Source: Myxococcales bacterium
Lineage (GTDB): Bacteria; Myxococcota_A; Polyangia; Fen-1088
DNA: 36,586 nt
Direction of reading: 5' to 3'
NCBI GenBank assembly: GCA_003153015.1
Contig: PMBS01000127.1
Span: forward strand, 1-36,586
Part shown: positions 1 through 36,586 of the stretch, one piece after another
How the letters are laid out: every line of letters begins with the position of its first letter
Position numbering within the stretch: position 1 is the first letter of the stretch
Position numbers and translations under genes: made by a program
Notes under the pieces: generated by a model
What the model saw: only the letters and a program-made list of their open reading frames with translations
Told to the model about the DNA's origin: nothing
The model's database searches: none

Positions 1-789
1 CAGTGCGTCCTGCTCGCCACGCACGTGCCCCCTTTCAGGGAGGCGTGCTGGCACGGAGGCGCGATCACGGACGACAACTACCTGCCCCACTTCACCTGCG
101 GAGCCGTCGGCGACGCGCTGGTGGAGATCATGAGCGCCCGCCCCGACCGACGCCTGGTGGTCCTATGCGGCCACACGCACAGTCCCGGCACTGCCCGCAT
201 CCTGCCCAACCTCGTGGTCAGAACTGGGGGCGCAGCCTACGGGCAGCCCCGCTTGGTCGACGTGCTTGACGTCGGCCCGAGCACCGCACCCGAGTATCCG
301 ACCTTGCAGCCTGCGGCTGGCACTGACAAGGATGACGGCGGAGAAGAGATGACCAAAGGTGTTTCTGTCGCAGAGAAAATAGACCATGAATTGAAGGGCG
401 TTGCCGTCATTCTGGAGAACCCTGATGGCAAGTACTTGGTCATGAAGAACAAATCCCGTCCGGGAAAGCCCGTCCCATTCGTCACGATTCCCACGGGAAC
501 GGTAGAAAGGGGCGAAGACCCAGAAGCCACCGCGATCAGAGAGGTCGAGGAGGAAACCGGACTAACCATCAGCGGCTTGCATCTGGTGGAGAAGTTCAAC
601 AGTGTCGATCCGGAACGGTATGGTCGGACGCCTTTCACGACGTACGTCTTTCGGGCCAACTACGCTGGCTCCGCGACGTTGAGAGAGGAAGAGAAACACG
701 AGTGGCTAGGCTGGATGAAATGCGAGGAGATCCGCAACCTGGGTGGCCCGTTCTCCCTTGCTCTGGAACGGGCCTTGCGCCACATGTAG
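1..789 (+). CDS. Metallophosphoesterase C-terminus joined in frame to a Nudix hydrolase (5' partial)
   Basis: The frame is open from the first base of the window. Roughly the first 90 codons look like the end of a calcineurin-like metallophosphoesterase, with a T-H-V-P-P-F segment and the metal-binding motif C-G-H-T-H-S-P-G near codons 56-63. After a short linker comes a Nudix domain with an intact Nudix box, G-x5-E-x7-R-E-V-E-E-E-T-G-L (about codons 165-187), predicted to hydrolyse a nucleoside diphosphate linked to another group. No stop separates the two parts. An internal ATG at 349, preceded by GGAG at 340-343, could start a separate 146-residue Nudix protein. Either one fused enzyme or two genes with the first stop lost would fit. 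The Nudix call is strong, and the fusion is less certain because the true start lies outside the window. Confidence 0.8.
   Translation, partial: QCVLLATHVPPFREACWHGGAITDDNYLPHFTCGAVGDALVEIMSARPDRRLVVLCGHTHSPGTARILPNLVVRTGGAAYGQPRLVDVLDVGPSTAPEYPTLQPAAGTDKDDGGEEMTKGVSVAEKIDHELKGVAVILENPDGKYLVMKNKSRPGKPVPFVTIPTGTVERGEDPEATAIREVEEETGLTISGLHLVEKFNSVDPERYGRTPFTTYVFRANYAGSATLREEEKHEWLGWMKCEEIRNLGGPFSLALERALRHM
340..351 (+). promoter_or_regulatory. Internal ribosome binding site and ATG for a separate Nudix protein
   Basis: GGAG at 340-343 lies five bases before an in-frame ATG at 349-351, exactly where the metallophosphoesterase-like part ends and the Nudix part begins. It could allow the Nudix domain to be made alone. 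Confidence 0.4.
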
Positions 790-1126
790 CTGAGGGCCGT
801 CTGGTCAGCTCAAGAGATTCGACCAGCGAAGCGGATGAAACGCGGCGCGGCCGCGGCGTTGCGCCCCACGCTGCGATGGGCGCGCAGATGGGCCGAAAGC
901 AGTCTCCCTATCCGGGAACGTCCGTGATGTCACCTGGTTTGAACGGCATCGGCTGAGCGGCTCGCCGCGTTTTCACAGGCAGCCGTGCACAGCTTGGTTC
1001 GCGTGGGCTTTGGGCATTGCTTCCGGTGGTCTGCTTGCAGGCCTTGCGGTCAACTCGTCGGGAAGGCATGGGCAGTTCACTTGGCATTCACCCGCCCTGT
1101 GCTCCGGGAACCGCGATGGGGGCAAT
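790..1126. other. Intergenic, nothing recognised
   Basis: This stretch lies between the Nudix stop codon and the stop codon of the convergent toxin gene. Open frames here show no recognisable protein pattern. I see no strong hairpin followed by a T-run and no RNA gene. Confidence 0.4.
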
Positions 1127-1774
1127 TCACGGCGTTCTCCGGCGCGGCCGCCACTTGGGCAGCAGAGGCTCCAAGGCCCATGGTGCCGGGGCATCCAGCG
1201 CGAACCAGACCTCGCTGCCCCGCCGCTCGGCCATCAAGATGGGCATGGGTTCCGAAGAGCCGTTGAAGTACACGAGGGCCCTGGAGGCGTGCTGCCAGAA
1301 CCAGGGCAGGTTCGCAAGAGATCGTGGCCAGCGGGCTCGGATCTTGTCGACCGGCACGTTGTGGCCGCCTCGGTGCACGCGCACGGCGACTCGCTGAATG
1401 GCCTCCTCGACAGAGCTGAGGACGACGTACACGAACAACACTTGGAATCCCCTCTTCAGGGCCGCCCGGACCATGGGCTTGTACTTCTCGGTACTGAGGA
1501 CCGTCTCGATGACGAACGAGCGCTGCCCGCCCTTGATGAGGTCCCTGACTCGTCGTTCGCACTCGTCAGCAGCTCTCACGTTCGCATCACTGATCGAGAG
1601 CCCCGGGGTGGACCTCAGGATTTCCCGCGTGATCAAATCCGGGTTGATGACCTCTATCTCTGGCCCGCGCGCGTCCAGAAGAACCCGCAGGGTATCGCGG
1701 TCTTGCGCAAACGTAGACTTGCCCGCGCCGTTGATGCCAGCGACTAGGACGAACCACGGCTTGCCAGAACTCAT
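1127..1774 (-). CDS. Zeta-toxin-like P-loop kinase
   Basis: This 215-residue protein opens with a Walker A loop, G-I-N-G-A-G-K-S-T at about residues 13-21, followed by a V-I-N-P-D-L-I motif near residue 43. That is the layout of the zeta toxin/PezT and related AAA_33 family. Known zeta toxins phosphorylate UDP-N-acetylglucosamine and so block cell-wall synthesis. A middle segment with F-V-I-E-T-V-L-S matches the family's conserved strand after the mobile region. The start codon overlaps the stop of the upstream small gene as ATGA, so the two are translationally coupled in the usual toxin-antitoxin order. The family call rests on the P-loop and N-P-D motifs. The actual substrate is not shown, and a non-toxic kinase of the same fold remains possible. 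Confidence 0.75.
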   Translation of the reverse strand: MSSGKPWFVLVAGINGAGKSTFAQDRDTLRVLLDARGPEIEVINPDLITREILRSTPGLSISDANVRAADECERRVRDLIKGGQRSFVIETVLSTEKYKPMVRAALKRGFQVLFVYVVLSSVEEAIQRVAVRVHRGGHNVPVDKIRARWPRSLANLPWFWQHASRALVYFNGSSEPMPILMAERRGSEVWFALDAPAPWALEPLLPKWRPRRRTP

Positions 1775-2022
1775 GCCCGGGCGCCGTCTCGTCCCTTGGT
1801 GCGCTTCACACGTCTCACCGCAAGCTGAAACGCTCTTGTCAGGTGTTGGGCGAGTTCGGGGCTGTCGAGTCGCGTGGCAGTTCCGTTCTTGCCCCGTATC
1901 CGGCGTGTGCGGTCAAGCTCACTCACCGCGATTTTCCGCATCGCGACTCGTCCTGTCGTCTGGCGCGCCACGAAAGTCCATCGGCCGGCACTGGCAGGAG
2001 CCGCTACACTCGAGCGCTTCAT
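1771..2022 (-). CDS. Small basic protein, putative antitoxin of the zeta-like toxin
   Basis: An 83-residue, strongly basic protein lies directly upstream of the zeta-like gene and overlaps it by four bases (ATGA). I chose the ATG at 2022 because a TACACT -10-like box sits six bases in front of it. A shorter version starting at 1941 (M-R-K-I-A-V-S) is also possible and would give 56 residues. The sequence does not obviously match epsilon or PezA antitoxins. The antitoxin role is inferred only from size, position and coupling to the toxin-like gene. Confidence 0.6.
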   Translation of the reverse strand: MKRSSVAAPASAGRWTFVARQTTGRVAMRKIAVSELDRTRRIRGKNGTATRLDSPELAQHLTRAFQLAVRRVKRTKGRDGARA

Positions 2023-2034
2023 GAACCCAGTGTA
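2023..2034 (-). promoter_or_regulatory. -10-like box placed for a leaderless transcript of the antitoxin gene
   Basis: On the minus strand TACACT (2034-2029) ends six bases before the ATG at 2022. Transcription would begin at or next to the start codon. No convincing -35 hexamer is visible at the normal distance. Confidence 0.35.
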
Positions 2035-2080
2035 GCATCGAGTGGCGACGCAGGCAGCGACGATGTGGAGTCCGCGATGG

Positions 2081-4237
2081 CTACCGGCTCTCCTCGTCCA
2101 GAGCCAGCGTCGCGATGCCGGCTGGTGGAGGCAAGCAGCGCAGGGTGAAGGGCGACGAGGGTACACCGCCCACCAGGAGTTCGACGAAGGCAGAGAAGTT
2201 GGGCATGCCAATGAGATCCATGATGGAGACGGAGGGTTGATAGCCAACCAGGCGGCGGGCGTCCCGCGCGCCTACGCGGAACACGATCTTGGTGCCCACG
2301 TTGCCCAGTACCGCGGCGATGACGTCATCGTCGAGCTGGTCCACGAACTGGTGAGCGAGTACCAGTCCGACGCCGAACTTGCGTACCTCGCTCAACATGG
2401 CGCCGGTGGACGGGCCCGCGATGCGCTGGAACTCGTCGCAGTAGACGAAGAACGGCCGGCGTTGCTCAGGGGGCAGCTCGGCCCGCGACAGCGCCGAATT
2501 GAATGAACCCTGCATGAACACCGCCGCAAGCAGCGCCGTGGCCAGCGGATTGACCCCACCTCGGCCGAGGTTGCACAGCAGCACGCCGCCTCCGTCCATG
2601 ATCTTGCGCAGGTTGAGGGTGGATCGCGGCCGACCCAGGATCGCCTTCAGGACCGGATCGGTGAAGAATTGATTGAACTTGGCAGCGAAGTAGTCGCGTC
2701 GCTCACCCTTGGTGAAGTCCGACTGCTTGTCCCAGCTTCCCTTCCACCACAGAGCCGCCTCAGGAACGCGCTCGGCCAGGTCGGCCGATGATAGCCACTT
2801 GGTGCGGAAATCAGGGTCCATGAACATGCGCGGCAGGTCGGCCATTGTCCCCGGCTGCTCGAAACGCGCGGCGAGCGGCAGCAGGGTATTAGTCACTGCC
2901 TGCTCCCACACGGGCCCTGTCATGTCGCGCGGCCATAGCGAGACCAGAAACTCCACCATCTGCCCAACCTGCAAATGGGCCGCCAGCATATCCTGGCATT
3001 CCAGGGGATTGAGTACGGGCTGCTCTTGCTCCTGATCGGATGCATCAATGAACGTGAGGTCGGCGCGGCGGTTGGCCGGCATCAGGTCGCGCACGGTCCT
3101 GGCGAGCTCACCGTGTGGATCGAAGACCGCCACGCCGTGCCCCTCTTCGAGATCTGCGAGAATGCGGTTGGCGAGAAGCGTGGTTTTGCCCGTACCGGTC
3201 TGGCCGAGAATCCACACGTGACGCAGCCGATCCACAAGCGACAGCCGCACCGGCCGACCGTCGACCGCGTGACCGAACAGCGCCCCGGTCTCAGGCAGAT
3301 CGATCTGTGGCAGGCGCGCCGAGAGGGTGGGCCGCAGCGCGGGAACCAGAGCCATGGCAGCCGCTGCAGGCGGCAGCACGTCGGGCAGAGCCGCGTGCGC
3401 CACCACGACCCGCGATGGGCAGCCCGGCTCGCGCAAGACCGGCGCATCGGGCAAGGTGTGCTCGGGCGAGGTGCGCGTGAAAGCAGTCCAGCGCGCCTCG
3501 CGGGCGCCCAGCGCGTACGCGAGGCTGACACCCACCAGAGACGGCGCGCTGTCCGCCGACCCGCTCCAGGTCACCTGGCAATCGAAGGATAGGGGGGCGC
3601 CATCCCGGCCGCCGTTGCGCGGGCCCGGCCAGGCCGGACGGGGAGCGTGCGCCCCGTCGGCTGGCGAGAGGGTCCACTCCAGCATGGAGGCCACCCGCGC
3701 CGTGGCCAAGAGCGCGATAGCCTGTGCGGGATCGGCTTGGGTAGGCGCCAGGGTCATAGGGGTGCCGCGTTCCTCGGAATCACGTCGTGCAATGGGCTTG
3801 GCGGCCGGGGCACGGTCTTCGACGGGGTGGCCAAGAGCGAGCGACCACGCCCATTCGCCGAACGGGGCGAGCGCGAACAGCAACTCGTCCTGCGTGTCGA
3901 TGGGCTCGAAGCGGTAGCGGGGAAAGCCAAGCACCAGTAGCGAGCGCAGCTCGTCCGGCAGGGTGTCGAACAGAAGTTCGCTGCCGACCTGCACCAGCAA
4001 GTACACCTCGAGGTGGCCGGGCGCGCCCACGGTTGCGGCGGGCAGCACCAGCCAGCGTGCGCTGACCGTCAGGTCGGCTCGGTGTACGGCAGACCACAGC
4101 TCGGCCGGCGTTGCCGGCCGAAACACCGGCGATTCGCCGCGCACGCCGGACAGGCGCAGCCCGAAGATCGCGCCATCAGGTCCCCACAGCGTCGCCACGC
4201 GACGAGGACTCGCCGGGCGGGCAGTGTTCGACAGCAT
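2081..4237 (-). CDS. VirD4/TraG-like type IV coupling ATPase
   Basis: This protein of about 718 residues has a P-loop G-Q-T-G-T-G-K-T at about residues 345-352, followed by the family phrase F-D-P-H-G. A Walker B strand ending in Y-C-D-E-F lies at about 596-603, and a conserved A-H-Q-F segment follows. These are hallmarks of hexameric DNA-pumping ATPases of conjugation and type IV secretion (TraD/TraG/VirD4 and relatives). The first 300 residues match nothing I know and contain no clear membrane segment, so it would need a membrane partner. The ATG at 4237 is preferred over the GTG at 4243 because AGGAG lies six bases before it. It follows the upstream stop by two bases. Neighbouring genes encode membrane proteins and a vWA-like protein, but no relaxase or VirB4 is visible in the window. 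Confidence 0.85.
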   Translation of the reverse strand: MLSNTARPASPRRVATLWGPDGAIFGLRLSGVRGESPVFRPATPAELWSAVHRADLTVSARWLVLPAATVGAPGHLEVYLLVQVGSELLFDTLPDELRSLLVLGFPRYRFEPIDTQDELLFALAPFGEWAWSLALGHPVEDRAPAAKPIARRDSEERGTPMTLAPTQADPAQAIALLATARVASMLEWTLSPADGAHAPRPAWPGPRNGGRDGAPLSFDCQVTWSGSADSAPSLVGVSLAYALGAREARWTAFTRTSPEHTLPDAPVLREPGCPSRVVVAHAALPDVLPPAAAAMALVPALRPTLSARLPQIDLPETGALFGHAVDGRPVRLSLVDRLRHVWILGQTGTGKTTLLANRILADLEEGHGVAVFDPHGELARTVRDLMPANRRADLTFIDASDQEQEQPVLNPLECQDMLAAHLQVGQMVEFLVSLWPRDMTGPVWEQAVTNTLLPLAARFEQPGTMADLPRMFMDPDFRTKWLSSADLAERVPEAALWWKGSWDKQSDFTKGERRDYFAAKFNQFFTDPVLKAILGRPRSTLNLRKIMDGGGVLLCNLGRGGVNPLATALLAAVFMQGSFNSALSRAELPPEQRRPFFVYCDEFQRIAGPSTGAMLSEVRKFGVGLVLAHQFVDQLDDDVIAAVLGNVGTKIVFRVGARDARRLVGYQPSVSIMDLIGMPNFSAFVELLVGGVPSSPFTLRCLPPPAGIATLALDEESR

Positions 4238-4239
4238 GT

Positions 4240-4629
4240 TCACTCCTTTCTTTCGTTCGAGGAAGATGCGCGTTGCGGACCGTGGTCGTTGGCCGCCCCG
4301 CTGTCCGTCCCGTCCTCATCGCACTCCAGCAGCATGAGCGCTTCTTCCCCTCCACCGACCTCGGCCGTCACCGCGCCTTCGTGACCCATTTCATCGGCCA
4401 TCGCTCGCGCTCGCTGCATCCCAGCCACCACCGCCCATGCCGACTGCGCCGCCACCGGCGTGCCGGACATGGACTGCTCCAACCGGCGCAGGAGCCGCTC
4501 ACGCCGCCGTGCCCACCCCGTCCCGTCGGTGGCGTTGTCACGGCAGGGCTCCCGGCGTTCAAGCTTTGCAGCGGTTGCCTGCTCGGCCATCGCCTCGGAC
4601 CGCAACGCGGGTTTCGTCTTGGGGGCCAT
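4240..4629 (-). CDS. Small hydrophilic protein of unknown function in the coupling-ATPase cluster
   Basis: This 129-residue charged protein has a basic, Arg-rich middle (around R-R-R-E-R-L-L-R-R-L) and an acidic, Ser/Asn-rich tail. No known domain is recognised. AGGAG at 4640-4636 lies six bases before the ATG at 4629, which makes this a better start than the upstream ATG at 4635 or TTG at 4650. It sits directly upstream of the coupling ATPase, two bases apart, so the two are probably translated together. A DNA-binding accessory role would fit the composition and position but is speculation. Confidence 0.7.
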   Translation of the reverse strand: MAPKTKPALRSEAMAEQATAAKLERREPCRDNATDGTGWARRRERLLRRLEQSMSGTPVAAQSAWAVVAGMQRARAMADEMGHEGAVTAEVGGGEEALMLLECDEDGTDSGAANDHGPQRASSSNERKE

Positions 4630-4678
4630 AGTCATCTCCTCGGTTGCCAAGACGCGCGTGCGGGCTTTTCCCTGACGG

Positions 4679-4975
4679 CTAGAGACCGAAATCAGCTCGG
4701 GCGGGCAATCTCGACAGCGGGCGCCCGGTTGACCGGCCTGCCAGATGATTGGCCTGGCTGGCGGTCGTTGGGTGTTGGTTCGCCATTCCCTGCGCCGGCA
4801 GCATCGGAGTCCCGGTCAACAACCGGTACGCCATGTACCCAGCCAGCACGAGGGCCACAATGGCGGCCACCCTGACCATGAGCTTGATCAGGCGCCACAA
4901 GATCAATGCCGCCAGCAAACCCAAGATGGCCAGACCCAGCGGGTTCTGCTGCAGGATGGAGTAGATGGTGTTCAT
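4679..4975 (-). CDS. Small two-helix membrane protein
   Basis: This 98-residue protein has two closely spaced hydrophobic stretches at roughly residues 12-27 and 34-52, separated by a basic turn (R-L-I-K). A polar tail of about 40 residues follows. It lies between the four-helix membrane protein (15-base gap upstream) and the small hydrophilic gene in a minus-strand cluster. It could be a membrane anchor or assembly partner for the coupling ATPase, which lacks its own membrane segments. No family is recognised. Confidence 0.7.
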   Translation of the reverse strand: MNTIYSILQQNPLGLAILGLLAALILWRLIKLMVRVAAIVALVLAGYMAYRLLTGTPMLPAQGMANQHPTTASQANHLAGRSTGRPLSRLPARADFGL

Positions 4976-4990
4976 GCGTGTTCCGCCCGG

Positions 4991-6160
4991 CTAAGCATCC
5001 GCCTCGTGTTCATCGCCGTCGCTGGCAGTCCGGAACGCGGCACCGCGACTGCGGCCCAGACGGTCGACGATCTCGTCGTCTGACAAGGGGCTCTGGTCGA
5101 CGCCGCGCAGCCGGCCGCGGTTGTGCTCGATGGCCAGCCGGTAGCCGGCCACGATGGCGCGCTCGGCGGCGGCGCGGACCGTCGTGGTGCTGCGAACAAG
5201 ACTCTCGCGAAGGCGGACGTCCTCGCGGAAGCGGCGCGCGCGGCCTTCGAGCGCTTTGACTGCCGCCCCGCGGTCTTCAAGTCGCTTGCACGCGTTGGCG
5301 AGGTTGTGGGTAGCCTCGCAGTAGCCAGGCAGGCGGCTCCGGTAGGTAGCCCAGCCCTGGCGTAGACCCGCGGCGTACAGGTCCACCGCGATCACCGCCA
5401 CCACCTCGATCACGGCGAAGCCGCAGGCCATCAGCCGCTCGCCATCGCCTCGCACTGTGCTCCAGCGCAGCAGGAGAAGGCCGAGGCCGAACACCACGCC
5501 CATCCCCACGCCCCACCAGTGGCGCTTCTCGGAGCCCTCGTGCGAGGCCCCGGAGAGCAAGGTCCAGGTGACCAGACCAGCGAACAGGGCGCCGCACATC
5601 CACGCTGCGAATAGGCTCTGCACGCGGTCAGTGAAGAGCTTGGAGAATACCAGATCGCTCAACGAGAAGGCAAGCGTGGCCGCAATCCCGAGTACGCCCA
5701 GCAGGCCAACCAGGTAGGGGGTTCCGGGCGGTGTGGGCTCGGGCTCGTGGGCGGCAAGCTCACTCTGGCACTCACCCACCTTGGCTCGCGCGTTGTCCTC
5801 CTGGTCCTTTGCCTGATCCAGGCCAGCGAGCACGCGCTGGTATTCCCGCTGCGCCTCGGCGTCGGAGATGTTCTCCTCCGGGCGGAAGGGGGCCGCCGCC
5901 AGTCGCTGCGCGGAATCACCCGCGAAGTCTCGCAGGGTGGCCTCGGTATCGACGTCGGGCGTGGTGCGGCCGCTTTCAATACCAGCCGTGTAGCCGCGCC
6001 GGAACAGGCCGATCTCGATCGGAATCAACTCGGACAACGGGCGGCCGTCGGCATCCGGGGCCGCGCCGGGCGCGCTTGTCGGGTCGGTTTTGCCACACAC
6101 CACGGGCCGGGACGATCCGTTCGCGCCGCTATAGCCATTGATTCCGTTGGTCTTGCCCAT
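4991..6160 (-). CDS. Four-helix membrane protein with long cytoplasmic coiled segments
   Basis: Translation most likely starts at the ATG at 6160, which has AAGGAGA (6172-6166) five bases upstream. Earlier in-frame codons lack a ribosome site. The 389-residue product has a low-complexity N-terminus and a helical, charged stretch at about 110-155. Four hydrophobic helices follow at roughly 168-300, and the C-terminal half is Arg-rich and helical. It belongs to the minus-strand cluster of the coupling ATPase. No named family is recognised. The architecture (membrane core with long charged helices) would suit a scaffold. Confidence 0.7.
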   Translation of the reverse strand: MGKTNGINGYSGANGSSRPVVCGKTDPTSAPGAAPDADGRPLSELIPIEIGLFRRGYTAGIESGRTTPDVDTEATLRDFAGDSAQRLAAAPFRPEENISDAEAQREYQRVLAGLDQAKDQEDNARAKVGECQSELAAHEPEPTPPGTPYLVGLLGVLGIAATLAFSLSDLVFSKLFTDRVQSLFAAWMCGALFAGLVTWTLLSGASHEGSEKRHWWGVGMGVVFGLGLLLLRWSTVRGDGERLMACGFAVIEVVAVIAVDLYAAGLRQGWATYRSRLPGYCEATHNLANACKRLEDRGAAVKALEGRARRFREDVRLRESLVRSTTTVRAAAERAIVAGYRLAIEHNRGRLRGVDQSPLSDDEIVDRLGRSRGAAFRTASDGDEHEADA

Positions 6161-6237
6161 CGTGTTCTCCTTGTTTCCCTTGATTGGCGGTCTCGTTACT
6201 CCAGGACGCTGCTCGCTCGCGGGATCTGACGTCCGCG

Positions 6238-7017
6238 CTACTTGGCCGCGCGGTACGCGACGCACGCGGGCTCAAACCGCACGCGATCAGGCGCGGTGAA
6301 TTCGCGCCGGAACGCGCTCTCGACGACTTCCAGGGTGGGCAACTTGGCCGCGTTCCGTCCGATGTGCCGGGCGGACAATGAGCAGAAGCGCACGGTCACG
6401 TTCCGGTTCGCTATGCGTGGCTCAGTCTCGGCCCGCGCGTCGTTTGTGACATGTGGTCGCTTGGCCGGACGTAGTGCGGACATCACACGCGCGTCCTCTT
6501 CCTCAATACCGTCAGTCCGCACCACGACCTCGCAAGTGATCTTGTCGCGCTGGCACAGCTCGGCCGGCATGGTCTTCACCGCGGCGCTGACCGCACGGAA
6601 GATGGGACTTTCCTTGCGATTCGGGATCTGCGGGCACAACTTCTTCACGTCAGCGAGGAAGGCTTGGCGAGACTCCTCGTCGGCCGCAGCACCCTCCAGG
6701 ATGCGCGTGCCCGACTGGTACTCCACTGTACCGAGGCGAGTTGGTTCGAAGCCGCTGGGGCGATCTCCGGTGGCAAAGACCGTCAAATGCAACTTGCCCA
6801 CGCTTTGCTGCGCAGCCTCGTCCGCCAGTCGTCCCAGGTCCTCGCAGCGGGATGTCGGATTAGACGTCAGCGACGCGTCCACCACGATGGCCCGGTAGCT
6901 TTCGGGCACAGGAGGCGCCTTGCGTGCGAATACCCACAGTCCAGCCGTCCCGAGTACCGAGGCGACGGCCAGGGTGGCGATGATTTCGCTACGGGTGCGA
7001 GAGCGGCTTGTGTTCAT
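6238..7017 (-). CDS. Membrane-anchored vWA-like protein
   Basis: This 259-residue protein starts with a basic stretch and one hydrophobic helix (about residues 11-30), typical of a signal anchor, so the bulk would be periplasmic. After it comes V-V-D-A-S-L-T-S, resembling the metal-binding D-x-S-x-S/T site of von Willebrand A domains. Later strands such as V-V-V-R-T-D-G-I-E-E are also placed as in vWA folds. Several cysteines could form disulphides. It is the most upstream intact gene of the minus-strand coupling-ATPase cluster. The vWA call rests on the first motif and strand pattern only. Confidence 0.6.
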   Translation of the reverse strand: MNTSRSRTRSEIIATLAVASVLGTAGLWVFARKAPPVPESYRAIVVDASLTSNPTSRCEDLGRLADEAAQQSVGKLHLTVFATGDRPSGFEPTRLGTVEYQSGTRILEGAAADEESRQAFLADVKKLCPQIPNRKESPIFRAVSAAVKTMPAELCQRDKITCEVVVRTDGIEEEDARVMSALRPAKRPHVTNDARAETEPRIANRNVTVRFCSLSARHIGRNAAKLPTLEVVESAFRREFTAPDRVRFEPACVAYRAAK

Positions 7018-7642
7018 GCAACCAAGGACTCAGGTCGAGCGCATTTGCTGACACCAAATCGAGGCGGGCACGGGAAAGGACAAGCTCGCGTCGAGCGCTG
7101 GAGGCCCTGCTCGCAACCGAAAACCGACGCGAGGTGAGCGTGCAGCCGATTCCAACTGGGAACCCAGAGAGAACTTACCCGTTCCTGAAGACTCTGCCCC
7201 AGCCGTTTCACAAGGCGCGCCGCAAGACGCTCGGCTTGGTCATCGCCGCCATCGCCGCCATCGGCCAGGCGCCGTCTGGGTCCCCTCGTCGTGTTTGCCT
7301 TTGATGATCCTTTGAGACTGGTCGTGCGTGGCTTGGTCGAAAGTTCCCGGCAGCAGCACCAGGAATGGTTCGAGCAACAAAGGCAGTGTGCAGCGCGCTT
7401 GCGTAGGAAGTCAGCACAGTCCAAGTGAATCCCCATCTGCTCGGTCGTCTATCTGGAGGCCCTCCAATTTGGAAAGCAGCGAGAGGATGCGCGACTGGCT
7501 CTCGAATACCTCGCGCAGCATGCCGTCGGAGACCCGCGCTGAATAGCGAGGTGGGGGCGAAACGACCTTGGGAGAACTCACGATGGGGCGATGGGGAAGC
7601 CTCTTGCAGCACGGGGTACCTCCAGTGATCGGATTGTGGCAT
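7018..7642 (-). pseudogene. Broken copy of the coiled-coil gene found intact at 26612-28180
   Basis: Reading the minus strand in three shifting frames recovers pieces that line up in order with the N-terminus of the intact coiled-coil protein. An ATG at 7642 begins M-P-Q-S-D-H-W (intact: M-S-H-S-D-W). A second frame gives S-P-P-P-R-Y-S-A-R-V-S-D-G-M-L-R at about 7563-7515 and continues to L-E-G-L-Q-I-D-D. A third gives I-H-L-D-C-A-D-F-L-R at about 7430-7400. Another shift gives L-L-L-E-P-F-L-V-L-L-P-G-T-F around 7380-7340. Below about 7290 I can no longer follow the similarity. The ATG follows the PP2C stop by one base, and both loci share the bases TGAGATGCC at this point. Several frameshifts make a functional product unlikely. 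Confidence 0.7.
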
Positions 7643-7643
7643 C

Positions 7644-8365
7644 TCAGACCGCCGTCTGAATGAGCACGCCGCTCGTGTCGTCGGGAGCATCCCGTTCCTC
7701 GACTTTGGACTGGTGGAAGCGAGCCTTTTCTGCCAAACCGAGGTTGTTGGCAAAGACCGCCTTGACCTGGTCGATCCCGAGCACTTTGAAGAGACCGTCC
7801 GAGCAGAGCAGATCGCCCGGCCGAACCTCACGGAGAGTCGTCTCCATGGACAGATCAAGCTCGCTTTCCGTGCCTCCGAAGTAGCTGGTCAAGGGGCTGG
7901 CAGCGTCCAGATCGTTGAGCACCTGCTCATCCGCAAGCCGAAAGAACCTGTCTTCGCGTAACATCCACGCCTCTGAATCGCCGGCGTTCACGATGCGAAA
8001 TCCGTCCTGCCAGTGCAAGAGCCTTACCAGGGTGGTTCCTGCGCCGAAGGCGTCGGGGCGTCTCGCGTGTGCGCAATGATCTCGACGTTTATCGCCTCAA
8101 GCAGCGTACTCAACCCCGCTCCGCCGTCCGGGGGCGGCAGGGCAAGGCGAGCGCGGATCTGCTCAAGCACGAAGGTGGACGCGACCTCACCCGCGCGTGT
8201 GCCAGCGATGCCATCGGCCACGAAGCAGCGGCACGTCAGTCCCCTCGCGGCGGTCGCAGACCCGCCCTCGAGGATTTGGTCTTGGAGCAGGATACGGTCT
8301 TGGTTCGCCGCCTTCGATGGCGCCTTGAGGGTAAAGCCTGCGACGTTGAACCACACGAACCACAC
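7644..8365 (-). pseudogene. Frameshifted PP2C-type protein phosphatase, relative of the intact gene at 25847
   Basis: The first half (from a GTG at 8365 or 8356) carries N-Q-D-R and V-A-D-G-I-A-G. The second half, in another frame, carries N-A-G-D-S-E-A-W, L-L-C-S-D-G-L and D-A-P-D-D-T-S. Together they cover the whole PP2C domain and align end to end with the intact phosphatase at 25847-26566. The frame changes at about 8045-8060, where one base appears to be missing. A second lesion removes two residues just before L-L-C-S-D-G (intact: G-D-I-V-L-L; here G-D-L-L). All metal-binding aspartates are still present, so the decay is recent. It lies head to head with the giant kinase, the classic arrangement for a kinase-phosphatase pair. 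Confidence 0.8.
8348..8365 (-). repeat. Tandem 9-bp duplication at the start of the PP2C pseudogene
   Basis: On the minus strand GTGTGGTTC occurs twice in a row (8365-8357 and 8356-8348), giving V-W-F-V-W-F where the intact paralogue has one V-W-F. It duplicates the putative GTG start codon. Confidence 0.75.
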
Positions 8366-8382
8366 GGGGTCGATTGTACACC

Positions 8383-11300
8383 ATGACGTGGCGTGATACC
8401 CTGGCGGACGAAATGGCTTCGCCTCCGAAGTACGCTGGACCAGCCGCGCCGCCCACCGAAGCCTACAAGGAGGCGCGGAGCCCCCAGACCGAAGCCTACC
8501 GGGACGATAGGGCCGGTACACAGGCCTATCGGGACGGCGGCGGCTCGCCTTCGACCGAGGCGTACACGCGTGGAAGAGCGCCAGCGCGTTCAGACATGCA
8601 GGGTGAACTGCCCGTGGGCACGGAGGTCAAGCTTTCGTGCGGAACTGTTGCGGTGGAACAGGTCATCTCGCATGAGCGCGCGACCGGTGAGGCCGCCGTG
8701 TACCTGGTCGGTGACGGCCAGGGACGCAAGTACGCCCTCAAGCTCTACCACGAGTTCAGTGACGCCAGGGACGAGCCGAATCCGGTAGCACTCGAGCGCA
8801 TCCAGGGAATTGAGGACCCCGACATCCTGCGACTGCACGCGTTCGGCACGGGAAAGGACAAGTATGATGGGCGCTGTTGGGAGCTAAGTGCATTTGCCGA
8901 GGGCAAAACGCTCCTAGATGTTCCGGACCTCGGCGCAAAGTACACGCCCGACTTCATCCGGAACTGCGTTGTTCCGCAGATCCTCAACGGAATCCAGAAA
9001 CTACACAAGCATCAGATCATTCACTGTGATCTCAAGCCACAGAATATCTTCTACCTGGACAGTGACCAGCTTGACCTAGTCATCGGTGACTACGGATCTT
9101 CCAAGACCGCGGAAGAAGGATCCAAGAAGGAGGTATCATACGCATCGACGAACAAGGCGACTCCGCTGTACATCGCACCTGAGCAGGCGATAGGACTCAT
9201 CGGCAAAGGGAATGACTACCACGCATTCGGGATGACTCTCGTCCACCTACTTTTCCCCAAGATGCTGAACAAGTCCGAATACGGCAAGATCCGGGAAAGG
9301 CAGTTCAACAAGAAACCCATCGTTATCGAATCTCCCGCGGAACACAAGGACATCGTTCAATTGATAGGCGGGCTCACTCTCCACGACGAGAGCCTTCGCT
9401 GGGGCGCGGCCGAGGTGCAACGGTGGCTTGCGGGCGAGAATGTTCCGGTCCGATATAGCAACGAGGCTGCCGTCGACCCGATCAAGCTTGGCCGGGACCG
9501 GACGATCCAATCGCCATCGGACCTGCTGGACTATGTCGAAACCAAGCCCGATTGGTACGAGACGTTGATCGCGGATGATGTGGGTTTCACTAGCTTGAAA
9601 AGGTGGGTTTCTCAGACGCGCGATTTGGAGCAGATGCGCGATTTCGACAAGCGCGTCCGGACCTGCCAGCAGGATAGCAAGGAATACGTTCAGGTGGCGA
9701 TCCTACGCTTCTTCGAGCCTGAGCGTCCCATCATGGTGGATGGCCGGCGGTACGATCTGTGGGGGGCGGAGAACCTACTGGTGGAAGTCACGCGTCTGGT
9801 CCGTCATCTCGATGATCTCTGGAAGATCGTGGCCCTTGCGCAGTTGCGCTTCCATGTGTTCCAATTGGAGATGTCACTGCGGCAACTCGCCGCAATTGAC
9901 GGACGCGGCGACGACGCCAAGCAAGTCTGCGGTCTGATTGAGGCTGCACTGCGAACCGTCGGAAATTGGTACGCGAGCCTCACGCAGGAACAAGTGCTTG
10001 AACTCGCGTATGCGTTCATGCCCGATCGGGGATTTCGCGATGGCAAGGGCACCGAGTGTCGTGACCTGGAGACGCTGGGGCTGTATTTCGCACGCACACC
10101 GGGCGCCTACGAGGAACAATGGCTCGCGGTCGAACGACACCGTTTTCTTCGGCAGCTCAATCGGGCTGATTTTCAGGACATGGACTACAGGACGTTCCTG
10201 TTCGGAGTGTTTCGCGAGCGGATTCGCTGCGGGTTGGAGCTGCAAGAGGTGAAGCAGAACTTTGTGGGCTATGAGGTGCTGTTTCGAGCCGGGCGCTCAC
10301 TAACGGGTTTCTTCACGTCGAGGGGGATCACCAACAAACTGTTCGAAGTCAGCCAGAAGCCCGAGAGTGCGGTGGTTGCAAACCGGAATCTGTGGCTAGC
10401 TTCTCGCTTCTCTGGCCACGCGCTGGCCCGCCAACTCGAGGCCGAAGTCGTTGGTGTTGTGGCAGACGTCCACCGCCTTGGCGTTTCGACGCTAGATGTC
10501 GCATCCCGGAGGGCATTCCAGAGGGATCTGTTCAAGTTCGCCCGATCAGCAACCCGACCATTTCGTGTCGCAGCGTTTGCAACTCTGGCAGTGATCGCAA
10601 CGGTGAGCGGGATCATAGTTGCCTCCTCCATCAGCGCAGGCTCACGTGACCGCGAAATCGATAGGCGGCTCAAGGTTGTTGAGCAGGCCTCGCTGCAACA
10701 AAACTGGACCGCTGCGTTGGAGGAGCTGGATAGCCTTAGGGAGCAGTTCAAGAGCGATCTGCTTGCGAACAACGCGGGGCGACGGTTTAGTGGTCTTGCG
10801 TTGACGGCCTGCCGCAGCGTACTGGGAAAGAAGTGGGACTCCTCGAGCCCAAGCACCGCCTTCGCCGAAGTAACTGGGCACGGGTCCTGCGAGAGCGTCC
10901 GCGGGTCCATGCGAGAGGACGTCGCCGGGCGCGTGTTTGCAATGGGCACCCAGCCTTCCGCACTAGACAGAGCCGGTGATGCTGCGGTACGGGAGGCTAT
11001 CGCCCACTTCCGCGCATCACCGCGATCCGTCGATCAGTCGAGATGGCTTGATCTGGCAATGCTCTGCCACGGGGGCCAATGGACCGCATCCGGCTCGCAG
11101 TCGAAGTCCGGAGAGGTCGGGATGATCTTCAAAGACAAATACAATATCTCTGTTCGCGCCGTGGATGTGGCCTGGAGCCCCCCCGCGTCGGCGCGCTTCG
11201 CATTCGAATACACTCTCCACGGCGAGACACACGGGGTGAACGTGTTTTGCGCTCCCAGCTTGTTCGCGAATGGCCGCGAGTACAAGCCGGTTGACAGGTC

Positions 11301-11904
11301 GTGCAGTAGATTCACGGCAGACAACCAAACCCTTCGGAATGAGTTCACCTACGCGCTGCCGCCGGCCGCTCTGCTGACGACAACAATGCGGTTTGACGCG
11401 TATAGCGATTTGTCGTTTATGTTGCGTGTGGCGGCCAATAGTCCCGATCCGCCATCGTCGTGTACCGACGTGGTCCCGTTGACCGACTTCCGCACGGTCA
11501 GTCAACGCCGTTCAGCCCCGACGCGCGTGGTGCGGCCGACGAGTGGGTTGGCAGGGCAGGAAGCGGGCAGTGCTCAACCCGGAGTGTCGGCGGGGGCTGT
11601 TGATCCGGCGGAGCTACAGGGGGCGTGGACAGGCAACCTGCAAGGTGGCGGCCAGATCAAGCTGATAGTGGAAGATGCGAGCAGTCGCATCGTCGAGGCG
11701 ACCGCCACGACCATGACCAGCGACGGTGAGTTCAACACGTTGAAGCTGCGTGGCCCGCTGAACGGAAGATCGTTGGTGCTGCGGGCTGATGATGGTTCAC
11801 GCCTATCCGTCAAACACAAAGACAGCGGGGCCGGGGAAATGCTCGCCGGCAGCTGGCAAGTGAAAGGCGGTCCAAGATTGTCTTGGACCGGGAAGAAGCG
11901 ATGA
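8383..11904 (+). CDS. Giant membrane-bound Ser/Thr protein kinase with N-terminal TEAY repeats
   Basis: From the ATG at 8383 the product has 1173 residues; TTG 8374 or ATG 8413 are alternatives. Residues 25-61 hold four T-E/Q-A-Y repeats. A Hanks-type kinase domain follows at about 90-380. It has the ATP-binding lysine in Y-A-L-K-L (K120), the catalytic loop H-C-D-L-K-P-Q-N (D216, N221), D-Y-G at 236-238 in place of D-F-G, and Y-I-A-P-E. The glycine loop is poorly conserved. A long helical region leads to one hydrophobic segment at about 728-752, after which roughly 420 residues would be outside the cytoplasm. The last 100 residues are beta-rich (G-A-W-T-G-N), like small lipocalin-type domains. 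Its stop overlaps the next gene as ATGA. HCD instead of HRD marks a non-RD kinase, so activation-loop phosphorylation may not be its main control. Confidence 0.9.
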   Translation: MTWRDTLADEMASPPKYAGPAAPPTEAYKEARSPQTEAYRDDRAGTQAYRDGGGSPSTEAYTRGRAPARSDMQGELPVGTEVKLSCGTVAVEQVISHERATGEAAVYLVGDGQGRKYALKLYHEFSDARDEPNPVALERIQGIEDPDILRLHAFGTGKDKYDGRCWELSAFAEGKTLLDVPDLGAKYTPDFIRNCVVPQILNGIQKLHKHQIIHCDLKPQNIFYLDSDQLDLVIGDYGSSKTAEEGSKKEVSYASTNKATPLYIAPEQAIGLIGKGNDYHAFGMTLVHLLFPKMLNKSEYGKIRERQFNKKPIVIESPAEHKDIVQLIGGLTLHDESLRWGAAEVQRWLAGENVPVRYSNEAAVDPIKLGRDRTIQSPSDLLDYVETKPDWYETLIADDVGFTSLKRWVSQTRDLEQMRDFDKRVRTCQQDSKEYVQVAILRFFEPERPIMVDGRRYDLWGAENLLVEVTRLVRHLDDLWKIVALAQLRFHVFQLEMSLRQLAAIDGRGDDAKQVCGLIEAALRTVGNWYASLTQEQVLELAYAFMPDRGFRDGKGTECRDLETLGLYFARTPGAYEEQWLAVERHRFLRQLNRADFQDMDYRTFLFGVFRERIRCGLELQEVKQNFVGYEVLFRAGRSLTGFFTSRGITNKLFEVSQKPESAVVANRNLWLASRFSGHALARQLEAEVVGVVADVHRLGVSTLDVASRRAFQRDLFKFARSATRPFRVAAFATLAVIATVSGIIVASSISAGSRDREIDRRLKVVEQASLQQNWTAALEELDSLREQFKSDLLANNAGRRFSGLALTACRSVLGKKWDSSSPSTAFAEVTGHGSCESVRGSMREDVAGRVFAMGTQPSALDRAGDAAVREAIAHFRASPRSVDQSRWLDLAMLCHGGQWTASGSQSKSGEVGMIFKDKYNISVRAVDVAWSPPASARFAFEYTLHGETHGVNVFCAPSLFANGREYKPVDRSCSRFTADNQTLRNEFTYALPPAALLTTTMRFDAYSDLSFMLRVAANSPDPPSSCTDVVPLTDFRTVSQRRSAPTRVVRPTSGLAGQEAGSAQPGVSAGAVDPAELQGAWTGNLQGGGQIKLIVEDASSRIVEATATTMTSDGEFNTLKLRGPLNGRSLVLRADDGSRLSVKHKDSGAGEMLAGSWQVKGGPRLSWTGKKR
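8455..8565 (+). repeat. Four TEAY/TQAY peptide repeats in the kinase N-terminus
   Basis: The motif T-E-A-Y or T-Q-A-Y occurs at residues 25, 36, 46 and 58, separated by 10-12 residues of polar, probably disordered sequence and followed each time by a charged residue. Each holds a threonine and a tyrosine that a kinase could modify. Confidence 0.8.
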
Positions 11905-13163
11905 CCAACCGGTCGCTGGCGACAGTATCCTTGGTCCTCCTCGCGGCCATGTCTGCAGCCTGCATCAATGTGACGAGTGAGGCGGTGAGCAAGGACGAAC
12001 AGGCCAGGACGTACGTCCGCAGGCAGCCCGCAAGCAAGGACGAGCCACGGATAGCGGTCTCCGGCAGTGGAACGCGCCTTGTCATCACGGCGCGCCGGCA
12101 GCCCCTGTGCACGGAAGAAACCGTTGAGGTGTCCGAACGAGTCGAGGTGACAACTACCAAACCTGCTGCTGACAAGGACAAGGATTGGTTGGGAGGCTGC
12201 TGGATTGCAGGGGTGCTCGGTGTGGGAACTGGTGTGGTCAGCCTGGCGATTTCGCCTGCTCTCTCCAATAAGCACACGACCGACGACCAGGGCAAAGACG
12301 CGGGAAGTGATCGGCAAGCAGCGTACATGGTTGGGCTGGCGGGCCTGCTTGTAGGCGTGCCAACGCTCTTGGCCGCCATCATCGACCAGAGTAGACTCGG
12401 AACAAGTGAAAAGCGAGGTGCTCCGAGTGAGAGCGTCACTGCAACGCGGGATGTCCCATGTGGTGATGGTCATCCAGTCCCCAACGCTCAGATCACCGTG
12501 TCCGGGTCCGTGGAGTCAGCGGTCGCGGGCCAGACGAACTCGCAGGGGCAGGCAGAGCTTGACCTTCGATCTTTGCCGAATTTTGTCCGAGAGGAAATTG
12601 CCAATCTGGGCCACTTTGTCGTGGCAATTGACGGTCAGGATCCTGCGAGAGCCGAATGGTCTTTGCCCGAAGCAACCGTGGCTATTCTGCGCAACGAAGC
12701 GCCAACACAGGGCCCGACCAGCGGCAGCGCACCACTGACTCCGCTGTCAGCATTGGCGTCTCCGATTTCTGGGGTCATCCACCTTGAGAAATGTGAAGTG
12801 GATGACGGTCGGAAGAGCCGGATGGATCTGGCAATGGGTAACGGCAACGGACAGATCGATCGGGAGGAGATGGTCGAGATCACCTGCCAGCTAAAAAACA
12901 CCGCGTCCACTGAAGTCGGCGATTTTCGACTGGAGCCCGTGAGCGGCAACTCCGATGTGATTCTTACGAAACTCCAGCCCCTCAAGCTGCCAGTGTGGCT
13001 CTCTCAAGCTGTGCATTCTGTGACCTTCGGCCTTTCGGTCAAGAAGAAGTATGATCTTCTCGAGTCCGCCCCCCTGCCCGTGAGCATTCGTGTTACTCAA
13101 AACACGGGTCGCGTTGTGGCAGACGTGCCGCTCGGGTTGCGCCTTGGCGGACTTGGGAGATAG
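11901..13163 (+). CDS. Lipoprotein with two hydrophobic segments, partner of the giant kinase
   Basis: The 420-residue product starts with a signal peptide ending in a lipobox-like S-A-A-C, so Cys21 would be lipidated and Ile at the next position favours the outer membrane. Two glycine-rich hydrophobic stretches at about 95-118 and 138-160 are unusual for a lipoprotein. The second half is beta-rich and contains a short T-V-S-G-S-V-E segment like a carboxypeptidase-regulatory fold. The start at 11901 overlaps the kinase stop (ATGA), so translation is coupled. The lipoprotein may sense or relay a signal with the kinase's extracytoplasmic part. The role is inferred from coupling only. Confidence 0.75.
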   Translation: MTNRSLATVSLVLLAAMSAACINVTSEAVSKDEQARTYVRRQPASKDEPRIAVSGSGTRLVITARRQPLCTEETVEVSERVEVTTTKPAADKDKDWLGGCWIAGVLGVGTGVVSLAISPALSNKHTTDDQGKDAGSDRQAAYMVGLAGLLVGVPTLLAAIIDQSRLGTSEKRGAPSESVTATRDVPCGDGHPVPNAQITVSGSVESAVAGQTNSQGQAELDLRSLPNFVREEIANLGHFVVAIDGQDPARAEWSLPEATVAILRNEAPTQGPTSGSAPLTPLSALASPISGVIHLEKCEVDDGRKSRMDLAMGNGNGQIDREEMVEITCQLKNTASTEVGDFRLEPVSGNSDVILTKLQPLKLPVWLSQAVHSVTFGLSVKKKYDLLESAPLPVSIRVTQNTGRVVADVPLGLRLGGLGR

Positions 13164-13277
13164 CGGCCAGGCTTCGCTGGGACAAGGTCGGTGTCGGAGC
13201 TCGATGGACTGTGGGCGGTTGCTTTGAGGGGAAATCACGCTTCTCACGCGTGACGCCATCGGATAGTATCGCCGTCG

Positions 13278-14339
13278 ATGGCGCCGCCGCAGCCCCAGCA
13301 ACGCACGCTACGCGAAGCGGTCGCGGCGCTTGTGGCAGCGCCGCGTGATCGCGCGCTGCTGGGCGAGGTGGCCGGGCTGTCCCTGCCCTATGTGGAACAA
13401 GGGGTGCAGTACATGCTGGCATCGGTGGCAGACGATCCGCGATCGCTCGGCCAGTACGATCAGTTTGTCGGGGAATTTCTGGCTGAAAAGTTCGACGATT
13501 CGAGGTTCATCGTCATGCTAGCAGGGGCAGACGCGCCCGGGCCGTTTCTGGCAAGAGCCGCGCACAACTTTGCGGCTTCGTCCCTTCGAAAGACTGGCTT
13601 GCCCCGCGACACCCAGGGGCTGGGACCAGGCCGAGCGCATGACCCTGACGAACCGGGGGTGTCATGTCACCCTGACCCCTCGCCGGGCCAGGAGGAGCTT
13701 GCTTTGGCGGTCGAGCGGACTACAGCCATGCGATGGGTTCTCGACGAGTTGCCGATCGACGAGCGCGTGCTGTTGAAGGTGATGTACGCCTGCGATTCCG
13801 CCCTGGACGACGAAGAGCTGCGTTTTCTCGCGGACAGACGCGGCGTTGCTTCCGAGGTCGTACGTCGGGAGATCGCAGCGCGGGCAGAGCGCAGCGAGGC
13901 GCGGGGACTTGAGCTGGCGCGATCGGTGGACGAGCGCGCGGGCTACGTCTCGGAGTTGCGCGAGCGGCGTCGTCGCTGCGCCCGCATCATCGCGGAGGTG
14001 GACGGCGAGCCGACGTCCGACGTTGCGCCGGGCATCCTTGAACTCCACGTCAGCGACCGGAAGGCCCGCGGCGCGTCCCCTGAGTGGCGTAGCAGTCAAC
14101 TGGCGGCGCTGGACACCCGCATCGCGCAGCAGGAGCGCCTGCTGGAGCAGGAATACGCCAAGCTTGCGGACCCGTTGCATGGACGCCCGAATTACCAGGA
14201 AGCCGCATTGCTGTTGGGATACGTGCGGATCGATGATGGTGCCGAACACATCAAGACAGCAGCCAATACCGCGCAAGTCGATGTCAAGCGGCTGCTAGCC
14301 AAGGTAGGGCGTGGCTTTCGCGATAGGGGGGAAGAATGA
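13278..14339 (+). CDS. ECF-type RNA polymerase sigma factor-like protein with long C-terminal extension
   Basis: This 353-residue protein shows the two blocks of ECF sigma factors. A region 2-like segment contains F-L-A-R-A-A-H-N-F-A-A-S-S-L-R-K (about residues 94-109). A region 4-like segment starts with M-R-W-V-L-D-E-L-P-I-D-E-R-V-L-L-K (about 154-170) and continues into a helix-turn-helix. The roughly 130 residues after region 4 are charged and helical and end in a second possible helix-turn-helix. ECF factors are usually about 200 residues, so this extension is extra and may hold an attached regulator. A TAGTAT box eight bases before the ATG suggests a leaderless transcript. The stop overlaps the next gene (ATGA). 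It likely directs RNA polymerase to a small set of promoters. Confidence 0.7.
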   Translation: MAPPQPQQRTLREAVAALVAAPRDRALLGEVAGLSLPYVEQGVQYMLASVADDPRSLGQYDQFVGEFLAEKFDDSRFIVMLAGADAPGPFLARAAHNFAASSLRKTGLPRDTQGLGPGRAHDPDEPGVSCHPDPSPGQEELALAVERTTAMRWVLDELPIDERVLLKVMYACDSALDDEELRFLADRRGVASEVVRREIAARAERSEARGLELARSVDERAGYVSELRERRRRCARIIAEVDGEPTSDVAPGILELHVSDRKARGASPEWRSSQLAALDTRIAQQERLLEQEYAKLADPLHGRPNYQEAALLLGYVRIDDGAEHIKTAANTAQVDVKRLLAKVGRGFRDRGEE

Positions 14340-14833
14340 GGTCGGCGGCGACCAGCGGTGTGCAGTGGAAGATCGCTCCCTTCGGGGTGCAGAGCTTCCA
14401 GAGTCAGAAGATGGAGCGGCACCACGTCAAGAAGCATGTCCTGAACCCCGACGAGCAGTGGGCTACTCTGTCCGTCAACCTGGCCAAGGCTGTGTTCCGA
14501 GCCACGGCCGCAGCGTCTCCCTCGCAGCTAGACGATCTCATGGATGCCCTTGCGCACGCGTATGTCGGCTTCGTGCAGACCCATACCTGCGAGCCAAAGA
14601 ATATCGGTGCAGTCGGGACCGGCCTCCACCTTGACGAAGGGCGGTATCCGATCCGCGTGGTTCACGCCTGGACCCGACTCGGGCTGTATGTTTCTTTTCA
14701 GTACTTGAACACTGCCCCGTCAGTTCTCATGACCGCTATGCGTCCCATACCCAGATTGATGCAACCGCCATTTACCCAGGAGAACTACGTGTACCTGGCG
14801 CGCAAGAAGTACGTAGACAGACAGGACTGGTAG
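14336..14833 (+). CDS. Hypothetical protein coupled to the sigma factor gene
   Basis: This 165-residue protein has an N-terminus rich in His and Lys, then an alpha-helical middle and a hydrophobic beta stretch (L-G-L-Y-V-S-F-Q-Y-L) around residues 116-125. No family is recognised. It overlaps the sigma-like gene by four bases, so the two are translated together. A position immediately after an ECF factor is typical of anti-sigma factors, but it has no membrane segment and no zinc motif typical of them. Confidence 0.7.
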   Translation: MRSAATSGVQWKIAPFGVQSFQSQKMERHHVKKHVLNPDEQWATLSVNLAKAVFRATAAASPSQLDDLMDALAHAYVGFVQTHTCEPKNIGAVGTGLHLDEGRYPIRVVHAWTRLGLYVSFQYLNTAPSVLMTAMRPIPRLMQPPFTQENYVYLARKKYVDRQDW

Positions 14834-14865
14834 CCGGGAGTGGATCCCACCGGACGATACCAACC

Positions 14866-15996
14866 ATGAGCCGCATCCAGGACTTGACCGACCATCTTTA
14901 CGACTTGCTCGACCGCACGGGCATGGAGCGGAACGACTTCATCGCCCTGGCTGTGATTGGCGAGTCCCACCGACAGGCACTGGCCCTTTGCGGCGAGGCG
15001 CCACCGCGGGCGACGGAGGTCCACCAGCGCTGGTTGGCGCGCTTGAAGGAGATTGCCGCAGACAAGACGCGAACTTGGCTGGTGACGTTTTCTGAGCTGA
15101 ACGAAGATTTGAACTCCGTGTGGCGGGAACTGAAGGAAGCGGCTAATAAACCCGATGTCGGGGCTTGCGCGGACGCGTTCGACGGCGTCGAGGAGGTCAT
15201 GGCTGTAGCCACGGTCTGTGCCCACATCGGCTGGCTGCGGGCACAGGAGTTCGAGGAGCTGGCATCGCGCGCAGAGACGGAGGCGCGCAAGCTGGCTCCC
15301 AGGATGCCGGAGCTATGGGAATACGCGTATCAACGCTACGCGAGAGCCCTTCCCGATGGCGAGTTTCCTCGATCCCATGCTTGGCTCGAGCTTTTTGCGC
15401 GGCTGGCCCCGGTTCGCGTAGCTATGGCATCGGCCAGTCGATTGTACTCGCCGGAAAAACGCGCCCAGGTCGCTCTTCGTGCGGTCAACAAGATTCTGCT
15501 GCCTGACACGAGCAGCGTTTGGGAGACGTTGAAGGCGGCTCTCGCGCCGCCGGCTGTCCGCCGTGCGGTTCGGGGCACACAGCAGGTTGTCGCCTTCGTG
15601 CGCTGTAACCTCGATCGGGTTCTCAGCGGTGTGCAATTGGACGCATTCCGCGAGTATGTTCGGAATCTTGCTGTTGTTCACGTGCCCGGCGCCGGTGTTC
15701 CCCTGACGGCAGCTGCCCCGCAGAGTCTTAGGAAGGAATTCGACTTTCAGGGCGGCATTGATATCGAGGTCCATCTAGTGTGGACGTCGGCGGAATTGAC
15801 TGTGACCTACAGAATTGATCCCCCCCAAACCGGCGCACTGGTTCTCTTTCTCGAAGACGCAAAGACCGGCGAGCCACTGGCCTCTGTTGCGGTGCCTGCG
15901 GATGTGGACAGCGAGAAGACCTGCTCCGTGTCAACGAAAGAGCTGGGCTTCGATCCAACGGCGAGACTGTGGCAGCTTCGGGTGATGCTTGCGTAG
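14866..15996 (+). CDS. Hypothetical mostly helical protein in the sigma/Lon-fusion operon
   Basis: This 376-residue soluble protein is helical up to about residue 270, with Ala- and Arg-rich segments. It then has a short beta-rich domain (about 275-376) with E-V-H-L-V-W and T-V-T-Y-R-I strands. No domain is recognised. It begins 32 bases after the previous stop and ends eight bases inside the following Lon/phosphatidyltransferase gene, so it belongs to the same operon. The C-terminal beta domain could be a binding module. Confidence 0.7.
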   Translation: MSRIQDLTDHLYDLLDRTGMERNDFIALAVIGESHRQALALCGEAPPRATEVHQRWLARLKEIAADKTRTWLVTFSELNEDLNSVWRELKEAANKPDVGACADAFDGVEEVMAVATVCAHIGWLRAQEFEELASRAETEARKLAPRMPELWEYAYQRYARALPDGEFPRSHAWLELFARLAPVRVAMASASRLYSPEKRAQVALRAVNKILLPDTSSVWETLKAALAPPAVRRAVRGTQQVVAFVRCNLDRVLSGVQLDAFREYVRNLAVVHVPGAGVPLTAAAPQSLRKEFDFQGGIDIEVHLVWTSAELTVTYRIDPPQTGALVLFLEDAKTGEPLASVAVPADVDSEKTCSVSTKELGFDPTARLWQLRVMLA

Positions 15997-17242
15997 ACCG
16001 GAAGCAGTCCCGCGCATCGTTTTCCCGAATGTCGAGGGCGACCGGGCGAGGCCCATAGAGATCTCGGTCCGAACGCCCAACCCGATAGATCCGGCGCGGC
16101 AGAGCCAGCTTACTGCTGCCGAAATCGAAACCCTCCATCTAGACGATATCATACTGGCCTGCATGAGTCTGCGGATACCCCGCCTGCGAATCCTCCGTTC
16201 GTGGAGTGTTGATTGGGGTGGCGGCGCGCGTCCGACGCTGAACGGGCGCTCTGCGCAGCTTGCCGGGGTACTGGCCTACCTGGCTGGCGTGCGTGGAAGA
16301 AACGGGACGCGTCTGCGCGGTTGGTTGCGGGACACGCCCACGGTGTGGGCCACTGGTTCACTGCGACTGCTGGAGGATCCCGCTGATCCGCAGGTTGAGC
16401 CGTGGAGCATTGACGGGGCCTTACCCGATGCGACCATGCTTTGCAAGTTCGAGGCGTTCGCCGCGTCGGCTGCGCGCGTATTCTTCGTGCCGAAGTCGGA
16501 AGTTCCCCACATCGGGCCCAGGGCCAATCAGACTGGCATCCAGGTCGTGAGCGTTGCTGAGTTCGGGCGCCTGCTCAAGGGCGCGCTGGACGTCAGCGTG
16601 CGATACGTCGTCGCCGTCGATGTCTCCGAATTGCGTGCGATGGTGGATGCGGTGCTTGAGGGGGTCTTCCCCCGCGGCCCTGGCTTCTGGCTCGCGAACG
16701 CCTTCACAGCGGTGCGCGTTCCCTGTGGCGTGGTGGCCGCTTGGCTTGCCTTTCGCGGGCAGTTCAACGACGCGGCCTCGCTCTATGTTGCTGGCCTGCT
16801 GACCGATGTCGCCGATGGCGTCGCCGCACGCTACCTCCACGGCACTAGCGAGTTCGGCAAGAAGTTCGACAGACAAACGGACATGGCCTTCAACTTCGTC
16901 GTCGGACTAGGCATGATAGCTGGCTGGGCGCACTCGCCCCACGGTATAGCGAAGACGGTTGCGCTTCTTGCGCTCACAGTGGGGCTCATGGCCGCATCCA
17001 GGCTGCTCGGCGCCCAACCCGGCTCCGGCGTCGCCAAACTTCGCAGCGGATGGATCCGGGCAGTCTTGCTCGTGTTCATCGTCCTGCACATGGACTGGAG
17101 CCTCAGTGCGGCTAGGCTCGTCTCTACCACCGTCGCCGCCCTTGCCCTTGTGGGAGTCTCTTTGTACGAAATCGACCAAGTCTGTCGAGATGTCCCGTCG
17201 GGAAGAAGGGGCTGGCTTAGGAAGCGGCCCAAGACCGAGTGA
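15989..17242 (+). CDS. Lon-type (S16) protease domain fused to a CDP-alcohol phosphatidyltransferase
   Basis: The start is the TTG at 15989, the first possible start after a stop; no good ATG exists. Residues 80-200 resemble the proteolytic domain of Lon without its ATPase. N-G-R-S-A matches the Lon G-P-S-A-G motif (S88). An ungapped stretch from L-C-K-F-E-A-F to V-F-F-V-P-K aligns with Lon G-L-K-E-K-L-L...V-L-I-P and places K153 on the catalytic lysine. The second half has the complete CDP-alcohol phosphatidyltransferase signature, D-G-x2-A-R-x8-G-x3-D-x3-D (D276, G277, A280, R281, G290, D294, D298). Several hydrophobic helices lie at about 232-410. That family makes phospholipids by swapping CMP on CDP-diacylglycerol for an alcohol. 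The polypeptide ends in a basic tail. Both active sites look complete. Confidence 0.8.
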   Translation: MRRPEAVPRIVFPNVEGDRARPIEISVRTPNPIDPARQSQLTAAEIETLHLDDIILACMSLRIPRLRILRSWSVDWGGGARPTLNGRSAQLAGVLAYLAGVRGRNGTRLRGWLRDTPTVWATGSLRLLEDPADPQVEPWSIDGALPDATMLCKFEAFAASAARVFFVPKSEVPHIGPRANQTGIQVVSVAEFGRLLKGALDVSVRYVVAVDVSELRAMVDAVLEGVFPRGPGFWLANAFTAVRVPCGVVAAWLAFRGQFNDAASLYVAGLLTDVADGVAARYLHGTSEFGKKFDRQTDMAFNFVVGLGMIAGWAHSPHGIAKTVALLALTVGLMAASRLLGAQPGSGVAKLRSGWIRAVLLVFIVLHMDWSLSAARLVSTTVAALALVGVSLYEIDQVCRDVPSGRRGWLRKRPKTE

Positions 17243-17334
17243 GCCAGAAAAGATCAACACGCGAGGTCACTCTTGACACCACGATCTCCATCGTCAGTCC
17301 AATCGCCGGTGCCGACAGCACGCCCATGCACGAG

Positions 17335-17844
17335 TCACCTTGAGAAGGCGGCAAGCTTCTGGGCTATGTCCGAGATTTCCCATTCCTCTCCCTCTCCGGA
17401 GCTAATTGCCCATGCCATCCAATCCGAAAGGGCCCTTTTTGCGTCCTCACTTCTTCCGGCGCGCTCATAGGCGTCGGCGGCAAACTTGAGGTCATACCAG
17501 TCCATATCCTCCATCTTCTCGGACACGCTGTGACTCCAGAATTCGTCATACGCATTGGCTGCATCTTCCCAGCGTCCAAGGCTTGACAGGTACAAGGCAA
17601 TCCAATGAAGAAAACCGGACCTCGTGCCGGGAGTGTGCCCTTGCATTGACAACCGGCGCTTCAACTCAACGACTGCCCACGAGATCATCGCGATTCTCCG
17701 TGGGTTTTCCCCGCCGCCTGGGATACATTCCGCATTGACCCGCTCCGTAATCCATTTGCGGTGCAAATTCGGATTGCTCGGTTCCTTGGCTACCTGAGCC
17801 TCAAGTTCTGCAAGCTTGCGAGCTTTATCCTCGGGAATAGGCAT
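17335..17844 (-). CDS. Small TPR-like helical protein
   Basis: This 169-residue protein has acidic helices. Two paired-helix units around W-E-D-A-A-N-A-Y-D-E-F and A-A-D-A-Y-E-R-A-G-R-S-E-D-A-K look like degenerate tetratricopeptide repeats, which bind other proteins. It has no signal peptide. It is convergent with the Lon-fusion operon. It is less biased to G/C at third positions than its neighbours, which may indicate a separate origin. Confidence 0.65.
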   Translation of the reverse strand: MPIPEDKARKLAELEAQVAKEPSNPNLHRKWITERVNAECIPGGGENPRRIAMISWAVVELKRRLSMQGHTPGTRSGFLHWIALYLSSLGRWEDAANAYDEFWSHSVSEKMEDMDWYDLKFAADAYERAGRSEDAKRALSDWMAWAISSGEGEEWEISDIAQKLAAFSR

Positions 17845-18197
17845 CGTAGAATCTCTTTCTCACGGTTGTACCCACCAGATACTGTGCCTGCAGCACAGAC
17901 GCGCAGCATACCCTATCGCGTGCCGCCTGCCCGAGCAAGGGCCTGCCGAGCGGCTGCCGAGCAGCTGTGCTTGATCGTGCCGGCGAATCCGCAGGCGAGA
18001 AGATGCGTGGCAAGACGACCAGGCCCGATCGCCGCCATTCTGAAACGGTTGGTCGATCTGGGACCTGTTGTCAGAAAGGCACCCGACCCAGCGGACCGAA
18101 AGTGCGCTCTGCGCCTGGTCTCGGAGGGACTTGACAGTGCCCTCGCTTGCTGTGATGGTCACCGTGGTGTTTGCCGCTCAAAGAAAGGATAGCAACA
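17845..18197. other. Intergenic, no gene recognised
   Basis: This gap lies between the divergent starts of the TPR-like gene and the tiny zinc protein and presumably holds both promoters. Short open frames on both strands lack recognisable patterns. AAAGGA at 18184-18189 is the likely ribosome site of the zinc protein. Confidence 0.4.
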
Positions 18198-18353
18198 ATG
18201 TCATCAGTGAATTGTTCAGCATCAGGCTGCAAGAATACGGACCAGGGTGGGAAGATCTTCTTCCAATGCAGTGCCTGCGGGCGATGGTGGTGTTCGGATC
18301 ATGCGCACGAAGGAAAGCAGTGCGTCTGCAAGAAGGGCTACCTGCATCGGTAG
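18198..18353 (+). CDS. Tiny AN1-like zinc-finger protein, copy 1
   Basis: The protein has 51 residues with cysteines at 6, 11, 24, 27, 32, 42 and 44 and a histidine at 35. The spacing is C-x4-C-x12-C-x2-C-x4-C-x2-H-x6-C-x-C. This closely resembles the AN1 zinc-finger pattern (C-x2-C-x9-12-C-x1-2-C-x4-C-x2-H-x5-H-x-C), with a Cys in place of the second His. It would bind two zinc ions. An almost identical protein is encoded at 35045-35200. The two genes differ at many third codon positions but at only about six or seven residues, so the protein is under selection. An AAAGGA ribosome site lies nine bases before the ATG. Its partner is unknown. Confidence 0.8.
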   Translation: MSSVNCSASGCKNTDQGGKIFFQCSACGRWWCSDHAHEGKQCVCKKGYLHR

Positions 18354-18375
18354 GCAGCATCGCAGCCGGTTCGCG

Positions 18376-20931
18376 CTAGCACCGCCCACAGTCGCCGTGG
18401 CCCGACAGCCGGCGCAGCATGCTGAGTTTGGTCCCGCAGCGGATGCAGAGGCCTGAGCGGCGCCGTTCGATTTCCAGCATCTCACGATCCAATTGTCTTT
18501 GTGCAGCCTCGGCCGCCTCCCTGGCTTTCCGCTGTCGCGTTTCAGCCGCCTCTTTGGCCTTGCGCTCCTGCTCCTCAGCCGCTTGTCTGGCCATGCGTTC
18601 CCGTTCCTCGGCCGCCTCCGTGGCCTTCTGCCTGACCGCCTGGATGCGTTCCCAGCCGACGCGGGGCAAGACGCCTTCGACGGGCACATCCCAGACCACG
18701 ATAGCCCCGTAGTAGGGACACGTACAGGCGAACAGTGCCCCGTCTGGGCCGAAGGTCCCCGAAAAGACAGAAGTGTGGCACTTGTCGGGGTCGGAGAGTG
18801 TGGCGAATTCGCGAAGCTTGTATGTGTCCCAAAGATCGACGATACACCTTTCGCGGCCGCCGCTGGCAAGTAGTGAACCGTCAGGGCTAAAGATGATGAA
18901 TTCAACTCCGTCGGAGTGTCCGACCAGCGTAGCGACTTCACCACGCTCATGCACGTCCCAAAGCTTAATGGCACTGCAACCGCGTGCAGCAGCTGCGGCG
19001 AGCCGCGAGCCGTCTGGACTGAAGGCGAGCAACATGAATCCGTCGGCGTGCCCAGCCAGCGTCGCGACTTCGCGGTGCTCACGTACGTCCCAGAGTTTGA
19101 TGCTACTGGGACTCCCGAATTCTACATAGGCGAGCAACGAACCGGTAGGGCTGAAGGCCCCCCATTGACACTTGGGGAAGGCGACAATTTCGCGGCGATG
19201 GTGGACATCCCAGAGCTTGACGGTATTGTCGTTCGAGGTACCGGCGAGCAATGCGCCGTCTGGGCTGAAGGCGCCCACCGAGCACATGGGGAAGGCGGCG
19301 AGTTCGCGGCGCGCGTGGACGTCCCAGAGCCTGCCGCTATCGCCGCCGCTTCCGCTGGCGAGCAGAGTGCCATCTGGACTGAAGACGACAGAATAGACCT
19401 CTGCAGGGTGGGACGCTAACGTGCAGAGCTCGCGGCGCTCGTGCACGTCCCAGAGCCTGACGCTACCGCTCTTCCGATCACCGTCCCCGGTTGCGAGCAG
19501 CGAGCCGTCAGGGCTGAAGGCGATGCAATGGACGACGCCGTAGTGCCCAGTCAAGGTAGCGAGTTCGCGGTGCTCGTGCACGTCCCAGAACGTGATGACC
19601 TGCTTGCCGCCAACGCCTCGACAGGCGAGCAACGAGCCGTCCGAGTTGAACGCGCCATAATATCCGTCATAAGTCCCGAAGAAGTTGTCTAGCTTCCGGG
19701 CCGAACCCGTCCGCCTGACGTTGGCCGAAATGCGGTCGATTGCGGACAGAGCGTGCTGGCAATCGAGCAGGGTATTCCGCGCGAGCATCTGCTCGATTTT
19801 GGCGAGTAATGCGTCGATGTCTCGTCGATCCGATTGGGCCTCCTCGCCGATGAAGACGTATGAGTCAATCTCACGCCGCTTGGCGACTAGCGCTTCCCTG
19901 GTTCGGGAAAGAAACTCGTCACGGAGCCTCGTGAGCGACGCAGTTACGGCTGTGTGCATTGCGGCAAAGATTCGGTCGTCCATCACCCGCAGGCCGTACT
20001 TGCCGTCAGTCGCGACCGCCATCTGGAGTGAGGCGATCGCCTCCTCGGTCTTGCCGAGAAGTGCCAGGCCGGAAGCGGCCTGATAGTGCGCCTGTCCCAG
20101 AGCGGGTCGCAGGGCTGCGGCAGCCAATGCATGACGAACCGATTCCTCAAGCCGTCCTCGAGAGCCAGCCGCATCGCCCGCAAGCTGAGCCTCGCTGGCA
20201 AGTAGGAAACAAGCGATCGCAGCGTGAAGGAGTGCCTCGCCGGTGCTCGCCGAGGCCTCGGGCAGGAAACTAATCTCGGCCCTGCCGAACCGGGCAGCCA
20301 GCAGGAGGTGATTCCGGGCTTTCTCAAGGTTGACAACGTCGTCGTCATCATCCTTTCCGTAGAGATAGAGCCGTCCAAGCTGAAGCTGGGTCAGAAAGTC
20401 GGTGTCGTTCTTCTCTTCCGACTTCAGGAAGGCCTCGAGCGCCTTGTCGAGCAGGCCCCGTTCCAAGCGCTCACACCCGGCCCGGAAGAATTCCCGGGCC
20501 TGGGTGAGGGTTGGGTTTTCCAGCGTCTTGTGGATTGCGTCGAGACGTTCGACCACACCCAGAAGCAGTCGGCTCTGGACTTGCAGCTGAGTCACAATCA
20601 GCCCCATATTGTAACTGAAGGTGGCGTTCAGATCTTCGATGGATGAACGCACGTTATCCAGTCCCTGGGATACCAACCTGAAGCCCCAGTCCAGAGTCCG
20701 GTTGACCGCGTTGAAACCACGACCGAACTCATCGGTGAGCGCCTCATTGCTAGCGACGACGGCCTCGGTCTGGTCCGAAATCGCGGTACAGGTGGCCGCC
20801 GTGGACGACTCTATTGATCCCGCGACACTGGCACCGGCACTTCTGATTGCACCTGTGATGTCACGGACAAACGAGTTGGCTTGGAGGTAGTCGGAGTACG
20901 TTGTTCGGCCAAAGGGGTAGTACACTGACAT
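18376..20931 (-). CDS. WD40 propeller protein with TPR-like N-terminus and C-terminal zinc ribbon
   Basis: The 851-residue protein begins with a helical region (1-140), followed by TPR-like helices (about 140-310). From about 415 to 755 there are eight WD40 repeats, each ending in a variant of L-W-D-V-H, with F-S-P-D-G-S-L-L-A strands. A charged coiled coil (about 760-815, rich in Ala, Glu and Arg) leads to C-x2-C-x15-C-x2-C at residues 829-851, a likely zinc ribbon. WD40 propellers are scaffolds, and fused WD40 proteins of this kind often accompany Ser/Thr kinases in large-genome bacteria. GGAGGTG (20943-20937) five bases before the ATG is a strong ribosome site. The protein has no signal peptide, so it is cytoplasmic. 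Confidence 0.9.
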   Translation of the reverse strand: MSVYYPFGRTTYSDYLQANSFVRDITGAIRSAGASVAGSIESSTAATCTAISDQTEAVVASNEALTDEFGRGFNAVNRTLDWGFRLVSQGLDNVRSSIEDLNATFSYNMGLIVTQLQVQSRLLLGVVERLDAIHKTLENPTLTQAREFFRAGCERLERGLLDKALEAFLKSEEKNDTDFLTQLQLGRLYLYGKDDDDDVVNLEKARNHLLLAARFGRAEISFLPEASASTGEALLHAAIACFLLASEAQLAGDAAGSRGRLEESVRHALAAAALRPALGQAHYQAASGLALLGKTEEAIASLQMAVATDGKYGLRVMDDRIFAAMHTAVTASLTRLRDEFLSRTREALVAKRREIDSYVFIGEEAQSDRRDIDALLAKIEQMLARNTLLDCQHALSAIDRISANVRRTGSARKLDNFFGTYDGYYGAFNSDGSLLACRGVGGKQVITFWDVHEHRELATLTGHYGVVHCIAFSPDGSLLATGDGDRKSGSVRLWDVHERRELCTLASHPAEVYSVVFSPDGTLLASGSGGDSGRLWDVHARRELAAFPMCSVGAFSPDGALLAGTSNDNTVKLWDVHHRREIVAFPKCQWGAFSPTGSLLAYVEFGSPSSIKLWDVREHREVATLAGHADGFMLLAFSPDGSRLAAAAARGCSAIKLWDVHERGEVATLVGHSDGVEFIIFSPDGSLLASGGRERCIVDLWDTYKLREFATLSDPDKCHTSVFSGTFGPDGALFACTCPYYGAIVVWDVPVEGVLPRVGWERIQAVRQKATEAAEERERMARQAAEEQERKAKEAAETRQRKAREAAEAAQRQLDREMLEIERRRSGLCIRCGTKLSMLRRLSGHGDCGRC

Positions 20932-21167
20932 TCATTCACCTCCGAATGGGAGCGTCTGCGGTCTGCCTGATCTGTAGATGATTTGAGGCGGGAGCCATGG
21001 TGGCTTCTTCTCTCAGGTTGCCATACGGTAGCATGTTCCGCGGCTGGCCAATTGGGATGGGACGCCTTTCTGCCTCGCCCGTCGGGGAGCTTCAGAGCCC
21101 CAGTCAATCTGCGTCCAAGGGTCTGATACGGTCGCCGTCGGAACGGACAGGACACGCTTCCGAGCGG

Positions 21168-23495
21168 TCATTCGGTGACGGCTCCCCCGCCTGCCTTGCG
21201 CTGCTTGCGTAGCGCCTGCACGAGTTTCATGTTCTCCAGGTCGGGCGTGCCCTTCTTGGCGACATCTCGCGAGGCATTGGGATCGAAGGCCGGCCGATTC
21301 TGAAGGGGGCTGCCTTCGCAATAGTAGAACCAATCCTGCGCACCGGTGTTGAGACGGCGACCGTAGCGCGCCAGGGGTGCGTTGATGAGGAAGCCGAGTT
21401 CCTCCGCGGTGAGCGACTTCATGTCGTCGTCCGTGAGCATCTCCCCAGAGAGAGCCTTGGTGACGGCCGCAAGCAACTCTTGGCGCACGTTCTTGCGGAC
21501 CACGAGTTCGTCGGACCAGGATTTCGCTTCCTTGTTGTCGGGATTCGCCACTCTCGCCTCGGCAAACATGCGTTCGGCTTCGTCCCAGTTGTTGCGGGCC
21601 GAAGCAATGCGCCCAAGGTTGCGGGCCGCAGAAGCCTTCACCTGGGGATCTGTGGCCAGGTCGAGCGCTTTGCGTGCGGCTTGTTCTGCGCCAGTATAGT
21701 CACCGCGGCCGCAAATGTCATACGCTGCCCGGTAGGTGGCGAACCCGAGTACTGACCAGGCCTCTGCACAACCGGGGTCGATCTGGGTGGCTTGCCTGGC
21801 CTTGTCGACTGCCTCGCGGAACCACGCGGTATCAGTAGGTTTCTGCGCCTTCTTTGACGAAAGCTTCAGCGCGGCGGCGAGGGGTTCGCCATTCGCGGGA
21901 TCGCGAGCCTTGGAACAAGGGACGTCGCCCTGTCCGCCCGGCGTGTTCACCGCCGTGCCAGGGGTGGGCGTCGGACTGGCGGCCGGCCCCCGCGTCCAGC
22001 GCCGCAACTCACGGTGCATGGGGCCGCTCTCCTCGAGCCAGACGAGAATGCTGGCCGGGTTCTCGACAAAGTAGGCACAGCCACGCTGGACCGCAGCGGC
22101 CTTCAGGGCGGGCCTATCCGGGAGCGGCGCGCATACCCAGACGTTTTGAGGGTTCAGGGCAAAAACGAAGCTCGATCCACGCCAAGACCAAGTCAGCTGA
22201 GTATCGAGCTTGGATTGTGAATCGTCGCGCAAGTCGGTGCAGTTGGCCTGAAAGCGAGCCTTGCCGTCTCGAAAGAACGTGTAGCGCGCATTCTCGCAAG
22301 TTTCCCGTGAGCCACCTTCGTCATCGAGAACCACCTCCCTCCACTCTCCGACCATGTTCGGAACTGGCGTATCAACTGCCGCACGGCTGCCCGCCGCAAG
22401 AGAAGGCGCCGGCTGCCCTAGTCGGGGTGGCGTCTGGGAGAACGCGCTCCCAGTATCCATTCTTGCTCTTCTCGTGGCGCCCTGGTCGCCAGGGTGCCAA
22501 TTGGAGAGCAGAAGGAAAGCCAGCGGGAAGTACAACAGGACCGCAAAGCGTGGGGCCCACCATCGCGCGCGATGCCCGAAGGTCACCGACGACGCCACGC
22601 CCGGGTCCGGAGCAGCCGGGGTCGGACGTTGTCCCATGGTTTCAGCCAGGGCGGCGCCTCGTACTGCGGTGGCCACGAGGCCAACCAAAAGAAGGTGCTC
22701 ACGTATGAGATCGCGGTGGCTCGGGGTTGTCCACGTCTTTGCGTAGTCAAGGCGGGCAAGCAACGAGGTTCCGAAGCACCAGCAGCCATACCACCGATCA
22801 TTCTCCCTTATGCTTGGCACCTGCCCGCGCGTCAGCCAAGCCGTGACCGCGAAGAAGGCCCAGGGCAGGCTGAAGGTGAGGAAATCGGCCACCCATGCGA
22901 CCAGCCAGATCGGCAGCCAGAGGAGGAGGTAGTTCAAGTGAAGCTTCTGGGCGATGTAGAAAAAGAAGAAGGTGAACGCCCGGAAGACGTGGATGCCAGC
23001 CCCCAGCAGCCAGTCGAAGCCGGGAATATGGATCAGACCACTCTTCAAGTGGCTCTGGTCGGCCCGTCGGTAGATTCGCTGCATGTGAGAGTCGGCGAGC
23101 GAATCAACGGAACGCCGCTGGTCGGCGGTCAACTCGTCGTCAGGGAGCGAGGGCGCGGGCACGCCCCGACGAGCGGCGCCAAGATCCATGGCCACGACCA
23201 CGGACCAGCAGAAGTCGACCATCTCCCGCGGAATCGTGTCCACCAGCCGCCGCAAGCGCGTCTTTTCTTCGTCAGGGTAGGGAATTGCCTCCACGGCCAC
23301 TGTCAGGCTGCCGCTGATCATGGACCGGGCCTCGGCCCGGTCGGCTTCGCTCGCTTGCGCGATGGCGTCCTTCGCGCCGACGTAGTCGTGGTCGTCGTAG
23401 CCGGCAACGTAGGGCGACGCCTTGCCTTTGGTCAGGCTGCCGATGAGGGCACGGAAGCTGTCAAACGGACCTATGTCTTCGGTACGCTCTACCAT
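21168..23495 (-). CDS. Membrane protein with beta domain, TPR and YARHG-like tail, paralogue 1
   Basis: The 775-residue product has a soluble N-terminus (1-160). Several hydrophobic helices lie at about 167-223, a weak one near 268-285, and one at about 315-331. A Pro-rich linker follows. Residues 378-495 form a beta-rich domain with paired cysteines (G-E-W-R-E opening). Residues 530-680 are TPR-like. The region around 700-740 (L-I-N-A-P-L-A-R-Y-G-R-R) resembles the extracellular YARHG domain. The first 376 residues are nearly identical to paralogue 2 at 23830-25380, and similarity ends sharply after A-A-V-D-T. GGAG precedes the ATG by five bases in both copies. Function unknown; the architecture suggests a membrane stem that displays different extracytoplasmic modules. 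Confidence 0.8.
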   Translation of the reverse strand: MVERTEDIGPFDSFRALIGSLTKGKASPYVAGYDDHDYVGAKDAIAQASEADRAEARSMISGSLTVAVEAIPYPDEEKTRLRRLVDTIPREMVDFCWSVVVAMDLGAARRGVPAPSLPDDELTADQRRSVDSLADSHMQRIYRRADQSHLKSGLIHIPGFDWLLGAGIHVFRAFTFFFFYIAQKLHLNYLLLWLPIWLVAWVADFLTFSLPWAFFAVTAWLTRGQVPSIRENDRWYGCWCFGTSLLARLDYAKTWTTPSHRDLIREHLLLVGLVATAVRGAALAETMGQRPTPAAPDPGVASSVTFGHRARWWAPRFAVLLYFPLAFLLLSNWHPGDQGATRRARMDTGSAFSQTPPRLGQPAPSLAAGSRAAVDTPVPNMVGEWREVVLDDEGGSRETCENARYTFFRDGKARFQANCTDLRDDSQSKLDTQLTWSWRGSSFVFALNPQNVWVCAPLPDRPALKAAAVQRGCAYFVENPASILVWLEESGPMHRELRRWTRGPAASPTPTPGTAVNTPGGQGDVPCSKARDPANGEPLAAALKLSSKKAQKPTDTAWFREAVDKARQATQIDPGCAEAWSVLGFATYRAAYDICGRGDYTGAEQAARKALDLATDPQVKASAARNLGRIASARNNWDEAERMFAEARVANPDNKEAKSWSDELVVRKNVRQELLAAVTKALSGEMLTDDDMKSLTAEELGFLINAPLARYGRRLNTGAQDWFYYCEGSPLQNRPAFDPNASRDVAKKGTPDLENMKLVQALRKQRKAGGGAVTE

Positions 23496-23641
23496 TGAAT
23501 CTCCATTTGCTTGTGGCTCTATCAGGCACGAGACGTCTCGAAAGGGCGTCTACGCTGGTCAAGGACGCCGGCTCGACGGTGAATCTGACAGCACGCCACA
23601 TCGACCCAGGAATCATGGGGGGATGTCAGGGCTCGGTCAAG
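22368..23641 (-). repeat. Direct repeat, copy 1 (5' region and first 376 codons of paralogue 1)
   Basis: This segment matches 24253-25525 through the coding region of the shared N-terminus and about 145 bases upstream, including the TTTGCTTGTGGCTCTATCAGG stretch before the start codon (quoted to 20 bases or fewer in other entries). Similarity falls away in the promoter-distal part and stops at the linker codons. Confidence 0.85.
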
Positions 23642-23798
23642 ATGGTCGAGAGAGGTGAAGGCCCGAGACATACCCTCCTCGCCGTACGCAAGACCTGTGA
23701 GCCGGTTCAACCCTGCCGGTTCAAGTGGCTTTGTGAACTCGTGCGAAGAGTGGGATAGAAGATAGGTTCGTTGTGAAGAGCGCTGCACTCCATCACGC

Positions 23799-23812
23799 CG
23801 GGTTCTAACCCG
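23799..23812. terminator. Short perfect inverted repeat after paralogue 2
   Basis: CGGGTT-CT-AACCCG forms a six-base-pair stem 17 bases beyond the stop of paralogue 2 and before the promoter region of paralogue 1. There is no T-run, and the two-base loop is too tight for a perfect hairpin, so it may be a protein-binding site instead. Confidence 0.25.
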
Positions 23813-23829
23813 ACGGCACACGCAAAGCA

Positions 23830-25380
23830 TCACCACTCAGGCGGCTTGTCACTCCGGATGGGCTCATAGTTTGTCGTTGGGCGACCGTTTTGGTCGATAT
23901 ACCCTCTGCGTGAGATGTATTGCTTGCTTCCTGCGCAGTTGGGATTTTCCGCAATCACGGCAAGAAACCTTGCATTCCTGCCATTGCCGGTTGATCTGAA
24001 CTGAAACTGAAGAAACCTGAGAAGCTTGTTGTCTGGCAGTCCGAAATTGAGCGATTTCCAAGGCTCGCGCGCGAAGATGCGCGCAACATCGACGTCCGTC
24101 GTCCGCCCATTGCACAAACTCGGAGTGAAGTGTCGGGAACCTTTCGGGAACGAATAGTTTTTCCCGCTCTGGTCCCAGGCGGCCAAGGCACCCGCATACA
24201 TCACGTTCAAACGCCCAACCACAACTTCATCCAGTGACGGGCCAACGGTGCGCGTATCTACTGCCGCGCGGCTGCCCGCCGCAAGAGAAGGCGCCGGCTG
24301 TGCTAGTCGGGGTGGCGTCTGGGAGAACGCGCTCCCAGTATCCATTCTTGCTCTCCTCGTGGCGCCCTGGTCGCCAGGGTGCCAATTGGAAAGCAGAAGG
24401 AAAGCGAGGGGGAAGTACAACAGAACCGCGAGGCGCGGAACCCACCATCGCACGCGATGCCCGAACTTCACCGGCGACGCCACGCCCGGGTCCGCCGCAG
24501 CCGGGGTCGGACGTTGCCCCATGGTTTCGGCCAGCGCCGCGCCTCGTGCTGCGGTGGCCACCAGGCCAACCAAGAGAAGGTGCTCACGTACGAGATCGCG
24601 GTGGCTCGGGATTGTCCACGTCTTTGCGTAGTCAAGGCGGGCAAGCAATGAGGTTCCGAAGCACCAGCAACCGAACCACCGATCGTTCTCCCTTATGATC
24701 GGCACCTGCCCGCGCGTCAGCCAAGCCGCGACCGCAAAGAAGGCCCAGGGCAAGCTGAAGGTGAGGAAATCGGCCACCCATGCAACCAGCCAGATCGGTA
24801 GCCAGAGGAGGAGGTAGTTCAGGTGAAGCTTCTGGGCGATGTAGAAGAAGAAGAAGGTGAATGCCCGGAAGACGTGGATGCCGGCCCCCAGCAGCCAGTC
24901 GAAGCCGGGGATATGGATCAGACCAGTCTTCAAGTGGCTCTGGTCGGCTCGTCGATAGATCTGCTGCATGTGAGAGTCGCTCAGCGACTCGGCAGAATGC
25001 CGCTGATCGTCGGTCAACTCCTCGTTCGGGAGCGATGGCGCCGGTACGCCTCTACGAGCGGCGCCAAGATCCATGGCCACGACCACGGACCAGCAGAAGT
25101 CGACCATCTCCTGCGGAATCGTGTCCACCAGCCGCCGCAAGCGCGTCTTTTCTTCGTCGGGGTAGGAAATCGCCTTGATGGCCACCGTAAGGCTGCCGCT
25201 GATCGTGGACCGGGCCTCGGCCCGGTCGGCTTCGCTCGCTCGCGCGATGGCGTCCTTCGCGGCGACGTAGTCGTAGTCGTCGTAGCCGGCAACGTAGGGC
25301 GACGCCTTGCCTTTGGTCAGGCTGCCGATGAGGGTGCGGAAGCTGTCAAACGGACCTAGGTCTTTGGTGTACTCTGCCAT
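23830..25380 (-). CDS. Membrane protein with pilin-like C-terminal domain, paralogue 2
   Basis: The ATG at 25380 (GGAG five bases upstream) gives 516 residues; the open frame extends further but without a ribosome site. Residues 1-376 repeat the soluble N-terminus and membrane helices of paralogue 1. The remaining 140 residues are different. They include E-P-W-K-S-L-N-F-G-L, an aromatic strand, R-F-L-A-V-I-A-E-N and a final K-P-P-E-W. This order resembles the C-terminal half of type IV pilin-like proteins of delta-type proteobacteria, which have P-W-x-x-L-G-F followed by a beta sheet and an acidic end. The pilin resemblance is from pattern only. Two cysteines (in S-L-C-N and P-N-C-A) may form a disulphide. 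Confidence 0.8.
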   Translation of the reverse strand: MAEYTKDLGPFDSFRTLIGSLTKGKASPYVAGYDDYDYVAAKDAIARASEADRAEARSTISGSLTVAIKAISYPDEEKTRLRRLVDTIPQEMVDFCWSVVVAMDLGAARRGVPAPSLPNEELTDDQRHSAESLSDSHMQQIYRRADQSHLKTGLIHIPGFDWLLGAGIHVFRAFTFFFFYIAQKLHLNYLLLWLPIWLVAWVADFLTFSLPWAFFAVAAWLTRGQVPIIRENDRWFGCWCFGTSLLARLDYAKTWTIPSHRDLVREHLLLVGLVATAARGAALAETMGQRPTPAAADPGVASPVKFGHRVRWWVPRLAVLLYFPLAFLLLSNWHPGDQGATRRARMDTGSAFSQTPPRLAQPAPSLAAGSRAAVDTRTVGPSLDEVVVGRLNVMYAGALAAWDQSGKNYSFPKGSRHFTPSLCNGRTTDVDVARIFAREPWKSLNFGLPDNKLLRFLQFQFRSTGNGRNARFLAVIAENPNCAGSKQYISRRGYIDQNGRPTTNYEPIRSDKPPEW

Positions 25381-25525
25381 CGGGTCTCCATTTGCTTGTG
25401 GCTCTATCAGGCTCATACGTCTCGAAAAGGTGTCCACGCTGGTCAAGGACGTCGGGTCGACGGCTAATCTGACGGCATGCCGCATTGACTCACGCAGCAT
25501 CGGGGAATGTCATGGCGCGGTCAAG
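24253..25525 (-). repeat. Direct repeat, copy 2 (5' region and first 376 codons of paralogue 2)
   Basis: Second copy of the segment at 22368-23641, in the same orientation and 1885 bases further on measured from start codon to start codon. The divergence is mostly at third codon positions. Confidence 0.85.
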
Positions 25526-25581
25526 ACCTCCGCTGTGCCGCTGTGCCGTCGCGTTGATCGACTCGCTCCGTGAGCGTCCGA

Positions 25582-25806
25582 TCACGCGGTCTGCCGGTGT
25601 CTCTCTCCGCTCCCCGCCGGATCCACCACCATCTCCGTCGTCAGTCCAATCGCCGGCGCCGACACGACAACGCGCTCGCTGGTCGCCATGCCGCCGAGAT
25701 CGCCGGCGTCGATGCCGGCTTCATCCTCGGCGTTGGTGTGGGCTTCCAAACGCTGGTCATTCTCGATGCGCTCCAACACCTGGTAGCACCGAAGGATATC
25801 TGCCAC
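25582..25806 (-). CDS. Possible small acidic protein divergent from the PP2C operon
   Basis: An open frame of 74 codons from a GTG has a sensible composition (M-A-D-I-L-R-C-Y-Q-V-L-E-R-I-E-N-D). Part of its C-terminal region, V-S-A-P-A-I-G-L-T, is also encoded by a fragment at about 17277-17322, which suggests it is or was a real gene. No ribosome site is visible before the GTG and a stop codon lies three codons upstream. It may be a truncated remnant. Confidence 0.35.
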   Translation of the reverse strand: MADILRCYQVLERIENDQRLEAHTNAEDEAGIDAGDLGGMATSERVVVSAPAIGLTTEMVVDPAGSGERHRQTA

Positions 25807-25831
25807 GGAATGGCATCACCATGCGCGGTGG

Positions 25832-25837
25832 TATACT
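25832..25837 (+). promoter_or_regulatory. -10 box (TATACT) placed for a leaderless PP2C operon transcript
   Basis: TATACT ends nine bases before the GTG start of the PP2C gene at 25847, and no ribosome site lies between them. The decayed PP2C copy has TACAAT seven bases before its first GTG, so the arrangement is conserved. No clear -35 is visible. Confidence 0.5.
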
Positions 25838-25846
25838 CTTGATGCA

Positions 25847-26566
25847 GTGTGGTTCGACGCAGCCGGATTCACTCAGAAGGCGCCATCCAAGCAGGCGAAT
25901 CAGGACCGAGTTCTCATCCAAGATTGCCTCCTAGAGTCGGGCGTGACGTGCGCGCCGAAGATGGCGGCATGCCGTTGTTTCGTCGCCGACGGTATCGGCG
26001 GAACTCGGGCGGCCGAGATCGCATCGGCCTTCGTGCTGGAACAGATCCGCGAGCGCCTTGTCGTTCCCCCTCCCGACGGCGGCGCGGGGCTGCGCGCGCT
26101 GTTCGAGGCCATCAACGCGGACTTGATCGCGCGCACCGCGCCCGACCCCGCGACATCTGGCGCGGGAACGACGCTTGTGGGGCTCCTGCACTGGCAGGAC
26201 GGATTTCGAATCGTCAACGCGGGGGACTCGGAGGCATGGATGATGCGCGAGGATCGGTTCTTCCGCCTTTCGGAGCGGCAGAGCCTGCGTGACATGCAGG
26301 ATGACAGCCCCGTAACCAGTTACTTCGGTGGCCCCGAGAGCGAACTCGACCTCTGCATGGACACGTCGCTCCGCGAGGTTCTGCCCGGGGACATCGTGCT
26401 GCTGTGTTCCGACGGGCTCTTCAAGGCGCTCGCGGTCGACCAAGTCAGGGCTGTCCTACGCAACAGCCGGAACCTGGCCGAGAAGGCCGAGTTTCTGTGC
26501 GCCAGCGTGGCCAAGCAGGATGCACCGGATGACACCAGTTGCATCCTTGTCCAGGCAGTGGCCTGA
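25847..26566 (+). CDS. PP2C-type Ser/Thr protein phosphatase
   Basis: This 239-residue, single-domain PP2C/SpoIIE-fold phosphatase removes phosphate from Ser/Thr using two metal ions. The family motifs are all present: N-Q-D (18-20), V-A-D-G-I-G-G (46-52), G-A-G-T-T-L (105-110), N-A-G-D-S-E-A (124-130), L-L-C-S-D-G-L (185-191) and D-D-T-S (228-231). Metal-ligand aspartates D48, D189 and D229 are conserved. The GTG start lies just after a -10-like box, so the mRNA is probably leaderless. It leads a five-gene operon ending in an FHA protein. Its likely targets are the phosphoproteins made by the kinase at 8383. A frameshifted relative lies next to that kinase. Confidence 0.92.
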   Translation: MWFDAAGFTQKAPSKQANQDRVLIQDCLLESGVTCAPKMAACRCFVADGIGGTRAAEIASAFVLEQIRERLVVPPPDGGAGLRALFEAINADLIARTAPDPATSGAGTTLVGLLHWQDGFRIVNAGDSEAWMMREDRFFRLSERQSLRDMQDDSPVTSYFGGPESELDLCMDTSLREVLPGDIVLLCSDGLFKALAVDQVRAVLRNSRNLAEKAEFLCASVAKQDAPDDTSCILVQAVA

Positions 26567-26611
26567 GATGCCCGCCTTCCGCCCGCCGAAGGACATGCCG
26601 GGAGGCCGAGA

Positions 26612-28180
26612 ATGAGCCATTCGGACTGGTCCCCCCCCCCACCTCAGTACTCGGCCAAGGTTTTCGATGGCCTCCTGCGCACCGTCTTTGAGGGGCAGGC
26701 GCGTATCCGCGGGCTCCTGTCCGATCTCCAAGGGCTCCGGGTCGACGACCAGGTCCGCAAGATCCAGTTCGACTGCTCCGAGTTCCTGCGCGAGCATGAA
26801 GACCGCTGCAGCTCTCTGCTGCAGCCGTTCGTGGTTCTGCCCAGCGGCACATTCGGCGAGGAAACGCGCGCTCAGATCCAGGGAGCTATCACCTCGCGGC
26901 AGCGCGAGGTGGATGAAGCTCTGCGCCTGTTGCAGGGGGAGAGGGACGCCTTCGCCAGCAAGAAAGACGATCACGACGCTTTCGTGGCATACGAGCAGCA
27001 CTACCAGCACGTTCTTGAGTCTTTTCAGCAGTTCCAGAAACGCGTGTGCGCCTACATAGCTGAGTATTTCGGTGGGGAGGACCCTGTCGCGGTTGCGCGC
27101 GCGCAGAAGGAAGTCATGGCGGCGGCACCGCAGATCCATCACGGCCAGTTCAGGGCCGGCTTCCGAAGGGTCGCCGAACGCGAAGAGCACGCCGCAGACG
27201 AAGCGGTAGAGGCCAGCCGGCGAGCCGTGGATCGAATCCGCGCCGCCACGGCCAAGGGAAGCAGTCCGACCCCTGCTGTCCGCCACGGGGCCGCGCCCGC
27301 AGCGCAGCCAGTGTCTGACGAAGATGTAGAGAAACTGACACGGCAGATCGAGAGACGCATCGCCACGTTGGCGGAAGAACCCGACCGCGCGGCTTGCCGG
27401 GATAGGCTCACCAGGCTGCAGAGAAACACGGAATTCGTGGGGGATCCTTACTACTACAGAGAACTCCACGACAGCGTGCTCGCCCTCGCCACTACCCGCC
27501 GCCTACAGGCACAGACGGCGGCTGCACTCGGGGACATCCCGGCAGCCGGCATCCACCCTTCACTTCGTGCCAAGCACGCGTCGCTAGCCGTCAGGATCAG
27601 GAAGTTCCTCTCCCAGCCGTGCGTGAAGGTCTGCGAGGCCGACGCACTTCGCGACGATCTGGCCGCCCTCGCGAAGGAGAGCCGTGAGGTCTACGCCGCC
27701 GAATTCGTCGCGGAACGTGAGCGCGACTTCCTTCGCCGTCAACTCTGCCATTCCCTCATCCGACTTGGATACGAGGTAGTCGAGGACACGGCGGCCGCAG
27801 ACCTCGCCAAGCCTGGCGACGTGTTCTTGCGGATTCCCGACCAAGACAACATCGTGCACCTTGAGTTCAGGGCCGACGGCCACATCATCCATCGCTTCCT
27901 GATTCCCGAGGCGCGTGACGAGTTGAGCCTCGAGGCCAAACACCAGAGGGTCCAGGAGATGGCACGGTCTTGCCAGACTTTTCAATGCGCCGTCGACGAG
28001 TTGCGTGCCATCGGCGTTCCAATTCCAGCGCCGCGCGACACTCCGGCCAGCGAGAAAGCCTTGATCCAGGTACCGGCGAAGTACCGTGCCAAGCTCAAGA
28101 CCACTGGCTCTCGTCCTCGGTCAGTGCAGAGGACCGACCAGCAGCAACTCCGGGTAGGTTCTCGCCGCCCACCCCGGTGA
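26612..28180 (+). CDS. Long coiled-coil protein of the PP2C/AAA+/radical SAM operon
   Basis: The 522-residue protein has no recognised domain. After a run of prolines (residues 8-11) it is helical and charged to about residue 205, with heptad-like stretches. A Pro/Ala linker follows, then more helices (235-390), a small beta-rich segment at about 398-425 (H-L-E-F-R-A-D-G) and a basic tail. GGAGG lies seven bases before the ATG. The gene starts 45 bases after the PP2C stop. A broken copy of its N-terminus follows the broken PP2C at 7018-7642, so the two genes travel together. A scaffold for the phosphatase or the AAA+ protein is the simplest guess. A ten-C run at codons 7-10 makes it a candidate for slippage. 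Confidence 0.8.
   Translation: MSHSDWSPPPPQYSAKVFDGLLRTVFEGQARIRGLLSDLQGLRVDDQVRKIQFDCSEFLREHEDRCSSLLQPFVVLPSGTFGEETRAQIQGAITSRQREVDEALRLLQGERDAFASKKDDHDAFVAYEQHYQHVLESFQQFQKRVCAYIAEYFGGEDPVAVARAQKEVMAAAPQIHHGQFRAGFRRVAEREEHAADEAVEASRRAVDRIRAATAKGSSPTPAVRHGAAPAAQPVSDEDVEKLTRQIERRIATLAEEPDRAACRDRLTRLQRNTEFVGDPYYYRELHDSVLALATTRRLQAQTAAALGDIPAAGIHPSLRAKHASLAVRIRKFLSQPCVKVCEADALRDDLAALAKESREVYAAEFVAERERDFLRRQLCHSLIRLGYEVVEDTAAADLAKPGDVFLRIPDQDNIVHLEFRADGHIIHRFLIPEARDELSLEAKHQRVQEMARSCQTFQCAVDELRAIGVPIPAPRDTPASEKALIQVPAKYRAKLKTTGSRPRSVQRTDQQQLRVGSRRPPR
26631..26640 (+). repeat. Homopolymer run of ten cytosines inside the coiled-coil gene start
   Basis: Ten consecutive C bases cover codons 7-10 (S-P-P-P). 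Gain or loss of one base would shift the frame directly after the start codon. Runs of this length are typical of slipped-strand phase variation, but they are also prone to sequencing error. Confidence 0.8.
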
Positions 28181-28214
28181 CGTTCCACCCGTTTAGCGAA
28201 AGGATGGCAGACCC

Positions 28215-30137
28215 ATGGCAGTGACAGCCCCCGATCCCGCCCACCTTCGCAAGATCAAGGCGATGGCCTTCCCGAAGTGGATGCGAGAACTGGACCGCTT
28301 TCTGGCGCTGAAGTCGGAGATCTTCCTGCACGGCAACATCTACGACTGCTTCTTCTTTCCTATCAACTACGCCTCGGCCAAGTCGGAAGCGGAGCTGCAG
28401 TTCGTCAACGTCCCGGACATCAAGTCGGTGCTCCGGATGTACCTGCAGGCCGAGGGCTACATGGTCTGCTACTACGACTTGCTGGACGGCTTCGAGGTTA
28501 CTGGCAAGAACGACGAGGAGGTCCTGCTGTCGCTGCTCAGGGGCCTCCCTCCCACCGCGCGAAAAGCCTTCACCGGCATCAAGTCCCTCCAGGATGCCGC
28601 TCAGCTCCCCGATGCCCTCAGCCTGCTCAGGGCCCTGGTTGCCAATACACAGACACCGATCGCAGGCATAGTCAACAACGCTTCCCGCTTCGCCAGCCAA
28701 CCAAACGAGCTCGACAACGACGAGCGACGCCACTTCCTGAAGGTCATCCGCGCAGCCCAAGAGGCCAGGGTCTTCTACCAGAAAGAGCAAAAGCGGAACC
28801 TGCTGATCTTCCTCTGCGACAAGCTGAGCGACATCCCCAGTTGGGTGCTCATCGAGAACCCCCTGAGCAAGGGCATCGAGGTGCAGAAGCCCAGCAAGGA
28901 GGACCGGGGGCGCTTTTTTGATACGCAGCGCAGTGAGTTTTTCCAGGGCGGCGGGCCGGTCGACTCGCCGAAACTCCGGGGCACCTTCATCGATCTCACC
29001 GACGGATTCTCGAGCCGCGAACTCGCGAACCTGCTGACCATTTCCGAGCGTGAGGAACTGCCCGCCAGCCGCATCGACGTCATCATCGACTTGTACCGGT
29101 ATGGCGAGCGTGAGAAGTTCTGGGAGAAGCTGGACCTCGAGCGGGTGAAAGACGCCGAGACGAAGCTCCGCAAGCGCGTCCTCGGACAGGATGCGGCGAT
29201 CACCAAGAGCATCGATATCATTAGGCGCGCCAGCTTGGGCCTTCACGCCATCGACCAGAAGAAGGCCAACCGTCCCAAAGGCGTTCTCTTCTTCGCCGGG
29301 CCCACCGGCACAGGCAAGACCGAGCTCGCAAAGTCGCTCGCCGAGCTGATCTTCAATGACGAGGACGCGATCATGCGATTCGACATGAGCGAGTACAACG
29401 ACAGCAACTCGGACGTGAAGCTGATCGGGTCGCCGCCCGGGTACGTGGGCTACGCAGAGGGCGGCCAACTCACGCGGCGGGTGAGAGCGAAGCCATTCTC
29501 GATCATCCTATTCGACGAGATCGAGAAGGCGCACAGCATCGTCTTCGACAAGTTCCTGCAGATACTAGATGACGGCCGGCTCACCGACGGGAAGGGCGAT
29601 ACCGCGTACTTCGGTGAGGCGCTCATCATCTTCACCAGCAATCTCGGGGCGTTCAAGGAAGACGAGAATGGAGAGGTTGTCGCCAACTTCAAATGGGGGG
29701 ACAAGAACGAGGAGGTTGTGAGGAAGGTGATGCTCGCGATACGCAACTTCTTCACGATGAAGCTCAACCGTCCCGAGATCCTGAACCGTTTCGGCGACAG
29801 TTTCGTCGTGTTCAACTACATCGAGCGGCCCGTCGACCGACTCATCCTGCAGAAGGCACTCGATACCATCAGGACCAATCTCGCCGAGCAGAAGCACTGG
29901 CAGTTCCACTTCGACGAGAAGTTCGTCGAAACCTTCCGGACCCACTACCTGACTAACGATGTCCTGGAGATGGGCGGACGGGGGATCAACAACCGCGTCG
30001 AGACGTACGTCAAGAATGCCATGGCCAACTTCCTTTTCAGTGTCAGCGCCCCCGAGAGGAGGTCCTTCGAGGTGTACTGCGACGACAAGAGCTGTGACGA
30101 ATGCAAGCGCCCGCGCATAGCCTTTCGATTGCGCTGA
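28215..30137 (+). CDS. ClpB-type AAA+ ATPase with degenerate first AAA domain
   Basis: The 640-residue protein has an N-terminal half (1-310) that resembles an AAA+ domain in strand order (R-N-L-L-I-F-L-C-D near 194-202) but has no Walker A loop. The second half is a full Hsp100/ClpA-ClpB D2-type module. It has Walker A G-P-T-G-T-G-K-T (362-369), the pore-loop region G-S-P-P-G-Y-V-G-Y (405-413), Walker B I-L-F-D-E (431-435), sensor-1 I-I-F-T-S-N (471-476) and a C-terminal lid. Such proteins thread or remodel other proteins using ATP. I see no I-G-F/I-G-L loop, so docking to the ClpP at 33749 is not expected. It ends in a Cys-rich tail (C-D-D-K-S-C-D-E-C) and overlaps the next gene by 37 bases. 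Confidence 0.9.
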   Translation: MAVTAPDPAHLRKIKAMAFPKWMRELDRFLALKSEIFLHGNIYDCFFFPINYASAKSEAELQFVNVPDIKSVLRMYLQAEGYMVCYYDLLDGFEVTGKNDEEVLLSLLRGLPPTARKAFTGIKSLQDAAQLPDALSLLRALVANTQTPIAGIVNNASRFASQPNELDNDERRHFLKVIRAAQEARVFYQKEQKRNLLIFLCDKLSDIPSWVLIENPLSKGIEVQKPSKEDRGRFFDTQRSEFFQGGGPVDSPKLRGTFIDLTDGFSSRELANLLTISEREELPASRIDVIIDLYRYGEREKFWEKLDLERVKDAETKLRKRVLGQDAAITKSIDIIRRASLGLHAIDQKKANRPKGVLFFAGPTGTGKTELAKSLAELIFNDEDAIMRFDMSEYNDSNSDVKLIGSPPGYVGYAEGGQLTRRVRAKPFSIILFDEIEKAHSIVFDKFLQILDDGRLTDGKGDTAYFGEALIIFTSNLGAFKEDENGEVVANFKWGDKNEEVVRKVMLAIRNFFTMKLNRPEILNRFGDSFVVFNYIERPVDRLILQKALDTIRTNLAEQKHWQFHFDEKFVETFRTHYLTNDVLEMGGRGINNRVETYVKNAMANFLFSVSAPERRSFEVYCDDKSCDECKRPRIAFRLR

Positions 30138-30748
30138 GGCTCAACCGGATTCAGGCCCCGGTGACCAACCTGGGACCCGGGCGCCGGATCGCGCTCTGGG
30201 TGCAGGGGTGCAGCCTGGGCTGTCCAGGGTGTATGTCGCCCTCGATGCAGGACCGCGACGGTGGACGTGACGTCGATGTGCGGACGCTGGCCGAGGGTCT
30301 TGCCGCAGCGGCTGCGGGTTTCGACGGACTCACCATCTCTGGCGGCGAACCGTTCCAGCAGTACGGAGCCTTGATGGCACTGTGCTCATACTACAAGGCT
30401 CTCTGCCCACGCACCGTGCTGGTCTACACTGGCTACCGGATAGCGGAACTGGAGCGTGATCATCCCGAGCGGGCGTTCCACAAGACTCTCGACTACCTGA
30501 TCGATGGCCGCTATTTGCGAAGGCGGCACGATGGCCGCTGGAGGGGTTCCACCAACCAGCGGCTCTATCGCTTCCTCACCGGTCAGGCGGTGGAGTGCAA
30601 TCCCTGGTGGTCCTATACTGAGAAGACCATGATGTTGTCCGTACCGGACGCGCTCCATGCGACGATGGCTGGCATCCCTGAGCGGGGCGACCTGGCTCGC
30701 CTCAGAAGGGCGATGCGCTCTTCTGGCATCAAGATGAGGCTCAGATGA
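30101..30748 (+). CDS. Radical SAM protein of the NrdG-like activating-enzyme type
   Basis: This 215-residue protein has the radical SAM cluster motif C-x3-C-x2-C in Q-G-C-S-L-G-C-P-G-C (C37, C41, C44) and the SAM-binding G-G-E-P at 81-84. The run P-G-R-R-I-A-L-W-V-Q-G-C at residues 26-37 is typical of small activases such as the class III ribonucleotide reductase activator NrdG. No NrdD partner or glycyl-radical enzyme lies nearby, so its substrate is different or unknown. The start lies 37 bases inside the AAA+ gene and its stop overlaps the FHA gene (ATGA), so the three are tightly coupled. It needs a 4Fe-4S cluster and is likely oxygen-sensitive. Confidence 0.88.
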   Translation: MQAPAHSLSIALRLNRIQAPVTNLGPGRRIALWVQGCSLGCPGCMSPSMQDRDGGRDVDVRTLAEGLAAAAAGFDGLTISGGEPFQQYGALMALCSYYKALCPRTVLVYTGYRIAELERDHPERAFHKTLDYLIDGRYLRRRHDGRWRGSTNQRLYRFLTGQAVECNPWWSYTEKTMMLSVPDALHATMAGIPERGDLARLRRAMRSSGIKMRLR

Positions 30749-31368
30749 CGATCACATGCAGCTACTGCGATGAGCCTCTGGCGACGCAGGAAGGACAACC
30801 GCTCCCCCGAACGTGTCCGAAGTGTTTCAAGGAGGTCGAATCGTGGAAGGGGGCGGGGATGCCGGCTGCCTCCCATGGGGGTGCCGGGGGGACATCGACC
30901 ATGCCTTCCCTTGTGCTGCTGAATGTGAAGACCAGAAAGCGCATTCCCATCCCCGACGACGAGCAAGTTGTCATCGGACGTGAGGCCGAAGGTGCCGAAG
31001 CCCTTTCGAATATGCCACAAATCAGCCGGGAACATTGTCTGATAGTCCGGACCGGTGGCCGTTTGACGGTGCGAGATCTGGGCTCGCGTCACGGTACCTT
31101 CGTTGGCGAGGATAGGCTCGACTGCAAGGACAGTGCGCAGCCCATCGAGAACAACTCCCTGCTCCACCTTGGTCGCGAGTGCTTCCTCGTCATGCTGGCC
31201 GTGCCAACGGAGCTCGCGCCTGCCCCGCCCAAACCCTCGGATGAGTCTCAATCTGAAAGCTCGGTTCCGCCGACGCTGGAACGGTGGCACTGCAAGATCT
31301 GTGAAAACTCTGCCGCCAAGGGGCCAGAGAACGGTGTCTGCCCCGTGTGTGGAAAATACAGCGGGTAA
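30745..31368 (+). CDS. FHA-domain protein flanked by two zinc ribbons
   Basis: The 207-residue protein starts with a zinc ribbon (C5, C8, C24, C27). The FHA domain spans about 56-152 and keeps the phosphothreonine-binding residues G-R-E (78-80), S-R-E-H (94-97) and G-S-R-H-G-T (113-118). A Pro/Ser linker leads to a second zinc ribbon (C183, C186, C199, C202). FHA domains recognise phosphothreonine, so this is the reader of the signalling module whose kinase is probably the protein at 8383 and whose eraser is the PP2C in the same operon. The start overlaps the radical SAM stop by four bases. Confidence 0.92.
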   Translation: MTITCSYCDEPLATQEGQPLPRTCPKCFKEVESWKGAGMPAASHGGAGGTSTMPSLVLLNVKTRKRIPIPDDEQVVIGREAEGAEALSNMPQISREHCLIVRTGGRLTVRDLGSRHGTFVGEDRLDCKDSAQPIENNSLLHLGRECFLVMLAVPTELAPAPPKPSDESQSESSVPPTLERWHCKICENSAAKGPENGVCPVCGKYSG

Positions 31369-31382
31369 GATAGAAAAAGCCC

Positions 31383-31483
31383 ATGCCAGTCTGTAGTTCC
31401 TGCGGCGCGGTCTTTCGGGGGGTGAGCCGCGTCCGGGATGCGGCAAACGCAAGCTGTGCGCGAAGGGCGTGGATTGGGCCTAG
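31383..31483 (+). pseudogene. Possible tiny zinc-ribbon gene broken at a G-run
   Basis: After the FHA gene an ATG starts M-P-V-C-S-S-C-G-A-V-F-R-G. At a run of six G (31417-31422) the frame is lost. Adding one G would continue G-E-P-R-P-G-C-G-K-R-K-L-C-A and stop at 31483, giving a neat four-cysteine peptide of about 33 residues. This is suggestive but short, and may be chance. Confidence 0.3.
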
Positions 31484-31995
31484 ATCCTTCGTGGGTGGTT
31501 CGACTCTTTCGCATGGGACGAGCCACTCACCGAGACGCTTGGCGCGACCGAGTTGCAGCTGGTGGTCCCGTGGGCGCGAGTGGCGATTTGGCACAGAAAC
31601 GGCAGAGCTCGGTTCGTTGCACGGACCAGCCACGGGAAGGGCTTCTGCTCAGCTGGTGCAAGCGCTAGCAGCGCATCCACGAGCGCGTCCCGCTCGGCTG
31701 TCGAAGGGCACGACCCATGGAGCATCAGGCGGGCAACCAGGGGATCTTCAGCGTCGATACGGGCCGCGAAGTCGTTGTTGGGTGTGGATTCTGAGGACGG
31801 GATTGCGGCAGGGACGAGCGACAGAGAGTGGTTCGCCAGAGCGTCCTGTACCTCCTTCAAGGCGCGCCGTCCGAAGTTGCGAAGACCAAGCAACTGCTCG
31901 CCCGAGCGCCGGATCAGATCCTCGACGAGGTGGATGCCAGCCTTGGTCAGAGCGCGCTCTGTTCGTTCGGAAAGCCCGAGGTTCTTGACGTTCAT
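31480..31995 (-). CDS. Orphan RNA polymerase alpha C-terminal domain-like protein
   Basis: Residues 1-62 of this 171-residue protein match the DNA-binding C-terminal domain of RNA polymerase alpha. They have L-G-L-S-E-R-T-E-R-A-L near the start and L-R-N-F-G-R-R-A-L-K-E-V in the second helix-hairpin-helix. R11 falls on the arginine that contacts UP-element DNA (E. coli R265), and G-R-R-A-L matches the second contact loop. The alpha N-terminal domain is absent. The remaining 110 residues, Ala/Ser-rich, are of unknown type. It could compete with or bridge to RNA polymerase at particular promoters. The start codon lacks a clear ribosome site. Confidence 0.75.
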   Translation of the reverse strand: MNVKNLGLSERTERALTKAGIHLVEDLIRRSGEQLLGLRNFGRRALKEVQDALANHSLSLVPAAIPSSESTPNNDFAARIDAEDPLVARLMLHGSCPSTAERDALVDALLALAPAEQKPFPWLVRATNRALPFLCQIATRAHGTTSCNSVAPSVSVSGSSHAKESNHPRRI

Positions 31996-32120
31996 GTCCA
32001 GTCGAGCCGAAGTCTAACCGAAACCGCGGAGCTCACCGTGAAGAAGAAGAAACGAACGGCTGCCAACAGCCGCCCACGAGGACGAGAACATGCGGCCTCT
32101 TGCCGATGAAGGAGAAGGTC

Positions 32121-32669
32121 ATGGGACAGGTCATCAAGATGGCAAAATACCGCCACCCGATCCCCCGATGGGTTTGGGACCACAACATCCTTGTCACGCA
32201 TTCCCTCCCCGATGGATTCAACGCCGAGCTAGCCAAGGCGCTGGGTATCGACGAATGCCAGTCGGCGATGGGTCACGCTGCCGCGCTCAAACGGATCTTC
32301 GCTATCCGGGTCGAAGATCTGGCGGCGATTCTTCTTGAGACCGGCAGCCGGTTTGGGAGTGAGAAGTGGTGGCGCGCTATGTTGTCGCATGCTGTTGAGC
32401 GAATTGACGGTCTGTTGGATTGCAGGAGTCTGGAACGGGCTGTGGCCGTGGCACGATCCGTCTGGGAGGAAGACCAGATCTATGGCTCGACAGCGTTGGC
32501 GGCGTTCAAAGCGTGCCGTCGCATCCTGATGGCAAGGTATTCCGCGAAGTGGCAGCCGCTTGACGAGTTCATGAAGCACGTGGTCTTGCTCATTGAAGCG
32601 TGCCGTCTGGAACGCAGGTCACCGTTCTGGCGAAACATATGGGCGGCGGGATGCAGGATTTGCGACTAA
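32121..32669 (+). CDS. Hypothetical helical protein divergent from the alpha-CTD gene
   Basis: This 182-residue soluble protein is helical in its middle and rich in Arg. It has a Trp-rich segment (K-W-W-R-A) around residue 84 and a C-terminal C-R-I-C-D. The ATG at 32121 is chosen because AAGGAG lies six bases upstream. No family is recognised. The shared upstream region with the alpha-CTD gene (31996-32120) probably holds both promoters. Confidence 0.6.
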   Translation: MGQVIKMAKYRHPIPRWVWDHNILVTHSLPDGFNAELAKALGIDECQSAMGHAAALKRIFAIRVEDLAAILLETGSRFGSEKWWRAMLSHAVERIDGLLDCRSLERAVAVARSVWEEDQIYGSTALAAFKACRRILMARYSAKWQPLDEFMKHVVLLIEACRLERRSPFWRNIWAAGCRICD

Positions 32670-32780
32670 CGGCGGGTCCATCGTGAACGGGATGTCAGAA
32701 CGATCGCTCGGCAGACGTCCATGGGGATGGCAGCGGGAAGAGATGGACAAGACATCGCACAACCACCACAAGATTCCAAG

Positions 32781-33206
32781 ATGCCCAAGAAGCTGAAGAT
32801 CCTGATCGTCGAGGACAACGACCAGCGCGTCCAGCGGCTCTCTGCCATGCTGGACTCGGCGAAGGTCCACCTGGTTCACGCGGCCAGCGGTGGGCAGGCG
32901 CTCGGGATCCTTCAGCGCGACCGCAACGTGTACGACGGGATCATGCTGGACCATGATCTGACGGAAGGCACACGCACGAAAAGCGATCTGGGCATCAGCG
33001 GCCGCAACGTGGTCGAGGCCCTGCTGGCAAGCCAGGCCTTCCGCAAGCCGCCGGTATTGATTCATTCGATGAACCCCGCTGGAGCCGCCAGCATGGAAGC
33101 AGCACTGGATCGGGCGGGCTTTCCGGTGGACTGCATCCCCTACGCGGAACTGACCAGGGAACGCCTGACTGGCTGGGTCGCCGGCCTGGCCGACGACGAC
33201 GTGTGA
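32781..33206 (+). CDS. Receiver-like protein, probably of the cyclic-phosphate-processing (cREC) type
   Basis: The 141-residue protein has a CheY-like fold pattern. K-I-L-I-V-E-D-N-D at 6-14 gives the acidic pair E11/D12. D-G-I-M-L-D-H-D-L at 52-60 places D57 at the usual phosphoacceptor position, and V-L-I-H-S-M-N-P-A-G at 92-101 replaces the usual T/S...K loop. The L-D-H-D-L and H-S-x-N-x-x-G motifs match what I know as the cyclic-phosphate-processing receiver family, inferred to act on RNA or nucleotide phosphates rather than in a two-component relay. No output domain or histidine kinase is nearby. A plain response-regulator receiver is the alternative. Confidence 0.65.
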   Translation: MPKKLKILIVEDNDQRVQRLSAMLDSAKVHLVHAASGGQALGILQRDRNVYDGIMLDHDLTEGTRTKSDLGISGRNVVEALLASQAFRKPPVLIHSMNPAGAASMEAALDRAGFPVDCIPYAELTRERLTGWVAGLADDDV

Positions 33207-33273
33207 TCGCGGCCAGTTGCTGGTGAGCCTGTCAGATCTGGCCCGCCGCGACCGTCATTGTCATCGGGACGCG

Positions 33274-33681
33274 ATGAAGAACACCCACCTGAACATCGAG
33301 AACCTGGTCGCCATCGCGGCGAGGCGCGCGCTGGTCGAACTCGGCGCTCGCGAGGTCGCGGCGCTGAGAGAGACAGTCGAGGGGATTGTGGCGCAGCTTG
33401 GTAGCGGACTCGACCAGGAGCAGATGGTGCGCGACATCGCAAACTACCCGCTGGGCAGCGATCTCATCGTCGCTGCCAGCAGGAGCCCAGGCCTTGTTGG
33501 CATGCAGATCAGACACGCCGAGTCTGGGTATTGGATCCCCAATCACAGATTCCTAATTCATGGCTTCATGTGGGTGTGCTTCCAGTTGAAGGTTGCGGGG
33601 AGCAGCACATTGGCACGCACCAACGCCTGCACGGTCTATTCGCTAATTGCATACGCCGTCCGGCAGCAGACCTCGAACTAA
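33274..33681 (+). CDS. Hypothetical protein upstream of ClpP
   Basis: This 135-residue protein has an N-terminal helical half (A-I-A-A-R-R-A-L-V-E-L) and a C-terminal part with aromatic strands (Y-W-I-P-N-H-R-F-L-I-H-G-F-M). The ATG at 33274 is preferred to the upstream start at 33217, though neither has a strong ribosome site. It lies between the receiver-like gene and ClpP, same strand. No domain is recognised. Confidence 0.5.
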   Translation: MKNTHLNIENLVAIAARRALVELGAREVAALRETVEGIVAQLGSGLDQEQMVRDIANYPLGSDLIVAASRSPGLVGMQIRHAESGYWIPNHRFLIHGFMWVCFQLKVAGSSTLARTNACTVYSLIAYAVRQQTSN

Positions 33682-33748
33682 AGGCCGCTGTCAGAGCGGC
33701 GGCTCGGCACGCGTCCCAGGAGGCACCCCAATTGGAAGGAAGACGATC

Positions 33749-34330
33749 ATGAGCAACGACTACGAGATCGGCGTTGGCCAGCGACTCTTCGAGAACCGCA
33801 TCGTCTACCTCAGCGGCGATGTGACGACCGCGTCGGCTGACCATGTGGTCAGCCGCATTCTGACCCTGGACAGCATCGACCATCATGCTGAGATCAAGCT
33901 GTACCTCAGCAGCTACGGCGGCGGCGTGTACCCTGGCCTGGCTATCTACGATGCCATGCAGATGGTCGAGGCGCCGGTGGCCACGTTCTGCATCGGTCCC
34001 GCCTTCAGCATGGCGGCGTGGTTGCTGGCCGCGGGAGAGACAGGCCTCCGGTTCGCTTCGCCCAACTCGCGCATCATGCTCCACCAGACCTCGGGCGGAA
34101 TGATGGGCACCTCGGCCGATGTGCGGGTGGCCGCCGAGAACATGCTGAAGAACGAGCGCCTGATGACGGAGATACTGGCACGCCACTGCAAGCGCAGCTC
34201 CGCGGAGGTCATGCGGGCCATCGAGCGCGACCTTTGGATGACGCCGGAGGAAGCGCTCGAATTCGGCGTCATCGACGCCATCGCCGAGTTCTGCCAACGC
34301 AAGCGGCCGGAGCCTGTCCAGGGCGAATAG
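33749..34330 (+). CDS. clpP: ClpP-like serine protease, orphan copy
   Basis: This 193-residue protein has the ClpP fold and a complete catalytic triad. S87 lies in G-P-A-F-S-M-A-A (usual G-Q-A-A-S-M-G-A), H112 in M-L-H-Q-T-S-G-G, and D161 in E-R-D-L-W-M-T-P-E-E-A. Length and spacing match normal ClpP. GGAAGGA lies about eight bases before the ATG at 33749. No clpX, clpA or trigger factor gene is adjacent, so it is an accessory copy. It would form a barrel-shaped protease with or without a chaperone. The Hsp100 protein at 28215 lacks an evident ClpP-docking loop, so pairing is not indicated by sequence. Confidence 0.92.
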   Translation: MSNDYEIGVGQRLFENRIVYLSGDVTTASADHVVSRILTLDSIDHHAEIKLYLSSYGGGVYPGLAIYDAMQMVEAPVATFCIGPAFSMAAWLLAAGETGLRFASPNSRIMLHQTSGGMMGTSADVRVAAENMLKNERLMTEILARHCKRSSAEVMRAIERDLWMTPEEALEFGVIDAIAEFCQRKRPEPVQGE

Positions 34331-34526
34331 ATGCGACAGAAGCGATTGAGCCGAACTGTCAGAGACGCGGCTTCGTCGGCGTCTGAAGGATCACGAGGAA
34401 TGAAGAGACACGGAACAGTCGGACACCATGGCAACCAGCGCGAAATCCGCCCTGTGCAACGAGGAGACCACGACCGCGAATTTGGCCACCCCGGTAGCGC
34501 CGCTCAACCCAAAGGAGGTCCCCATT

Positions 34527-35018
34527 ATGCTCACCACCGCCACCCAGCAGATGAACGAGGGCGAGACGCGTGCGCTCTACGCTAAGCTGGGCAGTCTGTC
34601 GGACCCGACGTGGCGGATGGTCGGCAGCGTCACGCGCACGGCTGTGGGCGTGCGGGCGGCATTCCTGCCCGAGACGGCGTCCTTCCGCCCGCTGTGGAAG
34701 GCATGTGTCCGCGGGCACGGCGCTTTTGAGCAGGATTTCTTGCGCGTGGTCTTCGGCATGGCGTGTGACGGTCGTGGCATCGACCAGATCGCCAGTGGCT
34801 TCGTCACGCCCGAGGCACGCAGAGAAGTGCGCCGGATGGCCGTCGAGAACCCGTGTTCTGCGTTGGCTACGTCTTGCCACGAGGCGGCCCCCTGCGGTCC
34901 CGCACACCTGCGCACCAACTATCCGAGCTGGATGGTGAATAGCGGCGATGCCGATTCGCATGAACCGTACCGTCTTGACACCGTCCGTAGGCGCAGTGAT
35001 CGTCCACCGCGACGTTGA
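34527..35018 (+). CDS. Hypothetical protein with strong ribosome site
   Basis: A perfect AAAGGAGG (34511-34518) lies eight bases before the ATG at 34527, which makes this a better start than the ATG at 34428. The 163-residue product has an alpha-helical first half, a conserved-looking F-L-R-V-V-F-G-M-A segment and a polar, Arg-rich end. No family is recognised. It directly precedes the second tiny zinc-protein gene, 26 bases apart. Confidence 0.6.
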   Translation: MLTTATQQMNEGETRALYAKLGSLSDPTWRMVGSVTRTAVGVRAAFLPETASFRPLWKACVRGHGAFEQDFLRVVFGMACDGRGIDQIASGFVTPEARREVRRMAVENPCSALATSCHEAAPCGPAHLRTNYPSWMVNSGDADSHEPYRLDTVRRRSDRPPRR

Positions 35019-35044
35019 TTCTCAGAAGGGAAAGGACAAGAAAC

Positions 35045-35200
35045 ATGACAACCGTGAAGTGTTCGGCATCTGGCTGCAAGAATACGGACCAGGGTGGGAA
35101 GATCTTCTACCAGTGCAGCGCCTGCGGGCGTTGGTGGTGCTCAGATCACGCTACCGAGGGGAAGCAGTGCGTGTGCAAGAAGGGATATGTGCATCGGTAG
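35045..35200 (+). CDS. Tiny AN1-like zinc-finger protein, copy 2
   Basis: The 51-residue product has the same Cys/His pattern as copy 1 at 18198 (C6, C11, C24, C27, C32, H35, C42, C44). It differs only at about six or seven residues, such as Phe22 to Tyr and Leu49 to Val. Many third codon positions differ, so this is old duplication under purifying selection rather than recent copying. An AAAGGA ribosome site lies upstream of the ATG. Its neighbours differ from those of copy 1. Confidence 0.8.
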   Translation: MTTVKCSASGCKNTDQGGKIFYQCSACGRWWCSDHATEGKQCVCKKGYVHR

Positions 35201-35253
35201 GTTGCTCGCGGCGATCTCGCTGTGGAGAGAGGGAAATCGAGGAGGTCCACGCG

Positions 35254-35307
35254 ATGCCTGCCGCCGCCATCAATTGCGAGCCGCACTTCACCGGGAGGCA
35301 GTTGTGA
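35254..35307 (+). CDS. Possible 17-residue leader peptide
   Basis: An ATG with GAGGAGG eight bases upstream starts M-P-A-A-A-I-N-C-E-P-H-F-T-G-R-Q-L. Its stop TGA overlaps the GTG start of the next membrane gene (GTGA). It may simply couple translation. Confidence 0.3.
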   Translation: MPAAAINCEPHFTGRQL

Positions 35308-35615
35308 CCTCCCGGAAGCTGCGGTTCAGGCTGCGCTGGTTCCAGTTCATGTGCCTGGCCACCATGCCGACGCTGATCATCTGGGGCGCCCAGCACAACC
35401 TGTGGCTGGCCCTCAGCGCCACGGCGATGCTGGTAGCGATCGTCGGCTCCATCGAGTGCATTCTCGCGTGGATGGGCAGGATCATGGAAGTCATGTCGAC
35501 CTACAAGAACCTGCTCAGTTCCAATCGGGCGCTCACTCGGACGATGATCGAGGTCGCGCACAGCTACGCACGGAAGGAGGACAGCCCCCGCCGCCGGCCA
35601 AGCGTGTTCAATTGA
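35304..35615 (+). CDS. Small two-helix membrane protein
   Basis: A GTG at 35304 preceded by GGGAGG (five-base gap) starts a 103-residue protein. Two hydrophobic segments lie at about 11-28 and 32-56, followed by a charged helical tail ending in R-R-R-P-S-V-F-N. The layout is that of a small inner-membrane protein. Holin-like or scaffold roles are possible, but nothing in the sequence decides. Confidence 0.65.
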   Translation: MTSRKLRFRLRWFQFMCLATMPTLIIWGAQHNLWLALSATAMLVAIVGSIECILAWMGRIMEVMSTYKNLLSSNRALTRTMIEVAHSYARKEDSPRRRPSVFN

Positions 35616-35780
35616 CGGGTTGCAGACGCGGCGCCATCCGCAGAGACCAGACCACGCTCGACCAATCCGGAAGGCTCTCCTGTGATCAGAGAGGAACCCC
35701 GGCGGTCGCTGGATCGAAAGCGTGCTGGCTGCTTCCTCGCCTCTTCTGGAGAAGGCAGAAAACCGGAAAACCGGCCGCTG

Positions 35781-35984
35781 CTACGCTTCCTCACAGAAGA
35801 AGGTGTAGATCACCTCGTTAGGATTGATCTGCGAATCGGAATCGCGTCCGAATTGATGTACTCCATGATGAACTGTCACGTGCGCCACGCGAAAGCCAAC
35901 CGAGAGGTTCCGGGAAAGAAAATGCTCCACGTGCTCTCCCGAAAGGAGGTGGTTGTTACAACGATAGACTAGCACCTTGTGCAT
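35781..35984 (-). CDS. Small soluble protein of unknown function
   Basis: GAGGAG lies five bases before the ATG at 35984, a strong start. The 67-residue product is rich in His (M-H-K-V-L-V-Y-R-C-N-N-H) and alternates strands and a helix. It vaguely resembles the short Cse60-type proteins in size and pattern, but I cannot claim that family. Confidence 0.65.
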   Translation of the reverse strand: MHKVLVYRCNNHLLSGEHVEHFLSRNLSVGFRVAHVTVHHGVHQFGRDSDSQINPNEVIYTFFCEEA

Positions 35985-36179
35985 AGATTCTCCTCTTCCA
36001 ATCCTAGTTTGCGGGGGTATTGCCCCATTCCAAAAATGCAGCCCGTCCGCGATAGCAGCCATTGGACGAAATCGCGTGCATTGCCACTTGACAGCCATTC
36101 AACTCGCCAAACATCGGTATTCCGACTTGACACGGAATACTGGTGGCGTCCACAGGCATATTGCGGCTATCCCTTCGGT

Positions 36180-36524
36180 TCACTCCCAGGGAGGGGCACG
36201 GCACGCTCGATCCGGGCAATGCCCAAGGCTAGTCCATCCCAATGCGTCAATTACGAACCGGAATGCATCGCGGACCGTGCCGTTGGCAGCATAGTCGGCG
36301 AACTTGTGCTGGCCGGATCGCATCGCCATCGCGCGGGCGTGCAGCGGGCGGAGCTGAGCGGCCACCGTCTGGGGCGGTGCCACGACGCTGTCCGAATCGT
36401 TGCGAAAGATGGCGATCTCGATGGGCCGTGCACCCTCGCGCCTGGACTGTTCCAGCAGGGTGCGGTTGTCGGCCGCTGCCCGGTGGACGGAAGTTGTCAA
36501 CGTGAATGAGACAGTGGGTTTCAT
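36180..36524 (-). CDS. Hypothetical protein near the window end
   Basis: This 114-residue open frame starts at an ATG preceded by an AT-rich stretch but no clear ribosome site. The product is helical with Arg-rich patches (A-R-P-I-E-I-A-I-F-R-N-D). The C-terminal quarter is Cys/Pro-rich and may not be native. No family is recognised. The 195 bases between it and the preceding minus-strand gene hold nothing I recognise. Confidence 0.5.
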   Translation of the reverse strand: MKPTVSFTLTTSVHRAAADNRTLLEQSRREGARPIEIAIFRNDSDSVVAPPQTVAAQLRPLHARAMAMRSGQHKFADYAANGTVRDAFRFVIDALGWTSLGHCPDRACRAPPWE

Positions 36525-36586
36525 AAATTAGTGAGAAAGCTCAATGAGTGAGCCCCAGGCGGGAGCGGCGAGGACGGTCAGCTTGC

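Follow-up and report, generated by a model that had tools for sequence, protein, structure and literature searches.

Kinase, N-terminal tail and neighbouring genes

The window, i.e., the whole stretch of 36,586 nucleotides that was analysed, encodes a Ser/Thr protein kinase of 1163 aa at 8413..11904 (+), which is recognised by both the Pkinase profile (E 2.2e-18) and an operon-kinase HMM (E 1.1e-40); a TTG at 8374 is likewise open as an alternative start of this reading frame. The catalytic Lys and the HCD, DYG, and APE motifs are all present, and the long C-terminal part includes, as read from its residues, a likely transmembrane stretch. Orthologues of the whole protein were not found in the class, the non-catalytic part has no match in the 316 other class genomes (1 of 317, namely the window's own), and a scan of the kinase against genome contigs and viral contigs gave no match.

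Residues 1–68, counted from the ATG at 8413 (8413..8616, +), form an N-terminal tail with an array of four short units, TEAY, TEAY, TQAY, and TEAY (8455..8466, 8488..8499, 8518..8529, and 8554..8565, respectively, all +), whose threonines T15, T26, T36, and T48 are spaced by 11, 10, and 12 residues. The preliminary description had placed four repeats in a disordered tail at the kinase N-terminus. Its coordinates prove exact, and the disorder is borne out by a predicted model, in which tail residues 1–63 have pLDDT <50 and the kinase domain mostly 60–95. Since the mean pLDDT of the whole kinase model is only 48, only this contrast between tail and kinase domain is used, and it is on this basis that the tail is predicted to be disordered. 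The four units vary in their synonymous codons (ACC/ACA, GAA/GAG, GCC/GCG, and TAC/TAT), and the linkers between them show no mutual alignment; thus, the array is not a fresh DNA tandem repeat.

In shuffles of the 68-residue tail, at least two T[EQ]AY units appeared in 4 cases of 200,000, with a maximum of two and never four. A DNA pattern describing a pair of T[EQ]AY units matched, across 317 class genomes, the window kinase gene and two others, which on reading of their letters are a 43-bp DNA tandem repeat and a Q-rich stretch; the backwards control of the pattern had matches in four genomes. As for other kinases of the same genome, no T[EQ]xY repeat was found in the 30 loci read (of 84 kinase matches), nor in seven earlier overlapping loci. 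The idea that TEAY tails are a general trait of kinases in this organism was therefore rejected.

Adjoining the kinase is a PP2C-type phosphatase gene split by a frameshift (7644..8341, −), both halves of which match the PP2C HMM (E 4.9e-12 and 2.2e-8). Comparison with its intact paralogue (see below) reveals a one-base gap plus a 6-base gap, and the frameshift may be either true decay or an assembly error. Between this PP2C and a HerA-like gene lies an ORF for a membrane-anchored vWA-like protein (6238-7017, −), with a DxSxS motif recognised by eye and no Pfam match. The HerA/VirD4-like ATPase itself (2081-4243, −; TrwB_AAD_bind E 1e-9), with MAD8 as its best PADLOC model (E 6e-14), shares 69% identity with a paralogue at another site of the genome (G000:C113), which is accompanied by homologues of the two small ORFs 4240-4650 and 4679-4975. 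In the stretch read near this paralogue there is no homologue of the kinase from tail to C-terminus, of the PP2C, or of the vWA-like gene, and the one weak kinase-domain match is at least 23 kb away; given these surroundings, the HerA-like gene was rejected as an anchor of the system. A zeta-toxin-like ATPase is encoded at 1127-1774 (−; E 8.9e-9).

The FHA cluster of the window opens with an intact PP2C-type phosphatase (25847..26566, +; HMM E 1.3e-26, PP2C_2 E 1.1e-8), a paralogue of the frameshifted copy. It is followed by a hypothetical protein (26612..28180, +), the C-terminal 113 columns of which are weakly similar to the one encoded in the Firmicutes operon (E 4.4e-5 and probability 69 in a single hhalign comparison). 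Next come a ClpB-like AAA+ ATPase with a family-specific N-terminal domain (28215..30137, +; AAA_2 E 1.2e-46), a 4Fe-4S radical-SAM protein of the NrdG/activase type (30101..30748, +; Fer4_12 E 2.7e-29, HMM E 1.9e-38), and an FHA protein with an N-terminal Cys-rich, zinc-ribbon-like stretch (30745..31368, +; FHA E 6.6e-13, HMM E 9.9e-13), which is the proposed reader of the tail. The AAA protein has no match at E<=1e-75 in 308 other class genomes, and scans of AAA alignments against viral sequences gave none. That the window encodes an FHA protein and a PP2C, as claimed earlier, is thus correct, with the FHA gene 19 kb from the kinase; it had gone unnoticed that an intact PP2C accompanies the FHA gene, whereas the one adjacent to the kinase is frameshifted.

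The FHA protein belongs to its family by both sequence (49.3 bits against Pfam FHA, cut-off 20.7) and fold (the best Foldseek matches of its predicted model are FHA domains, E 4e-7), and its best NCBIfam model is FhaB, with a score far below the cut-off of that model. FHA domains contact phosphothreonine through Arg, Ser, and His residues plus a loop Asn. In the window protein, R79, S94, and H97 are kept, and the usual loop N is replaced by H116. Further along, a ClpP protease homologue (33743-34330, +; E 2e-56) is encoded about 2.4 kb past the FHA gene and 3.6 kb past the ClpB-like AAA gene. Before the cluster, 21168-23495 and 23830-25500 (−) encode a tandem pair of paralogues that are almost identical over an N-terminal part of ~350 residues and unrelated in their C-terminal parts.

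Six-gene set and kinase tails in other genomes

According to a tblastn search of plasmids, the most significant kinase match (E 4e-15) is a kinase on an Aristaeella plasmid, where genes for the kinase, a hypothetical protein, an FHA protein, a radical-SAM protein (rSAM) of the 4Fe-4S single-cluster type, an AAA protein, and a PP2C are contiguous. The same set, whole or partial, is found in Firmicutes loci, and HMMs of the Firmicutes operon pick out the window's kinase, FHA protein, intact PP2C, and rSAM; the window FHA is homologous to the FHA adjoining the kinase in other loci. All six kinds of gene are present in the window, in two clusters 14 kb apart, the match of the hypothetical protein being weak. 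The kinase and AAA genes are equally patchy across the class. Overall, the set, which is apparently undescribed, occurs mainly in Firmicutes, plus a genome labelled Chloroflexi and the present one.

Species genomes were scanned with an alignment that covers the N-terminal part of the AAA proteins of the window and Aristaeella, and 32 loci were obtained. BLAST finds an FHA gene in 14 of them, to which L135 adds an FHA-like ORF that is truncated but begins with the same zinc ribbon. Kinases of this type are present in the DNA read for 12 of the 32 loci; none was found in the DNA read for L133, L138, L139, L142, L145, L149-L151, and L153-L163, and L152 has one canonical, tail-less kinase. Twelve of the 32 (L149, L150, L152, L154-L161, and L163) combine the AAA and rSAM genes with a weak DUF4011-helicase match; no FHA gene was found in them, and no kinase of this type either. 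On plasmids of Rhizobium and Caballeronia (L113, L114, L117, L118, and L131) the AAA and rSAM pair adjoins a fusion of a kinase with a large DUF4011-type helicase, and on the Proteobacteria plasmids L120-L123 and L125 its companions are instead a PIN-domain protein and a large protein with an AAA domain.

Together with the two Aristaeella kinases and that of the window, the 12 kinases from the AAA scan make 15, and all 15 (14 relatives and the window's) have at least two N-terminal T-x-x-X units ending in the same letter, with 2 to 6 copies per tail. The residue at +3 from the threonine is nearly constant inside each kinase and varies by lineage. It is N, in the form T-x-hydrophobic-N, in 11 kinases (L134, L140, L141, L143, L144, L146, L147, L148, L164, and Aristaeella 1 and 2, so that both kinases of the Aristaeella locus share this letter), and M, as T-x-hydrophobic-M, in 3 (L135, L136, and L137). 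T-[EQ]-A-Y is found in the window kinase only, and the letter Y thus rests on one genome. Regarding the expectation that an alignment of homologues would reveal a varying number of repeats and a fixed motif, the variation in copy number and the persistence of the array are confirmed; the letters themselves shift to T-x-hydrophobic-N or T-x-hydrophobic-M.

When 14 tails are pooled (L164 was dropped as a near-copy of L148), within-tail identity at T+3 equals 0.49 versus 0.07 in shuffles (z 13.4), followed by +2 (z 7.9), +1 (z 5.9), and −2 (z 4.1), with z <=2.2 at the remaining offsets. Shuffle p values for single tails, the ends of which were set by eye, range from <0.0002 to 0.41, and they are weak for the short tails of L137, L140, L143, and L144 (0.13 to 0.41). 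Outside these tails such arrays are rare in the same loci: with no letter preset, at least three units within 45 residues are found in 10 of the 15 kinases versus 5 of 940 other ORFs. This count covers 955 ORFs of at least 100 aa and repeats an earlier scan, in which the +3 letter of each locus had been picked after seeing the tails. Five helicase-fused kinases of Rhizobium and Caballeronia from loci without an FHA gene according to BLAST (L131 was dropped as a near-copy of L118 and L119, leaving five of six) have Cys-rich starts and lack the excess at +3 (z 1.3). The lack of repeats in these FHA-less loci, which represent a single clade, agrees with the docking idea set out below.

As for the independence of these observations, a kinase tree (computed without L113, L119, L131, L178, and L179) explains the states N, M, Y, and none by 3 changes for four groups, which is the minimum possible. 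Since the letters follow the tree, they amount to about three independent letters rather than 15 tests. The window kinase is on a very long branch, so its placement is unsure.

The presence of an FHA gene alone does not predict a tail. Five loci of the same phylum, L176-L180, which were found with the AAA profile, have an FHA gene, an AAA gene, and a canonical glycine-loop kinase without a tail, as well as an rSAM gene in four of them; they break the rule that an FHA gene implies a tail, and they count against the docking idea. The zinc ribbon is absent from their FHA proteins, and their kinases, which have a long C-terminal domain, form a separate, well supported group (three of the five are in the tree); owing to these two differences, the five loci are taken as a sister system. 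Two loci with tails also deviate on the side of the reader: the FHA ORF of L135 is without the segment that bears GR and SRxH, yet the tail retains five TxxM units, and the FHA of L137 has K in place of the phosphate-binding R. The FHA loop residues did not co-vary cleanly with the +3 letter, and no co-variation is claimed.

Proposed docking mechanism and its alternatives

The selectivity of FHA domains among phosphothreonine peptides is largely determined by the pT+3 residue, and pTXXM is listed as an FHA motif, according to PMC5549992. Tyr or Phe at +3 is also accepted by FHA domains, and the PELI1 FHA domain binds the IRAK1-pT141(+3Y) peptide at 0.42 uM, according to PMC11884936. Asn at +3 was not found as a preference in the passages of the FHA literature that were examined.

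Considered together with the arrays described above, this suggests that the tail is probably a multivalent phosphothreonine docking array for the FHA protein of its own gene set, with PP2C as the eraser. The course of events that we infer is as follows. The kinase, either itself or through a sister molecule, would phosphorylate several tail threonines, and the FHA protein of the set would bind them, reading the +3 residue (Tyr here, Asn or Met elsewhere). Several sites would provide higher avidity and make binding dependent on kinase activity, with the number of sites setting a threshold. In this way the FHA protein might deliver its own zinc ribbon to the kinase, with the AAA ATPase or the hypothetical protein as further possible cargo, and PP2C would reset the tail by removing the phosphates. 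The multivalent switch of kinase and FHA protein put forward in the preliminary description thus holds in part: kinases of the same set keep a repeated threonine array, with +3 constant as FHA docking predicts, and those of L176-L180 are tail-less.

An unlikely alternative retains the phosphorylation array and changes its effect: the tail would be read by another FHA protein of the genome, or the phosphates would act on the kinase by their charge. In its favour, the genome contains 28 FHA matches, so that a different FHA protein may read the tail; the loop N that is usual in FHA domains is H in the window protein; and tails are absent from same-phylum loci that have an FHA gene. Against a reader encoded elsewhere, tails recur in gene-set loci of other phyla with the FHA gene beside the kinase or a few genes off, and an effect of charge alone would leave the +3 residue free to vary.

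It is rather improbable that recognition requires no phosphate on the repeats, which would then serve, for instance, as a disordered handle by which the ClpB-like AAA protein or the hypothetical protein grips the kinase in order to remodel it. Substrates of ClpB-type ATPases usually need an unstructured end, every locus has a ClpB-type AAA gene (though by design of the search), and there is some constancy at +1 and +2 as well. However, the +3 position dominates, and the helicase-fused kinases beside the same AAA protein are tail-less; moreover, the AAA gene is retained in the loci that combine helicase, AAA, and rSAM without such a kinase, so the AAA protein does not need the tail.

Finally, it is very improbable that the repeats arose by chance or by neutral expansion within a tail of low complexity, for although the tails are disordered and made of few kinds of residue, and several single-tail shuffles are non-significant, the codons of the units differ synonymously, even two T[EQ]AY units are very rare in shuffles, and the same layout recurs with different letters in 15 of 15 kinases.

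Comparison with known systems

Among the candidate assignments to defence and secretion systems, the KKP phage defence system, which places kinases and PP2C on mobile elements and involves FHA domains, consists of a PP2C and two kinases after it, of which one contains a cold-shock domain and the other an FHA domain (PMC11341870). KKP membership was rejected, since Pfam finds no CSD or FHA domain in the window kinase; no second kinase was found beside the window PP2Cs among the scanned ORFs. In KKP the FHA domain is fused to the kinase, whereas a separate FHA protein, rSAM, and AAA are not described in the passages of PMC11341870 that were examined. The likeness to MADS is that, among the PADLOC models, the kinase is matched best by MAD6 and the nearby HerA-like gene by MAD8. 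MADS membership was rejected as well, because the kinase scores 40.8 bits against the NCBIfam MAD6 cut-off of 460, through the kinase domain region only, and no other MADS part was seen in the window. In general, the kinases match the MAD6, PD-T4-6, and Mko models through their kinase domains only. The FHA module of type VI secretion (TagH/PpkA) was rejected on the score of the FHA protein, 22.2 bits versus the TagH cut-off of 120.25.

Neighbourhoods of kinase, PP2C, and vWA genes in conflict systems (eLife 2020, PMC7159879) are similar in that a vWA-like ORF lies close to the kinase gene in the window, but neither an FHA/rSAM/AAA operon nor tail repeats are described in the passages of that paper that were examined. 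Regarding a role in defence as opposed to other signalling, the indications are circumstantial, namely patchy distribution, plasmids, and one restriction-gene neighbour: L140 has GmrSD and the R subunit of a type I RM system as neighbours. Those of L148 are RecQ and a glycosidase.

In signalling proper, bacterial genomes encode many kinases and FHA proteins, the pairing of which is rarely evident. The mycobacterial and corynebacterial kinases PknB and PknG recruit the FHA proteins GarA/OdhI, FhaA, and FhaB through phosphothreonine and are opposed by PP2C, and thus share with the present set the combination of a bacterial Ser/Thr kinase, an FHA protein, and a PP2C. Their known docking sites are located in the activation loop or a juxtamembrane segment and not in a repeated N-terminal array, and the gene set described here adds rSAM, AAA, and the hypothetical protein. 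Arrays of phosphothreonines and their FHA readers are known already. What appears to be new is that the kinase itself bears the array, in its N-terminal tail, with a +3 letter that depends on the lineage and within a six-gene set; this combination was not found in searches of an open-access library, a scope outside which most subscription papers and preprints fall. If the +3 letter represents FHA specificity, the tails offer a readable partner code, ready sets of peptides for natural FHA variants, and a way into an apparently undescribed kinase-FHA-rSAM-AAA-PP2C system.

As for arrays read by FHA domains, PMC11884936 describes MDC1 of the vertebrate DNA damage response, in which four TQXF motifs are recognised by RNF8 and PELI1/2 through their FHA domains. 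The likeness consists of four short T-x-x-aromatic motifs that are phosphorylated on Thr and read by FHA domains with a preference at +3, which for the window kinase is a prediction. In contrast to MDC1, an adaptor phosphorylated by ATM, the array here is in the kinase itself, binding is predicted, and no homology is implied. There is perhaps an even chance that these kinases have their own FHA landing strip, tuned to their own FHA protein by the lineage-specific +3 letter (Asn, Met, or Tyr), i.e., an MDC1-like array built into the writer within a six-gene signalling system.

What the first reader, a model, noticed from the sequence alone, without database searches (positions are those of the whole stretch)
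15989..17242. Lon-type protease domain joined to a phospholipid synthase in one polypeptide
An ATPase-free S16 domain with an apparent Ser88/Lys153 dyad precedes a complete CDP-alcohol phosphatidyltransferase signature and membrane helices. I know of no characterised protein joining these activities. It might couple proteolysis or a protein-binding event to membrane lipid synthesis, and it sits in an operon led by an ECF-like sigma factor.
Basis: partly seen in the sequence, partly recalled or inferred. Interest (0 to 1): 0.85.

Follow-up and report, generated by a model that had tools for sequence, protein, structure and literature searches.

The report
Lipid-synthase enzyme with odd front domain
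One intact gene in a myxobacterium-like metagenome contig encodes a genuine membrane lipid-making enzyme joined to an unrecognised front domain that faintly resembles the protein-cutting part of the Lon protease; the joining was seen in no other genome searched, but the protease identity is only suggestive.

Summary
The reading frame is real: 417 codons (15989-17242, +), TTG start, overlapping the upstream gene by 8 bases, with the best codon score of all six frames along its whole length, so there is no sign of two genes joined by a frameshift. The second half is a secure CDP-alcohol phosphatidyltransferase (Pfam E 3.6e-12, complete active-site motif). The first half (1-230) matches no Pfam, NCBIfam, PHROG, PADLOC or PDB sequence. 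A Lon-domain profile scores -1.4 bits, and Pfam Lon_C does not list it at E<=10. Two single-sequence AlphaFold models are unusable (pLDDT 39), so the decisive structural test could not be done. Four Lon P-domain blocks do occur in the right order (S88 region, T122-G, K153...P168, C-terminal strand-helix), reached by about 0.4-1.3% of shuffled controls, and unguided alignment at two of three gap settings pairs S88 and K153 with Lon's Ser679 and Lys722. A diverged Lon-like fold is plausible, not shown; proteolysis is unsupported. No relative of the N-terminal domain or the fusion was found in relatives, class, phylum, GTDB-wide scans, plasmids, phages or viral contigs. The gene run starts with a Ser/Thr kinase gene; the claimed ECF sigma factor matches no sigma profile.

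The parts
15989..17242 (+). Fusion gene, 417 aa, TTG start, 8-base overlap with the upstream ORF
15989..16678 (+). N-terminal orphan domain (residues 1-230); possible highly diverged Lon P-domain-like fold
   Evidence: No family match; ordered-block test positive, profile tests negative
16250..16252 (+). Codon of S88, candidate nucleophile
   Evidence: paired with the Lon Ser679 column at two of three gap settings
16445..16447 (+). Codon of K153, candidate general base; 15 residues before P168, as Lys722 is before Pro737 in E. coli Lon (E. coli numbering counted from memory)
16688..17122 (+). CDP-alcohol phosphatidyltransferase domain (residues 234-378)
   Evidence: PF01066 E 3.6e-12
16805..16882 (+). 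CDP-alcohol phosphatidyltransferase active-site motif DxxDGxxARx8GxxxDxxxD (residues 273-298)
14866..15996 (+). 376-aa orphan protein directly upstream, probably co-translated
14336..14833 (+). 165-aa orphan protein of the same gene run
13278..14339 (+).
11883..13163 (+). 426-aa predicted lipoprotein (lipobox-like ..AACI..)
8374..11904 (+). Ser/Thr protein kinase with long C-terminal region; first gene of the + strand run
   Evidence: PF00069 E 2.2e-18

Best explanation
The gene encodes a membrane-embedded CDP-alcohol phosphatidyltransferase, which uses a CDP-activated lipid (or alcohol) to make a phospholipid, preceded by an orphan domain of about 230 residues. That domain most likely works as a regulatory or binding module, possibly a strongly diverged Lon P-domain-like fold. 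It is the last gene of a six-gene kinase-led run on an accessory contig. The likely role is an accessory, possibly conflict-related, membrane-modifying protein whose enzyme is gated by the N-terminal domain in response to the kinase and the other orphan gene products. Shown: intact single gene, lipid-synthase domain with complete motif, gene order. Inferred: catalytic activity, substrate, gating, link to the kinase, conflict role. Not shown: proteolysis.
For: Single coding frame; PF01066 and full motif; distribution: fusion and neighbours absent from same-genus and class genomes, as for accessory genes; kinase at the head of the run; ordered Lon-like blocks; precedent of a CDP-alcohol phosphatidyltransferase proposed as a toxin domain (PMC3482391).
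Against: No relative of the N-terminal domain was found in anything searched, so its conservation, fold and role cannot be tested. The conflict role is by association only. A kinase-AAA-radical SAM-FHA-phosphatase cassette of the kind found on plasmids lies on the same contig, but 8 kb away and in a separate run.
Confidence: 0.45

Rival explanations
1. One reading: an active ATPase-free S16 Ser-Lys peptidase (S88/K153) fused to the lipid synthase, either cleaving itself to release or activate the enzyme or cleaving a partner at the membrane.
For: Unguided profile alignment pairs S88 and K153 with the Lon catalytic Ser and Lys columns at two gap settings, against 1/300 and 0/300 shuffles; four Lon blocks in native order, best of 24 orders; S and K in place in 0 of 2000 shuffles reaching the score. 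ATPase-free, membrane-attached Lon domains exist: YlbL (PMC6051672).
Against: Lon_C and own Lon profiles give no hit; total alignment score is not above shuffles; a competing register (167-182 on the GPSAG region) scores best at strict gap costs; block test alone puts the serine register 3 residues off; S-K spacing is 65 versus 43 in the local Lons.
Confidence: 0.15
2. The N-terminal domain is unrelated to Lon: a lineage-specific orphan domain, with the S/K and block resemblance due to chance and ordinary alpha/beta composition.
For: All standard profile and PDB searches negative; 13 of 2000 shuffles and two distinct unrelated ORF windows of about 1070 reach the same block score; block boundaries were chosen after inspection.
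Against: Correct block order is the best of 24 and the score exceeds 98.7-99.6% of controls; the C-terminal strand-helix-strand-helix pattern in the low-confidence model fits the P-domain C-terminus.
Confidence: 0.32
3. An ordinary housekeeping phospholipid synthase with an unimportant N-terminal extension.
For: The enzyme motif is complete.
Against: No orthologue in same-genus genomes; the own genome has another CDP-alcohol transferase-like match at C355; the extension is 230 coding residues, whereas long N-terminal stretches of the sampled relatives look like out-of-frame read-through (by inspection).
Confidence: 0.05
4. Assembly or frameshift artefact joining two genes.
For: Metagenome-style genome in 385 contigs; the fusion was seen once.
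Against: Uniform codon signal in one frame through the junction, in-frame join at a domain boundary, overlap with the upstream gene.
Confidence: 0.03

Closest known systems
CDP-alcohol phosphatidyltransferase family (PF01066; PssA, archaetidylserine and archaetidylinositol phosphate synthases)
   Same: Domain match over 145 residues and complete active-site motif
   Different: At most about 27% identity to sampled relatives; no equivalog cut-off reached, so the substrate cannot be named; carries a 230-residue N-terminal domain
YlbL (Bacillus subtilis), ATPase-free Lon domain with a membrane segment and PDZ domain (PMC6051672)
   Same: Would share an ATPase-free Lon-like domain attached to a membrane part, with a Ser-Lys pair
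   Different: YlbL's dyad (S234/K279) is reported by alignment to Lon and S234A does not complement; here no profile match, no PDZ, S-K spacing 65 rather than 45, and the membrane part is an enzyme
Lon protease P-domain (PF05362) and ChlI/ComM/RadA Lon-like domains (PF13541)
   Same: Order of four sequence blocks; ComM in the same test scores 60, this protein 44.7
   Different: No profile hit; no AAA+ domain
CDP-alcohol phosphatidyltransferase toxin domain of PVC-type secreted toxins (PMC3482391)
   Same: Same enzyme family in a proposed conflict setting
   Different: Here no delivery or processing domains were found

Membership tests
CDP-alcohol phosphatidyltransferase (PF01066) | Profile match above the curated cut-off | tested here: met
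   47.3 bits against cut-off 22
CDP-alcohol phosphatidyltransferase (PF01066) | Motif DxxDGxxARx8GxxxDxxxD | tested here: met
   residues 273-298
CDP-alcohol phosphatidyltransferase (PF01066) | Six membrane helices | tested here: inconclusive
   six helices 231-400 in a low-confidence model; about three clear hydropathy peaks
S16 / Lon proteolytic domain (PF05362) | Profile match | tested here: not met
S16 / Lon proteolytic domain (PF05362) | Catalytic Ser and Lys at the conserved positions | tested here: inconclusive
   paired at two of three gap settings, but a competing register exists
S16 / Lon proteolytic domain (PF05362) | P-domain fold | tested here: inconclusive
   models at pLDDT 39; no PDB fold match at E<=0.001
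S16 / Lon proteolytic domain (PF05362) | Peptidase activity | not testable with these tools
   needs purified protein
Lon A/B proteases | AAA+ ATPase on the same chain | tested here: not met
   no AAA match in the 417 aa
Polymorphic / PVC-type toxin | Delivery or pre-toxin domain N-terminal to the toxin domain | tested here: not met
   no Pfam match in residues 1-230

The most novel reading that the evidence does not exclude
An ATPase-free Ser-Lys peptidase of Lon type built into a phospholipid synthase, so that a proteolytic event at the membrane directly switches lipid synthesis on or off, as an effector of a kinase-led system.
Probability: 0.1. Interest if true: 0.75.

Novelty: new variant of a known kind. 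Interest (0 to 1): 0.4.

Why it matters
If the front domain is a Lon-type domain, this would be, as far as the searches here show, the first protein linking that fold with phospholipid synthesis, and it could reveal a way to switch membrane composition by a protein-binding or cutting event. Even without proteolysis, a lipid synthase with a large regulatory domain in a kinase-led accessory gene run is a testable candidate for a membrane-modifying effector. It rests on a single sequence, so the claim is fragile.

Tried and rejected
Weak tblastn/HMM hits for the N-terminal domain in class genomes (L022-L031): L022 lies in a glnE-like gene, and in the frames printed for the others I saw no Lon-like motif or fusion; judged noise by inspection. 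Long N-terminal stretches of other CDP-alcohol transferases: by inspection out-of-frame read-through, not domains. Sigma-like hit in G011: its neighbourhood holds ordinary genes, taken as noise. Fold search on the low-confidence model: nothing below E 0.8, discarded. Forcing a Lon-based alignment into AlphaFold was not done: circular, and MAFFT would not give the register. GTDB-wide scans with two peptide sets, plasmid, phage and viral scans: no relative.

Full report
Observation. The window is an entire contig, C38 of a 385-contig genome. ORF 15989-17242 (+) is open for 417 codons from a TTG directly after an in-frame stop at 15983. It overlaps the end of the preceding 376-aa ORF by 8 bases, with GGGTGA a few bases upstream of the start as a possible ribosome site (by eye). 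A codon log-odds trained on other genes of the window puts frame 0 first of six in every 60-codon window along the ORF, including the junction between the halves, and codon-position GC is alike in both halves. So I find no sign of two genes joined by an error; reads were not available.

C-terminal half. PF01066 (CDP-alcohol phosphatidyltransferase) matches residues 234-378 at E 3.6e-12, 47.3 bits against a cut-off of 22. The motif DxxDGxxARx8GxxxDxxxD is complete at 273-298. NCBIfam gives only sub-cut-off hits to PssA, archaetidylserine and archaetidylinositol phosphate synthases, so the substrate cannot be named. Identity to the nearest aligned relatives is at most 27%.

N-terminal half. Residues 1-230 have no Pfam hit at E<=10; the full protein has no NCBIfam, PADLOC or PHROG hit in that region, and residues 56-232 have no meaningful PDB sequence match. 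PF05362 run over the own genome and 19 relatives at E<=10 found several Lon-type loci in the own genome but not this one. A profile built from 30 Lon P-domains of those loci scores -1.4 bits with all filters off.

Ordered-motif tests. With a Lon position-specific matrix and affine gaps, the best local path at gap costs 8/0.5 and 7/0.5 pairs S88 with the catalytic Ser column and K153 with the catalytic Lys column; at 11/1 it does not. In 300 shuffles each, a Ser and a Lys were both paired 1, 0 and 0 times (8/0.5, 7/0.5, 11/1), but the total score is not above shuffles (262, 219 and 140 of 300 reach it). MAFFT gives S88/K153 together in one of twelve runs. A four-block test (SA helix, MTGE strand, K..P block, C-terminal strand-helix) scores 44.7: 4 of 1000 shuffles, 13 of 2000 further shuffles and 13 of 1000 column-permuted matrices reach it; the native block order is the best of 24. 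Of 1078 ORF windows, ten reach it: five are this protein, two are ComM (a known Lon-like domain), three are two distinct unrelated windows. No shuffle reaching the score also had Ser and Lys in place (0 of 2000). Within this test the K153 and T122-G blocks are firm, while the serine block prefers a register 3 residues off S88 (6.5 against 5.0). I chose the blocks and spacer limits after seeing the sequence, so these proportions are optimistic. I read this as modest evidence for a diverged Lon-like fold and weaker evidence for the exact dyad.

Structure. Two single-sequence AlphaFold jobs (full length; residues 1-228) gave mean pLDDT 39. The order of elements in the second (strands, helix 51-60, helix 86-98, strand 164-168, helix, strand 184-188, helix) fits a P-domain but at confidence too low to count. 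Foldseek against the PDB gave nothing below E 0.8.

Distribution. The fusion was not found in 58 relatives, nor its N-terminal domain in 317 other class genomes, nor in 378 other phylum genomes, where the listed matches lie mostly in the transferase part (the list was cut). GTDB-wide scans with two peptide sets, plasmids, phages and viral contigs gave nothing. The GTDB and viral scans find close relatives only. The 376-aa neighbour, the kinase tail and the sigma-like ORF also lack convincing counterparts in the genomes searched. The contig is thus accessory, mobile or possibly misbinned. That the host is myxobacterium-like is my inference from genome sizes of its class relatives, not a tool result.

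Context. The + strand run is kinase (8374-11904, PF00069 E 2.2e-18), lipoprotein, 353 aa, 165 aa, 376 aa, fusion, with short gaps or overlaps. Further along, 25847-31368 encodes PP2C phosphatase, an orphan 522-aa protein, a ClpB-like AAA protein, a NrdG-like radical SAM protein and an FHA protein. Relatives of the AAA and radical SAM genes sit together on plasmids of several phyla, with kinases, FHA, helicase and PIN genes in some. Whether the fusion gene belongs to that cassette is not shown.

Interpretation. Most likely this is a membrane lipid synthase controlled by an orphan N-terminal domain, in an accessory kinase-led gene run. A CDP-alcohol phosphatidyltransferase has been proposed as a toxin domain that makes disruptive lipids (PMC3482391), which makes an effector role conceivable. 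Proteolysis, gating and the kinase link are inference. Literature searches for this fusion found none in the held library; that library is open-access papers only.

Noticed in passing
25847-31368: PP2C phosphatase, orphan 522-aa protein, ClpB-like AAA, NrdG-like radical SAM and FHA genes form a cassette; AAA plus radical SAM homologues are neighbours on plasmids of Bacillota, Rhizobium, Moellerella and (on the same plasmid, farther apart) Geminocystis, with kinase, FHA, helicase or PIN genes in some.
   Followed up: partly
21168-23495 and 23830-25500 (-): Two tandem genes share a nearly identical N-terminal membrane region of roughly 400 aa but have different C-terminal parts (one with TPR repeats), as if C-termini were swapped (sequences; no alignment run).
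   Followed up: no
2081-4243 (-): TrwB-type conjugation coupling-protein domain (PF10412 E 1e-09), suggesting that the contig may be or carry a mobile element.
   Followed up: no
whole window (contig C38): The kinase tail, ClpB-like AAA and fusion genes have no close counterpart in the same-genus genomes searched, so the contig may be an island, a plasmid or misbinned.
   Followed up: partly
33647-34330: A ClpP-like peptidase gene lies near the ClpB-like AAA cassette.
   Followed up: no
18376-20931 (-): WD40-repeat protein of 851 aa with a C-terminal region ending in Cys pairs.
   Followed up: no
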